A stretch of 64,000 nucleotides of DNA, taken from contig CAUDNR010001791.1 of the NCBI GenBank assembly GCA_958430865.1, forward strand, positions 24,259-88,258, given 5' to 3'. Position 1 is the first letter of the stretch. Each line of letters begins with the position of its first letter. Source of the DNA: Entrophospora sp. SA101 (Eukaryota > Glomeromycota > Glomeromycetes > Entrophosporales > Entrophosporaceae). This document shows, piece by piece, positions 1 to 64,000 of this stretch. Position numbers and translations under genes: made by a program. Under the pieces are notes generated by a model, which was not told where the DNA came from, searched no databases, and was given only the letters and a program-made list of their open reading frames with translations.

Positions 1-335
1 TGATAATGAAATTCTTAAAATTATTCCTGGGAGAGTTTCAACTGAAGCAGATGCAATTTTATCATTTGACACTGAAGGGACTGTTGCTAAAGCTAACCAT
101 TTGATTGGACTTTATGAGGAAGCTGATATTGGTAAGGAAAGAATATTAATCAAGATTGCTTCTACTTGGGAAGGCATTAAAGCTTGCTTAATACTTGAGA
201 AAGAAAGAATCCATTGTAATCTCACTTTACTTTCTCTTTCCCTCAGGTTATTATTATATTCTTTTCCCCCCAAAAAAATTTTAATTGGATATTTTGCTAA
301 TTAATTAATACTTATAATTGTTTATCTATGTTCAT
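1..335 (+). pseudogene. Transaldolase exon fragment (B-like, truncated)
   Basis: This stretch matches 20110-20444 in the same orientation and holds one internal transaldolase exon up to the AGG|GTTATT donor and part of the following intron. It encodes the conserved segment around [12 protein letters not shown], whose lysine is the Schiff-base lysine of class I transaldolases. At 335/336 it stops abruptly and continues as the opposite-strand transaldolase copy. No other transaldolase exon follows in this orientation, so inside the window it is only a fragment. It may belong to a longer copy to the left of the window. Confidence 0.8.
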
Positions 336-383
336 TCATACTCACAATATATGTAGATGCGTGTGATGGAAAAAGAAAAAGAA

Positions 384-1669
384 TCAAGCAGATAAAAGCT
401 CTCTCAAGTGAGTCTTTAATTTTGCAAAATCTCGAATACCTTCAGCAAGTTTTTCTGTAGCCATAGCATCTTCATTAAGTGCCCATCTGAAACCTTTTTC
501 ATCAAAGGTAACTTTTTCTTAACTAATTATAAACCACGATTAACAATTTGTTGTGAAGTGCGTATATTTGACGTATATAAATAGTATGCATGCATAATAT
601 ACATGCATTATGTATATACAAACATTTTACACATAAACACAAATAACTTACCATTTTCAGGACTTAGGTTACGTTTAATGGTTTTTTTAGTATCAGAATG
701 TAATTGTTCTAACAATTTTGGACTAATAATCAAAAGATCACAACCAGCTAATTCTTCGCCTTCCCCTGTGTTACGGAATAAAGCACCCATAACAATAGTT
801 TTTACAATAATAATAAATTTTAGTGACAGATTTTACACCTGGATCTTCTTTGGCTGAGAAATCTTGTCCTGTATTTTTCTTATACCAATCAAGAATACGA
901 TCAACAAATGGTGAAACCAAAGTTACGCCTGCCTCAGCACATGCGACTGCCTATTATATATGAGAGGAAGAGAAACAGGGAGCAAGAAAACAAACAAATA
1001 TGTAAAAAGAATTTAATAATAACCTGAGGGAAAGAGAAAGTAAAGTGAGATTACAATGGATTCTTTCTTTCTCAAGTATTAAGCAGCTTTAATGCCTTCC
1101 CAAGTAGAAGCAATCTTGATTAATATTCTTTCCTTACCAATACCAGCTTCCTCATAAAGTCCAATCAAACAGTTAGCTTTAGCAATAGTCCCTTCAGTGT
1201 CAAATGATAAAATTGCATCTACTTCAGTTGAAACTCGCCCAGGAATAATTTTAAGAATTTCATTATCAAAATTAATCAACTATAATTATGTATTTGCGTG
1301 AGTTATATATATATATATATTAAGATATTATAAGTATTCTCCAATTTTACCAATTTATCAGTTGCTAATTCAACTTTTTTATCAATTGATCTATATAATA
1401 GATATGTGGAATATATTGTGAAATGATGAGCATAATTAGGTTTTTGTGTGGCTTGTAAAATCAAGAAAGGTTTGTTGTTGCATCTTGAGGCTTATACTTG
1501 GCAATCGTTCTTGTATAAATAGGATTAATTGATAAAAATTATGATTGGTGTTGGTTGAAGAATTTATTAATTTATTGAAAAAACTCTTACATTCAAAATA
1601 ACCAGTGTCAGCAACAACTTTAGTGTATTGTTTAATTTGATCAAGAACAGAAGTCACGAACTCATGCAA
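384..1669 (-). pseudogene. Transaldolase pseudogene, copy A
   Basis: Read on the minus strand from ATG 1669 (MHEFVTSVLDQIKQY) to TGA 384, this follows the transaldolase order: N-terminal VVADTGYFE, YKPQDATTN, the IKIASTWEG active-site segment, [10 protein letters not shown], the [13 protein letters not shown] block and the C-terminal [11 protein letters not shown]. Transaldolase is a pentose-phosphate enzyme moving a dihydroxyacetone unit between sugar phosphates. Compared with copy B it has a one-base loss in the TTTCTTGATTTT stretch near 1473, a deletion of about 65 bp near 1432, a one-base loss after IKAA (near 1083) giving an immediate TAA, and a 13-bp loss near 520. These lesions make the copy non-functional unless they are assembly errors. 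A functional gene is expected elsewhere. Confidence 0.85.
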
Positions 1670-1803
1670 ACTTGTGTAGTAATTTCGAATTCTCTTTCAT
1701 CTAAATAATTTTTTTTGTCTATAGTACACAGAAAACATTACAACTAATGAAATGAAGTAATCTTGCCCTGATTGCAACCCACTACGTCAAAACTTCTCAC
1801 CAT

Positions 1804-1882
1804 AATTTGGAATGATCAAGCCATAAGTTGTACTTCATGTGTCCTCTTTGCTTTTGAGCATTTATTAATAGAACACAATCCA
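1804..1882 (+). repeat. Fragment shared with the 3' part of the chitin deacetylase locus
   Basis: This segment of about 79 bp is the reverse complement of 27572-27650, where it lies at the gap edge in the chitin deacetylase-like gene. The shared frame reads WNDQAISCTSCVLFAFEHL and then HNP. Here the frame runs on for some 15 codons to a stop and is not joined to any deacetylase exon. It also occurs in copy C at about 41812-41890. It may be a gene fragment carried by the duplication, or a dispersed repeat that invaded the deacetylase gene. Confidence 0.6.
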
Positions 1883-1995
1883 GAACAAGTTCGGAATCTA
1901 TCTCAAGTATTCAAGTATTATTTATTAAAATAAATTTAAATTTTTTTTTGTTGTTTATATAGTTAATTTTTTTAAATTTAACTGATGTCACATGA

Positions 1996-2082
1996 TTTTT
2001 ATTATAAAATCCGCTAATTCCAAATTTCTCGTTTTTAATTTAGCGGATAAATTTCTTGGACCAAACTTATCCGTTAAATTAG
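1996..2082. repeat. Decayed pogo-like terminal-repeat hairpin
   Basis: ATCCGCTAATT is followed by AATTTAGCGGAT and later TTATCCGTTAAATTAG, which forms short inverted repeats. The core TTTAGCGGAT also makes the terminal repeats of the element at 52738-52898, and a similar hairpin lies at 22866-22907. This is probably a relic of pogo-type element ends. No ORF is associated with it. Confidence 0.4.
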
Positions 2083-2263
2083 TATAGTTTTATAGTCGTA
2101 CTATATACGTGGATCACTCTACCCTTAAGTTGATATTATCGATGATGTCATAATGCTGATGATGTCATGATGTCGACAATGTTGGGGATCATTAATAATA
2201 AATATTGCAAAATTCGTTTTTTTTTTACTTTTAAAAATATTTTTTTGCTTCTTTGTAGTAAAT

Positions 2264-2741
2264 ATGGCTGCAGCACCATCATATGCAGAAGTTTTGAAAA
2301 AAGATACCGATATTGATAATAAAGAACATGATAATAGTGAAACAGAAGCTAATTCCACCTTCCACAACACCTCCAGTTATTCTTACAAACCTAGTGCTTC
2401 TAAAGGTATAATAACAATAAGCAGTGGTGGAATAGATGACAACTATACATCTAGAGGAGGAAGTGATAAAAAATCAAAAAAATTATCAAAAAAAACAATT
2501 ATTCTAAGCGCTACGTTAGATATCGCTTTAGCTGGAATGCTGATTGGCTGGATTTATAAGAAACCTACTGCTACTAAAATTCAAATTGGTGTTGGATCAA
2601 TTGGCTTATTAACACTATATGGCGCTCAATGGTAATCTTGATTGATTATTTTAATTATTGTTATAATAATAATTGTTATTAACTAATATTTATATTTTCA
2701 AATTTACTTTTAGGATTACATATAAAAAATATAAATATTAA
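2264..2741 (+). CDS. Small two-helix membrane protein, unknown function, copy A
   Basis: Two exons, 2264-2631 and 2714-2741, with a GT..AG intron of 82 bp. They encode about 131 residues. The N-terminal part (MAAAPSYAEVLKKD) is hydrophilic and Ser/Asp/Lys rich. Two hydrophobic segments follow, at about residues 80-98 and 105-120, separated by the basic turn YKKPTATK. The tail ITYKKYKY comes from exon 2. The protein looks like a hairpin membrane protein with a cytosolic N-terminus. I recognise no family. Three copies in the window (also 18524 and 42268) all keep the frame, which suggests selection or recent origin. The sequence from about 2139 to 2605 is B-like, unlike its C-like surroundings. 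Confidence 0.65.
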
Positions 2742-4598
2742 ATTATTTCTATTATTTCCCCAATCTTTTCAATTATTTTAAATCATACTTCATTAATTAC
2801 TTTACATACATCTTCACCCCCAAAGAATGTTATTCTTTTTTAACGAATCGATAATAATTAATAAATAGTAATAATTAATAAATAATATTTAATAAAAGAA
2901 AATAAATTACAGTTACGATCATATAAAAATTTCTCTACATGTGTTAGAAACATTACTATTATACAAAATACCTTTAATACTAAGAACAACCTCCCAATAA
3001 TAATAATAACAACATTTTTGGAAAAAGTTATTATTACTATCTCGACACTGGAGAATAAACTAATTGATAATTCAATATTTTTTTGATCCACTAAGCTTTT
3101 TCAATAAAAAAATGTACATAGAAACAACTTTTAAGAATATTATCTTGTAAACCAACGCCCCATTGAAGTTGTACCATGCTCGTAATTTTGTGTACATCAC
3201 TACCACTAAGTCAGCGATAATACGCCAAAACAGATGTTATGTGCTATTAACAACATATATACCTGATTTTTGCTTTTATATTTTTTTTCGCAGAAAATAA
3301 TTTCCAATTGGTTAGCCTTTCAGTATTAGTAGATTCCACTATAAAAAATTACTAATACTAATGATTAAATCGATAATTTTGATTATTTATTATTTTAACA
3401 CACTCTTTAAACCAAAAGAATTATGCTCATTGTTGAAAAATGTGGGAATCATCAATTAATATTCATTCATCAGATAAGAATTATGTAATTGTTTAATATA
3501 TCGTAAAGTGCAAGACACCTAGTCCTGCAACCTTTTTTTGGTCTTGTAGATCCTTTAGCATTCCAAAAATAGGAATATAGCATCAAAAAAACGAATCGTG
3601 GTTTTGAAGCCAAGACCTTTTGCTACAAAGTTACAATGTATAAACAAACATATATGAAAAAATAGATATAAGAAATAAATTTTTTGTCTATTTAATTAGG
3701 TGTTGAAAATCGCAGTTATTGACCTGGTGATTGTATCGTTGAGACATTTTGTTTTGATGGTAATATTGATAAAGATGTTCATGAAGATACTTATCGTGTT
3801 AGCAATGATAATGATAAATATATTGCAACTTTGAAGCCATGATAATGTGAGAAAGGTCATGGATTTAATTCTTGATTTTGGTCTTACATCTTCATTTTTG
3901 GAGGAATTAAAGAATCTGCAAGACCAATAAAAGTTGTGGGTTTTGAAACGAGTTTAATTTTGGGGGATAAATTGGATGAAGAAGCTTTGCAATAGTAAAT
4001 TATACTTATCTCTATTAATAAATATAAAAGTTTTGGTAACTAGATATAAAGTAACCATTTAAAAATATTTCTAATAATAGTGAAATATATGTTATTATTA
4101 TGGTTATTATTATTTGGAGTGTTGAGAATGTTAGATTCCTGTAAAAAAAATTATTGATATTTTTCAAAGAAATATTTGTACTTTATGCAATTTTATTTTA
4201 GGTTTCTGCAAATATATATATATGTAAAATATGTGTGTATGAATGTGTATAATCTAAAGAAAAAAAAATTTACATTGATTTTGAAAGAAATCTATCAATC
4301 ATTGTTATTATGCTAAAAAAATATGAAATGTGAATTGTGATTTTTTTGAGTGTGTAAGATGAGTAAACATGCGTAAATGTGTGAATGCAAGTATGTATAA
4401 ATGCAGAAATTTATATCTGTCTACCTAATCTATCTATCTATTTAATTAACTAACTAATGAATTAGACGCTGGTTATTAAGAATGTGGTGGCTAAGATAAC
4501 AATTATAATTATATAATGGTAATGGTGTTTTTAACGAGTATTGGATTTTTAATCAGAATCTACAAGATTGTCATTACTATCATCAAGATTCAGTAATG
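2742..4598. other. Intergenic stretch, copy A
   Basis: No convincing gene. At about 3704-3992 there are coding-like plus-strand stretches (for example RPIKVVGFETSLILGDKLDE) interrupted by several stops. This may be an unidentified decayed exon. 3112-3182 is the piece reused in inverted orientation at 13249-13318. The rest is AT-rich. Confidence 0.4.
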
Positions 4599-5163
4599 TT
4601 AGATGATTGATGGAGTTGAGGTTAACAATGCATTACTACTATATGATCTACCAGATAAAGTACGTCTTATCTTTCCACTTTTATCACTACAAAAATGATG
4701 CATTGTCGGGTAGGAAGTATGCGGAGTTGACATTCGAGATAATTTTTCCTGGATATCCTCTGGTATAATCAGTAGACCAGCAGCTAAACTTACACGACGT
4801 TGTTGTCCTTTAATTGATGATGAAGACGACGACGACGAGGACGACGATGATGATGATGGTGATGATGGTGACGATGGTGACGATGGTGATGACGATGATA
4901 GTGGGGATGGATTGGTGATTGACATCATTGATTTTGTTTTATTAGTGGTAGAAATGGGATGTGATGATTTTTTTAATATGGGTGTTTTTGATTTTGAACT
5001 TAATGATGGTAATAAATTATCAATAAACTTTGACACAAGGATTGTTTTTGTATTATTATTATCTTTAGAAATGCTAGTTCTAATATTTGAAAATTTTGGA
5101 GAACTTGTTTGTGAATTATTATCATCATAATCAGTCTTCTTCTTCTTCTTCTTCTTCTTGTTG

Positions 5164-5195
<32 letters not shown>

Positions 5196-6320
5196 TATTT
5201 CATCCCAATAAACACGATTTTTTGCCAAAGTGTCAAGAAAGATTGTAGCATCGTTTAGAAATAAAGCCAATGCTTCAAAATATGGTTTGACAACGAAATC
5301 ACCAAAACCAAGACTTATTTGTGACTGATGAGCTTGTTCTCTATCCATATCTGGAGATACAGGCAGGTTTTTTTGTTTTTCCAAGTCACCTTGTTTAAAA
5401 AATTCCTCAACAATAGAATCAGACCAACGTTTAGATATATCCCATGGACGTACAGCATTACTCAGATCAGCAGCATGAAGTAAAACTTTTAAAAAAATAT
5501 CACGTTGATCTTTATCTAATAGCTTTGAAGGTGAACTTGTAGACATTGAAAAATATTCAGGTGAGGAAGCAATGGAGGAGCTTGATGAATAACTACCACT
5601 ACCATTACTACTATCATTATCCAATTCCTCGCCACAAGATTCATCAGAAGATGGTGATGAAGAAGAACAAATGTTTGTAGAAGAAGTGGATGATGATGAT
5701 AAATTAATAATATTATGCAAAGATTCTAACAATTCATAATGATTCATCATATCAGTTGCTAAAATTATTTTCTTTATCAAAGATTTCAAAGTGAAGTCAA
5801 TTTGTTGTGGATCCATTCCTTGGAAATCGTTGTTGTTGTTGTTATGTAAATGACGAAACAATTTATGTTTTGATAGCAACTCCATTGTCAGTGTGCAAGA
5901 ATAATTTTCTAATACAGATTGATTATTATATTTGATTGCTAGAGGCGTTCTTGCATTAACCTGGTAAACATTATTTAAACCGGGATGTCCTATATCATGA
6001 CACAATCCAGCTATCATCAAACAAATCGAATCAAAGTGAGTCAAATGTTTGGCAGCACCTAAATCAACCAACATGTAGTATAACATGGCCACAACATCTG
6101 CCGCATGATAAAATGAATGATAATCAGTTGTAAAATAGCCTTTTTCAACATCGATAATAAAATCCAACATTTCTGATTCTTGTATTTGTAAACAACCACT
6201 CAAATCCAATTTCACCATCATACCCAACACTATACCATATAACTCTGGTATTGACCAATCCCATACGTTAAAATAGATTCCAGTGTCTGAAGATAATTTA
6301 TTATACAAAAATTTTAACAT
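4599..6320 (-). CDS. Class I 3',5'-cyclic nucleotide phosphodiesterase, copy A
   Basis: 573 residues with a full PDEase_I catalytic core, the enzyme that hydrolyses cAMP and/or cGMP in signalling. Visible family marks are HSFYH (His68, His72), the HDIGHPGLNN metal signature (His108, Asp109, His112), the second metal aspartate in LLHAADLSN (Asp285), and a probable purine-binding glutamine in SQISLGFGDFVVKPYF (about 334). A Ser-rich insert (about residues 207-268) splits the catalytic domain, and the C-terminal third is low complexity with Asn, Lys and Ser runs. The ATG directly follows a TTTTTTGTAG acceptor-like site, so upstream exons or a 5' UTR intron are possible. Substrate choice cannot be read from the sequence. 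It is closest in type to fungal high-affinity Pde2 enzymes. Confidence 0.9.
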
Positions 6321-7490
6321 TGTCTACAAAAAAGGAAACGAAAGGGAGATAAGTAAACAAAGATTTAGTAATGCAACAATAATATATTAGATTAAAAAAA
6401 GGACCTACGCTTTCACATATTATTAATTTGTCAGAAGGTAATGAGTTGTATTTTAATAAAAGCATGTTTTTTATAGATTATGTGTTAGTTTCATCTAATA
6501 ATAATAAATTAGCAGAAATAAAAAAAAATAATAAAATGAATCTATATTTATATAAATACTCTATATGTCTATAATATCAAAAAAGTATTATTGTTTTGTT
6601 TGTAAAAAAAAGTTTTTTAAATTTTGGCGTCAGTGATGATGACACAATAATGTAATTTGTAACGTGGTTTTTTTCTAAATATAAATAAATATAAAATCAT
6701 CGACAATCCTAATTTGTGTAATTTGTAATAAAGGATAATTAATTGGGTAAACAAAGGATATGTATGGGAGCAACAACAATTTTGGCTTCGAGACAATGAA
6801 TTATTGTATAGTTTATTAGTAAAATTAGTAAATGAAGGAAAGATAAATAAACGAACTTATTCCATATTTATTTATTTATTTCATTTTAAAATAAACCATA
6901 CATCTATCAAATTCATTTAAAATCTCTCTATTGCAAAATGATATCATTGAATAGAAATAGGCTTAAGCGGATTAGATTGTTTGATCGAGTTGAAAAATAG
7001 ATAGGTTCTCGTATTTGGTGATCTTTGATTACAACTGATTGAAAGTTTTCTGTGTATGATGACGATATGTTGATTAATAATTACTCCAAGATGCCTGCGA
7101 CTTTACGCCTTCTTCCATTACTCTTTATCTTGTGATTTGCCATGGTAATCTTTGAAGGTAGTCAGTAGATCAACAAATGAAATCAGTAACTAACTAACTA
7201 ACTCGCTCCAACCAATTGGGAATATCGAGCAAACTTGGATAGGAATATTCCTTTGATTTTTTCGTGTTTGAGATTTAAACAATTTTATTGTTTGTACAAA
7301 AGACAAATATTTCTTCGAATCAACAAATCTTGTGATGTCACGTATTCAAGTATATATTAATATATTTAAATTATTATGTGGCTCGTCCGTATCCCCTTAA
7401 AGATCTGCACCGCGTGAAGTTCACAATAATGTTTTAGACTTAATATTAAGGATACTCGATTTGTATACTGCAGAATTTTTTGTTTCCATG
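6321..7490. other. Intergenic, upstream of the phosphodiesterase gene
   Basis: AT-rich sequence without a supported gene. The region next to 6320 probably contains the phosphodiesterase promoter or an upstream exon. A CTAA-type short repeat is at about 7189-7203. Confidence 0.3.
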
Positions 7491-8260
7491 AATGAAACCC
7501 ATATTAATATTAATATTAATATGCAATAATACAAAATAAATTTTATATTAATAATATTACTAATATAGTAGTACTAAATAGGGTATTTTTGATGTTAAAT
7601 TTTGAGGGTCGCGTAAGATGCATTTTTTGAGAAATTACTATTATTATTATTATTATATATTTTCGATGGTTGCCGTCATTTTAGATCTATTTGTTTAAAC
7701 ATTAATACAATATTTACAATATTGTATACAAATAAGAACTATTAATAGTACGTAATATTTATTACCTATTACCCATTAGTAACAATCATCCGTCGTTCAA
7801 CCATTAAATACAATGTTATATATACAATATGAATAATAGAATCTAAGATTGTGTTGGTCTTTAAAAGCCTGCCAGTCCTTTTTGAACCACGAACCAGCGG
7901 ATCCTTCTTAATAAGGAAATTGTGAATTATAATTATTAATATTAATTTTAAATATTGCAAATGCCGTCCAATCGTATGTTGGACATGTGACATAGCCTCT
8001 TTCGTATTTTTTGAATTTTATTAATATATTTTTATTTAGATTTTTATTTTTTTATGTGCTAAAGTGAGGCCTTGTGACCACGTTTATTTATTTAAACTTC
8101 AATGCATTATTAAATATTTACGCGTAATCTTACCCCAATTAACCAATTATTAATTTAATAATAGTGAAACAAAAACAATCTTAAAGTGTGCTTACAGATT
8201 CGCTGAAGCTTTCTAAGTACAGGAAAGAGGCAGTAATCAGGATAAATTCACAAATTAAAT
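7491..8260. repeat. 770-bp repeat unit, copy in A
   Basis: This block starting TGAATGAAACCC and ending ATTCACAAATTA occurs at 12479-13248 and 47495-48264 as well, with no difference that I noticed. It contains a 74-codon minus-strand frame (7769-7993) without family features, which I do not call a gene. No terminal inverted repeats are visible, so it may not be a transposon. Confidence 0.8.
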
Positions 8261-9052
8261 TAATTGTATATGAAATCTTGCAATTAATCAAAACGTTAAC
8301 TCGAACTCGGCCGTAAAACGTAAAATAATTGAGATTGACCAAAAGCTACCTTCGCAATATGCATTTCACATCAAAATACTATCGAGTTAACCAGTCTCAA
8401 AAGACCAGATCAGACCGGTCAAGCTCAACCTCAAGTCAAAACCAAATTAAAATTATATCTTAAAATTAAAAGTCGAAACTGGTTTTTTGGCTTCGCACAG
8501 TTTCAAAACAATTGATTTCTTTATGGCTATTTGCATGTCACCTTCTTTTAATCTGTTCGCTTGCTTCTTCAGTTTGATCCCTTCTAAGGTACACTTCCCG
8601 TTGGTGCGGATGACATGTATGTAATAATCATATCAACGATTGGAAATGTATGACTTTTTTTAACAAATAAACTTTATAAATATAAATTATATTGTATTCG
8701 CCCGAAATGCTTTTGATTAGATCCTTCGACTAGGACTTGGGTTAGAAGAAATGTGTCTACCTCTTTTCCTATTATTATTAACAATGTATGTTAAAATTAA
8801 TAGTAAATTGTCAAATTATACTTTTTGTAGGCAATTTACTATGACTTCTTTTTTCCTTGTTATTTGATTTCTTCTAGCTATAATAGATGCATATTTATTC
8901 ATTAGTTGAGTTTGTGCAATTAATACCAATGAATATATTCGTTGTTAAAAATGATATCTTGTTGGTTTTATCTTCATTGATATCTGAAGTTTGTGAGGTG
9001 GAGAGAGTTGGTAACCTTATCATTATTTGTAATTACTTTCTTAATCTCAATA
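8261..9052. other. Intergenic, left of the Tc1 element
   Basis: No supported gene. It includes a somewhat less AT-rich stretch at 8290-8640. The short plus-strand frame at 8887-9141 runs into the Tc1 left end and has no family features. Confidence 0.3.
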
Positions 9053-9054
9053 TA

Positions 9055-10367
9055 CAGTCCCCCAAAAAAGTAATGGCGGGGTGCCTTTTATGCCATGTAA
9101 TCCTTTTTATGGTGCGATCAGTTGCTGTTGGGATATATTAGATTACTATCGGTATATTTTGAGACTTGTACTACACTGTTTGTTTACTTCGAATTTGAAT
9201 ATATATTTTGATTAGTAAAGCATATTACTTCGACAAATGGAAAATTTTTCTTTAAAAGAGAACTGCAAAGCGGTTAAGAACTTGTGGCGACAAGGCTACA
9301 AAAGTCCAACACAAATCTCTCAAAAGACTAGTGTTCCTCTTTGCTCCTGTGAACAATATGTAGCTCACCTTCGCAAAAATGGCAAAATTCCAGAAATTCA
9401 TCGTTCTGGATGTCCATGCAAAGTTTCACCAAAAATGCACCGCCAGATCGGCAAAATTGTAAATTTGAATCACTTTGTGAAATTAAGGCTCGACTTGAGG
9501 AAACCCACACAGATTTTGAGGCGACTGAACAAACTATTCGTAACGAACTCTCTAGACTTGGTTATGTTGCTACTTTACCAAGACATGTCCCTCTTCTCAC
9601 CAAACAAGCCAAGCAAAACCGGTTGGTATGGGCTCAAAGCCATTCACGTTATAACTGGCGCAAGGTCGTATTTTCCGATGAAACAACTTTGCAGATGTTT
9701 TGAAACACTTGTTTGGCTTGGTCACGCTCTGAAAAACCCATTACACCAATGGTAAAACACCTGTTTAAACTTCACATGTGGGGTGTAATTTGTGCATGTG
9801 GAAAAGTTGGAATGTGTATGTTCGTGGAGAACATGGATTGACACCTCTATCGAAAAATTCTCAATGAGAATTTGTATGACAATGCAAATAGCATTGGCAG
9901 GGATCAAAGCTGGGTTTTCCAGCAAGATAACGATCCCAAACATACTTCAAAGGAGGTTTGTGCAGGTCTTGAATTGCATCTGCCGAAGCGGGTTTTGCCT
10001 TGACCATCATATAGCCCAGATCTCAACCTGATCGAAAATATCTGGGCAATTCTCAAGCACAATGTAGAGAAGAGGGTCAAGGCAATGGTGGTGCAAAAAT
10101 GAATGTGTCACAGGAGACATTTATTGCGTTAGCAAGGGAGGAGTGGAAATAATATACCTGATGATGTAGTTCTTAGATGTGTTACTAGTATGCCAGATCG
10201 CATTTGGGTCTGCATTGATGCAGAAGGAGAACATACCAAGTACTGATTTTTTATAGGTATATCCTCTACCTAAATATGGTCTGGATATAAAAATTTGGAA
10301 ATAGTTTCTTATGTAGAAAATTTTTTTATATAAAAAAACACTCCGCCATTACTTTTTTGGAGGACTG
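9055..10367 (+). mobile_element. Tc1/mariner DNA transposon, copy A
   Basis: The left end CAGTCCCCCAAAAAAGTAAT and the right end, read on the opposite strand as CAGTCCTCCAAAAAAGTAAT, form terminal inverted repeats continuing into GGCGG(G/A)GTG. TA dinucleotides flank both ends (9053-9054 and 10368-10369), as expected for the TA target-site duplication of this superfamily. The element is about 1.3 kb, typical for Tc1. The same element, at the same place, is in copy C (49059-50371). Confidence 0.93.
9237..10250 (+). pseudogene. Tc1-type DDE transposase, broken
   Basis: The frame starts at ATG 9237 with an HTH-like N-terminal domain (VKNLWRQGYKSPTQIS). Near 9430-9465 it must shift into the frame giving EIKARLEETHTDFEATEQTI and KVVFSDETTLQMF (first Asp). 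A TGA at 9701-9703 interrupts it; the continuation carries WVFQQDNDPKHTS (second Asp) and SPDLNLIENIWAILK (catalytic Glu). All three catalytic positions can be found, but a frameshift and several stops separate them. The protein is therefore dead and the element could move only with a transposase supplied in trans. Confidence 0.9.
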
Positions 10368-10369
10368 TA

Positions 10370-11173
10370 CCTTTCCTGACTTCTACTTCTTTCTCTTGAG
10401 TTTTTCCTTCTCGGGTTTTATATAAAACGTTTGCAGATTTTTCCTTGTCATTTTATTCTAAAGTGTTTAATAAAAACAATTATTACCAACAAGTAAAGTA
10501 TTTAAATATTATGATAATAATTAAAAAGATCCAAACTGAATAGTTACAAAAAAGAAGCTATCAATTAAAACTAAAATATGGTTGTTTATTTATATATCAC
10601 AATTACTATTTATTTGTAATATAAATATGTAATTTCAAATTGATGTAAAAAAAAAAAGAATTAACACAAATTTCCTTCTAAAAATCTCTAAATAACAATC
10701 AGTTATCAATTTAACTAATAACCATTTTTTAAAGAACCAATTAACATCAATTGGCATGACATCATTATACCTGCAATATAAGCAATGGAAGAAAGCTGTC
10801 ATATTTTCAGAACCACACTAGTTAAAGGAGAAATTGAATGGTGTGGTGCCATGTTGCTAATTGTAGATGAAATGGTTTTTTCCATTAATTTCAATTAAAT
10901 TAATGGGGTCTGATTCATTTCATCAACAGTCACTTCACCAACACCCATTTCGTTGAAAGTTCTTTTCGTCAAAAATTATTTCGTCACAAAAAAAAAAACT
11001 TCATTAAACAAATTTCTCCTCACACACCTCACACACTCCACTTTCCTCACCTAATTTCTTAATAGTCGAATGATTTGTCACATTAAACGATTGGGAAGTG
11101 TATTTTCCGAAATTTTTTGGTGATCAATGTCGAAATTCTATTAATAAAATTAGCCACAAACCTTAATTTTAAC
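10370..11173. other. Intergenic, right end of copy A
   Basis: No gene supported. It contains a small inverted repeat around 10879-10905 (TTCCATTAATTTCAATTAAA region) and a TTTCGTCA-rich stretch at about 10950-10990. It ends at the duplication breakpoint. Confidence 0.3.
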
Positions 11174-12478
11174 AGCATGATGGAAGTTTGATTTCATTGG
11201 CTAAATTTTGTGATGATCTCCCTTCCAGACATCATGCAAAAATTAAATTTTATTGGCTCAATGATCATTGCTGAAACTAGATTTTTCAGGCGAACTCTGA
11301 ATTTAAATATTGCGAGCGTGCAATCCGAGTTTGCTATTTAATAGGTTATTTAGCTCAACACACAGCCTCCCCGCTGACTTACGGTTGATTCTATTGTTTG
11401 ACACACAGCCTACTCGCTGACTTACGGTCAAAAATTAATAAAAATATAACTCTTATCTTTGCAGATAAAAGGGTCCCTAGGTTCTATATATGTAATTATA
11501 TCCCAAAGGCGTCCCCTTGAGATGTCTCTTGATAGTTGAGATACTGGTTAACTGCTATGGTCAGCAAAGGTTTCCCCTTGGTGGTTTATTAAATTAATTA
11601 GAGATTATTATTTAGGGTAAAATATGTTATGTGTTTTATTAGCGACAATAATATTATTATTACAATGTGTTAGGATGTATTAATTATTAGATCAATAATT
11701 AAAAGATTGTTATGAACATGATTCTGACTTGGTCTAAAACCAAGTCCTTTTATACCTCTTGGGGTATTACAAATAACATGACTTTTACTCTAGTTTGTCC
11801 AATAAAATATGCTTATTAATCCTATTTTCTGTAATACTAGCTTACTAATTGCTAATTACTAATGCTATGACTCATAATGACTAATCCTATGAGTCACTAT
11901 TACAAATAATTGAATTAATAATTAAAAGTAAATAATTATGTCATAAAATAAGTTAAAAATAGAAATGATGTAATGTGTAACATGACGCAGTATGTGGCGT
12001 AGTTGTTACACAAAATATTAAGATAAAAATAGAAAATGATGTCATTGTCACGTGGCTGCCGCAGTAAGTTGGTTCCGATTGATCGACATGCTCGGGACTT
12101 CTTCAGTCCTTATTTACAATCTCACAATATATATTACAAATGGTCTAATGTGATACTTCTGTATATGTTGAACAAAAAAAAATTTTTTAATAAAATTCAT
12201 ATATAAAAGTCGAAACAAATTCTTCTGAATATATAACTTGAGGATCCCTACAAAATTTACAAGATATAAAAAACTATTAGTTGAAGAAAATTTCATTTTT
12301 TTTCATTATTTAAGTTCACATTCAAAGTTATTTCATTAGAAACCTTATCATTTCTTGTAACTTTATACAAAAATTCTTAATGACCATAGGAATAAATAAA
12401 ATAGAACTTCTAGTTTCTAAGATCTTTTAATAGTAAGTTCTGGATCTCAAATGTATTGGTTTAAAAAAGCAATTTTGT
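11174..12478. other. Non-coding stretch unique to the right of copy A
   Basis: No gene. A near-direct repeat of about 30 bp occurs twice: ACACAGCCTCCCCGCTGACT at about 11358 and ACACAGCCTACTCGCTGACT at about 11401. The palindrome CTTGGTCTAAAACCAAG is at about 11731, next to a minus-strand TATAAAAGG. A TGTAACA / TGTTACA inverted pair lies at about 11977-12010. Together these could be a decayed solo LTR or promoter-bearing repeat, but no matching partner is in the window. Confidence 0.35.
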
Positions 12479-13248
12479 TGAATGAAACCCATATTAATAT
12501 TAATATTAATATGCAATAATACAAAATAAATTTTATATTAATAATATTACTAATATAGTAGTACTAAATAGGGTATTTTTGATGTTAAATTTTGAGGGTC
12601 GCGTAAGATGCATTTTTTGAGAAATTACTATTATTATTATTATTATATATTTTCGATGGTTGCCGTCATTTTAGATCTATTTGTTTAAACATTAATACAA
12701 TATTTACAATATTGTATACAAATAAGAACTATTAATAGTACGTAATATTTATTACCTATTACCCATTAGTAACAATCATCCGTCGTTCAACCATTAAATA
12801 CAATGTTATATATACAATATGAATAATAGAATCTAAGATTGTGTTGGTCTTTAAAAGCCTGCCAGTCCTTTTTGAACCACGAACCAGCGGATCCTTCTTA
12901 ATAAGGAAATTGTGAATTATAATTATTAATATTAATTTTAAATATTGCAAATGCCGTCCAATCGTATGTTGGACATGTGACATAGCCTCTTTCGTATTTT
13001 TTGAATTTTATTAATATATTTTTATTTAGATTTTTATTTTTTTATGTGCTAAAGTGAGGCCTTGTGACCACGTTTATTTATTTAAACTTCAATGCATTAT
13101 TAAATATTTACGCGTAATCTTACCCCAATTAACCAATTATTAATTTAATAATAGTGAAACAAAAACAATCTTAAAGTGTGCTTACAGATTCGCTGAAGCT
13201 TTCTAAGTACAGGAAAGAGGCAGTAATCAGGATAAATTCACAAATTAC
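12479..13248. repeat. 770-bp repeat unit, second copy
   Basis: Matches 7491-8260 with no difference that I noticed. It begins at the shared TGAATGAAACCC and ends at CACAAATTA, where it joins an inverted piece of another part of copy A. See the findings for the junction. Confidence 0.85.
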
Positions 13249-13318
13249 GAGCATGGTACAACTTCAATGGGGCGTTGGTTTACAAGATAATATTCTTAAA
13301 AGTTGTTTCTATGTACAT
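13249..13318 (-). repeat. Inverted fragment of 3112-3182 at a gap edge
   Basis: The sequence is the reverse complement of 3112-3182 (also 43116-43186). It runs from the junction with the 770-bp repeat straight into the 10-N gap. This could be a real rearranged fragment or scaffolding over repeats. Confidence 0.8.
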
Positions 13319-13328
13319 NNNNNNNNNN
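13319..13328. other. Assembly gap (10 N)
   Basis: Ten ambiguous bases. The true size is unknown. The left flank is duplicated sequence and the right flank is single-copy in this window. Confidence 1.
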
Positions 13329-13516
13329 GAAACAGAAGTTAAAGTTAAAAAAACAAAGGTACTCGATCCTCTAATTCATATAATGACAATAATAACAAAT
13401 GATCTAGTGATTGTTAAACTGATTAATTTGTTTATTTTGACAGCTTTCGCGACCAACAGTTTCTGTTAAGTTGCATGAGAGCGAAATCAATGATGATTTA
13501 GCTGAAATTGGAAAGG
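13329..13516 (+). CDS. Two possible 3' exons of an unidentified gene cut by the gap
   Basis: ETEVKVKKTK ends at a GTACTC donor (about 13359). An acceptor near 13443 is followed by a frame reading LSRPTVSVKLHESEINDDLA and EIGK before GTGATT. The codon pattern and splice-like borders suggest the end of a gene whose start is lost in the gap. No family is recognised. The downstream TAPT1 gene has a complete frame of its own, so these are probably not its exons. Confidence 0.3.
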
Positions 13517-14851
13517 TGATTTGGTTTGATTTGATATATGGAATATTTGACATATCGAATAATTGATTAATATATTTTATTATTATTATTTAAATTAAAA
13601 AGAAAAAGAAACGGAATTAAATTGGTGTAACATAATTATCCATTTTAGGAATGATTGTTAATAAAGACAAAAACGTTGTAGTTGTATAGAAATACTTGAT
13701 ATACAAGTATCTAACATTTAATTTTAAGTTGCTGAAAACACATTTATTAAAACATAATTTGTTGGAAAGTATGAGATCAAAAAACAAGGTGAATGTTGTT
13801 AAAAAAATTTATTATTTTTTTTTTTCTTGTGTTGGTAGATTATCATCAAAATTCGAGAATATGACGTTACATGGATTTTATTCTTTTTTTTTACAAACAT
13901 CGTTTATGAATATTTTTAACATGTTGCATGTAGAATTGAATTAATGCAATAAAACATTAAATTTTACAAAAAAGGAAAAAAATTAAAAATTAAAAAAAAC
14001 CAATTCCATAAAAATCTATATTTCAGGATTGTTCACAGAATATTCATTTGTGTCCATTGTTGTAAGCAGTAGCTGAAAAAAAAATTTCAAAAAATCCAAG
14101 TCGTTCATTAACAGAGGCAGCATCACCAACATTGGTTGTAAAAACAAAATTGGGTTTTTTTTAAATAAAAGCCTTTATCATTAATGAATTATACCTGATA
14201 AATAGACAACTGGCATTCAATACTAAATTTTCTCTTGTGTAATTATATATGTAATTATTACTATTATTGTTATTTAATAATTTTTATTAGCAAAGTAATC
14301 TATTTTTTTAAAAAAGATGTTAATTACCACATGTATATAAATTAATGTATAATAATCTATTTAGAAAACGATTTTCTAACAGATACAATCGAGTTTTCTT
14401 CATAATGTCACTAATTGGTTTTTGAATTCAAGAAAAATGGGTAACGATCCATTTCATCTTGCCAGGCCAATTAAAAATTTATCAAATAAGTTTTTATCAT
14501 ATAAAATGTTGCTTGGTTGAAGATTCCCCAAAACAAAATTATTTTCATGTATATAGGTGGGTGTCTTGCACTATTACTTCCCGTGTTACAAATTTTTGTC
14601 AAATTTGGCAATAAAATTGATTAACAGTCGATTTTATCAAATTTAGCAATTGGATAATTCTCTTAATACATTGCACAAGTCTAGGTATTTATGTGCATAA
14701 TAATAAATAAAAAAAAGCACGAATGTGTGGCGACTTTCATTCATTTAGATGATAATAATAAAGTATTTATCCTCATCAATGACAAATATTAATATCAATT
14801 AATTTAATTCAATTAATTAATTTCAATTATTCTCAATCCACACACATTGAT
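13517..14851. other. Intergenic, 5' of the TAPT1 gene
   Basis: Strongly AT-rich. A minus-strand frame at about 14035-14155 (reading FVFTTNVGDAASVNERLGFF) is open and may be a fragment of an unknown gene, but no start or splice context supports it. The promoter of the gene at 14852 is expected at the right end. Confidence 0.3.
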
Positions 14852-17431
14852 ATGATGGCAGTAACTTTCATTAAAAGTTTTAATGGAAGCACAATTTCAG
14901 ATCGGTTCTTGACCCTATGGGATTATCTTAAAGATGAGTTGACAGCATCAGATTTTGATACTTTACAAGAACTTAAAAGGGAAAGAGTAACCAACTTTTT
15001 GGCCATACCTTTTGCTATCGAAAAGGTAACGTTGGGATTAAAAAGTAAATGAGCGAATAAAATGAACGTTGTAATTAAATTATTAAAATTTTGATCATTT
15101 AATTATTTTAGATAATGTGGTTTGGTTTCTTTATTTGCTTTGATTCATTTCTTTACACTTTTACGATATTGCCTTTAAGAATATTATTGGCTTTATATTT
15201 AATCTTTAAAAACTTGATATATTTCAACAACAACAACAACAACGATAATAATAAGATTAATAGCAGAAGTGGAGAAATATCAAAGTAATTCATTATTTAG
15301 TTATTTAATTTTTCTAATAAATTTGATTAATAATTTAATTAATAATTAATTTATATCCATATTTCAATTCTTTCATTGATGATTGGTTCATCTTTGTTAG
15401 ACAATTCAATATAATTAATTCATCTCAGAAATGCGATCTTCTCAAAGGATTATTGATAATACTCGTGTGCATAGCATTACAAGGGATTGATTCTGCTCAA
15501 ATGTATCATTCAATCCGTGGTCAATCAGTCATTAAATTATACGTGATATTTAATGCTCTTGAAGTAAGCTCGTGAGATGATAATATTAATAATTAATGAG
15601 ATTGCCAATAATTTTCTAATTATATTAATTAATTGATTGATTTAAATTATTCAAATGAATACTTGATAGATACTTGATAGATTATGTTGCTCGTTTGGTG
15701 GAGATATTCTTGAATCTTTATTTTCTAAATCTACTCTTGGTTATGATATAAAGATTAAATATAACAATCGTCATCATCTAAGGCCAATTACTTTCTTTAT
15801 TTTGGCTTTCCTATATATACGTATCCTTTTTTAATATTTATTTTTTTAATGGTATGATTTTTAAATTTTTCAATTATATATTCTATTATAAAAAAATCCT
15901 TAATTCGCATATAAAAAATTGCAAATAAAAAGTAATCCATACGACAATATTATTTTATCAAGCAATTACACTTAACGTGGCAATCAATTCCTATTCAAAT
16001 GCTTTACTGACATTATTATTGTCAAATCAATTCATCGAAATTAAAGGATCAGTATTTAAAAGATTTGAAAAAGAAAATTTGTTCCAACTAAGTTGTGCTG
16101 GTAAACTATTACATTATAATATGAAATTTCAGAAAGATATTGCATATATATTAATAGATATAGATGGTTTTCCACCAACATATAAATATTTACTTATTTG
16201 CATAAACTTTTATTCTACATCTAATAGATATAGTAGAACGTTTTCAACTAGCGTTATTTTTATCAGTAATCACAATTCGTAATCTAATCGAATTGTCAGG
16301 TTCACCTCCATCACCTTTTTCAATTTTGCCATCTTCATTCATCCCACTATTTCCAAAAATGACAACTCTCGAAACACTATTGACTCCAGTATTTTTTGTT
16401 TTTGCATCTGAAATATGTGTTGATTGGCTTAAGCATGCATTCATCACTAAATTTAATCATATAAGACCAAGTGTTTATGAAACTTTTATTGATGTATTAT
16501 CAAAAGACTTGGTGGTTGGTAATCCAACTAGACTTCCTCCTGGTGGAGTCAATGACCTCGATAAATCAGTTAAGTATTAAATTTGGAATGGAATCAGAGA
16601 TTATTCCAAGTTCTTTTGAAAATTAACTCCCTATCACAAAAAAAATTAATTTTTCTTATTAGACATTTGTTGATCAATCACCCATGGTTTCACGTAGAAT
16701 TGGTTTTGCTGCAATACCGTTAGCATGTCTTGTAATTATAGATATTATTATTATAATTATTTTTCCTTGTGAAAAAAAAAATTTTTTTTTACTAATGAAA
16801 TATAATTTACTATTATCATTAGACAATTCGTGTATCAATACAAACTGTGACAATGATTTTTGATTTGATACTTGAAATAGAAGAAGATTCACAAAGTAGC
16901 CGTAATCCGATGGCCAATGTTGCCTCATTACCTAGTGCGGTATGGATTTTATATGGTATCATATTATTTATTGTGTAGGTAATCTTACTACAATTATTAT
17001 TATTATTATTATTATTTGTGAATTATATAGGTTTAGAAAAATTAATTGCGAATTTTTGTTTTGCTAGTATGATATTTATAAAATTGCTAGTTGGTATAAA
17101 TCTACTTTGTTTTGCTTCTAAAAGATATTCAAAAATGGAAAAACGTAATCTTGAAGATCTTGCTAATGCTCAAAAACTTGAAGAAATTAACAATTTAGAA
17201 CAAGATCAAGTGGTAATTATTATTATTATGTTTATTTATTATTAATATGTTTCTCTCTTTATCACAATTAATTAATTAATTTTAATTTTAATTAAATTTT
17301 TGTAATTTATTCAGAAAATAAAAAATAAGTTACTTGATGACACAAGGGATAATTTATTGGGGAAAGAAAAACCCAATATCACATTGGAAACTATTGATCG
17401 ATATACACTATTCAAAAGTCGAATTCCTTAA
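14852..17431 (+). CDS. TAPT1/Emp65-family membrane protein
   Basis: Ten exons can be joined in phase: 14852-15025, 15112-15284, 15401-15563, 15670-15820, 15963-16100, 16228-16568, 16663-16731, 16823-16974, 17068-17212 and 17315-17431, all with GT..AG introns. They give 540 residues, close to the usual family length. Recognisable blocks are FAIEK-IMWFGFFICFDSFLYT, GIDSAQMYHSIRGQSVIKLY, DRLCCSFGGDILESLF, ALLTLLLSNQFIEIKGSVFK and LFQLSCADIVERFQL, ending in TIDRYTLFKSRIP. Family members are multi-pass ER membrane proteins; yeast Emp65 works with Slp1 in protecting ER folding clients, and human TAPT1 is linked to cilia and skeletal development. An Asn-rich insert follows the second helix. It is the only copy in the window and looks intact. 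Confidence 0.88.
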
Positions 17432-18365
17432 TATTATATAGATTATAATGGTAATTATATATAGTTGAGATGGTTGGTAGTAATGTTGTTATCATTAAAA
17501 TGATTATTAGAGAATTTTTTTTAAATTAATTATTAATTAAAGACCGTTCTACAAAATAATTTTTTTAACACCCCAATTACTAAAGTAAATATTCTAATTT
17601 TTTTCGAAATAACATCATTATTTTTCTTTACTGCTACTTCTTCCAATAAATGAGCCATTTTCTCCATTTTCTCCTCTTAATCACTTATAAACTTCTAACT
17701 GTTCTAGTGAGTCATATTATACCATCTGGATGAAACTCGAGTAACTGCTAATATTGTCTATATAACAAATTTTTCTCTGAAATATTTTTTTAGGCATCCA
17801 GATCATCTCCAGTAGGATTGTAAGTTTTCTTTATTAATAGCTATAAACTTTTTTTGCTCTAGTTGATGGTATGATCCCCAAAAGTCTATCGTTTAATTAT
17901 TCTTGTGAAATTTCTGAGATCATGATGTATTGCAGACAAGAATGAAACTTTTAAGGAACTGATTTTGAAACAATAATGTGTCTATGTTTCTAAATACATA
18001 CATAGTCTGTAATTTTTATACCATGGTAGCGAGGGTCCATTTCTTATCAGAGACGCCATTTTTGGTCTGATCGTTACATATTCGTAGATCCACCACAAAA
18101 ATTTCCTACGCTTAGAGTTTTATTCGTAATAAAACTCAATCTTAATGTTAAAACACCTTTGTGGTCGGAATTAAACCGTAGAATTTAAATTGTCGATTTG
18201 TTATCAGAGCGGTATAGAACTCTGGAGGTCCGGCATTAATGTTAATGTTGATTAACCAGTGTAGTGTTAACAACAGGCAGTAAAGTTTTTTCTTAGTATA
18301 GAAGTAAAGGTTTAAACTGGGTAAAATCAAAATTAGCCATTGTAGATCATAGTAGATTCGTGTTA
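17432..18365. other. Intergenic between TAPT1 and copy B
   Basis: No gene supported. Short frames such as 18148-18330 on the minus strand have no features. Copy B begins near 18366 at ACTCTACCCTTAAGTTG. Confidence 0.3.
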
Positions 18366-18523
18366 CGTATACTCTACCCTTAAGTTGATATCATATTATC
18401 GATGATGTCATAATGCTGATGATGTCATGATGTCGACAATGTTGGGGATCATTAATAATAAATATTGCAAAATTCGTTTTTTTTTTACTTTTAAAAATAT
18501 TTTTTTGCTTCTTTGTAGTAAAT

Positions 18524-19000
18524 ATGGCTGCAGCACCATCATATGCAGAAGTTTTGAAAAAAGATACCGATATTGATAATAAAGAACATGATAATAGTGA
18601 AACAGAAGCTAATTCCACCTTCCACAACACCTCCAGTTATTCTTACAAACCTAGTGCTTCTAAAGGTATAATAACAATAAGCAGTGGTGGAATAGATGAC
18701 AACTATACATCTAGAGGAGGAAGTGATAAAAAATCAAAAAAATTATCAAAAAAAACAATTATTCTAAGCGCTACGTTAGATATCGCTTTAGCTGGAATGC
18801 TGATTGGCTGGATTTATAAGAAACCTACTGCTACTAAAATTCAAATTGGTGTTGGATCAATTGGCTTATTATCATTATACGGCGCTCAATGGTAATCTTG
18901 ATTGATTATTTTAATTATTGTTATAATAATAATTGTTATTAACTAATATTCATATTTCAAATTTACTTTTAGGATTACATATAAAAAATATAAATATTAA
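18524..19000 (+). CDS. Small two-helix membrane protein, unknown function, copy B
   Basis: Two exons, 18524-18891 and 18973-19000, give the same 131-residue layout as 2264-2741. The only change in exon 1 is Ser for Thr near GLLSLYGAQW. From 18399 to about 18865 the DNA is identical to copy A, while the intron and 3' flank differ from A and C. The function is unknown: a hydrophilic N-terminus followed by two hydrophobic segments. Confidence 0.6.
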
Positions 19001-19648
19001 ATTATTTTATTATTTCCCCAATCTTTTCAATTATTTTAAACCATACTTCATTAATTACTTTACATATGTCTTCACCCCCAAAGAATGTTATTCTTTTTTA
19101 ACAAATCGATAATAATTAATAAATAATAATATTTAATAAATAATATTTAATAAAAGAAATAAATTACAGTTACGGTCATATAAAAACTTCTCTACATGCA
19201 AACATTACTATTATACAAAATACCTCTAATACTAAGAACGACCTCCCCATAATAATAATAACAACGTTTTTGGAAAAAGTTATTATTACTATCTCGACAC
19301 TGGAGAATCAACTAATTGATAATTCGATATTTTTTTGATCCACTAAGCTTTTTTCAATAAAAAAATGTACATAGAAACGACTTTTAAGAATATTATCTTG
19401 TAAACCAACGCCCCATTGAAGTTGTACCGTGCTCGTAATTTTGTGTACATCACTACCACTAAGTCAGCAATAATACTCCAAAACAAATGTTATGTGCTAT
19501 TAACAGCATATATACCTGATTTTTTGCTTTTAAATTGGTTAGCCTTTCAGTATTAGTAGATTCCACTATAAAAAATTACTGATACTAATGATTAAATCGT
19601 AATTTTGATTATTTATTATTTTAATACACTCTTTAAACCAAAAGAATT

Positions 19649-21126
19649 ATGACCTCTGTTCTTGATCAAATTAAACAATACACTAAAGTTGTTGCTGACA
19701 CTGATTATTTTGAATGTAGGAGTTTTTTCAATAAATTAATAAATTCTTCAACCAACACCTATCATAATTTTTTTATCAATCAATCCTATTTATACAAGAA
19801 CGATCGCCAAGTATAAGCCTCAAGATGCAACAACAAACCTTTCTTTGATTTTACAAGTCACACAAAAACCTAATTATGCTCATCTGGTTGATTCAGCTAT
19901 TAAATATGCTAAAAGCAAAAATGGGTAATTAATTTGTTACACGCAAGACCATTCATTTCATAATATACTCACATATCTATTATATAGATCAATTGATGAA
20001 AAAGTTGAATTAGCAACTGATAAATTGGTAAAATTGGAGAATACTTATAATATCTTAATATAAATATATATATCACTCAAACAAATACATAATTATAGTT
20101 GATTAGTTTTGATAATGAAATTCTTAAAATTATTCCTGGGAGAGTTTCAACTGAAGCAGATGCAATTTTATCATTTGACACTGAAGGGACTGTTGCTAAA
20201 GCTAACCATTTGATTGGACTTTATGAGGAAGCTGATATTGGTAAGGAAAGAATATTAATCAAGATTGCTTCTACTTGGGAAGGCATTAAAGCTTGCTTAA
20301 TACTTGAGAAAGAAAGAATCCATTGTAATCTCACTTTACTTTCTCTTTCCCTCAGGTTATTATTATATTCTTTTCCCCCCAAAAAAATTTTAATTGGATA
20401 TTTTGCTAATTAATTAATACTTATAATTGTTTATCTATGTTCATTCATTCGTTCTTACATATTCGTTTGTTTTCTTGCTCCATGTTTCTCTTCCTCTCAT
20501 ATATAATAGGCAGTTGTATGTGCTGAGGCAGGCATAACTTTGGTTTCACCATTTGTTGGTCGTATTCTTGATTGGTATAAGAAAAATACAGGACGAGATT
20601 TTTCAGCCAAAGAAGATCCAGGTGTAAAATCTGTCACTAAAATTTATTATTATTATAAAAAGCATAGTTATAAAATTATTGTTATGGGTGCTTCATTCTG
20701 TAACACAGGGGAAGGCAAAGAATTAGCTGGTTGTGATCTTTTGATTATTAGTCCAAAATTGTTAGAACAATTACATTCTGATACTAAAAAAACCATTAAA
20801 TGTAATCTAAGTCCTGAAAATGGTAAGTTATTTGCGTTTATGTGTAAAATATTTGTGGTAATAGGTATATACATAATGCATGTATATTATGCATGTATAC
20901 TATTTATATACGTCAAATATATGCACTTTCACAACAAATTGTTAATCATGGTTTATAATTAGTTAAAACATCGTACGAAGAAAAAGTTACCTTTGATGAA
21001 AAAGGTTTCAGATGGGCACTTAATGAAGATGCTATGGCTACAGAAAAACTTGCTGAAGATATTTGAAATTTTGCAAGCGATGCTGCAAAATTAAAGACTC
21101 ACTTGAGAGAGCTTTTATCTGCTTGA
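19649..21126 (+). pseudogene. Transaldolase, best-preserved copy with one premature stop
   Basis: Starts at ATG 19649 (MTSVLDQIKQYTKVVADT). Exons can be followed through YKPQDATTNLSLILQ, VDSAIKYAKSKNG, SIDEKVELATDKL, the active-site segment [57 protein letters not shown] and [18 protein letters not shown]. None of the lesions of copies A and C is present, but GAT ATT TGA replaces the expected arginine codon about 20 codons before the normal end [11 protein letters not shown]. Its 5' end is formed by a rearrangement: the ATG comes from the segment matching 3410-3424, replacing MHEFV. Transcription is therefore doubtful. If translated, the product lacks the last helix. Confidence 0.82.
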
Positions 21127-21752
21127 TTCTTTTTCTTTTTCCATCACACGCATCTACATATATTGTGAGTATGAATAATAATTGAATTAAAAAAGAATAA
21201 TGACGATGACGATATTAATGATGGTAATTAGTTATATTTTGCCAAATATTCCAGCAAAAGTACATCCAATACTACTTGGGTATCTTGATCCAAGCAAGAT
21301 TTCAGATGATCTATAATACAATGTTATATTCACAAAATCAAATGCTTTTATCAACAAAAAAATTATCTAATATATCGATCTAATATACTTCATGTATAAT
21401 GTTTAACTGGAATACAGGTTGCGCCAAAATCAGCCATTTTCCAGCTGCTATCTCTTTTCCTGTAAAAAACACCATACATTCCTTTAAAAATCAAATTTGG
21501 TAACTATTTACTCCTGATCATAGTGTAATTTCTTGCCCTCACCAAGTTTTCTAATTTCAAATAAAGTTCAGACATGTTGTTATGATTTTTTTTTATTTAG
21601 AATAAAGTTATTGTTATATTAAAAGTTTTTTTTATAAACCGATACATCAATTATAAAGACAGCAAAAGTATAAATAAATATTCATTTTATTATTTTTCTA
21701 AAGAATGCAGAAATATGTTTCATCTTTCACTATGCATCAATATTGCAATTAT
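21127..21752. other. Spacer between transaldolase and RBM42 copies in B
   Basis: Inverse counterpart of 39722-40391. AT-rich, with no gene supported. Confidence 0.4.
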
Positions 21753-22412
21753 TTAATAATGATGATGTTTCTTTGATTTGGCATCAAAATTTCTATCTTT
21801 CCAATTACTTTTTCTCAATTTAATTGGTCTGTTTCCAACATATTTACCTTGGTTAATTAATAGAAATTTAAATAAATTAGTGTCCAATTATTACTATTGT
21901 CGTTATTTACAAATAAAAAATCTCTACGACCAGCGAAACCTTTCCCATGATAATATATATATTAAACCCACCATTCATTTCTTTCTATGCTTTGACAAAT
22001 TCATCCGCATCTTTAAACTAACAAATCCATATCCTTTGCTCTTACCCGTTCTTTTGTCTCGAATCACTTTGGTTTTTTGGATTGATAAATATTTACTGAA
22101 TGCTTTGTAAAGCATATCATCTGTTACCTCATTACCAAGATCTCCGCAAAATAATCTAAAATTATCTATTATAATTATATCCAAGATTGAATATGTTATT
22201 AGTAATGAATGATATTATTATATTTTACAATTTGTAATTTTAGTGATTTTAGTATATTCTTGCAAATGTGTAAAAAAAATTACTTACCAGAATCCCATTC
22301 TAACAATGTAGAATCCTCCCAAACTTCTCCTCCTGCTGCTCTAACTATTGTTTTTTGTTTCTTTTTGGAATTCGGGTTTTTATCACCACCACCACTATTA
22401 TTATTAACACTA
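21753..22412 (-). pseudogene. RBM42 copy, 5' truncated and frameshifted
   Basis: Inverse counterpart of the intact gene at 38557-39721. It keeps the Gly/Asn-rich stretch, KKKQKTIVRAAGGEVWEDST, the RRM (FRLFCGDLGNEVTDDMLYKA) and the tail, but the first exon is missing. The segment ends at 22412 inside exon 2. One T is missing after GYGFVS (AGTTTAAAG in place of AGTTTTAAAG), which destroys the end of the RRM. It has no promoter of its own, so it is a relic of the duplication. Confidence 0.85.
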
Positions 22413-24015
22413 ACAGATCGCCGGCTAAGAACTTAATAAATCCCAGTTGACGAAAAACCTTTTCAGATGGTACTAAGCTTGCCGGTATTATTGTTATTTA
22501 TTACTACTACTACTATCGTTATTATTATTACTATTATTTACTACTGTTATTATAATATCTCGCCTTTAATGTTTCAAATTATTTATTTTATTCGTTATGA
22601 ATTTGAGTATTCGAATTACATTGAGTTTTATTCGAATAAACGAATAAAACGAATAATTCGAATAGAACGAATAATAATAATTCGAATTAAAATAAGAATT
22701 TGTATTACGAATGACTTTTATCCTGCTATGATGTATTATATTTTGTTTTTTGAGTAAATGTATGTTTTTTTGTCATACTAAGTAATGTAGTTGGATCCAT
22801 CTAAACTAAATGTTTATGCCATTGAAAATTCCAGACGTAAAAATGAATGTCAAGAGAAATTTTTTTTAGTCGGCTAAGCCGATAAATTTCTTAGCCGGCT
22901 AACATCACTACGTGAAATACAAAAATTGCAAACAAAATTCGTGTAACTAAATGGCTTAAATGTATGATGTATTCGACAAAACTCATTAACAGTGGATGGG
23001 TATATTATGTTTGGTAAAAAATAATAATGTTAATCAATTAGTAATGAATGGTAAACTTACAGAATTATATATATGTTTGATTGATTAATTATTTACATAT
23101 TTTGTTATGATTACCGGTCTCTCTCTCATAAAGTAACGAATGAACCAAATCACACATTCCCTATATTTGTAGCTTTAGTATGGTCATTATGATTGTGATA
23201 TGTTGCGGTATTTATACTTGGATCCTGATCATTTAGAAATTTTTATGGCATAATAAATAATACAAAAATTTTTATTGCATCAAGAACTTTTAATATTATT
23301 ACATTAATAGCAATTTTGGAACTAATAAAAAAATTGAATAATAATTTTACCATTCTAATGATTTCAAAAAGAAAGTCATAATTAGATTTTTGTGAATTTT
23401 CTTAATATATTAATTACATTTGATTAATTTAATCATTATTAGAAAACTTTTCTATCTATCTATTACTTTCAAAATTATTTAATTTTCAGGTAATAATATT
23501 TTATTATATTAGAATTTATTCATGATCATTGATGGTTTCATATTTGTGTAAACTTAGATTATTCGAACTATCGATACTTCTAACTTTAATTTGTCTAATT
23601 TGTTACAAAGTCAATCAATCTCGTTCCTTTTCAGTTGTAAATAATCAGTTGTTAAATGAAAAGAATTATTTATATCTTGGTTTGATTTTTGTCGTGCTAA
23701 TTGATGGTAATGGAAAGCCTTTTGACATTGTTATTGACTTGTTTATTAAATCAAATCTTTTGATTTATTATATCTATTAATGATATTAATAAAAAATTTG
23801 ATGAATTAGATGAATTATGAATTATTTAATAGTAAAAAAGTACTTTTATTTAATATATAAAAAAAAAAGAATTTACCTAAAATTCTTCACAATTTTAATT
23901 TTTTTTATAATAATTTTTTTAGATATACAAATTTTATCAACCCAGATGAGTTTATTCGTTATAAAGCAATACCCTTCACCCCATCATTTTAATCGTCAAG
24001 TCGATAATGTTATTA

Positions 24016-24046
<31 letters not shown>

Positions 24047-24206
24047 ATTTTCTCTATCAAATATAAAAAGATACATATCAATGTTATACATTTATTATTC
24101 CTTTTTCTATATATATTTAAAAGCAAATCCATTCAAGGAGAGAGGTAAGGGAGAAAAATAATAATAGTACGATTATGTGACATTAAAAAAAAAAAAATCT
24201 ATCTAT
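22413..24206. other. Non-coding stretch with short repeats
   Basis: No gene. Contains an ATTCG-rich repeat (22588-22712, see separate entry), a hairpin at 22866-22907 (AGTCGGCTAAGCCG...TTAGCCGGCTAA), and an (AAAT)n microsatellite at about 24017-24048. Small frames at 23529-24026 are AT-driven and without features. Confidence 0.4.
22588..22712 (-). repeat. ATTCG-rich dispersed repeat
   Basis: Repeated TTCGAAT / ATTCG units. The reverse complement of about 22588-22660 resembles 31041-31117 (TTCGTTTTATTCGTTTATTC and ACTCAAATTCATAACGAATA). The repeat type is unknown; it may be an end of a decayed transposon. Confidence 0.5.
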
Positions 24207-25446
24207 CTAATTATGTAAAATCCTTGCAAGTTCTTGTTTTTGATGATCAGTTAATTTAGTAGGAAATTTAACATCATATTTTATTACTAAATCACCTTTT
24301 TTAGTCTGTTCTTTTGTTGGCATACCTTCATTTGCAAAAATTTGTTCATAACCAGGTCTTATAACAGCGTTATAATTAGATATCGCCAAATTTCTATTAT
24401 CTAAGGTATTTATGGTTTTCTTAAAACCGGTAAGAGCCTCAAGTAAAGTTAAAGTGACTGTTATTAGTAAATTGTCACCATTTCTTGTGAATAGCGGATG
24501 AGGTTTTTCTTCTAAAATTACAACAATATCTTGTGTTTCACCAGTTGGTAATTCATCACCTGATTTGGGAAACCTGAATTTTGTACCGGCTTTCAAACCA
24601 GGTCTTACATTCATTTCCAAAATTTTGTCAGTAAGTGTTTGTTTACCAGTTGCGCCGACAATTGTTTTTCGAGAGACTTTGAGTTTTTTAGCAGTACCTT
24701 TATATATTTCTTCGAGTGTTAATGATAATGTATGTTTAACTTCTAATGTTCCTGTACCATTGCCATGTGATCTTTTATTACCATCAGGTCTTGAGCCACC
24801 TACATCAAATTCAGGTCCAAATCCTGCAAAATCATTACCGAATGAAGACTGAAAGAATTGACTAAAAATATGATTTGGATCGGATGGTTTAAATCCATTA
24901 AATCCGTCAGATCCTATATTAAATTGATAGATAAATGAATCATTGATTAAATATAAAAAATAGTCATCAAACAATTAAATTTATTTACCCGAAGTGAATG
25001 TTGTATATGATGTTCTACCGCCTGGAAATCCACCTGGAAATCCACCTGGGAAACTACCTGGAAAACTACCTGGAAATCCACCTGGAAATCCTCCAGTGAA
25101 TCCACTACCGTCTGATGATGACGATGATGATGACGGCGGTGGTGCGCCTTTCAATCCTTCTTCGCCATATATATCATAAATCTCTCTTTTTTGTTTATCA
25201 CTTAATACTTCATAAGCTTCGCTGATTTCCTTGAACTTTTTTTCTGCTTGTTCTTTATTACTTTGATGTCTGTCTGGATGCCATTTAAGAGCTATTTTAT
25301 GAAATTAATATAAATAAATGATAAGAGCGAAAGACATTTATTTGCAAATATTTTCAATATTTACCTAATTTTTTATAGGCTTTTTTAATAGCTTCTTCGT
25401 CAGCGTTCTTATCAACTTCTAAAATTTGATAATAGTTTTTTCCCAT
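24207..25446 (-). CDS. Class B DnaJ/Hsp40 co-chaperone (Sis1/DNAJB type)
   Basis: Three exons (25365-25446, 24989-25291, 24207-24913) join in phase to 363 residues. The J domain starts [20 protein letters not shown] and contains the HPD tripeptide (KWHPDRHQ) that triggers Hsp70 ATP hydrolysis. A Gly/Phe-rich linker follows, made of about seven PGGFPG/PGSFPG-like units, then two beta-sandwich client-binding domains ([39 protein letters not shown]) and a C-terminal dimerisation region ([14 protein letters not shown]). There is no zinc-finger CXXCXGXG block, so it is class B rather than Ydj1-like. The short first exon ends after 27 codons. It probably acts in cytosol and nucleus with Hsp70. Confidence 0.93.
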
Positions 25447-26968
25447 TATTGTTGAATATTTATAATCTTGCGTTTTGTTATTATTTTGTGTTGAAGGGCA
25501 AAGAATTAATAAGTTATTTACTTCAATTGATGACCATGTGAAAAAAAAGAAAACCACCTTGATAAAAAATACTAGTATTAATAAATGTTGTTTCTTTCGC
25601 GATAAAAAAAAATTTAATTTAATATTAAACTATGAAGTAATTTTACTAGAACATTCCATGAATATTTAATCACGTGCACGCACAAAAATTCTGCATTTAA
25701 AATATAGATTACACGTGACTAGAAAATTTAACATTTGAAATTATATATACATAATAACTTCACAAAAAAAGGTTAGTCCGAAAAATAATATCAGTAACCA
25801 GAGAAAAAATTTGGATAGAGAGATGCAATGAGGTGATAAAGTGGGAGAAGGAAATAGGAATAGAAAAAAATATGAAGTATAAAACAAAAATAATTAATAA
25901 CACAGGTACTAGTGATGGTATTGATGATCATAAAAATATCAATAATAGTAATAATAAAAATAATGTTGAAAATACTAGTAATCAAAGTGTAAATAATATC
26001 AACAAATTAAGTATTAGTATAATAAAAAATTATATAGAAAAGGGGATGAGTATGGAGGGTAGTTGTGGGGTTTTCTTGGGACATTAGGTCTGGACCACCC
26101 CCATGTATATTATACGTGTGGTTGGGGTGTTACACATCAGTATAAACACAAACATAGTTGAGCACACTTATAAAAAACTACAGTCCGGGTTCTTTCCAAA
26201 TTTAGGTATAGAAATTTGCGCCTCTTTGTCGATCAATTCATATATTTTTCATATGTTACAAATGAGTTAACGTGATACTTTGTGCTTGTTGAAAAAAAAT
26301 TTTTTTTAAAAAAATTACTATTATAATTATTTAAATAAATACTACAATATTTTCTCTTCCATAATCTGTTAAAAATCTATAAAAATCTATTGTTTTCCTC
26401 AAAGTATACTTTGTTTAAAATTCAAGAAATTCTGTAACAGAAGTTCAAATGATTTGGTTTTTTACTCAATTTACTAACTTATTTATTTTATTTTTTAATT
26501 TTAGTGAATAAAATGCTCGCTAGTGACTTACCTTGTTTACTTGTTCAAAAATATCAAATTGAAACCATGTGATGATACTAATAGTGATGATAGATGAGCA
26601 TCAGGAAATAAAGCAAGCAAATGAGCATGTAAAAATATTTGATAATTATTCAATCTGTGTTATCAAATTGTTACTTCTAATTTTCTTGAAAAATTAAAAG
26701 CAGAGGACAATCCTTCAAGAGAAAGCCAACGGAAATGACTTAAATAACTATTGATGAAGATGCAGAAGAACACTGTAAACGTAATTCTTGGTTTATTTCA
26801 ATATGGAACTCAAATACAATTTTTTTTACATAATAATAATAAATGCAATAGTTAAGTTCTAATTTCCAACCTTTAAATGTTTATTACATATTTTGTTTAT
26901 AGAAAAGTATTAACTTCAAATTTGCTTTTTAAAGATTATTTTCATAATAATAATAAACATTTTACCTA
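25447..26968. other. Intergenic with an Asn-rich frame, left of the large gap
   Basis: A plus-strand frame at 25833-26087 encodes 84 low-complexity residues (many Asn, Ile, Lys). Without splice or family support I leave it uncalled. CACCCCCATG and GGTTGGGGTGTTACAC are at about 26095-26135. The remaining sequence up to the gap shows no gene. Confidence 0.3.
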
Positions 26969-27571
26969 NNNNNNNNNNNNNNNNNNNNNNNNNNNNNNNN
27001 NNNNNNNNNNNNNNNNNNNNNNNNNNNNNNNNNNNNNNNNNNNNNNNNNNNNNNNNNNNNNNNNNNNNNNNNNNNNNNNNNNNNNNNNNNNNNNNNNNNN
27101 NNNNNNNNNNNNNNNNNNNNNNNNNNNNNNNNNNNNNNNNNNNNNNNNNNNNNNNNNNNNNNNNNNNNNNNNNNNNNNNNNNNNNNNNNNNNNNNNNNNN
27201 NNNNNNNNNNNNNNNNNNNNNNNNNNNNNNNNNNNNNNNNNNNNNNNNNNNNNNNNNNNNNNNNNNNNNNNNNNNNNNNNNNNNNNNNNNNNNNNNNNNN
27301 NNNNNNNNNNNNNNNNNNNNNNNNNNNNNNNNNNNNNNNNNNNNNNNNNNNNNNNNNNNNNNNNNNNNNNNNNNNNNNNNNNNNNNNNNNNNNNNNNNNN
27401 NNNNNNNNNNNNNNNNNNNNNNNNNNNNNNNNNNNNNNNNNNNNNNNNNNNNNNNNNNNNNNNNNNNNNNNNNNNNNNNNNNNNNNNNNNNNNNNNNNNN
27501 NNNNNNNNNNNNNNNNNNNNNNNNNNNNNNNNNNNNNNNNNNNNNNNNNNNNNNNNNNNNNNNNNNNNNNN
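26969..27571. other. Assembly gap (about 603 N)
   Basis: A run of ambiguous bases inside the chitin deacetylase-like gene. The right flank of the gap is the same 79-bp segment found at 1804-1882, which probably helped break the assembly. Confidence 1.
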
Positions 27572-28587
27572 CTGGATTGTGTTCTATTAATAAATGCTCA
27601 AAAGCAAAGAGGACACATGAAGTACAACTTATGGCTTGATCATTCCAATTTAAATCGTAAGTTGGATCTTGTTGAGACATCCAATCAAAGGTATCGTGAT
27701 CCCATATGACAGACTTATAACCCAACTGTTTTGCTATATTCCTTACACGATCATCATAATCACCTCTTGGCGGTCTCATATATTTGGGAGTAAGTCCGGT
27801 TATTTCTTTGATGATTTTTTCGGTCCATTTTAATTCAGCTATGATTACTTCGTTTGTTTGGGTCGTTAATGATGTGTGTGACCAAGTGTGAATTCCGATT
27901 TGATGCCCTATTAATTATTTTTATTAATATTTATTAATATTTATTTTATTATATAAATGAATTATTTTTTTTTTGTACCTTCTTTAGATGCTCGCAATAA
28001 AACATCCGGATGATTTGTAGCTCTGGAACCAATAACAAAAAATGTTGCTTTCAAACCCTTCGACCCAAGATAGTCTAAAATTGTTGGTGTAAATGGTCTA
28101 CAATAATAATAATAACAATAAATAAAATAAAATAAAATAAAATAAAATAATTTTTTTTATACTTGAAAAAATAAAAATAAACTTACGAAGGACCATCATC
28201 ATATGTAATACCCCAATCTTTTTTTTTTTATAAAATATAAATTAGATGACGAAGAAAAATCAAATTTTAAGAACATAAATATTTTTTTTTTTATTAAAAA
28301 GTTTTACCTCCTTTTTGAGGACAAATTTTAACATCAGTCTCATTTTTTACACAATTAGTACATGACCAATAACAAAATGGATCTTTAGGATCACAAGGAT
28401 CGCCTACTTTTCTGACAGGAGCATTTGGAACTTTAGAAGAGTCAACAAGAGCAGTCCAAGCTGCGACAGGTGGCGGCGGCGTATCTACTGGAGGGTAACC
28501 AGGTCTTTGAGCCTCTATAGCTATTGGTGATAATGCTAACAAATAAATGGCAGTTCCAAATAATAATAATAATGAATTTCTAAACAT
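27572..28587 (-). CDS. Secreted polysaccharide (chitin) deacetylase, CE4/NodB, 3' end lost in gap
   Basis: Starts at ATG 28587 with a signal-peptide-like N-terminus (SLLLLFGTAIYLLALSPIA), then a Pro-rich and Cys-containing stretch (CDPKDPFCYWSCTNC). Exon 1 ends near 28298. Short following exons give DWGITYDDGPS (NodB motif 1, metal and catalytic Asp), PFTPTILDYLGSKGLKATFF, GIHTWSHTSL (motif 2, the two zinc histidines), and MRPPRGDYDDRVRNIAKQLG (motif 3), then WDHDTFDWMSQQDPTYDLNW. CE4 enzymes remove acetyl groups from chitin or chito-oligomers; a secreted fungal one would act on the cell wall. The last part, from WNDQAIS on, is the segment shared with 1804-1882 and then the gap, so the true C-terminus is unknown. 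Confidence 0.87.
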
Positions 28588-29585
28588 TTTTCTCTAAAAC
28601 GTGAATAAAAAAGAAGGTAATTATTTCAAAGAAAATTTTTTTTGTTTATTTATTTTGGTAGTTGGCTGGTTAGTGTATCTGTTCAACAGAGAACTAAAAA
28701 AAAATTCTATGAAAATAAAGAAAGATTCTCTGAAGAAAATTCTAATTAGTGAAAAAAATTTAAAAATGAAGAGTCGTCAACTAATAGCTTTATATTTTTT
28801 TTTGATATTTATACAGTTTTTAGAAATTAATATTAATATGGTTATTATGATTAATTTACGCGACAATTGGATAATTAAAATTATTTATTTAATTAACTAT
28901 ATAAATCGAATTAAATTTTTAATTTCATGTATATAAAAAATAATAATAGCATACATTCAAATTTTAATTTTAAAAAGTTTTTTAAATCCTGAAATTAATT
29001 CTATTCACCAAAGAATGAAGCGCCAAGCTTGCCAAGGAAAAAATTATTTATCTATGTCATATAATGACGAATTTAGTTTATACAATTCTATTTTTGGAAT
29101 AAATTATATGGTTTTACTTACTCTTGGCTACAACAATGAAAAAAAAAATTTATTATTATTATTTATTATTATGAATCGGCTGTTTTATCAGATAGATGAT
29201 CCTGATAATGTAAGATCAATTAGAACCATGATCGGGAAACTGATAAAAATAGATTTTATTTATTTATTAAGAAACTAACTGGTTACTCCTAAAGCCTTCA
29301 ATATTGGTTACTCAGTTTCAAATACGACGCTCCTTATGTTTGAAAACGATAATAACCCTCCCATTACAAATACTTGCTTCATTCTTCCTCTAATCTTTCC
29401 AGTCCTCTTATTATTGTTACCAACAACACTTTCAACTTCAATCGAATATTCTGTCTGCTGCCAATTTATAATTTTAACTTTAAAAAAAAACAATTGTAAT
29501 AAAAAAAAATCTGTGACATACATAAAAAATAAACTAGAAAGGGTAATCCTATATATATATACAGTGTAGGTCATCTAAAGACATC
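28588..29585. other. Intergenic
   Basis: AT-rich frames at 28601-28936 and 29015-29278 encode no recognisable domain. I see no supported gene. Confidence 0.3.
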
Positions 29586-29893
29586 AAAAAAATCGTCCAA
29601 CTTCAAACCAAAGGCTTTTTTTTTTATTAATAAAATTGAAAAAACTCTATTTTTGCAATCTTTACTGTTGTATGTGAAATTGAAATTATGTGAAATTGAA
29701 ATATTATGGAATGGGGTGAAATTCTGATTGGCTAATTTGATTTTCACATATGTAAATTTGATTTTCACATATGTGAATTGCGAATTCACATAATTTCATT
29801 TCCACGTACAACAGAACCGAAGCAACAATGAAATAGAGAGCTTTTTTAATAATAAAAAAAAGCCTTTGTGGTTTGAAGTTGGACGATTTTGCT
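29586..29893. mobile_element. Foldback MITE with about 110-bp arms
   Basis: Left arm from 29586 (AAATCGTCCAACTTCAAACC, then AAAGGC and a T run). The right arm, ending near 29893, reads on the opposite strand AAATCGTCCAACTTCAAACC followed by ACAAAGGC and a T run. The arms stay alignable over roughly 110 bp with a few indels, to TGTGAAATT..ATTATGTGAA. The centre (about 29733-29776) is a tandem of about 21 bp containing GATTTTCACATATGT twice. There is no coding capacity. It is a non-autonomous foldback-type element; target-site duplications are not clear. Confidence 0.75.
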
Positions 29894-30880
29894 ATCAAAT
29901 ATGACAATATGATCCTTCCTATTTGGGAAAGGATCACTGAGACTCGTGTGAAATTGAGTGCGGGCGCGTATGTTATATAAAAAATGCACACATTTTGTTG
30001 ATCAAAAAAATTTTTTAGTGAATTTAAACTATTTATTCTTTTTTATTTGTCCAATGTTCATATTCTTTTTCAAAATTTAAAATCTTGAATATCTAGACCA
30101 TTTAGTAAAATCATTAAATACTATTAAGCATTTTTAAATGAATAAATAGCAATAAAAAATTGTTTTTTTTATCTAGATTTTTTATTGATTTGATTGAACT
30201 GAAATATTGAATTTTAAAAAACATCTTGTATTTATGGTATTTTAATCAATAATCATCAATGACAAAAAATGGAATTATTCTAGTATAATAAATAAAAGTA
30301 TATTTGTTTATTTTTGGTTATTAATAAAAATAGAATTATACCTGAAACCATCAATGATTTATTGTTAACAAAAATGGAATTTTTGGTTATCAATAAAAAT
30401 AGAATTATTCTAATATAATAAAGTATGTTTGTAATAAATCTTAATTAATATATTAATTAATATAATTTTTTTCGATTTGTTACACGCACTGGACCAGAAC
30501 AAATTATCCCTTAAACGGTTAATCAGCTATTGATAGCCGATAAAATTTTTCTGATATAAAGGTTTTTCTGAGGGCATCACTTTCTTATACGATCAATCTA
30601 TAAATAAAAATCCGGTTGTTGTCCATGTGTTTCTCGTAAAATCTTCCTTAAAAGTTGGTCGATCGACTATTTTTATTTTGCAGATTGTTAAATTGACAAA
30701 TAAGAATGCAGGATCGGGATCAAAACTTTAATTTGTGTTTACCATTAAGAGATAAAATTCGGTTCAGAAAACCATTGTTATATTAATATATATTAATATA
30801 TATATATATATATTTTCGTATACAATCAACAAATAATACATTACTATTACTAACAATTTTACATTCTTCAAATTAAAAAA
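29894..30880. other. Intergenic
   Basis: AT-rich, with partial direct repeats such as TTTTTGGTTATYAATAAAAA at about 30313 and 30382. TTGTTACACGC at about 30478 recurs at 19938 and, as TTGTTACACGA, at 51750. A TA-rich tract at about 30780-30812 is present. No gene. Confidence 0.3.
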
Positions 30881-31105
30881 ATGCCAAAACGAAGTAAACA
30901 AGCTGCACATTTAAGTAATGCTAGAAATGTTAAAAAAACAAAGTCAGATGAATAAAAATGCATCAAGTGAAAAAGAAATTGATTATAATGATTTCGTTTA
31001 TGAGACTGACGATTCTGGTGATGAATGGTTTAATGAAAGCATGTTCGAATTGTTCGTTTTATTCGTTTATTCGAGTAAAAATTTATTTGAATACTCAAAT
31101 TCATA
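30881..31105 (+). pseudogene. Short decayed ORF, MPKRSKQAAHL type
   Basis: ATG 30881 begins a basic frame (MPKRSKQAAHLSNARNVKKT) that meets a stop after 24 codons. After a shift, another frame continues with KNASSEKEIDYNDFVYETDD and SGDEWFNESMF before running into the ATTCG-rich repeat (31041-31117). A basic start followed by an acidic stretch suits the N-terminus of a transposon-derived or nuclear protein, but I cannot name a family. It is truncated and frameshifted, so it is called a pseudogene. Confidence 0.4.
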
Positions 31106-31117
31106 ACGAATACAAAA
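31041..31117 (+). repeat. ATTCG-rich dispersed repeat, second copy
   Basis: Resembles the reverse complement of 22588-22660. It truncates the ORF beginning at 30881. Confidence 0.5.
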
Positions 31118-31812
31118 TGATTGAGTCATGTGATGTTATAATCCCGTGACACCAAAGAGTATCATTACTATTTTGGGATTTGAAGATTTGGCAGTACGCA
31201 CAGTATTAGATGGCGCGCACTATATATATACTTATTTTTGCTCCAGAAAAGATTTAATATCTAGCTGCAGAACTAACTTGAGCTCGAGAATTTTATCTCC
31301 AAGATTTCTTTTTCATTATTAAACTTACTGTGTGGGATTTGATGACGATTGCGAGTTGAAGACATTCAATTGTTTTACGTTTGACTATTATACTTCCTGC
31401 GACATATCGTTTAACTATTAGAGCTTTCTCGAATCACACTTTTATACGCACAGACAAGTAATTTTATCACAAACAGAAAAAAGTAAGATGTCTATATTTA
31501 GTTTAAATTTAATATTAAAATTTTGAATTCTTGCATTGTTGTAATTTTGAAAATATGTAATATTTAACGGAACAAAAATATTTGTTGGGATTGTCATGAT
31601 TCCAGGAAACATCTTGTTAAATCGGAAATCGAAGACTTAAAAGTTATGTTTGAATTTTTGATCAATGTGTATTGATTATATTTAAATTTATTAATTTACT
31701 ATTAATGGAAAAAATCATTTTTATGACAATTTTGATCCTATTGCAATAAATTTATTCTAATTATAATTTGTTTTTCTTCTTTGAAATTGAAAAGGAAGAA
31801 ATTTTAAATATT
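31118..31812. other. Intergenic
   Basis: No gene. ACTTCCTGCGACATATCGTT at about 31391 recurs with one change at about 51788, which suggests another low-copy dispersed repeat. Confidence 0.35.
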
Positions 31813-32684
31813 TTAAATACCTTCTAATCTTACATTTCTTGTTGCTGAAGGTATTGTTACGGTTATTCCATCCAATTCTTTCTTCATAACTATTTGACAC
31901 CCTAGCCTTGAACTAATTTATTAATTAATAAATTTTAAATTAACATCATATATTTCAAATAAATAAATAAATTGAGTCATACGTTTCTGTTAAACCAAAT
32001 GCCAAATCTAACATATCATTTTCTTCGTCTGTGGGTTCCTCTAATTTATTATAATATTCAGGATCAACAATAACATGACATGTTGAACATGCTAAAGATC
32101 CTTCACATGCACCTTAATAAAATAATATAAAATAATCATGATTTAATATAATCATTTTTAAAATAACATAATGTCAAAATAATTGCATATTATTACATAC
32201 ATTCCAGATCAATATCATTATCATGATCATGTGATATATCCATTATACTTTCACCTTCATTAGCTATTATTGTTTTTTTTTCTCCTTCAGGTGTAATAAA
32301 ATTAATTGCTACACTTATTTAAATAAATTGATTTCATGATTTAGAAATAAATTGATGCATGTTTTATTTAACAATTGAATTACTTACCCATCCTTATGGT
32401 TATTAGGAGAAGAAGCATTTTCTTTATGTTGATAAACTTGAAAATTATTTAAAATAAATAAATGAATAAATAAATAATATTTAATAAAAAACATAAAACA
32501 TTTAAATACCTTTAGAATTCGTGAAGTTTCGAAAGTGATAATAATAAGGTATCTTCACCGCTAAATCATTATTTAAAGTTTGATAACTGGTGAGAAGTTT
32601 AGTCGATTGTGTTTGCTTTATATAATTTATGTTTGAAAATCTATTAATTGTTGTAAATTTCAGTATGTTTGAGAAAGAATTCAT
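31813..32684 (-). CDS. Mitochondrial [2Fe-2S] ferredoxin (adrenodoxin/Yah1 type)
   Basis: Multi-exon gene from ATG 32684 to TAA 31813. The N-terminus ([20 protein letters not shown]) is rich in Ser, Asn, Arg and Lys and lacks acidic residues, as in a mitochondrial presequence. The mature part reads [20 protein letters not shown], then [19 protein letters not shown] with cluster cysteines spaced C-x5-C-x2-C, the acidic helix [17 protein letters not shown], and the fourth cysteine in [20 protein letters not shown]. Yah1-type ferredoxins donate electrons in mitochondrial iron-sulfur cluster assembly and in haem A and ubiquinone synthesis. The exon carrying the first cluster cysteine begins near 32112. 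All four ligands are present and the gene looks intact. Confidence 0.9.
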
Positions 32685-33413
32685 TTTATTCGAAAAATCG
32701 GATCAGTTAAATTGATCAACATTGTCCTTTTTCATACGTTATGTAACATTAAAAATGAAAAAATTTTTTATCAAAAATTTTTTTTTCAACTATCGTTAGC
32801 ATACATATATGTTTAAGGTAAAAAGATAATAATAATTTACGATTATATAAAGATAATGATGAAATAAATGTTGGCACCAGTCTGAAAAATGATGCAAAAA
32901 ACAACTTATTATGAATGCTTTGAAAATAATAATATACGCAATAAAAGCATTCCTGAATTATATAACCAATTATTTTTTATAATAATAGAAAGTTTGTAGA
33001 CTAATATTATATAAAATTTTTTTTATACAACAGGTATTGGCCGAAAGAGTAGAAAAATATGAATTGATAGATTGAAATTACAAAAAATATTTTTTTTATA
33101 AAGATGATTAAGGGATATAATATAACACTTATCAACTAAGTGTGATGAAACAATTGATAAGATTATAATTAATAATCTCATATATAAATATATATGAAAT
33201 ATTTTTTTCCAACAAACTATTATAATTTGACCTTGAAAATTTATTAAAAATAAGCAATATTTTTTTTTCACTTAAGTGAAAAATCATGTTGGCGAAAATT
33301 GTTTTTCAATTAACTTCATTATTATTTTAATAACATCGTCACGAGTAAATCTTGAGCCAGATTTTCCAACATAATTGATGATATTAGATGTGTTAGAAAA
33401 TACATGTTTTCAT
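32685..33413. other. Intergenic between the ferredoxin start and the remodeler end
   Basis: AT-rich. The frame at 33023-33271 has no features. It should include the ferredoxin promoter and the 3' UTR of the SNF2-type gene. Confidence 0.3.
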
Positions 33414-35274
33414 TTAATTATTTGAAACAAGTTGAGTAAATTTGGTATTGAATGCCTCCTATAATAATAATAATAATAATTATAATTATAAATAAATAAT
33501 CTTTTCATTAAATTCAAATAGAAGTAAAAAATTATTAATCAATGAATTACTTGTAAAATATTAGCATCTTGGTAGATTTCAGATTCATCCTCGTTAAAAG
33601 TACGAGCATTATCAAACATTAAAATCATGTCATTGAAAAATTCATCATAAGATTTGTAATGTCCACGATTAATACGTTTACGTAAAAGATTAAGAGATAC
33701 TGGTTTCTTGATTGCTTTATAATAAGATGGGTATTCTCTTCTATTAGGAAGATCAAGAAACAACTCGGCTCTTTTTCGTGGTTTTCTACAAAATAAAAAA
33801 TTTATTGAATTAGATAATTCAATGCGTAAATGTATAAATATATTATTAATATAATAACAATTGACTTACTCATCCGAGTTATCGATAAAGCTTTCAAGAT
33901 GAACAATACATTGATGAAACACTTTTTTCATTTTAATTGAAGAGCTTTGATCGACCATCTGTCTTTTCTATTATTCAAATGTTAAATATTAATTAACATG
34001 TCATTATGTATTATGACAATAATATAAGTAAATAATCTCACTGATTGTGGAATATCTTCATCATCTCCATCTCCATCATCTTCATCCTTTATGAAATCAA
34101 GTTTATGTTTTCTTGAGCTACGAGAAGAACTCGGTGTAGTAGAAGATCCAGAATCAGTAAATTTTTGTTTTAATCTTCGTGAATAATTATTACTACTGCT
34201 TGCTACATTGCTGTTATTCCCTTTAATTTCATTACCATCCTCATCACTAATTTTCATTTCCATTCTTTTTCTCCTATATTTCTTGCTACTAATCTTTTTT
34301 GGCTTTTCATCTCCTGATTCCATATCTTCTGCTTTACGTTTTCCTTTTCTGTCCCTTTGATTATGTTTTTTTACTTTCAATCCATCTTCCTGTTCCTCAT
34401 CTTCTTGCTCCTCTTCCAAATCAAAATCATCGGCAACTTCTTTTCCCTTACTTTTTTTTTCAAGGTATGCTTTTTTCTTTTTAGTAATTAAATCCGTCAC
34501 ATCCAAGTTCTTTTCAAGTGCCTTTATTTTATAAATATTTAAATACATATAAATACCTATGTATATAATCGCATATTTTTATTTAAATAAATATACCTTC
34601 AAGTATTGATCTTCAGTCAAACCATCATCATAGAAAACTTCTTTTCGCTGTCTTTGTCCTCTGCCATATTCTTCAACATTTTCAGATCTAATTTCTTGAT
34701 ATTCTGCTAAATACAAAGGAGGTAATTCATGTTCTTCAACTAATCTACTTTTCCTAATATTACTATTTCCTGAGCTTAGCCATTCTTTTTCTTCGTTTTT
34801 TTCTCTCTCATCATCAATCTCTCTAAAGATCCTTATTTCGTCATCACTGCGTGCCAAAATTTCATTAATTTCATCATTATCAAGAACTTCATTATCAAGA
34901 ACTTCATTTGTTTCATCATTATCTCCACTTTCTAATAATGATCTCTAATATAATATAAATTTAATAATTAATTAACTAATTACTTAATTAATTCAATGAA
35001 TGAATAAATAAATACACCATACCAAATATGCTTCACGTTCTTGAGCAGTACTTTTATGATCAAATTTTCCTGCTTGGATCACCTTCCCATCAATATCAAG
35101 TTTGAATTGAGCACGTGCTAAAATATTTTCTTCGATTGATTTTTGTGAAATCAATCGTAGAACTTTAACTTCATTCTTTTGCCCAATTCTATGAGCTCGA
35201 TCCTGAGCTTGCAAATCTTGATGAGGATTCCTAAGTAAATAAATTTATTATTATTATCATAAGGAATGAATATA

Positions 35275-35353
<79 letters not shown>

Positions 35354-38300
35354 TACACACCAATCAGAATCAAAAATTATAACAGTATCAGCTGTTTGTA
35401 AGTTTAATCCTAAACCACCAGCACGAGTACTTAACATGAAGATGGAATAAGGTGAAGCAGGATCACTGAATTTCCCTAAAAGATCAGTACGTTCTTCTGG
35501 CTAAAGGTTTATTTTTTTAGATAATGTTATTATTCATAATAAATAACAATAACAAATAATATTACTATTAATATTTACTTTTGTTTGACCGTCCAATCTA
35601 AGATAAATGTATTCTCTCCATTCAAGATAGTCTTGCATTATATCCATGATTTTGGTCATTTGAAAAAATATTAAAACCTACATCATACATAAATAATTAA
35701 TCATAATTAAACATTACATTGATAATAAACAAACAAACAAACAAATTACTTTATGATTGGTTTTAATTAATTTGGGTAAAATTCTATCAAGAAATTCAAA
35801 TTTTCCTGATACACGATATAGATATTCATTATTACTATTGCTCTTATTAATATCTCCTTCAACCTCTTTGAATACAAATGGATGGTTGCATATTTTCTTT
35901 AGTTGCATTATAGTATTATTTAGACCCTTAATACCAGTTTTCCTATTATATATATTTATACAAAAACAAATAAATATAATATAATATAAATATTTTTGAA
36001 AAAGGAAAAAAAACCTACCCTTTTTCTCCCTTATTAACAAATATTGCACCATGTGTTTTCATCTGATTGTATAGTTTGACCTGAAGTGCAGATAATTTAA
36101 CTTTTATTACTCTTTCTACCTTATCTGGCAGTTCAGATTCGACATCTTTTTTTAACCTTCGTAAAAGAAAAGGCCGAAGTACTTTGTGAAGACGACGGAT
36201 AATCAAGAGTGTCTCCTCTTCATTCAAAGCAATTTTATCTTGACCTCCAGTATTTGCAAAAGGTGTATTAAACCATTCATCAAAACTATCCAATGAATTG
36301 AAGATTTTTGGCAGTACAAAATTTAATAATGACCACAATTCTGGTAAATTATTCTATTATGTTATTTTAAAAAAGATATCATTCCCAATAGGTAAATAAA
36401 TAAATAGACTAATTAATAATAATTAAACCCAAAATGTATACAATAAAATAAAATACTTGTAGTGGAGTGCCAGTCAAGATTAATCGGTATCTGAACTTAT
36501 ATTTAGTGCTCAACACCATGGATAACTTAGAATTGACATTCTTCATACGATGGCCCTCATCAACTATTACATACAACCAATTCACTCTACTCAATGGTTT
36601 ATTATCTCTAATAACATATTCATATGTTGTTAAAAATACTTGAAAATCAATATGTTTCAAATGTTTTAGTTGTATGTTTTTCCTTTCATTAGGACCTCCT
36701 TTATAGACTATTTTTTTAACATCTGGTGCCCATTTTTCCAATTCCATTATCCAATTCGTTAATGTTCTATTTGGTATAAAAAATAAATTATATTGATTAT
36801 TAAAATCATAATATTAAAAATATAATTGACATTATTACTCACGATAATGGAACAATTATTAGAAATGGTCCATTTTGTTTCTTTTTTTCAATTAAACATG
36901 TAATCAAGGAAATTGTTTGAATTGTTTTCCCCAATCCCATTTCATCTGCTAGAATACCATTCAAACGATTATTATATAACGACACCATCCATTCTAATCC
37001 CTTTAATTGATATTCTTTCAATATGCCACCTTTAAGTATCAACGGTTGCTTTACTTCTTCTTTTATCCTATGTGCAACTTGGTAATAATCAATTTTTTTT
37101 CCATCCTAATTATTAATTGACAAAAAATAACAATCAATTTCATATTAATAGATGATTATGATATAATGATAGTATCATGTTAAATAAATCAATTACTGTT
37201 GTTTCAATGATATTGTCTTCGTCAATAACTGGTGATGAAAATATAGTGCTGGGAACGAAATGAGTGTTAATCATTGAATTATTATTAAAAGGTTCATTTT
37301 GTTGAGTGGAAACTGCTTTTGCCAATTTTTCAAGATATTGATCAGTTTGTTTTAATAAATGACTGAGTCTGGTGTCTTTAGTTTCATCAATCAATTTCAT
37401 GTATGCCTCTTCATCATCGTTTTTTAAAGCATTCAACCTTTCTCGTTGGAATTTATCTTGCTTTCTTTGTTGTTCTTTTTGAACAGATGCATGATAGTTT
37501 AAGACTGCCCTACCAAATGCAAGTTTTTTATCCCTCATTAACTCAGATATTGTGACATAATCTGCATACGTTGCTTTTATCTGAAACAAAAATCTATTTC
37601 GCTTGGCTTTCTTTTTGTTGATTTTTTTCTGTATACGATCTTGTTCACGTTTTTGAATATATGACAAAGTGTACTCTACTTTTTCTTCTGGTCGTCTATA
37701 TTGTAAAATATCATCAAGTCTCTGTGGTTTATTATACATCGGACTGTATTGAAAAACATTATTACGAATCTATAAATTATTATTTTCAAATTAAGAGTTT
37801 TTTTTATAACTAAATAATTAATTAACTAATTGAAATGAGTGAATGAATGAACGAATGAATGAAATGAATGAATGAATAAATAAAATCGTTATTGCCTTTT
37901 GTTGATGATCATATAATCTTAAAGCCTTTAATTCTATTACGGCTTTGAGCTTAGGATTTGAAACAGGTTTGTTGTCATCATCAAAAGCCAATCGTTGTTT
38001 CAATGGTTCATTTGATAAATTTGCTGGTAAATTCTCAAGAGCTTTAATTCTTTCGTTTCTTCTATTTCTAAGCTCTATTTCTATTAGTTCAGCTTGATTT
38101 AGTGCTTTAATAAGTACTTCAGGAGGTATTGGTATGAAATTAGCAGCAGCTGAAGTAAAAGTAGAAACATCGTTTGTTTCTGGTGTTGATGATAATGATT
38201 TTAAAGATTCTTGTATATATTTTAGTGAATTTATTGTATTATCAAGTTCACAACCATAAATGTTGGCATATGTTTCCAATGCTTGCTCATGTTCCGAGTC

Positions 38301-38450
38301 TCTTGCCATGGCAACAAAAATATGAGATGGCACAATTTGGTTATTACATAAAAGTGAGTACGCATATTTTTGACTCATCAGTCGTCTTTTTCTTTCTTCA
38401 GTGAGCTTTATAGGTTTTTTGGTACTAGTCATTGTTGTATGTGAATCCAT
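33414..38450 (-). CDS. SWI/SNF or RSC ATPase (Snf2/Sth1/BRG1 type)
   Basis: About 14 exons, roughly 1,300 residues. Order: N-terminal region with a conserved LYDHQQK segment; HSA domain ([20 protein letters not shown], the actin-related-protein binding helix); DEXH ATPase lobe with [11 protein letters not shown] (Walker A), [11 protein letters not shown] (Walker B) and LILTGTPLQ; helicase C lobe with [27 protein letters not shown] and QDRAHRIGQ; a SnAC-like acidic and basic region; and a C-terminal bromodomain ([28 protein letters not shown]) ending [14 protein letters not shown]. It is the catalytic subunit of an ATP-dependent nucleosome remodeler. The bromodomain and HSA fit Snf2/Sth1 rather than ISWI or CHD. 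The first intron seems to have a GC donor after HQQK. A TAA triplet repeat fills another intron (35274-35351). Confidence 0.94.
35274..35351. repeat. (TAA)n microsatellite in a remodeler intron
   Basis: About 25 uninterrupted AAT/TAA triplets. They lie inside the intron between the exons ending IIFDSDW and starting [14 protein letters not shown], so the long Leu or Tyr runs read there are not protein. Confidence 0.95.
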
Positions 38451-38556
38451 TTTTTTTTAAAAAAAAAATTTCGTGTTTAGAAAATAAAAATTAGTTACAC
38501 GAATCGACATCATTCAAAAAAAAATTTTTTTTTTAAACGTTTATAAAATTGTTATT
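38451..38556. promoter_or_regulatory. Putative bidirectional promoter
   Basis: The start codons of the SNF2-type remodeler (38450, minus) and RBM42 (38557, plus) are only 106 bp apart, so both promoters and 5' UTRs must share or overlap this AT-rich stretch. It has A and T runs on both sides of TTACACGAATCGACATCATT. A clear TATA box is not seen. Confidence 0.6.
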
Positions 38557-39721
38557 ATGTCCGGAAGAAACAATTCATACAATGATCAATACACATATGA
38601 TTCCAAGCTTTATGCATCAGTAACACCGGCAACGGATAATTCTCTACAGCAACCAATTCACCAATCTCACCAATATCAACATTATAATAATAATATTGAT
38701 AGTAAATACACAAATTATCCAACATCAACAAATAAAACCTATCAACAAAACAGTTATAATTATTCTTCTCCTCCATCTTTTAACAATTACTATTATCATC
38801 AACCACCTACAGGTCCAGCATCAACGTCAAAAATGTCAATTGCGCCTAAAACAACAGTAGAAGCATTACCATCAGTAACAGGTAATAGTAATTCTACTGC
38901 ATTTAATATAATAAATTTTTTTTTTCTCCAAGTAAACTAAGTAATAGTGTTGGTGGAATGGGGAAAAATAATTTTAATCAAAAACATAATAGTTCAATGA
39001 AAGATGAAACCATTGATTTTGTAGATCACAATAATAACGGTAATACTAGTGTTAATAATAATAGTGGTGGTGGTGGTGGTGGTGGTAAAAACCTGAATTC
39101 CAAAAAGAAACAAAAAACAATAGTTAGAGCAGCAGGAGGAGAAGTTTGGGAGGATTCTACATTGTTAGAATGGGATTCTAGTAAGTAATTTTTTTTACAC
39201 ATTTGCAAGAATATACTAAAATCACTAAAAATTACAAATTGTAAAATATAATAATATCATTCATTACTAATAACATATTCAATCTTGGATATAATTATAA
39301 TAGATGATTTTAGATTATTTTGCGGAGATCTTGGTAATGAGGTAACAGATGATATGCTTTACAAAGCATTCAGTAAATATTTATCAATCCAAAAAACCAA
39401 AGTGATTCGAGACAAAAGAACGGGTAAGAGCAAAGGATACGGATTTGTTAGTTTTAAAGATGCGGATGAATTTGTCAAAGCATGGAAAGAAATGAATGGT
39501 AGGTTTAATATATATATTATCATGGGAAAGGTTTTGCTGGTCGCTGGTAGAGATTTTTTATTTGTAAATAATGACAATAGTAATAATTGGACACTAATTT
39601 ATTTAAATTACTATCAATTAACCAAGGTAAATATGTTGGAAACAGACCAATTAAATTGAGAAAAAGTAATTGGAAAGATAGAAATTTTGATGCCAAATCA
39701 AAGAAACATCATCCTTATTAA
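38557..39721 (+). CDS. RBM42: RNA-binding protein 42 homologue (RRM)
   Basis: ATG 38557 starts a Tyr/Asn/Gln-rich N-terminus (MSGRNNSYNDQYTYDSKLYA). A second coding block (about 38948-39182) has a poly-Gly tract and the family-specific TIVRAAGGEVWEDSTLLEWD. After an intron the RRM follows: DFRLFCGDLGNEVTDDMLYK (RNP2) and GKSKGYGFVSF (RNP1), to KEMNG. A final exon (from about 39629) gives KYVGNRPIKLRKSNWKDRNF and ends HHPY. The order and the VRAAGG...WEDSTLLEWDS motif are diagnostic of RBM42, an hnRNP K partner in animals and a splicing-associated protein. The splice between the first two blocks (about 38881-38948) is not certain. It is divergent to the remodeler gene. A damaged copy lies at 21753-22412. 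Confidence 0.88.
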
Positions 39722-40343
39722 ATAATTGCAATATTGATGCATATCGAAAGTTGAAACATATTCCTGCGTTCTTTAGAAAAATAATAAAATGAATATTTAT
39801 TTATACTTTTGCTGTCTTTATAATTGATGTATCGATTTATAAAAAAAATTTTTAATATAACAATAACTTTATTCTCATAAAAAAAATCATAGCAACATGT
39901 CTGAACTTTATTTGAAATTAGAAAACTTGGTGAGGGTAAGAAATTAAACTATGATCGGGAGCAAATAGTTACCAAATTTGATTTTTAAAGGAATGTATGG
40001 TGTTGTTTACAGGGAAAAAGAGATAGCAGCTGGAAAATGACTGATTTTGGCAAAAGCACCCATTTGCTCTTTAGAACTGAGCTTTTTTTTGATATAATCT
40101 ATTCGAGAAACCTGTATTCCAGTTAAACATTATACATGAAGTATATTAGATCGATATATTAGATAATTGTTTTGTTGATAAAAGCATTTGATTTTGTGAA
40201 TATAACATTGTATTACAGATCATCTGAAATCAAGATACCCAAGTAGTATTGGATGTATTTTTGCTGGAATAATTGGCAAAATATAAATAATTACCATCAT
40301 TAATATCGTCATTGTCATTATTCCTTTTTAATTCAATTATTAC
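39722..40343. other. Intergenic between RBM42 and the transaldolase copy C
   Basis: The inverse counterpart is in copy B (about 21171-21750). No gene is supported. It includes GGTGTTGTTTACAGGGAAAA at about 40000. Confidence 0.4.
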
Positions 40344-40391
40344 TCATACTCACAATATATGTAGATGCGTGTGATGGAAAAAGAAAAAGAA

Positions 40392-41677
40392 TCAAGCAGA
40401 TAAAAGCTCTCTCAAGTGAGTCTTTAATTTTGCAAAATCTCGAATACCTTCAGCAAGTTTTTCTGTAGCCATAGCATCTTCATTAAGTGCCCATCTGAAA
40501 CCTTTTTCATCAAAGGTAACTTTTTCTTAACTAATTATAAACCACGATTAACAATTTGTTGTGAAGTGCGTATATTTGACGTATATAAATAGTATGCATG
40601 CATAATATACATGCATTATGTATATACAAACATTTTACACATAAACACAAATAACTTACCATTTTCAGGACTTAGGTTACGTTTAATGGTTTTTTTAGTA
40701 TCAGAATGTAATTGTTCTAACAATTTTGGACTAATAATCAAAAGATCACAACCAGCTAATTCTTCGCCTTCCCCTGTGTTACGGAATAAAGCACCCATAA
40801 CAATAGTTTTTACAATAATAATAAATTTTAGTGACAGATTTTACACCTGGATCTTCTTTAGCTGAGAAATCATGTCCTGTACTTTTCTTATACCAATCAA
40901 GAATACGATCAACAAATGGTGAAACCAAAGTTACGCCTGCCTCAGCACATGCGACTGCCTATTATATATGAGAGGAAGAGAAACAGGGAGCAAGAAAACA
41001 AACAAATATGTAAAAAGAATTTAATAATAACCTGAGGGAAAGAGAAAGTAAAGTGAGATTACAATGGATTCTTTCTTTCTCAAGTATTAAGCAGCTTTAA
41101 TGCCTTCCCAAGTAGAAGCAATCTTGATTAATATTCTTTCCTTACCAATACCAGCTTCCTCATAAAGTCCAATCAAACAGTTAGCTTTAGCAATAGTCCC
41201 TTCAGTGTCAAATGATAAAATTGCATCTACTTCAGTTGAAACTCGCCCAGGAATAATTTTAAGAATTTCATTATCAAAATTAATCAACTATAATTATGTA
41301 TTTGCGTGAGTTATATATATATATATATTAAGATATTATAAGTATTCTCCAATTTTACCAATTTATCAGTTGCTAATTCAACTTTTTTATCAATTGATCT
41401 ATATAATAGATATGTGGAATATATTGTGAAATGATGAGCATAATTAGGTTTTTGTGTGGCTTGTAAAATCAAGAAAGGTTTGTTGTTGCATCTTGAGGCT
41501 TATACTTGGCAATCGTTCTTGTATAAATAGGATTAATTGATAAAAATTATGATTGGTGTTGGTTGAAGAATTTATTAATTTATTGAAAAAACTCTTACAT
41601 TCAAAATAACCAGTGTCAGCAACAACTTTAGTGTATTGTTTAATTTGATCAAGAACAGAAGTCACGAACTCATGCAA
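40392..41677 (-). pseudogene. Transaldolase pseudogene, copy C
   Basis: Same lesions as 384-1669: loss of one base after IKAA, the 13-bp loss in the last exon, the one-base loss near LSLIL, and the deletion of about 65 bp removing VDSAIKYAKSKNG. A few SNPs around 40860-40885 (TAGCTGAGAAATCATGTCC against TGGCTGAGAAATCTTGTCC) separate it from copy A. Since A and C share every lesion, the gene was dead before they split. Confidence 0.85.
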
Positions 41678-42267
41678 ACTTGTGTAGTAATTTCGAATTC
41701 TCTTTCATCTAAATAATTTTTTTTGTCTATAGTACACAGAAAACATTACAACTAATGAAATGAAGTAATCTTGCCCTGATTGCAACCCACTACGTCAAAA
41801 CTTCTCACCATAATTTGGAATGATCAAGCCATAAGTTGTACTTCATGTGTCCTCTTTGCTTTTGAGCATTTATTAATAGAACACAATCCAGAACAAGTTC
41901 GGAATCTATCTCAAGTATTCAAGTATTATTTATTAAAATAAATTTAAATTTTTTTTTGTTGTTTATATAGTTAATTTTTTTAAATTTAACTGATGTCACA
42001 TGATTTTTATTATAAAATCCGCTAATTCCAAATTTCTCGTTTTTAATTTAGCGGATAAATTTCTTGGACCAAACTTATCCGTTAAATTAGTATAGTTTTA
42101 TAGTCGTACTATATACGTGGATCACTCTACCCTTAAGTTGATATTATCGATGATGTCATAATGCTGATGATGTCATGATGTCGACAATGTTGGGGATCAT
42201 TAATAATAAATATTGCAAAATTCGTTTTTTTTTTTTAAAAATATTTTTTTGCTTCTTTGTAGTAAAT

Positions 42268-42745
42268 ATGGCAGCAGCACCATCATATGCAGAAGTTTTG
42301 AAAAAAGATACCGATATTGATAATAAAGAACATGATAGTAGTGAAACAGAAGCTAATTCCACCCTCCACAACACCTCCAGTTATTCTTACGAACCTAGTG
42401 CTTCTAAAGGTATAATAACAATAAGCAGTGGTGGGGTAGATGATAACTATACATCTAGAGGAGGAAGTGATAAAAAATCGAAAAAATTATCAAAAAAAAC
42501 AATTATTCTAAGTGCTACTTTAGATATCGCTTTAGCTGGAATGCTGATTGGCTGGATTTATAAGAAACCTACTGCTACTAAAATTCAAATTGGTGTTGGA
42601 TCAATTGGCTTATTAACACTATATGGCGCTCAATGGTAATCTTGATTGATTATTTTAATTATTGTTATAATAATAATTGTTATTAACTAATATTTATATT
42701 TTCAAATTTACTTTTAGGATTACATATAAAAAATATAAATATTAA
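42268..42745 (+). CDS. Small two-helix membrane protein, unknown function, copy C
   Basis: Exons 42268-42635 and 42718-42745. The layout is as in copies A and B, with protein differences D-S-S-E for D-N-S-E, L for F in NSTLHN, E for K in SYEPSA, and V for I in GGVDDN. It differs from copy A at nine or more sites within about 340 bp, although the flanking sequence is almost identical. An upstream in-frame ATG at 42175 exists because a short deletion opens the frame. The conserved start is 42268. Confidence 0.62.
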
Positions 42746-44602
42746 ATTATTTCTATTATTTCCCCAATCTTTTCAATTATTTTAAATCATACTTCATTAA
42801 TTACTTTACATACATCTTCACCCCCAAAGAATGTTATTCTTTTTTAACGAATCGATAATAATTAATAAATAGTAATAATTAATAAATAATATTTAATAAA
42901 AGAAAATAAATTACAGTTACGATCATATAAAAATTTCTCTACATGTGTTAGAAACATTACTATTATACAAAATACCTTTAATACTAAGAACAACCTCCCA
43001 ATAATAATAATAACAACATTTTTGGAAAAAGTTATTATTACTATCTCGACACTGGAGAATAAACTAATTGATAATTCAATATTTTTTTGATCCACTAAGC
43101 TTTTTCAATAAAAAAATGTACATAGAAACAACTTTTAAGAATATTATCTTGTAAACCAACGCCCCATTGAAGTTGTACCATGCTCGTAATTTTGTGTACA
43201 TCACTACCACTAAGTCAGCGATAATACGCCAAAACAGATGTTATGTGCTATTAACAACATATATACCTGATTTTTGCTTTTATATTTTTTTTCGCAGAAA
43301 ATAATTTCCAATTGGTTAGCCTTTCAGTATTAGTAGATTCCACTATAAAAAATTACTAATACTAATGATTAAATCGATAATTTTGATTATTTATTATTTT
43401 AACACACTCTTTAAACCAAAAGAATTATGCTCATTGTTGAAAAATGTGGGAATCATCAATTAATATTCATTCATCAGATAAGAATTATGTAATTGTTTAA
43501 TATATCGTAAAGTGCAAGACACCTAGTCCTGCAACCTTTTTTTGGTCTTGTAGATCCTTTAGCATTCCAAAAATAGGAATATAGCATCAAAAAAACGAAT
43601 CGTGGTTTTGAAGCCAAGACCTTTTGCTACAAAGTTACAATGTATAAACAAACATATATGAAAAAATAGATATAAGAAATAAATTTTTTGTCTATTTAAT
43701 TAGGTGTTGAAAATCGCAGTTATTGACCTGGTGATTGTATCGTTGAGACATTTTGTTTTGATGGTAATATTGATAAAGATGTTCATGAAGATACTTATCG
43801 TGTTAGCAATGATAATGATAAATATATTGCAACTTTGAAGCCATGATAATGTGAGAAAGGTCATGGATTTAATTCTTGATTTTGGTCTTACATCTTCATT
43901 TTTGGAGGAATTAAAGAATCTGCAAGACCAATAAAAGTTGTGGGTTTTGAAACGAGTTTAATTTTGGGGGATAAATTGGATGAAGAAGCTTTGCAATAGT
44001 AAATTATACTTATCTCTATTAATAAATATAAAAGTTTTGGTAACTAGATATAAAGTAACCATTTAAAAATATTTCTAATAATAGTGAAATATATGTTATT
44101 ATTATGGTTATTATTATTTGGAGTGTTGAGAATGTTAGATTCCTGTAAAAAAAATTATTGATATTTTTCAAAGAAATATTTGTACTTTATGCAATTTTAT
44201 TTTAGGTTTCTGCAAATATATATATATGTAAAATATGTGTGTATGAATGTGTATAATCTAAAGAAAAAAAAATTTACATTGATTTTGAAAGAAATCTATC
44301 AATCATTGTTATTATGCTAAAAAAATATGAAATGTGAATTGTGATTTTTTTGAGTGTGTAAGATGAGTAAACATGCGTAAATGTGTGAATGCAAGTATGT
44401 ATAAATGCAGAAATTTATATCTGTCTACCTAATCTATCTATCTATTTAATTAACTAACTAATGAATTAGACGCTGGTTATTAAGAATGTGGTGGCTAAGA
44501 TAACAATTATAATTATATAATGGTAATGGTGTTTTTAACGAGTATTGGATTTTTAATCAGAATCTACAAGATTGTCATTACTATCATCAAGATTCAGTAA
44601 TG
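42746..44602. other. Intergenic, copy C
   Basis: Counterpart of 2742-4598, with no gene. The coding-like but stop-interrupted stretch is at about 43708-43996. Confidence 0.35.
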
Positions 44603-45167
44603 TTAGATGATTGATGGAGTTGAGGTTAACAATGCATTACTACTATATGATCTACCAGATAAAGTACGTCTTATCTTTCCACTTTTATCACTACAAAAAT
44701 GATGCATTGTCGGGTAGGAAGTATGCGGAGTTGACATTCGAGATAATTTTTCCTGGATATCCTCTGGTATAATCAGTAGACCAGCAGCTAAACTTACACG
44801 ACGTTGTTGTCCTTTAATTGATGATGAAGACGACGACGACGAGGACGACGATGATGATGATGGTGATGATGGTGACGATGGTGACGATGGTGATGACGAT
44901 GATAGTGGGGATGGATTGGTGATTGACATCATTGATTTTGTTTTATTAGTGGTAGAAATGGGATGTGATGATTTTTTTAATATGGGTGTTTTTGATTTTG
45001 AACTTAATGATGGTAATAAATTATCAATAAACTTTGACACAAGGATTGTTTTTGTATTATTATTATCTTTAGAAATGCTAGTTCTAATATTTGAAAATTT
45101 TGGAGAACTTGTTTGTGAATTATTATCATCATAATCAGTCTTCTTCTTCTTCTTCTTCTTCTTGTTG

Positions 45168-45199
<32 letters not shown>

Positions 45200-46324
45200 T
45201 ATTTCATCCCAATAAACACGATTTTTTGCCAAAGTGTCAAGAAAGATTGTAGCATCGTTTAGAAATAAAGCCAATGCTTCAAAATATGGTTTGACAACGA
45301 AATCACCAAAACCAAGACTTATTTGTGACTGATGAGCTTGTTCTCTATCCATATCTGGAGATACAGGCAGGTTTTTTTGTTTTTCCAAGTCACCTTGTTT
45401 AAAAAATTCCTCAACAATAGAATCAGACCAACGTTTAGATATATCCCATGGACGTACAGCATTACTCAGATCAGCAGCATGAAGTAAAACTTTTAAAAAA
45501 ATATCACGTTGATCTTTATCTAATAGCTTTGAAGGTGAACTTGTAGACATTGAAAAATATTCAGGTGAGGAAGCAATGGAGGAGCTTGATGAATAACTAC
45601 CACTACCATTACTACTATCATTATCCAATTCCTCGCCACAAGATTCATCAGAAGATGGTGATGAAGAAGAACAAATGTTTGTAGAAGAAGTGGATGATGA
45701 TGATAAATTAATAATATTATGCAAAGATTCTAACAATTCATAATGATTCATCATATCAGTTGCTAAAATTATTTTCTTTATCAAAGATTTCAAAGTGAAG
45801 TCAATTTGTTGTGGATCCATTCCTTGGAAATCGTTGTTGTTGTTGTTATGTAAATGACGAAACAATTTATGTTTTGATAGCAACTCCATTGTCAGTGTGC
45901 AAGAATAATTTTCTAATACAGATTGATTATTATATTTGATTGCTAGAGGCGTTCTTGCATTAACCTGGTAAACATTATTTAAACCGGGATGTCCTATATC
46001 ATGACACAATCCAGCTATCATCAAACAAATCGAATCAAAGTGAGTCAAATGTTTGGCAGCACCTAAATCAACCAACATGTAGTATAACATGGCCACAACA
46101 TCTGCCGCATGATAAAATGAATGATAATCAGTTGTAAAATAGCCTTTTTCAACATCGATAATAAAATCCAACATTTCTGATTCTTGTATTTGTAAACAAC
46201 CACTCAAATCCAATTTCACCATCATACCCAACACTATACCATATAACTCTGGTATTGACCAATCCCATACGTTAAAATAGATTCCAGTGTCTGAAGATAA
46301 TTTATTATACAAAAATTTTAACAT
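44603..46324 (-). CDS. Class I 3',5'-cyclic nucleotide phosphodiesterase, copy C
   Basis: 573 residues, identical in translation to 4599-6320, with the same metal-binding residues (His68, His72, His108, Asp109, Asp285), Ser-rich insert and Asn/Lys/Ser runs. Identity even across the homopolymer tracts points to a very recent duplication or to the same locus assembled twice. Its role is degradation of cyclic nucleotides. Confidence 0.9.
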
Positions 46325-47494
46325 TGTCTACAAAAAAGGAAACGAAAGGGAGATAAGTAAACAAAGATTTAGTAATGCAACAATAATATATTAGATTAAA
46401 AAAAGGACCTACGCTTTCACATATTATTAATTTGTCAGAAGGTAATGAGTTGTATTTTAATAAAAGCATGTTTTTTATAGATTATGTGTTAGTTTCATCT
46501 AATAATAATAAATTAGCAGAAATAAAAAAAAATAATAAAATGAATCTATATTTATATAAATACTCTATATGTCTATAATATCAAAAAAGTATTATTGTTT
46601 TGTTTGTAAAAAAAAGTTTTTTAAATTTTGGCGTCAGTGATGATGACACAATAATGTAATTTGTAACGTGGTTTTTTTCTAAATATAAATAAATATAAAA
46701 TCATCGACAATCCTAATTTGTGTAATTTGTAATAAAGGATAATTAATTGGGTAAACAAAGGATATGTATGGGAGCAACAACAATTTTGGCTTCGAGACAA
46801 TGAATTATTGTATAGTTTATTAGTAAAATTAGTAAATGAAGGAAAGATAAATAAACGAACTTATTCCATATTTATTTATTTATTTCATTTTAAAATAAAC
46901 CATACATCTATCAAATTCATTTAAAATCTCTCTATTGCAAAATGATATCATTGAATAGAAATAGGCTTAAGCGGATTAGATTGTTTGATCGAGTTGAAAA
47001 ATAGATAGGTTCTCGTATTTGGTGATCTTTGATTACAACTGATTGAAAGTTTTCTGTGTATGATGACGATATGTTGATTAATAATTACTCCAAGATGCCT
47101 GCGACTTTACGCCTTCTTCCATTACTCTTTATCTTGTGATTTGCCATGGTAATCTTTGAAGGTAGTCAGTAGATCAACAAATGAAATCAGTAACTAACTA
47201 ACTAACTCGCTCCAACCAATTGGGAATATCGAGCAAACTTGGATAGGAATATTCCTTTGATTTTTTCGTGTTTGAGATTTAAACAATTTTATTGTTTGTA
47301 CAAAAGACAAATATTTCTTCGAATCAACAAATCTTGTGATGTCACGTATTCAAGTATATATTAATATATTTAAATTATTATGTGGCTCGTCCGTATCCCC
47401 TTAAAGATCTGCACCGCGTGAAGTTCACAATAATGTTTTAGACTTAATATTAAGGATACTCGATTTGTATACTGCAGAATTTTTTGTTTCCATG
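46325..47494. other. Intergenic, copy C
   Basis: Counterpart of 6321-7490. No gene. Confidence 0.3.
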
Positions 47495-48264
47495 AATGAA
47501 ACCCATATTAATATTAATATTAATATGCAATAATACAAAATAAATTTTATATTAATAATATTACTAATATAGTAGTACTAAATAGGGTATTTTTGATGTT
47601 AAATTTTGAGGGTCGCGTAAGATGCATTTTTTGAGAAATTACTATTATTATTATTATTATATATTTTCGATGGTTGCCGTCATTTTAGATCTATTTGTTT
47701 AAACATTAATACAATATTTACAATATTGTATACAAATAAGAACTATTAATAGTACGTAATATTTATTACCTATTACCCATTAGTAACAATCATCCGTCGT
47801 TCAACCATTAAATACAATGTTATATATACAATATGAATAATAGAATCTAAGATTGTGTTGGTCTTTAAAAGCCTGCCAGTCCTTTTTGAACCACGAACCA
47901 GCGGATCCTTCTTAATAAGGAAATTGTGAATTATAATTATTAATATTAATTTTAAATATTGCAAATGCCGTCCAATCGTATGTTGGACATGTGACATAGC
48001 CTCTTTCGTATTTTTTGAATTTTATTAATATATTTTTATTTAGATTTTTATTTTTTTATGTGCTAAAGTGAGGCCTTGTGACCACGTTTATTTATTTAAA
48101 CTTCAATGCATTATTAAATATTTACGCGTAATCTTACCCCAATTAACCAATTATTAATTTAATAATAGTGAAACAAAAACAATCTTAAAGTGTGCTTACA
48201 GATTCGCTGAAGCTTTCTAAGTACAGGAAAGAGGCAGTAATCAGGATAAATTCACAAATTAAAT
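47495..48264. repeat. 770-bp repeat unit, copy in C
   Basis: Third copy of the block at 7491-8260 and 12479-13248. Confidence 0.8.
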
Positions 48265-49056
48265 TAATTGTATATGAAATCTTGCAATTAATCAAAACGT
48301 TAACTCGAACTCGGCCGTAAAACGTAAAATAATTGAGATTGACCAAAAGCTACCTTCGCAATATGCATTTCACATCAAAATACTATCGAGTTAACCAGTC
48401 TCAAAAGACCAGATCAGACCGGTCAAGCTCAACCTCAAGTCAAAACCAAATTAAAATTATATCTTAAAATTAAAAGTCGAAACTGGTTTTTTGGCTTCGC
48501 ACAGTTTCAAAACAATTGATTTCTTTATGGCTATTTGCATGTCACCTTCTTTTAATCTGTTCGCTTGCTTCTTCAGTTTGATCCCTTCTAAGGTACACTT
48601 CCCGTTGGTGCGGATGACATGTATGTAATAATCATATCAACGATTGGAAATGTATGACTTTTTTTAACAAATAAACTTTATAAATATAAATTATATTGTA
48701 TTCGCCCGAAATGCTTTTGATTAGATCCTTCGACTAGGACTTGGGTTAGAAGAAATGTGTCTACCTCTTTTCCTATTATTATTAACAATGTATGTTAAAA
48801 TTAATAGTAAATTGTCAAATTATACTTTTTGTAGGCAATTTACTATGACTTCTTTTTTCCTTGTTATTTGATTTCTTCTAGCTATAATAGATGCATATTT
48901 ATTCATTAGTTGAGTTTGTGCAATTAATACCAATGAATATATTCGTTGTTAAAAATGATATCTTGTTGGTTTTATCTTCATTGATATCTGAAGTTTGTGA
49001 GGTGGAGAGAGTTGGTAACCTTATCATTATTTGTAATTACTTTCTTAATCTCAATA
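48265..49056. other. Intergenic, copy C, left of the Tc1 element
   Basis: Counterpart of 8261-9052, with no gene. Confidence 0.3.
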
Positions 49057-49058
49057 TA

Positions 49059-50371
49059 CAGTCCCCCAAAAAAGTAATGGCGGGGTGCCTTTTATGCCAT
49101 GTAATCCTTTTTATGGTGCGATCAGTTGCTGTTGGGATATATTAGATTACTATCGGTATATTTTGAGACTTGTACTACACTGTTTGTTTACTTCGAATTT
49201 GAATATATATTTTGATTAGTAAAGCATATTACTTCGACAAATGGAAAATTTTTCTTTAAAAGAGAACTGCAAAGCGGTTAAGAACTTGTGGCGACAAGGC
49301 TACAAAAGTCCAACACAAATCTCTCAAAAGACTAGTGTTCCTCTTTGCTCCTGTGAACAATATGTAGCTCACCTTCGCAAAAATGGCAAAATTCCAGAAA
49401 TTCATCGTTCTGGATGTCCATGCAAAGTTTCACCAAAAATGCACCGCCAGATCGGCAAAATTGTAAATTTGAATCACTTTGTGAAATTAAGGCTCGACTT
49501 GAGGAAACCCACACAGATTTTGAGGCGACTGAACAAACTATTCGTAACGAACTCTCTAGACTTGGTTATGTTGCTACTTTACCAAGACATGTCCCTCTTC
49601 TCACCAAACAAGCCAAGCAAAACCGGTTGGTATGGGCTCAAAGCCATTCACGTTATAACTGGCGCAAGGTCGTATTTTCCGATGAAACAACTTTGCAGAT
49701 GTTTTGAAACACTTGTTTGGCTTGGTCACGCTCTGAAAAACCCATTACACCAATGGTAAAACACCTGTTTAAACTTCACATGTGGGGTGTAATTTGTGCA
49801 TGTGGAAAAGTTGGAATGTGTATGTTCGTGGAGAACATGGATTGACACCTCTATCGAAAAATTCTCAATGAGAATTTGTATGACAATGCAAATAGCATTG
49901 GCAGGGATCAAAGCTGGGTTTTCCAGCAAGATAACGATCCCAAACATACTTCAAAGGAGGTTTGTGCAGGTCTTGAATTGCATCTGCCGAAGCGGGTTTT
50001 GCCTTGACCATCATATAGCCCAGATCTCAACCTGATCGAAAATATCTGGGCAATTCTCAAGCACAATGTAGAGAAGAGGGTCAAGGCAATGGTGGTGCAA
50101 AAATGAATGTGTCACAGGAGACATTTATTGCGTTAGCAAGGGAGGAGTGGAAATAATATACCTGATGATGTAGTTCTTAGATGTGTTACTAGTATGCCAG
50201 ATCGCATTTGGGTCTGCATTGATGCAGAAGGAGAACATACCAAGTACTGATTTTTTATAGGTATATCCTCTACCTAAATATGGTCTGGATATAAAAATTT
50301 GGAAATAGTTTCTTATGTAGAAAATTTTTTTATATAAAAAAACACTCCGCCATTACTTTTTTGGAGGACTG
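49059..50371 (+). mobile_element. Tc1/mariner DNA transposon, copy C
   Basis: Same element as 9055-10367 with the same TA borders (49057-49058 and 50372-50373) and the same inverted termini. It is at the same site within the duplicated segment, so it was copied with it and is not an independent insertion. Confidence 0.93.
49241..50254 (+). pseudogene. Tc1-type DDE transposase, broken, copy C
   Basis: Carries the same frameshift and the same TGA (49705-49707) as the copy at 9237, with the DDE residues still traceable in SDETT, QQDNDPKHTS and PDLNLIENIW. The lesions are shared, so the element was already inactive when the segment duplicated. Confidence 0.9.
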
Positions 50372-50373
50372 TA

Positions 50374-51177
50374 CCTTTCCTGACTTCTACTTCTTTCTCT
50401 TGAGTTTTTCCTTCTCGGGTTTTATATAAAACGTTTGCAGATTTTTCCTTGTCATTTTATTCTAAAGTGTTTAATAAAAACAATTATTACCAACAAGTAA
50501 AGTATTTAAATATTATGATAATAATTAAAAAGATCCAAACTGAATAGTTACAAAAAAGAAGCTATCAATTAAAACTAAAATATGGTTGTTTATTTATATA
50601 TCACAATTACTATTTATTTGTAATATAAATATGTAATTTCAAATTGATGTAAAAAAAAAAAGAATTAACACAAATTTCCTTCTAAAAATCTCTAAATAAC
50701 AATCAGTTATCAATTTAACTAATAACCATTTTTTAAAGAACCAATTAACATCAATTGGCATGACATCATTATACCTGCAATATAAGCAATGGAAGAAAGC
50801 TGTCATATTTTCAGAACCACACTAGTTAAAGGAGAAATTGAATGGTGTGGTGCCATGTTGCTAATTGTAGATGAAATGGTTTTTTCCATTAATTTCAATT
50901 AAATTAATGGGGTCTGATTCATTTCATCAACAGTCACTTCACCAACACCCATTTCGTTGAAAGTTCTTTTCGTCAAAAATTATTTCGTCACAAAAAAAAA
51001 AACTTCATTAAACAAATTTCTCCTCACACACCTCACACACTCCACTTTCCTCACCTAATTTCTTAATAGTCGAATGATTTGTCACATTAAACGATTGGGA
51101 AGTGTATTTTCCGAAATTTTTTGGTGATCAATGTCGAAATTCTATTAATAAAATTAGCCACAAACCTTAATTTTAAC
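50374..51177. other. Intergenic, right end of copy C
   Basis: Counterpart of 10370-11173; no gene. Confidence 0.3.
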
Positions 51178-52003
51178 CTTTTTTTGCTCAACAATCTCCA
51201 CCAAATTTGAGAGACAGATTTTTTAAGACTTATTCCTTCTTTTAAAAAAAAATTAGGAGATTATTAATAAAATAGTAAAAAATATTGGTGTTAAAGTTTG
51301 TCAACCAAATTACCACATTTGGAAATTAATTATCTATTTTTGGTCATTATTCCTGATAATCTTCTGATAATCTCCTGCCTACATTTTTTCCTTTTTGTGT
51401 ATTGATAAATAAATTTATCAAAATTTAATATGTTTTTTGGAGTTTTTTGCCATTTTCACTAAACTTTAATAAACAACAATCCACATAAAGCTATACCTAT
51501 ATGAAAGCTTACAATATTTTACATCTTTTCAACCACTCACCAAGTTTATAAAGATAATATTGGTAAAAAATCTTAGCTTTGAAATAAAAAGTAATGCTGT
51601 TTTTGAATAAACAGAGCTTAACATAGAGAGCCTCTATCAATATGGAAGAGGGCTCATTAGAAAGCTATAATGCCATAGTTTTATTTCTGATTAATAATGA
51701 TGTTTGTATTTGTTATAAAAATAATGAGATATTTTAAAAAATTGATTTGTTACACGAGTCGGATTTTCATTTTATATATGTAATTACACTTCCTGTGACA
51801 TATCGTTTGACTGCTATAGTGTAAATTTAGAAATTATTACTACGTATATATATATTACTCAAAATGTAACCAACACTGCAAATCGCTAATTCATGGAAAT
51901 AATCGTCGCTGCTGTTTGCCACAATTATCAATTCGGACAAAGTCCCCTTATGGGATCAGGTTTCTCCCCAATAATAATAAGTCCCTCGTGTTACGGGCAC
52001 GCA
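51178..52003. other. Non-coding stretch right of copy C
   Basis: Unique in the window apart from ACTTCCTGTGACATATCGTT at about 51788, which recurs near 31391, and TTGTTACACG at about 51750. No gene is seen. Confidence 0.3.
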
Positions 52004-52279
52004 TTAGCATCTAGATTCCAACTCACATGATATTGATGAGAATTTACCATTGCCAAATGCAATAACAACTGTATTATCACCATTACCATTTGCTATTCTC
52101 TCACACGGCACACAAAAGGCTTTCTGTTTATTAATAAAGGATTTCCATCGCAAATGACGCCAGTGACGTTCACCATAAAAATCAAGGATTGCATCGAATG
52201 TAGCGAGGTAAGAGCCATATTCATAGACATTAGTGACATCAGATGTTGGGGTTGTATTGGTATTAAGTGAAGGGTATGC
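52004..52279 (-). pseudogene. Decayed fragment resembling a Fanzor1-type nuclease
   Basis: The minus-strand frame of 91 codons ends at TAA 52004 and has no start. It reads through LATFDAILDFYGERHWRHLR, WKSFINKQKAFC and NTVVIAFGNGKFSSIS. The pattern FYG-x-R-x2-R-x-LR, a basic KQK segment, and a hydrophobic strand followed by GNGxFSS is what I know from the region just before the C-terminal zinc ribbon of Fanzor1-type TnpB relatives in fungi. No zinc-ribbon cysteines or RuvC-III aspartate follow; the frame stops after ESRC. Upstream of LAYPSLN there are also stops. The assignment is by motif memory only and remains moderate. It is clearly not functional. Confidence 0.5.
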
Positions 52280-52737
52280 AAGTAATATTATTCAATGTTA
52301 TTCTTTGCAAATTAAATTAACAAAATATAGCTCATCTCGAACAACAGCCCAAATATATTTTCCTTAAAATCAACATCACATGATCTTGCACATCTTTTCT
52401 TTTCAACATCGCTCGCTGGTATATAACATGACGTGAAAGTTGTCTTTAACACATTTCTTTTATAGTTTATTCATTAAATGTCAAAAGAAATAATGCCAAA
52501 ACATCAAATATAATATATATTTTTTTAATTGAAAAAAAAATTTATGCTTCTGTTTTTATCACGAGAATACTTTTCTTGTAAAGATTATCGAAACTTTGTG
52601 TTTGACGGTTGCTGCAGTTCATATAATTTTAAAGTTTTATTACTAATTGTTGAATATAAAAAATTTATTTTTTTGAATGATTTATTTTATTGCATGTTTA
52701 GTTCCTCTATTACTATTATTAATTAATATTATATACA
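52280..52737. other. Intergenic
   Basis: AT-rich. The plus-strand frame 52529-52726 is without features. No gene. Confidence 0.3.
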
Positions 52738-52898
52738 CAGTGAATCTCGATTTAGCGGATACTAATTAAAAATCTCGGTTTTACGGATAAAGTTCAAAGA
52801 ACGGTTCAGTAATAAAAACCTTTTTGATAAAGCGGATATCTCGGTTTAACGGATTTTTGGAAAATTTTCCCCAATACTAACTATCCGCTAAATCGAGA
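52738..52898. mobile_element. Small pogo-like MITE
   Basis: CAGTGAATCTCGATTTAGCG at the left and an exact 17-bp reverse complement of TCTCGATTTAGCGGATA at 52882-52898 form terminal inverted repeats. Two degenerate internal units (TCTCGGTTTTACGGAT at about 52774 and TCTCGGTTTAACGGAT at about 52840) repeat the terminal motif. The CAGT start and the motif suit pogo/Tigger-type ends. At about 160 bp it has no coding capacity. It lies just upstream of the TPR gene and could contribute to its promoter. Confidence 0.75.
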
Positions 52899-53036
52899 CT
52901 TCTTCCATCAACAACGTGATTTGTGACCAATTAGTCAATATTTTCTGACCAATCAATTTTTGAATTGGGAATTTCAATTAACCCTTTCTTTTAAATCATC
53001 ATTACTAACAAAACATAGTATTTATTTTTAAAAAAA

Positions 53037-55194
53037 ATGGATAATGAAGAAATCATTCAAGTCGAAGATGTTCCTATTATTACTGAGGGAATTTCTGATA
53101 TAGAGGAAATAGTTGGGGATCAAACTTTGAATGAGAGTAATGAAACAGAAGAACAAGAATTATTAACTTATTCAGAACAACAACGTCTTATGCTTGGTAA
53201 ATAATAATAATTATTAATAAAGTACTTTTCACTCTTGCTACCCAGTGATTATTAAACTTTATTTGAAAAAAAAATAAAATTAGGAGCGATTAGTCACAAT
53301 GCATTACAAAGGCTTGATACTTTAAGGAAAAAAGTGATTGAGCAAACATCTGAAATACAAAACTATCAACAAAAACTATCAACTAAAGGTTAAAAACCAA
53401 AAATTTTTATTGATATAATGTAAAATTAAATTTTGCACATGATATATTTGTTTATATTAAACACCAATTTAATAATCACTTTGTACAGACATTGAGATAA
53501 AGATCCTTCAAGAAAAACTTGATAATTCCAACAATGAACTTATTAAAGTCAAAGCAGATCATGATAATAATAATATTGAATATAATCAAAAGAAGGAAGA
53601 ATTTACTGTTTCGTTAAATCAAAAAAACGAAGAAATAATATCTTATAAGAGTAATTAAAATTAATCATTGTTATTTTGGAAATTGGATATATTTTCTATC
53701 AATTTTCAAGCCTTTATATTTTTTTTCCATTTTTATGAATTGATTAATAGAGGAAAGAGAGGAGTTGACTGCTAAACAAAATGAATTACAAAATTTAATT
53801 ACAAATCAAGAAATTGAGTTAAAAAAATCAAATGAAAATATAATACATTTGAAGGTAAATAAATATATATATATATATATTATTATTAAAAAATACTGTT
53901 ATATATTGGTTCAATTAATTAAGTAATTATTTGTTAAATTTAGGGTGCGGCGGAACAAACACAAAGTAACAAGGATAATATTAATACAACTTTACAAGAT
54001 CAGATAAATAAATTAAAACAACATATAATAGAAATTACTAATTCTAAAGTATTTAATTTATTTGTTTTATTGTATATTTATTTTATTAATTAATCAATTT
54101 AAATTGATTGATTGTTAACTATTCTCAAATGATTTTGTTGCAATTTAGAATAAAGAGATTGAAAATCTTAAGAAAGAAAAAGATAAATATTATAATGATT
54201 TTAAAGGTGTTGAAGCCAAAATGATAAATTATTCTTCCCAAGCCCAAAAGCAAATTCATAAACTTAATGAAGAGAAAAAAGCAATCACAAATAATGCTAA
54301 TACAGAAAAAATCACAATCAGAAACAAGTTTGAGGAATTGAAAAAACAACTATTAGAGTGTAAAAGGAGTAATCAAACATTAGAAAGTTAGTATTATTAT
54401 CATTATCTTATGGTAGTAACATCAGTGAATAATATTGATGATAATGATTATTATTATTTGTAAATAATTTTTTAAATTGCCTTATATTTTTTTTTTATCT
54501 AGATGAAATTTCAAACTTCCAGAAGCAATCTAATGAATTAGAACAAAAATGCCTTCAAGTAATTCGAGTTTCTTTTAAATTTTTCTGAATAATTAGTCAG
54601 ATCATTTAATATTTTATAAATTTTATTATTAAAAAATATAAAGTATGAAAAAGATATAGAAACACTTACCAACACAAACAAAGATTTACAACAAAAATAT
54701 GATAGTTTACTTGGAGAAATGAATAATAGAATTACAACCGGCCTTATAAATAATTCGATATTAAATACTCCTAATCAACCTAGAACACTTGTGAGACACA
54801 TGAATTATCAATCGGTCACCCCTGTTGGATCGTTGACACCTGGTATTTGGCTGTTCTAATTCTTTTATAGATAATATTAAAATCTTTGGGATTTTTAATA
54901 TTTTTAATAACATGTAAATTGAAAAAAAATTTTTTTTTTTAGCACAAGGTCTCAATTCTCCAATTGCTAATACACCTAGGAATTTTGATATTACACTTGG
55001 ACATTCACCCAATATTCCAAATCTTCTCATTAAAGATTTAACGTCTACTTCTATCACTAATGAGTCAGCAAGCATTGAAAGTATGAAACAGTCATTAGAA
55101 CGTCAAAATAGAAATGTTATTGAATTGGTATGTATATATATATATATATTTGTGACTTTAAAAACCATTTATTCATTATTAATAAATTAAAATA

Positions 55195-55242
<48 letters not shown>

Positions 55243-58200
55243 ACATATTTTAAAAGACTAATGCAAGGTTAGAACTATTCAATCAATATTCTAAAGAAAA
55301 AAACAAAAACAAGAAATTATCCGAGACATTGGCCGATCTCAACAAAAAACTCAAAGAATACGTGAGCACAATCAATCAATCATCACATCATATTTATTAC
55401 AAGATAACATAATAATAACGTGTTAATATTTGGTTATATTTAGGTTCCCAAAGCTCAGGAAAGAAAAAAAGAGATTACAAAAATAGCTAATGAGTGTAAC
55501 AATTTGTCATCACAGCTTAACATGAGAAATGAAGAAATTGGATATTTAAGTGAAGAGGTGCAAAATCTTCAATTTGAAAAAGACCAGCTTAGCGAACGAC
55601 TATTGCAACTAGATGCTGGTAAATATATTCTTTTATTTCCAAAAATATATTTTAAAATTAATTTACAATTATAATGATAATTTTGATTTTATTTTTAGAA
55701 AGACAAATAGTCATGGACCATAACACAAGTCTAATCAGAGTTGTTGAAAGTCTTAAACAAAGTGGTGGTTTAACCGGTTTACAAACTCCAACAACGACGA
55801 TATCTTCTACTGAATCTGATACTTTACCACATGATGTTCCAGAGTTGATTCAAGTCTACACCAGAGTTAAAGCTGAACAACAATGTCATGTCATCAAGAT
55901 TCAGAGACTTGAAAATCAAGTTAAAGATTTGGAACAAACTAAAGAGAAATTATTGGATTCCATTAAATATATTAGAGGGGTGAACATTCGTCTGAAAAGT
56001 CAAGCATATTTGTTAAGCGCAGAACTTGAAAATGAAAGAAAATTACATGTTGAATTATCAGATTATATTAAAGGAAATGATTTGAGTAATCGTGATAAAT
56101 TATTATTAACAACAACCAATAATAATAGTAGTAATAGCGAAGACGGTTCTGCTCAAAAATTACAGGATCTTAAAAAAGAAAATTCGGAATTAAAGGTAAA
56201 TCATTATATATGTGGGCATGTGTTTATTTATTTAAATATAATTATAATAATGTATTTGTGTGTGATAGATGGAATATGAAATAATCAAAAGTGAATTGAA
56301 GAATATTGAAAAAAATTTAGAAGCAGCAAATAAAGAGTTGTTTAGTTATCGGCTTGAGAGAACAGAATATGAATTCCATAAAAAGTCATTGGAAGGTAGT
56401 TGAATGATTGATTGAATGATTGATTGATATATTAAAGCAAAATTATATAATAAACATTATTTTTTTTTTTTGGATAATCAGATAATTACAAAATTCTAGA
56501 AGCTCGATTTAATCTCAAAGAAGAAGAATGTCGTAGTGTTAAGGAAGTGTTGGATCAAATACGTAAACTGAATCAACAAATCGAAGAACAATTTTCAAAG
56601 GTATATATCATATATACATATATATCAGTGTTTAGTGTGTCATATTTATATTTCTTAATAATATTATTCCTTTATTAATTATGATTTTTTTGATAGGCAA
56701 ATAATGAAAGAACAGTAATGAGTGCTGAGCTTAATAACGTGAAATTTGAACTAGCTTCAGCCAAGGACAAATTATCTGATTCACAACGAGAATATGTTAA
56801 AGATTTGAATGAATTACATGTTGCAAGAGAGAAAGCAGAAAATTCATACAAGGAGGCACAAACATTGAAACAAGCTAATCAAGAACTTGAAAACAAATAT
56901 AACCAAACACAAGAGGAATTAAATAAATCTCAAGCCGAAGTTGAAAATCTTAAAGTGCAATTATCAGAATTGGATGAAAAACTTTCTAGTACTAATATTA
57001 AATGGACTGAAGAAAACCAAAAATTTGTAGATTCTGCTAAACAAGCAAGTGGTAAAGTTGATGAATTACAAACTAGTATTGATGAATTGAAGAAAAAAGT
57101 TGAGGAGCAAGCTGATGAATTGAAAAAATCTCAAGAAAGATTGACTGTTTATGAACAAAGTGAGCAAGGAGAATTCATTACTAAATTAAGGTGATATTAA
57201 AAAATTTTTTTTTAAAAAAATTTTTTTTCTTTAGTATTTGTAAAATAAAATTTAAATATTTGATTTAATTAATAGGAAAGAATTAGATTCTGCTAATGAA
57301 GTAATAAGTGTATCGAATAAGACAGCAGATGATCTTAAAATTTCCCTTAAAACACTTGAACTTGTTTCAACTAATGCCAAAAAAGACTATGAACAAACTA
57401 AAGCTACTCTAGAAAAAGAAAGAGTCGAATTCCAGGTATGATTACGGATTTTTTTTTAATGTTAGATTTGCCTCATGCATTTAACATTTATAATTGTTAT
57501 AATTGTAATGCAGTCACGATCAAAAGATTTTGATAGAATGGATGAAGAAAGTCAAAAAATGAGAAGTGAACTTTCACAAGTTAAACGAGAATTTACAGAA
57601 ATAACAATGGAAAAGAAACAACTTGAAAAGGAATTGAATGATATCAAAAATAAATTCGAAGATGATATAATACAATATCAATCAGAAATTCGAAAAAAAG
57701 AAGATATTTTGACAGAATTACAAAACAAATACAATCATGAATTGCAAATTCATATTAAAGATTCTCAAATGTTGAATGAAGTTAGACAACAATGCTCACA
57801 ACTACAATCTGATATTAAAAAGATAACGGTAATGATTAATCATGATAATGATGATGATAGTTATTTTAAAAAGCGAACTGATTGAATAATTGATCTTTTG
57901 ATATTATTTAAATCAGAATCAAAAGGAAACTTTAGAATTGCTATTGTCCCAAGAAAAAGAAAATCTCAATAGGGAATTGACGGAGTCAAGGACCCGGTAA
58001 AGATAGATGACAATTAAGATCTTATTCTAAAGATTATTTATTCAAAATTGCTCATTATAAATTTTTTTTTAAATCTAGCTGTAAAGATCTTGAAGAAAGT
58101 AACAGTGTCATTCAGAGCTATCTTGATAAGGAAACTGACATGTCAGAAGATAAAGTGATGCCAATACTGAGAAAGGAGAATGAAAGATTAATGGGTCAAA

Positions 58201-59561
58201 GAGAATTCTATCAACAAGAAGTTGAAAAATATAAAGCACTTCTTGAATTGAAACAGAAGACTTTTGATGAATTGGAACAAACATTAAATAAAGTAAGTGA
58301 CTGGCTGATAGAAAATATTCTTAATTGTATCATAAAACATTCTGATTGGAGTTTTTTTTTAGGAACGAGAGCAAAAAGATTCTATTGATTTAGAGCAATT
58401 GAAATCTCAACTACTTGAGAAACAAAACCAAATAAAGATACTTGAGGAAAGTAATAGAAGTCTTAGATCTGATTATGATAAAATGAAGAGCGAGGTTGAA
58501 CGATTGAATAAGTCAATAGATGATTCCAATAATGATAAACTTAAAATTGGAGGTATACACATCTTTTTCCTTGAAAAATGATTTATAATATTTATGCTAA
58601 ATATATCAAAAGTTTTTTATTCAATGATTTTTTTCCTTCATTTTTTTTTTTTTTTTTTTAAAAAAAAAGGCGAGAATGACAAATTAAAATTAGAAATTGA
58701 AAAATTTGGCAAAGAATTAAAACGTTTAGAAGATGATAATGTTTGGTGGAAAGATCGATTCCAGAGAGTTTTAGAGAAACATGGAGTATGTACATTCTTT
58801 TCTCCTCTACATGATTGTTGTTGTTGTTATTGTAATAATTCTAATCATCACCATTTATATTAATATTTAATTTTATTATAATAGATAAGTGATCCAAATG
58901 ATCTTCAAAAAATGAAAGATGATTTAAAAAAAATTAAAGAAGAAAGTGACATACTAAAAACTGAAAATCCAAAATTGAAGACAGAAGTACTTAGTCTGAG
59001 AAAGCAAATTCTTGAATTCAAAAGACAATATGAAAATTTCAAGAAACAATCTGAAGATACAAAAAAACAATTTGAAGATTCAAAAAAACAATCCGAGGAT
59101 TCAAAAAAACAATCTGAAGATTCAAAAAAACAATCTGAAGAGTTGAAAAAACAAATAGATGAATTCAAGAAACAAATAGATGACTTGAATAAAGAAATTG
59201 CTAGACTTAAGGAAGCTGATAAAAATTTTCAAACTCTCAAAACACAGGTAGGTTTTAGTAATATATATATGTTTGATCAGTAGTTTTTTATTTTATAAAT
59301 GAATAATAATTTAATAATGTTATTTTTTTTTTTTTTTTGATTTTTAGCATGAAAGTTTAAAAGGTTATGCGCAAAAATTGAAAACAGAATTATTAAGATT
59401 AAAAACTCAAGAAACACTTTGGACCAATAAAAATAAAAAACTTGAGAATGAAATTGCTGAGTTGAAAAAGGCTCAAGCAACTACATCGACTCCTATACAG
59501 TCGGTAGCTGAAGTCACTCCAACGGAACAACAGCAGCAACAGCAGCAGCAGCAGCAGCAGC

Positions 59562-59593
<32 letters not shown>

Positions 59594-60412
59594 AAACAAC
59601 AATTGCAGCAGCTGGCACTACAACGACAACAGCTGCAACAAAGACAACAACAACTGCAAATCCAAAAACAACAGCAACTGCAAAAACAGCAACAGCAACA
59701 GCAACAGCAGCAGCAGCAGCAACTACAACAGCAACAGCAACAGCAAAAGCAACAGCAAAAGCAACAAGTAGAAGCTTCGGCTGCGGAGACTACTACCATC
59801 ACCACTCCAGGCCATGTGGATGTTCCTAATCCTGAAGTAATTTCTAAACCTGTTGAAACTCCAAAACTTGAAACAACAACAACTGAAACAGAGACACAAA
59901 CTCCAACAATAACTAATCCTACTACAACTAAAACTGAAGTTGATGCTGCTGAAACTGATGCTGATGCTGAAAATGAAGCTGATACTGCTACCGCCACCGT
60001 TGAACCTACCGTTGAACCTACTGTTGAACCTATTGTTGAACCTACTGTTGAACCTATTGTTGAACCTACTGTTGAGCCTACTACTGAACCTACTATACAA
60101 CCTACCGTTGAACCTACCGTTGAGCCTACTATTGAGCCTACTATCCAACCTACTGTTGAACCTACCGTTGAACCTACCGTTGAACCTACTATTGAACCTA
60201 CTATTGAACCCACTATCCAACCTACAGAGACACTAATTAAAACTCAGGATGCACCTAAATCTGAAGAAACATATAAACCACCAGTAAAATTACAAAGACG
60301 GGGTCCTTTAGAGCTACCACCATCTACTGTTACTCAAATCAAACGACCTAGAGAAGAAGAACAACCTCAAGCAACAGATGATATAAATAAAAAGGCAAAA
60401 ACTGATTCTTGA
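53037..60412 (+). CDS. Nuclear-pore basket protein, TPR/Mlp1 type
   Basis: ATG 53037 (MDNEEIIQVEDVPIITEGIS) starts a gene of many short exons, ending at TGA 60412. Nearly the whole protein is predicted coiled coil. Family blocks: LPHDVPELIQVYTRVKAEQQ, SAELENERKLHVELSDYIKG, VMPILRKENERLMGQREFYQ and, most telling, DNVWWKDRFQRVLEKHG followed by ISDPNDLQKMKDDLKKIKEE, which matches the W-K-x-R-x-Q-x-(I/V)-L-x-K-(Y/H)-G plus D-P motif of TPR/Mlp1. Towards the C-terminus come seven-residue repeats (SEDSKKQ, 59050-59150), poly-Gln, four-residue VEPT repeats, and a basic tail with KRPREEE. Proteins of this family build the nuclear basket and act in mRNA export and checkpoint signalling. Exon borders of the small exons are approximate. 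The pogo-like MITE lies about 140 bp upstream. Confidence 0.88.
59520..59770 (+). repeat. Poly-Gln/CAA-CAG tract in the TPR gene
   Basis: CAG and CAA codons make a long Gln tract broken by Lys, Leu, Arg and Ile. It encodes part of the C-terminal region and is likely length-variable between strains. Reverse frames over it are shadows. Confidence 0.95.
59998..60233 (+). repeat. 12-bp minisatellite encoding VEPT repeats
   Basis: About 19 units of a 12-bp sequence (GTTGAACCTACC type) encode VEPT, IEPT, IQPT, VEPI and TEPT. The repeat stays in frame throughout, which supports translation. The unit length of four residues gives an acidic, proline-rich stalk. Confidence 0.95.
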
Positions 60413-61317
60413 TTATTTTTTAATGTATATTTTTTTGTTTTAACATTATTTATTCAGTTAATTGATTAAAGGTTTCTTTATTCAATTAATTGATTAAAGG
60501 TTTCTTTAATAATGTATATAAATGTTTTTTATTTTTTTTTTAACTAAAAAAGTATAGAATAGAAATTCATTTTCTCATTTTAATTAAAAATTTATTTTCT
60601 TTCAAAACGAACTTTAATATTTTAATTTTGATTATTGGGGTTTTATTATTTGATTACTTTCAATAAAATATACTGGAAAATTTTGACATCTCACAATGAA
60701 TTTCAATTTCAAATTTTCATTCATTATCAGTTATTGTGCAGGTACTAAAGTAAAAATTAATATTAAAGGTATTAGTATTAGTAATTAGTAATTAGTATAG
60801 AAAAAGATCCGTTTTTCACAAATTTATGAAGTCATTTATCCAAGATTATTATGTGAACCAATAATTTCATATCAATTTTGTGGGCAAATTAGGATTTATT
60901 ATTATAGAGGAAAATGATAAAAGGCGAATGAATGAATCAATTTATGTATTAATTCAACTATCATATCGAAAATTTATTTACAGAGATGTTGTATTGAATA
61001 GAGTTGTATTATGCAATGGTAAAGAAGAAAACTAGATACAATGATAAATATATTGAGATGTTTAAAAGCAAATAGTGAAATGTACAAGTATGCTTTGGAA
61101 TTACGTAAAGAAATTACTTGGGAAAATAAAATCATAAAATTAACTTTACACATTTTTATTGTTATTATTAAAATAAATTATATTGAGGAAAATTCCTAAA
61201 AATTTCATTGTTATTTGTTATTATTATTATTATTGATACGTTAATTATGTTAAACCGTTTAAAAAAATAAATAAATAATACTAACCTCTTACATTGAACC
61301 TATACTAAGTACAAGTC
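60413..61317. other. Convergent intergenic region, 3' of TPR and of the Fanzor-type ORF
   Basis: A 28-bp tandem repeat at about 60452-60507 (ATTCAGTTAATTGATTAAAG unit). Otherwise AT-rich, with no ORF. In characterised TnpB and Fanzor systems the guide RNA is made from the region at and beyond the 3' end of the nuclease gene, so about 61000-61317 (minus strand) is where one would look. I cannot identify a scaffold structure or the distal end of the element by eye. Confidence 0.35.
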
Positions 61318-62889
61318 CTACATAGACAGCCTACAATAAGGTGTCTCGGGTGTAAGCCACAACATCGTGAACGACTCTTGTTGTTTTTCTGTAATATACT
61401 TCAAAAGTATATTTCGAGCTCCGTTTACATCTCTATTAATGGTGGATTTGCAAGATGTACAATTAAAGATCTTTGAACTGCCCAAATTTGACTTGATGAC
61501 TCCACAACATCCACATGTTTTGCTGGTGTATTCCTCAGTGCATATGATGACCTTGAACCAAGGGTACTCGCAGGATTTGTGGAGCAAACGTTGGCGAAAA
61601 CGGTAATGTGACCAGGTCAACATTTGTCTTGCTGTTTTAGAGTGGATTTTTCTAGAACCGCATTTTTCAACCATATCTTGTGTTTTAAACTCAGGGAGCA
61701 AAACTATATGGTGGTTTTCACACAACCATCTTGCTAATCTTTTATGACATTCATCCACAAGATTACGGATTTTCTTGTGGATCCGGAACATGCACCGACA
61801 GAACTTATATCTTTTACGTTTATTTGTTTTGCCATGAATAGAATCCCTTTCACCTTGGATTCTATCATAATGCAAACACAAGCGATGTATTCTATTAATA
61901 TTCCCTTTTCCCCATTCTATAACCTTACCACTTGGGTTATAGCCAGTCGTGAAGGTTCTCACTCCTGGATCAAGAGAAATGATGCCGGTGCCTTTATTCT
62001 CTTCAACCACCGAAAATTTAGGACCTTGGTTATCAGCCTTAATTTCAAGTGGTTTGGGGATACACAAGTAGAATTCACCAAGACGATTCATGGCGAGACG
62101 AAGTTCGTAATTTATTTCAGGTATTTTTTCGCTTGTTTTAATACCCCCGAGAAACAAAAAATTACCACGATTTCTTCCCCAGTCCCTTGATGAAATGGTG
62201 ATGCATTGTGATTTATCTTTTTTAGATCTGAATTTCAATTTAAAGTTTTTTCTTTTTAAAGCAACATTAGACTTATAATTTTTTAAAAGGTCCATCATTG
62301 CTGCATCCCTAATGTCATGAGGTGTGTCAAGAACCCACTTAAGACTAATGTCTTTAAATTTTTCAGCTTTATTATTATTGATATAATTTTCACGTAAATA
62401 CTTTTTATTTTTGTTTTTTATATCACTATTGATTGCAGCTAGGCATTGGTTGTACGTCCAGCGTGCAGTACCAATCCATTTTAATAGTTTGTTTTTTTCC
62501 TCCGAATTAGGGTAAAGTCTAATTTTATGAGTTTTCCCTGGTGGAGGTTTTTTGGAGGAGGAGGCTGAAGATGAAGGAATAGCATCAGCGTCAAAAGAAG
62601 ATGGCGAAGTTAAATTTTCTTTTGAAGAAATTGCATCTTTGAAATTATTCCATATTCCATTTGGTAAAAGGGGATGATTATTTAAATCTACAGGTGTTGG
62701 TTTAATCGAGTCAACTGTAACCCATGAACCAAGGGCTAGTCTTTTTAAAGAGTCACCCCATTGACTTGAGCACAATACTTCACTATTAGTCTTTAAGGGT
62801 AACCAACACCAATTTGTGAGTTCTTGAGTGGATTCATCCCAGAATGGCTTACCGTATTCTCCCGAATATAAGCAACACCATTTTAACAC
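61318..62889 (-). CDS. TnpB/Fanzor-type putative RNA-guided nuclease
   Basis: A single uninterrupted frame of 523 codons. Counting from its first codon, residues 1-120 are a Trp- and Ser-rich extension. The TnpB-like core starts at about 122 (KIRLYPNSEEKNKLLKWIGT, RWTYNQCL). RuvC-I is IISLDPGVRTF (Asp307), RuvC-II is IVLLPEFKTQDM (Glu400), the zinc ribbon is TCGCCG and FNCTSC (Cys459, Cys462, Cys477, Cys480), and RuvC-III is INRDVNGARNIL (Asp487). All catalytic residues are present, and the close resemblance to prokaryotic TnpB suggests the Fanzor2-like group. Such proteins cut DNA guided by an RNA from their own element. The first codon is GTG, there is no in-frame ATG before codon 198, and a TAA lies two codons upstream, so translation needs an upstream exon or a non-ATG start, or the 5' end was lost. 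The frame opens inside the transposon-like inverted repeat. Confidence 0.87.
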   Translation of the reverse strand: MLKWCCLYSGEYGKPFWDESTQELTNWCWLPLKTNSEVLCSSQWGDSLKRLALGSWVTVDSIKPTPVDLNNHPLLPNGIWNNFKDAISSKENLTSPSSFDADAIPSSSASSSKKPPPGKTHKIRLYPNSEEKNKLLKWIGTARWTYNQCLAAINSDIKNKNKKYLRENYINNNKAEKFKDISLKWVLDTPHDIRDAAMMDLLKNYKSNVALKRKNFKLKFRSKKDKSQCITISSRDWGRNRGNFLFLGGIKTSEKIPEINYELRLAMNRLGEFYLCIPKPLEIKADNQGPKFSVVEENKGTGIISLDPGVRTFTTGYNPSGKVIEWGKGNINRIHRLCLHYDRIQGERDSIHGKTNKRKRYKFCRCMFRIHKKIRNLVDECHKRLARWLCENHHIVLLPEFKTQDMVEKCGSRKIHSKTARQMLTWSHYRFRQRLLHKSCEYPWFKVIICTEEYTSKTCGCCGVIKSNLGSSKIFNCTSCKSTINRDVNGARNILLKYITEKQQESFTMLWLTPETPYCRLSM

Positions 62890-62932
62890 ATTTTAGTCAA
62901 CAAAACTGCAGGTGTTGCTTATATTTGGGAGA
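62858..62932. repeat. Head-to-head pair of transposon-like terminal repeats
   Basis: 62858-62879 and 62911-62932 are inverted repeats of 22 bp with one mismatch. The right arm begins GGTGTTGCTTATATTTGGGA; the left, read on the minus strand, begins GGTGTTGCTTATATTCGGGA. A 31-bp spacer separates them. The right arm lies 72 bp before the pogo-type transposase ATG, as a left element end would. The left arm forms the first codons of the Fanzor-type frame. Confidence 0.85.
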
Positions 62933-63004
62933 TTTTGTTTGTGTTACATTATGTTTCCTTATTTCATCATTTGTGTTAAGTTTTATTCATTTTTTTCCCA
63001 CGCA

Positions 63005-64000
63005 ATGCCAAAAGTCAAACGTTCTTCATATTCTGTTGCTGAAAAGCTCCAAGTTTTGCAATATGCAAAACAATATGGTTTAAGATCAGCTGGGCGTCAT
63101 TTTACTATTGATCCTTCAATGATTTCTCGTTGGCAAAAACAAGAGGAAGAACTCGATTTAGTAAAACAAAAAAAGAGAAGACAAATTGGTAATAATTTAG
63201 GAAGAAAAGCAAAATATCCTGAGGCTGAAGCTGAATTAAAGGCATGGATTGTTGAATTTCGGCAAGATGGAATTGCTGTAACTCCTAAAATTGTTAAAAC
63301 TTACATGAAAGAACTTTTAGCAAACCAATTTTCTAATATTTATCCAGGTGCCAGTGAAAAATTTCTTGCATCAGAAAGTTGGTTCTATCGCTTTCTTAGA
63401 AGGTATGATTTTGCAATGAGACGTAAAACAAAGATTGGTCAGAAGCTTCCCGCTCACCTTGACATCAAACTTCTCGAATTTCAACAATTTATTATAAAAA
63501 AACAAAAACAATTTGAATATGAACTTTCAGAAATTGGAAATATGGATGAAACTCCTGTTTATTTTGATATGGTTGGAAATTTAACAATTGATAAACATGG
63601 TGCAAAAACTGTGCAAGTTCAAACAACTGGAAATGATAAAAACCGTTTTACATGTGTCCTTACAATTCTTGCAGATGGTACAAAATTACCACCAATTGTT
63701 ATTTTCAAAGGTAATTAAATTACAAAGAATTTACCTTCTCATCAAATCATTGTAATAATAATTGTCATTTTTAAAGGTAAACAAATGCCAAAGAATTTAC
63801 CTTCTCAAATCATTGTACTAATGCACCCAAAAGGATGGATGGATGAAATTGGAATGAAAGCTTGGTTTGATAAGGTTTGGAAAAGAAGACCCGGAAATAG
63901 AATTACAAGAAAAAAAGCTTTACTTGTTATGGATAGCTTTGAAGGCCACAAGACAGATTCTATCAAAAAAATTGCACAAAATGAAAACACTGATTTAGCA
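63005..64000 (+). CDS. Pogo/Tigger-type DDE transposase, 3' end outside the window
   Basis: ATG 63005 (MPKVKRSSYSVAEKLQVLQY) starts an HTH domain of the Psq/CENP-B type (GLRSAGRHFTIDPSMISRWQ). A second CENP-B-like HTH follows (AELKAWIVEFRQDGIAVTPK, ASESWFYRFLRRYDFAMRRK), then the DDE domain with GNMDETPVYFDM (first Asp) and KKALLVMDSFEGHKTD (second Asp). The third acidic residue would be beyond 64000. An intron at 63711-63776 restores the frame as PPIVIFK-GKQMPKNLPSQI, which matches pogo proteins. Without splicing, AAT TAA stops it. The open frame and canonical residues suggest a young element. It transcribes away from the Fanzor-type ORF and shares its terminal sequence. Confidence 0.88.
63701..63832 (+). 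repeat. 66-bp tandem duplication forming an intron
   Basis: 63701-63766 and 63767-63832 align with only a few substitutions and a short indel. Both start ATTTT(C/T)AAAGGTAA and share AAGAATTTACCTTCTC. The first copy provides the GT donor and the second the AG acceptor of the intron at 63711-63776. Confidence 0.85.

Follow-up and report, generated by a model that had tools for sequence, protein, structure and literature searches.

An uninterrupted frame of 523 codons in the genome of the glomeromycete Entrophospora sp. SA101 raises the question of whether a eukaryote here carries a working gene for an RNA-guided nuclease of the TnpB/Fanzor type, and what such a gene descends from. The stretch of DNA analyzed (hereafter the window) is 64,000 nucleotides long, corresponds to C1299:24259-88258, and ends where the contig ends. 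Among its other contents are a host-type phosphodiesterase gene (PF00233), nearest to that of Entrophospora candida (89% over 64% of the query), and a frame at 59378-60412 with long glutamine runs and PT/VEPT repeats (PF04886), lying behind coiled-coil frames at 55674-57194. The latter frame may be a nucleoporin TPR/Mlp-like gene; it has a weak match to PF07926, below the cut-off.

Our reading, to which we assign a probability of about 0.85, is that the 523-codon frame belongs to a recently interrupted gene for an RNA-guided nuclease of the Fanzor2 type (IS607 lineage), one copy of a family that has multiplied in this glomeromycete genome.

Protein family and catalytic residues

The frame lies on the minus strand at 61318-62889, where an ORF scan of the window recovers it as listed by the first-pass annotation, which had called it a TnpB/Fanzor-type nuclease in a eukaryotic genome. 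Profile and database searches bear out this assignment. The frame matches PF07282, the Cas12f1-like/OrfB zinc-ribbon family, with E = 1.7e-14 (54.2 bits against a cut-off of 26.3), and is also over the cut-off for PF12323 (OrfB helix-turn-helix; E = 2.9e-11) and for the NCBIfam model guided_TnpB (5.9e-35); the match to PF01385 in the profile search falls below the cut-off. We found 2738 homologues of the window protein, the best 120 of which are chiefly proteins without names, from metagenome-type sources; those with names among the matches listed are from Diversispora epigaea and Gigaspora margarita, plus a eukprot entry, 'Mycagemm'. The Fanzor/TnpB match is far beyond chance, and the frame is genuine Fanzor/TnpB nuclease sequence in a eukaryotic genome.

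The Fanzor2-type coding region that is common to other copies spans 61372..62850 (minus strand; codons 14-506 of the listed frame) and comprises an N-terminal domain, WED/REC, RuvC, and the zinc ribbon. It is followed by a C-terminal tail and the stop (61318..61371, minus strand; residues 507-523), and the tail residues are modeled by AlphaFold with pLDDT below 50.

Conservation at the catalytic sites was read from an alignment of 76 rows, made up of the window protein and 75 of the best 120 listed homologues. The RuvC-I aspartate, Asp307 (61969..61971, minus strand), is kept in 75 rows, and the DPG triplet in which it stands is kept in 74. The four cysteines of the zinc ribbon (Cys459, 462, 477, and 480; 61450..61515, minus strand) are each present in every row, as are the RuvC-III aspartate Asp487 (61429..61431, minus strand) and Arg486 before it, which together form an RD behind the zinc ribbon. 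The frame translation and the alignment thereby confirm Asp307, Asp487, and the zinc cysteines, all previously described as kept. Glu400 (61690..61692, minus strand), at the canonical TnpB RuvC-II position, had likewise been named as catalytic. The residue is present in the window copy, but of the 76 rows 25 have Glu at this position, 18 have Lys, and 11 have Ser, whereas Glu452 (61534..61536, minus strand), the alternative glutamate (Ealt) of Fanzors (PMC10711439), is found in all 76, seven residues ahead of Cys459. Judged by conservation, the predicted catalytic glutamate is Glu452, not Glu400.

The molecular fingerprint of Fanzors has been described as DPG together with an alternative glutamate just ahead of the zinc ribbon (PMC10711439). 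Both are carried by the family, along with the C4 zinc ribbon and the RD, and both are carried by the window copy itself. Canonical (IS200/IS605) TnpBs are marked by a conserved RuvC-II glutamate some 50 residues ahead of the zinc ribbon; in the family this glutamate is not conserved.

Probable interruption of the window copy and decay of the copies compared with it

Among the genomic copies that reach that far, likeness to the window ends at 62851/62852. Four of them (L012, L017, L023, and L028) run on for 18 further codons to an ATG (MQxSDS...). The window instead runs on past 62852 with CCGTATTCTCCCGAATATAAGCAACACC, the end of a pogo-like transposon; this end with its leading TA occurs 26 times in the genome, allowing up to three mismatches. 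The TA at the insertion point (62850..62851) lies between native codon 18 and the rest of the gene. Beyond it, on the plus strand, come the 28-nt terminal inverted repeat of the element (62852..62879), a subterminal repeat that is an inverted copy of the terminal one (62911..62932) and falls within the first 89 nt common to other copies of the element, and a pogo/Tc5-like transposase frame (63005..63718; PF03221 HTH_Tnp_Tc5, 7.9e-11). A further frame (63719-64000) is cut by the contig end, so that one end of this copy is on the contig and the other runs off it. A complete copy elsewhere in the genome (L031) is 1719 bp long, with the 28-nt repeat at either end and a flanking TA on each side; TA also stands at both ends of L035 and L036. 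By its terminal repeats, TA, and HTH domain, the interrupter is a pogo/Tc1-mariner-type element.

Because this element adjoins the gene at the TA, the listed frame starts with 12 codons of terminal repeat read through (codons 1-12 and part of codon 13; 62852..62889, minus strand). The gene start given in the first-pass annotation is therefore wrong: from 62852 onward the sequence is the terminal repeat of another transposon. The listed frame starts on GTG and contains no ATG ahead of codon 198, which lies past the beginning of the WED domain. In the AlphaFold model, residues 1-12 have pLDDT below 50, and ten-residue means over residues 11-100 range from 57 to 95.

Two further features of the pogo-like elements were noted. 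Three forms of 410-411 bp (L035-L037) have both terminal repeats and TA flanks and are MITE-like. In the transposase region, 63694-63822 consists of two imperfect 66-nt copies with a stop between them, an arrangement also present in L030 and L031 and representing either an intron or a duplication.

The junction suggests the following history. Ancestral copies would have encoded a protein of about 530 residues, with its MQxSDS... start upstream of the present frame. A pogo-like transposon then inserted at the TA that separates the first 18 native codons from the remainder and took away the start codon and the promoter; with these removed, a full-length protein is not to be expected from the window copy. 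We regard this copy as probably dead, although its catalytic part is intact.

The other copies in the genome point the same way. In the assembly searched (101 Mb, 2123 contigs), the window protein has at least 114 matching stretches, in about 47 places by a hand count. All 13 of the other copies compared, out of these about 47 places, have stops or frameshifts, are truncated, or both: for example, L010 is clean across its 77% and has no 3′ end and a stop in its native 5′ end, and L026 covers 19%. The pN/pS of the window copy against nine copies is 0.46-0.85, as expected for elements once functional and then decaying. The stop-free frame had been taken to indicate recent activity or selection; with 13 of 13 siblings broken or truncated and the window copy itself interrupted, that claim is not borne out, and the frame fits a copy that was still young when the second transposon struck. 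Such an end is unremarkable for mobile genes of this kind, and the case cautions against taking a long open frame as proof of activity.

If the window copy were nevertheless a working Fanzor gene, expressed by way of a spliced upstream exon or a non-ATG start, its frame would reflect recent activity or selection, and the 523 codons without a stop, the full set of catalytic and zinc residues, and the pN/pS values, which imply some constraint on the lineage, would all agree with this. We consider it quite unlikely, given that the start and promoter are displaced by the insertion, that the first ATG is so far inside the frame, that every sibling compared is broken or truncated, and that the stem of the putative guide-RNA hairpin (see below) has a T in the window where the commonest base among copies is G.

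The junction could also be an artifact in which the assembler joined a Fanzor fragment to a pogo fragment. Within the window, a 10.8-kb block is present twice (336-11173 and 40344-51177) at 99.84% identity, and many Fanzor copies are exact duplicates, paired 30-40 kb apart on one contig; the block and the paired copies are probably an assembly duplication of haplotypes. Contig C626 (L024) matches the window flank 60000-61612 at 99.4%, yet has a different Fanzor body, which matches that of C527 (L023), a pattern produced either by recombination between Fanzor copies or by a wrong join. These near-identical duplications and the mismatch of flank and body in C626 make a wrong join possible in the window as well, and the contig ends inside the pogo element. 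The far pogo junction with the Fanzor start is absent from the candidate contig C89, where the pogo end stands beside unrelated sequence. However, the join in the window sits precisely where the terminal repeat ends and at a TA, as in complete insertions, and an assembly chimera is on this ground decidedly unlikely.

A third possibility is that the Fanzor gene is cargo of the pogo-like element, the two forming one chimeric transposon. The terminal repeat does adjoin the Fanzor frame, and capture of Fanzor1 by Tc/mariner elements has been published (PMC3627910). Yet neither the complete L031 nor the short L035-L037 holds a Fanzor, the other Fanzor copies compared at the junction have no pogo repeat there, and in the window the Fanzor lies outside the terminal repeat, which opens toward the transposase. 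We therefore rejected the pogo-like element as a carrier, an arrangement that is highly improbable, and retain the reading of an insertion into a Fanzor2-type gene.

The 3′ end and a candidate guide RNA

At the 3′ end of the gene, conservation among copies extends past the last sense codons and through the stop. The first-pass annotation had named a lack of any conserved 3′ non-coding region among the genomic copies as part of what would refute its interpretation; such a region exists, and the interpretation is not refuted on this count. The stretch 61194..61284 (minus strand) is common to some copies; its first part, TTAGTATTAT, is alike in many, and the copies that share 61194..61284 diverge from one another further on. 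Directly after the putative scaffold end, TTAGTATTAT occurs at 18 genomic places with up to three mismatches in 26 nt, some of these places being assembly duplicates. By eye, several copies are alike as far as a putative right border, ...CTTGTT, and then have differing flanks, while others part earlier. The left border of the Fanzor unit is blurred by tandem repeats of about 100 nt. Inside this 5′ tandem-repeat region, upstream of the Fanzor ATG, L012 and L023 have an inverted-repeat insert (ACTTTACCGACAATC... / ...GATTGTCGGTAAAGT) that is probably another small mobile element.

A guide-RNA locus likely lies at about 61285-61420, where we propose a guide-RNA (omegaRNA) scaffold on the minus strand (61285..61420) that overlaps the end of the frame. 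The nucleotides here are conserved even across a change of reading frame. The tail DNA (61318..61371) is read in a different frame in homologues P0002/P0003, and GTTGGGGCTTACNCC is encodable in the C-terminal tails of 13 of the 109 proteins that have a tail anchor, in two different reading frames, as against none of 2166 body windows and none of 2180 shuffled tails. Nucleotide conservation across frames at the tail points to a function in RNA or DNA.

In viral relatives, none of the 33 loci examined has the DNA motif GGGGNTTACNCC near the stop, and we therefore compared loops with downstream sequence instead. In the third, tuned version of this comparison, which fixes the downstream context, 37 of 51 loci, counting the window, have a hairpin loop near the stop that is complementary to a 5-mer downstream, in A-rich context at the presumed right end; of these 37, at least L091, L099, and L159 look spurious, and some loci are near-copies of one another. 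Pairing the loops and ends of different loci gives 14.1 ± 2.8 (maximum 24; 500 shuffles). In the first, strict version, 15 of 51 loci had a GATNN loop that was matched downstream, and the second had scored 36 of 44 against a weak control (mean 22.3, maximum 31; 300 shuffles).

The loop in the window is CTTAC (61352-61356), and the candidate pseudoknot strand is GTAAG (61288-61292), followed by AGG; pairings in relatives involve GATAC, GATAG, GCAAC, GACGG, GCTTC, and others. A pseudoknot between the apical loop and bases near the scaffold end has been described for IS607 TnpB and predicted for Fanzor2 (PMC10711439). The window and L050 each have a lowest-energy fold in which a competing pairing joins CTTAC with GTAGG instead, and fold z-scores for three sequences range from -1.9 to -2.1. 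Rfam searches of the window and 14 relatives gave no match at the gathering score, and a relaxed threshold over 61100-61600 gave three chance-level matches, far below gathering scores.

By analogy with Fanzor2 and TnpB, the 3′ end of the Fanzor gene would give rise to a guide RNA that is loaded by the protein, and the guided protein would cut matching DNA with a RuvC site formed by Asp307, Glu452, and Asp487. If the putative scaffold end is correct, we infer that the guide would be element-encoded.

Lineage and the N-terminal domain

By sequence and fold matches and in the tree, the window protein is nearest to IS607-lineage TnpB and the solved Fanzor2 (Fanzor1 references are absent from the tree). 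The tree puts the window family in a eukaryotic clade with support of 99/97 and apart from eight canonical TnpBs at 100/100. No Fanzor1 chain is among the sequence and fold matches listed. The chance that the frame is a bacterial or canonical TnpB, present through contamination or recent transfer, is negligible: prokaryotic TnpB profiles match and cyanobacterial relatives exist, but the canonical glutamate is not conserved while Ealt and DPG are present, the clade is eukaryotic, the family occupies about 47 places in one AT-rich eukaryotic genome (hand count), and named Diversispora and Gigaspora homologues are among the matches listed.

IS607 orfs often overlap (PMC6188088). The frame equivalent to IS607 tnpA in the window reads KD and then three consecutive stops (62780..62788, minus strand), the relic being recognized solely by its frame position and the K or K-D ahead of the stops. 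Stops are found at the same place in eight of nine other copies (L011 is a near-duplicate of L010 at this site), and the site is missing from the sequence of the ninth, L018; in the window copy and these eight there is thus no intact frame for a serine-recombinase tnpA in cis. The IS607 transposase domain PF00239 (resolvase) has no match in the genome, in a search that was positive in 10 of 14 control genomes, and tblastn of an intact TnpA against the genome's own copies gave no convincing match. The tnpA of the window family is dead, and the shared position of the stops indicates that it was lost before the copies spread. Since tnpA in cis is dead and PF00239 is without a match in the genome, we call the family 'Fanzor2-type' and not 'IS607 element'. 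These nucleases have spread in an arbuscular mycorrhizal fungus without an IS607 transposase, and on the frame comparison the nuclease domain appears to have outlasted the overlapping tnpA in the window lineage.

In relatives, the two frames can be seen together. At L071, a locus on a virus contig, the frames of IS607 tnpA and tnpB overlap. Among 51 relatives picked from 160 loci, 26 have a tnpA frame (at least 100 codons, with a KDRL-type motif), at one and the same frame offset; in 25 of these the open frames overlap by about 385-755 nt (an upper limit, measured on open frames and not start codons), and in the 26th, L160, the end of tnpB is broken. Such an overlap is absent from all nine canonical TnpB loci looked at. 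The Fanzor string LWLPTKTDC...SWF is a shifted-frame reading of the TnpA motif KDRLxRFG. At least 10 of the 11 motif positions are encodable in the -1 frame within the N-terminal part of 41 of 121 family proteins, and in none of 41778 windows taken elsewhere in these proteins. The remaining shifted frame, used as a control, gives a best N-terminal score of 9 of 11, and one body window reaches 10. The frame comparison shows that relatives encode the Fanzor2 N-terminal domain as an overprint of the IS607 tnpA gene, which suggests a concrete and testable origin for this domain. Within the gene, pN/pS is 0.77 for the N-terminal domain and 0.43-0.61 elsewhere; these values therefore do not support continued selection on the domain once tnpA had been lost.

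Virus contigs are well represented among the relatives. Many of them (L071-L107) carry Ealt TnpBs, mostly with DPG and the N-terminal region, and an IS607 tnpA frame overlaps tnpB in 14 of the 26 virus loci examined. The virus-contig relative with the best E-value, L070 (IMGVR_UViG_3300013105_000001; 174.8 kb), has 35% identity and is grouped with the eukaryotic clade at weak support (93/35).

A joint reading of these results, which we offer tentatively and at somewhat less than even odds, is that the Fanzor2 N-terminal domain arose by overprinting, out of frame, on the 3′ half of tnpA, and that in this glomeromycete lineage the nuclease retained the domain and continued to multiply once tnpA was gone, within a larger unit and with an element-encoded guide. 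Because the larger unit fixes the sequence just past the scaffold, its copies would share one element-encoded guide, not a guide taken from the insertion site. Inspected by eye for versions of the larger unit lacking the Fanzor, none of four regions is a clean empty site. Among the titles and abstract openings listed for Fanzor, TnpB, and IS607, none deals with this family or with the N-terminal overprint. The family bears on how bacterial TnpBs turned into eukaryotic Fanzors, and what deserves specialist attention in it is the overprinted N-terminal domain together with the possible fixed guide.

Set against known systems, the interrupter resembles pogo/Tc5-like DNA transposons in its 28-nt repeats, terminal TA, and HTH_Tnp_Tc5 transposase, and it stands outside the Fanzor system. 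Fanzor1 proteins (SpuFz1, GtFz1, PpFz1) have the alternative glutamate, DPG, and zinc ribbon, as the window family does (PMC10711439); Fanzor1 is further characterized by large size, REC/WED insertions, and a TDG motif, whereas the window protein is shorter, and TDG occurs as a string in five of 121 family proteins. The window protein has 22% identity to the mimivirus Fanzor2 (Acanthamoeba polyphaga mimivirus L79, PDB 9b0l). Viral elements of the L79 type are ISvMimi (PMC3627910, PMC10711439), and they keep the IS607 transposase (PMC3627910), whereas in the window family tnpA is dead and the resolvase domain is not found in the genome. The cyanobacterial 'pro-Fanzor' IS607 TnpBs (PMC10711439) and the virus-contig relatives, with identities of 29-34% among the best matches listed, share with the window family DPG and Ealt (in most of those checked), an N-terminal region of the PFW...SWF type, and a near-stop loop complementary to a downstream 5-mer; unlike the window family, these relatives have an overlapping tnpA frame, in 26 of 51 loci. 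The remaining comparison is with Fanzor2*, the name for Fanzor2 proteins whose carriers are eukaryotic transposons other than IS607 (PMC10711439). For the Fanzor unit of the window family, neither terminal inverted repeats nor target duplications were established. As in Fanzor2*, a Fanzor2-like protein has multiplied in a eukaryotic genome without an IS607 tnpA, and copies of the family have sequence past the putative scaffold end in common.
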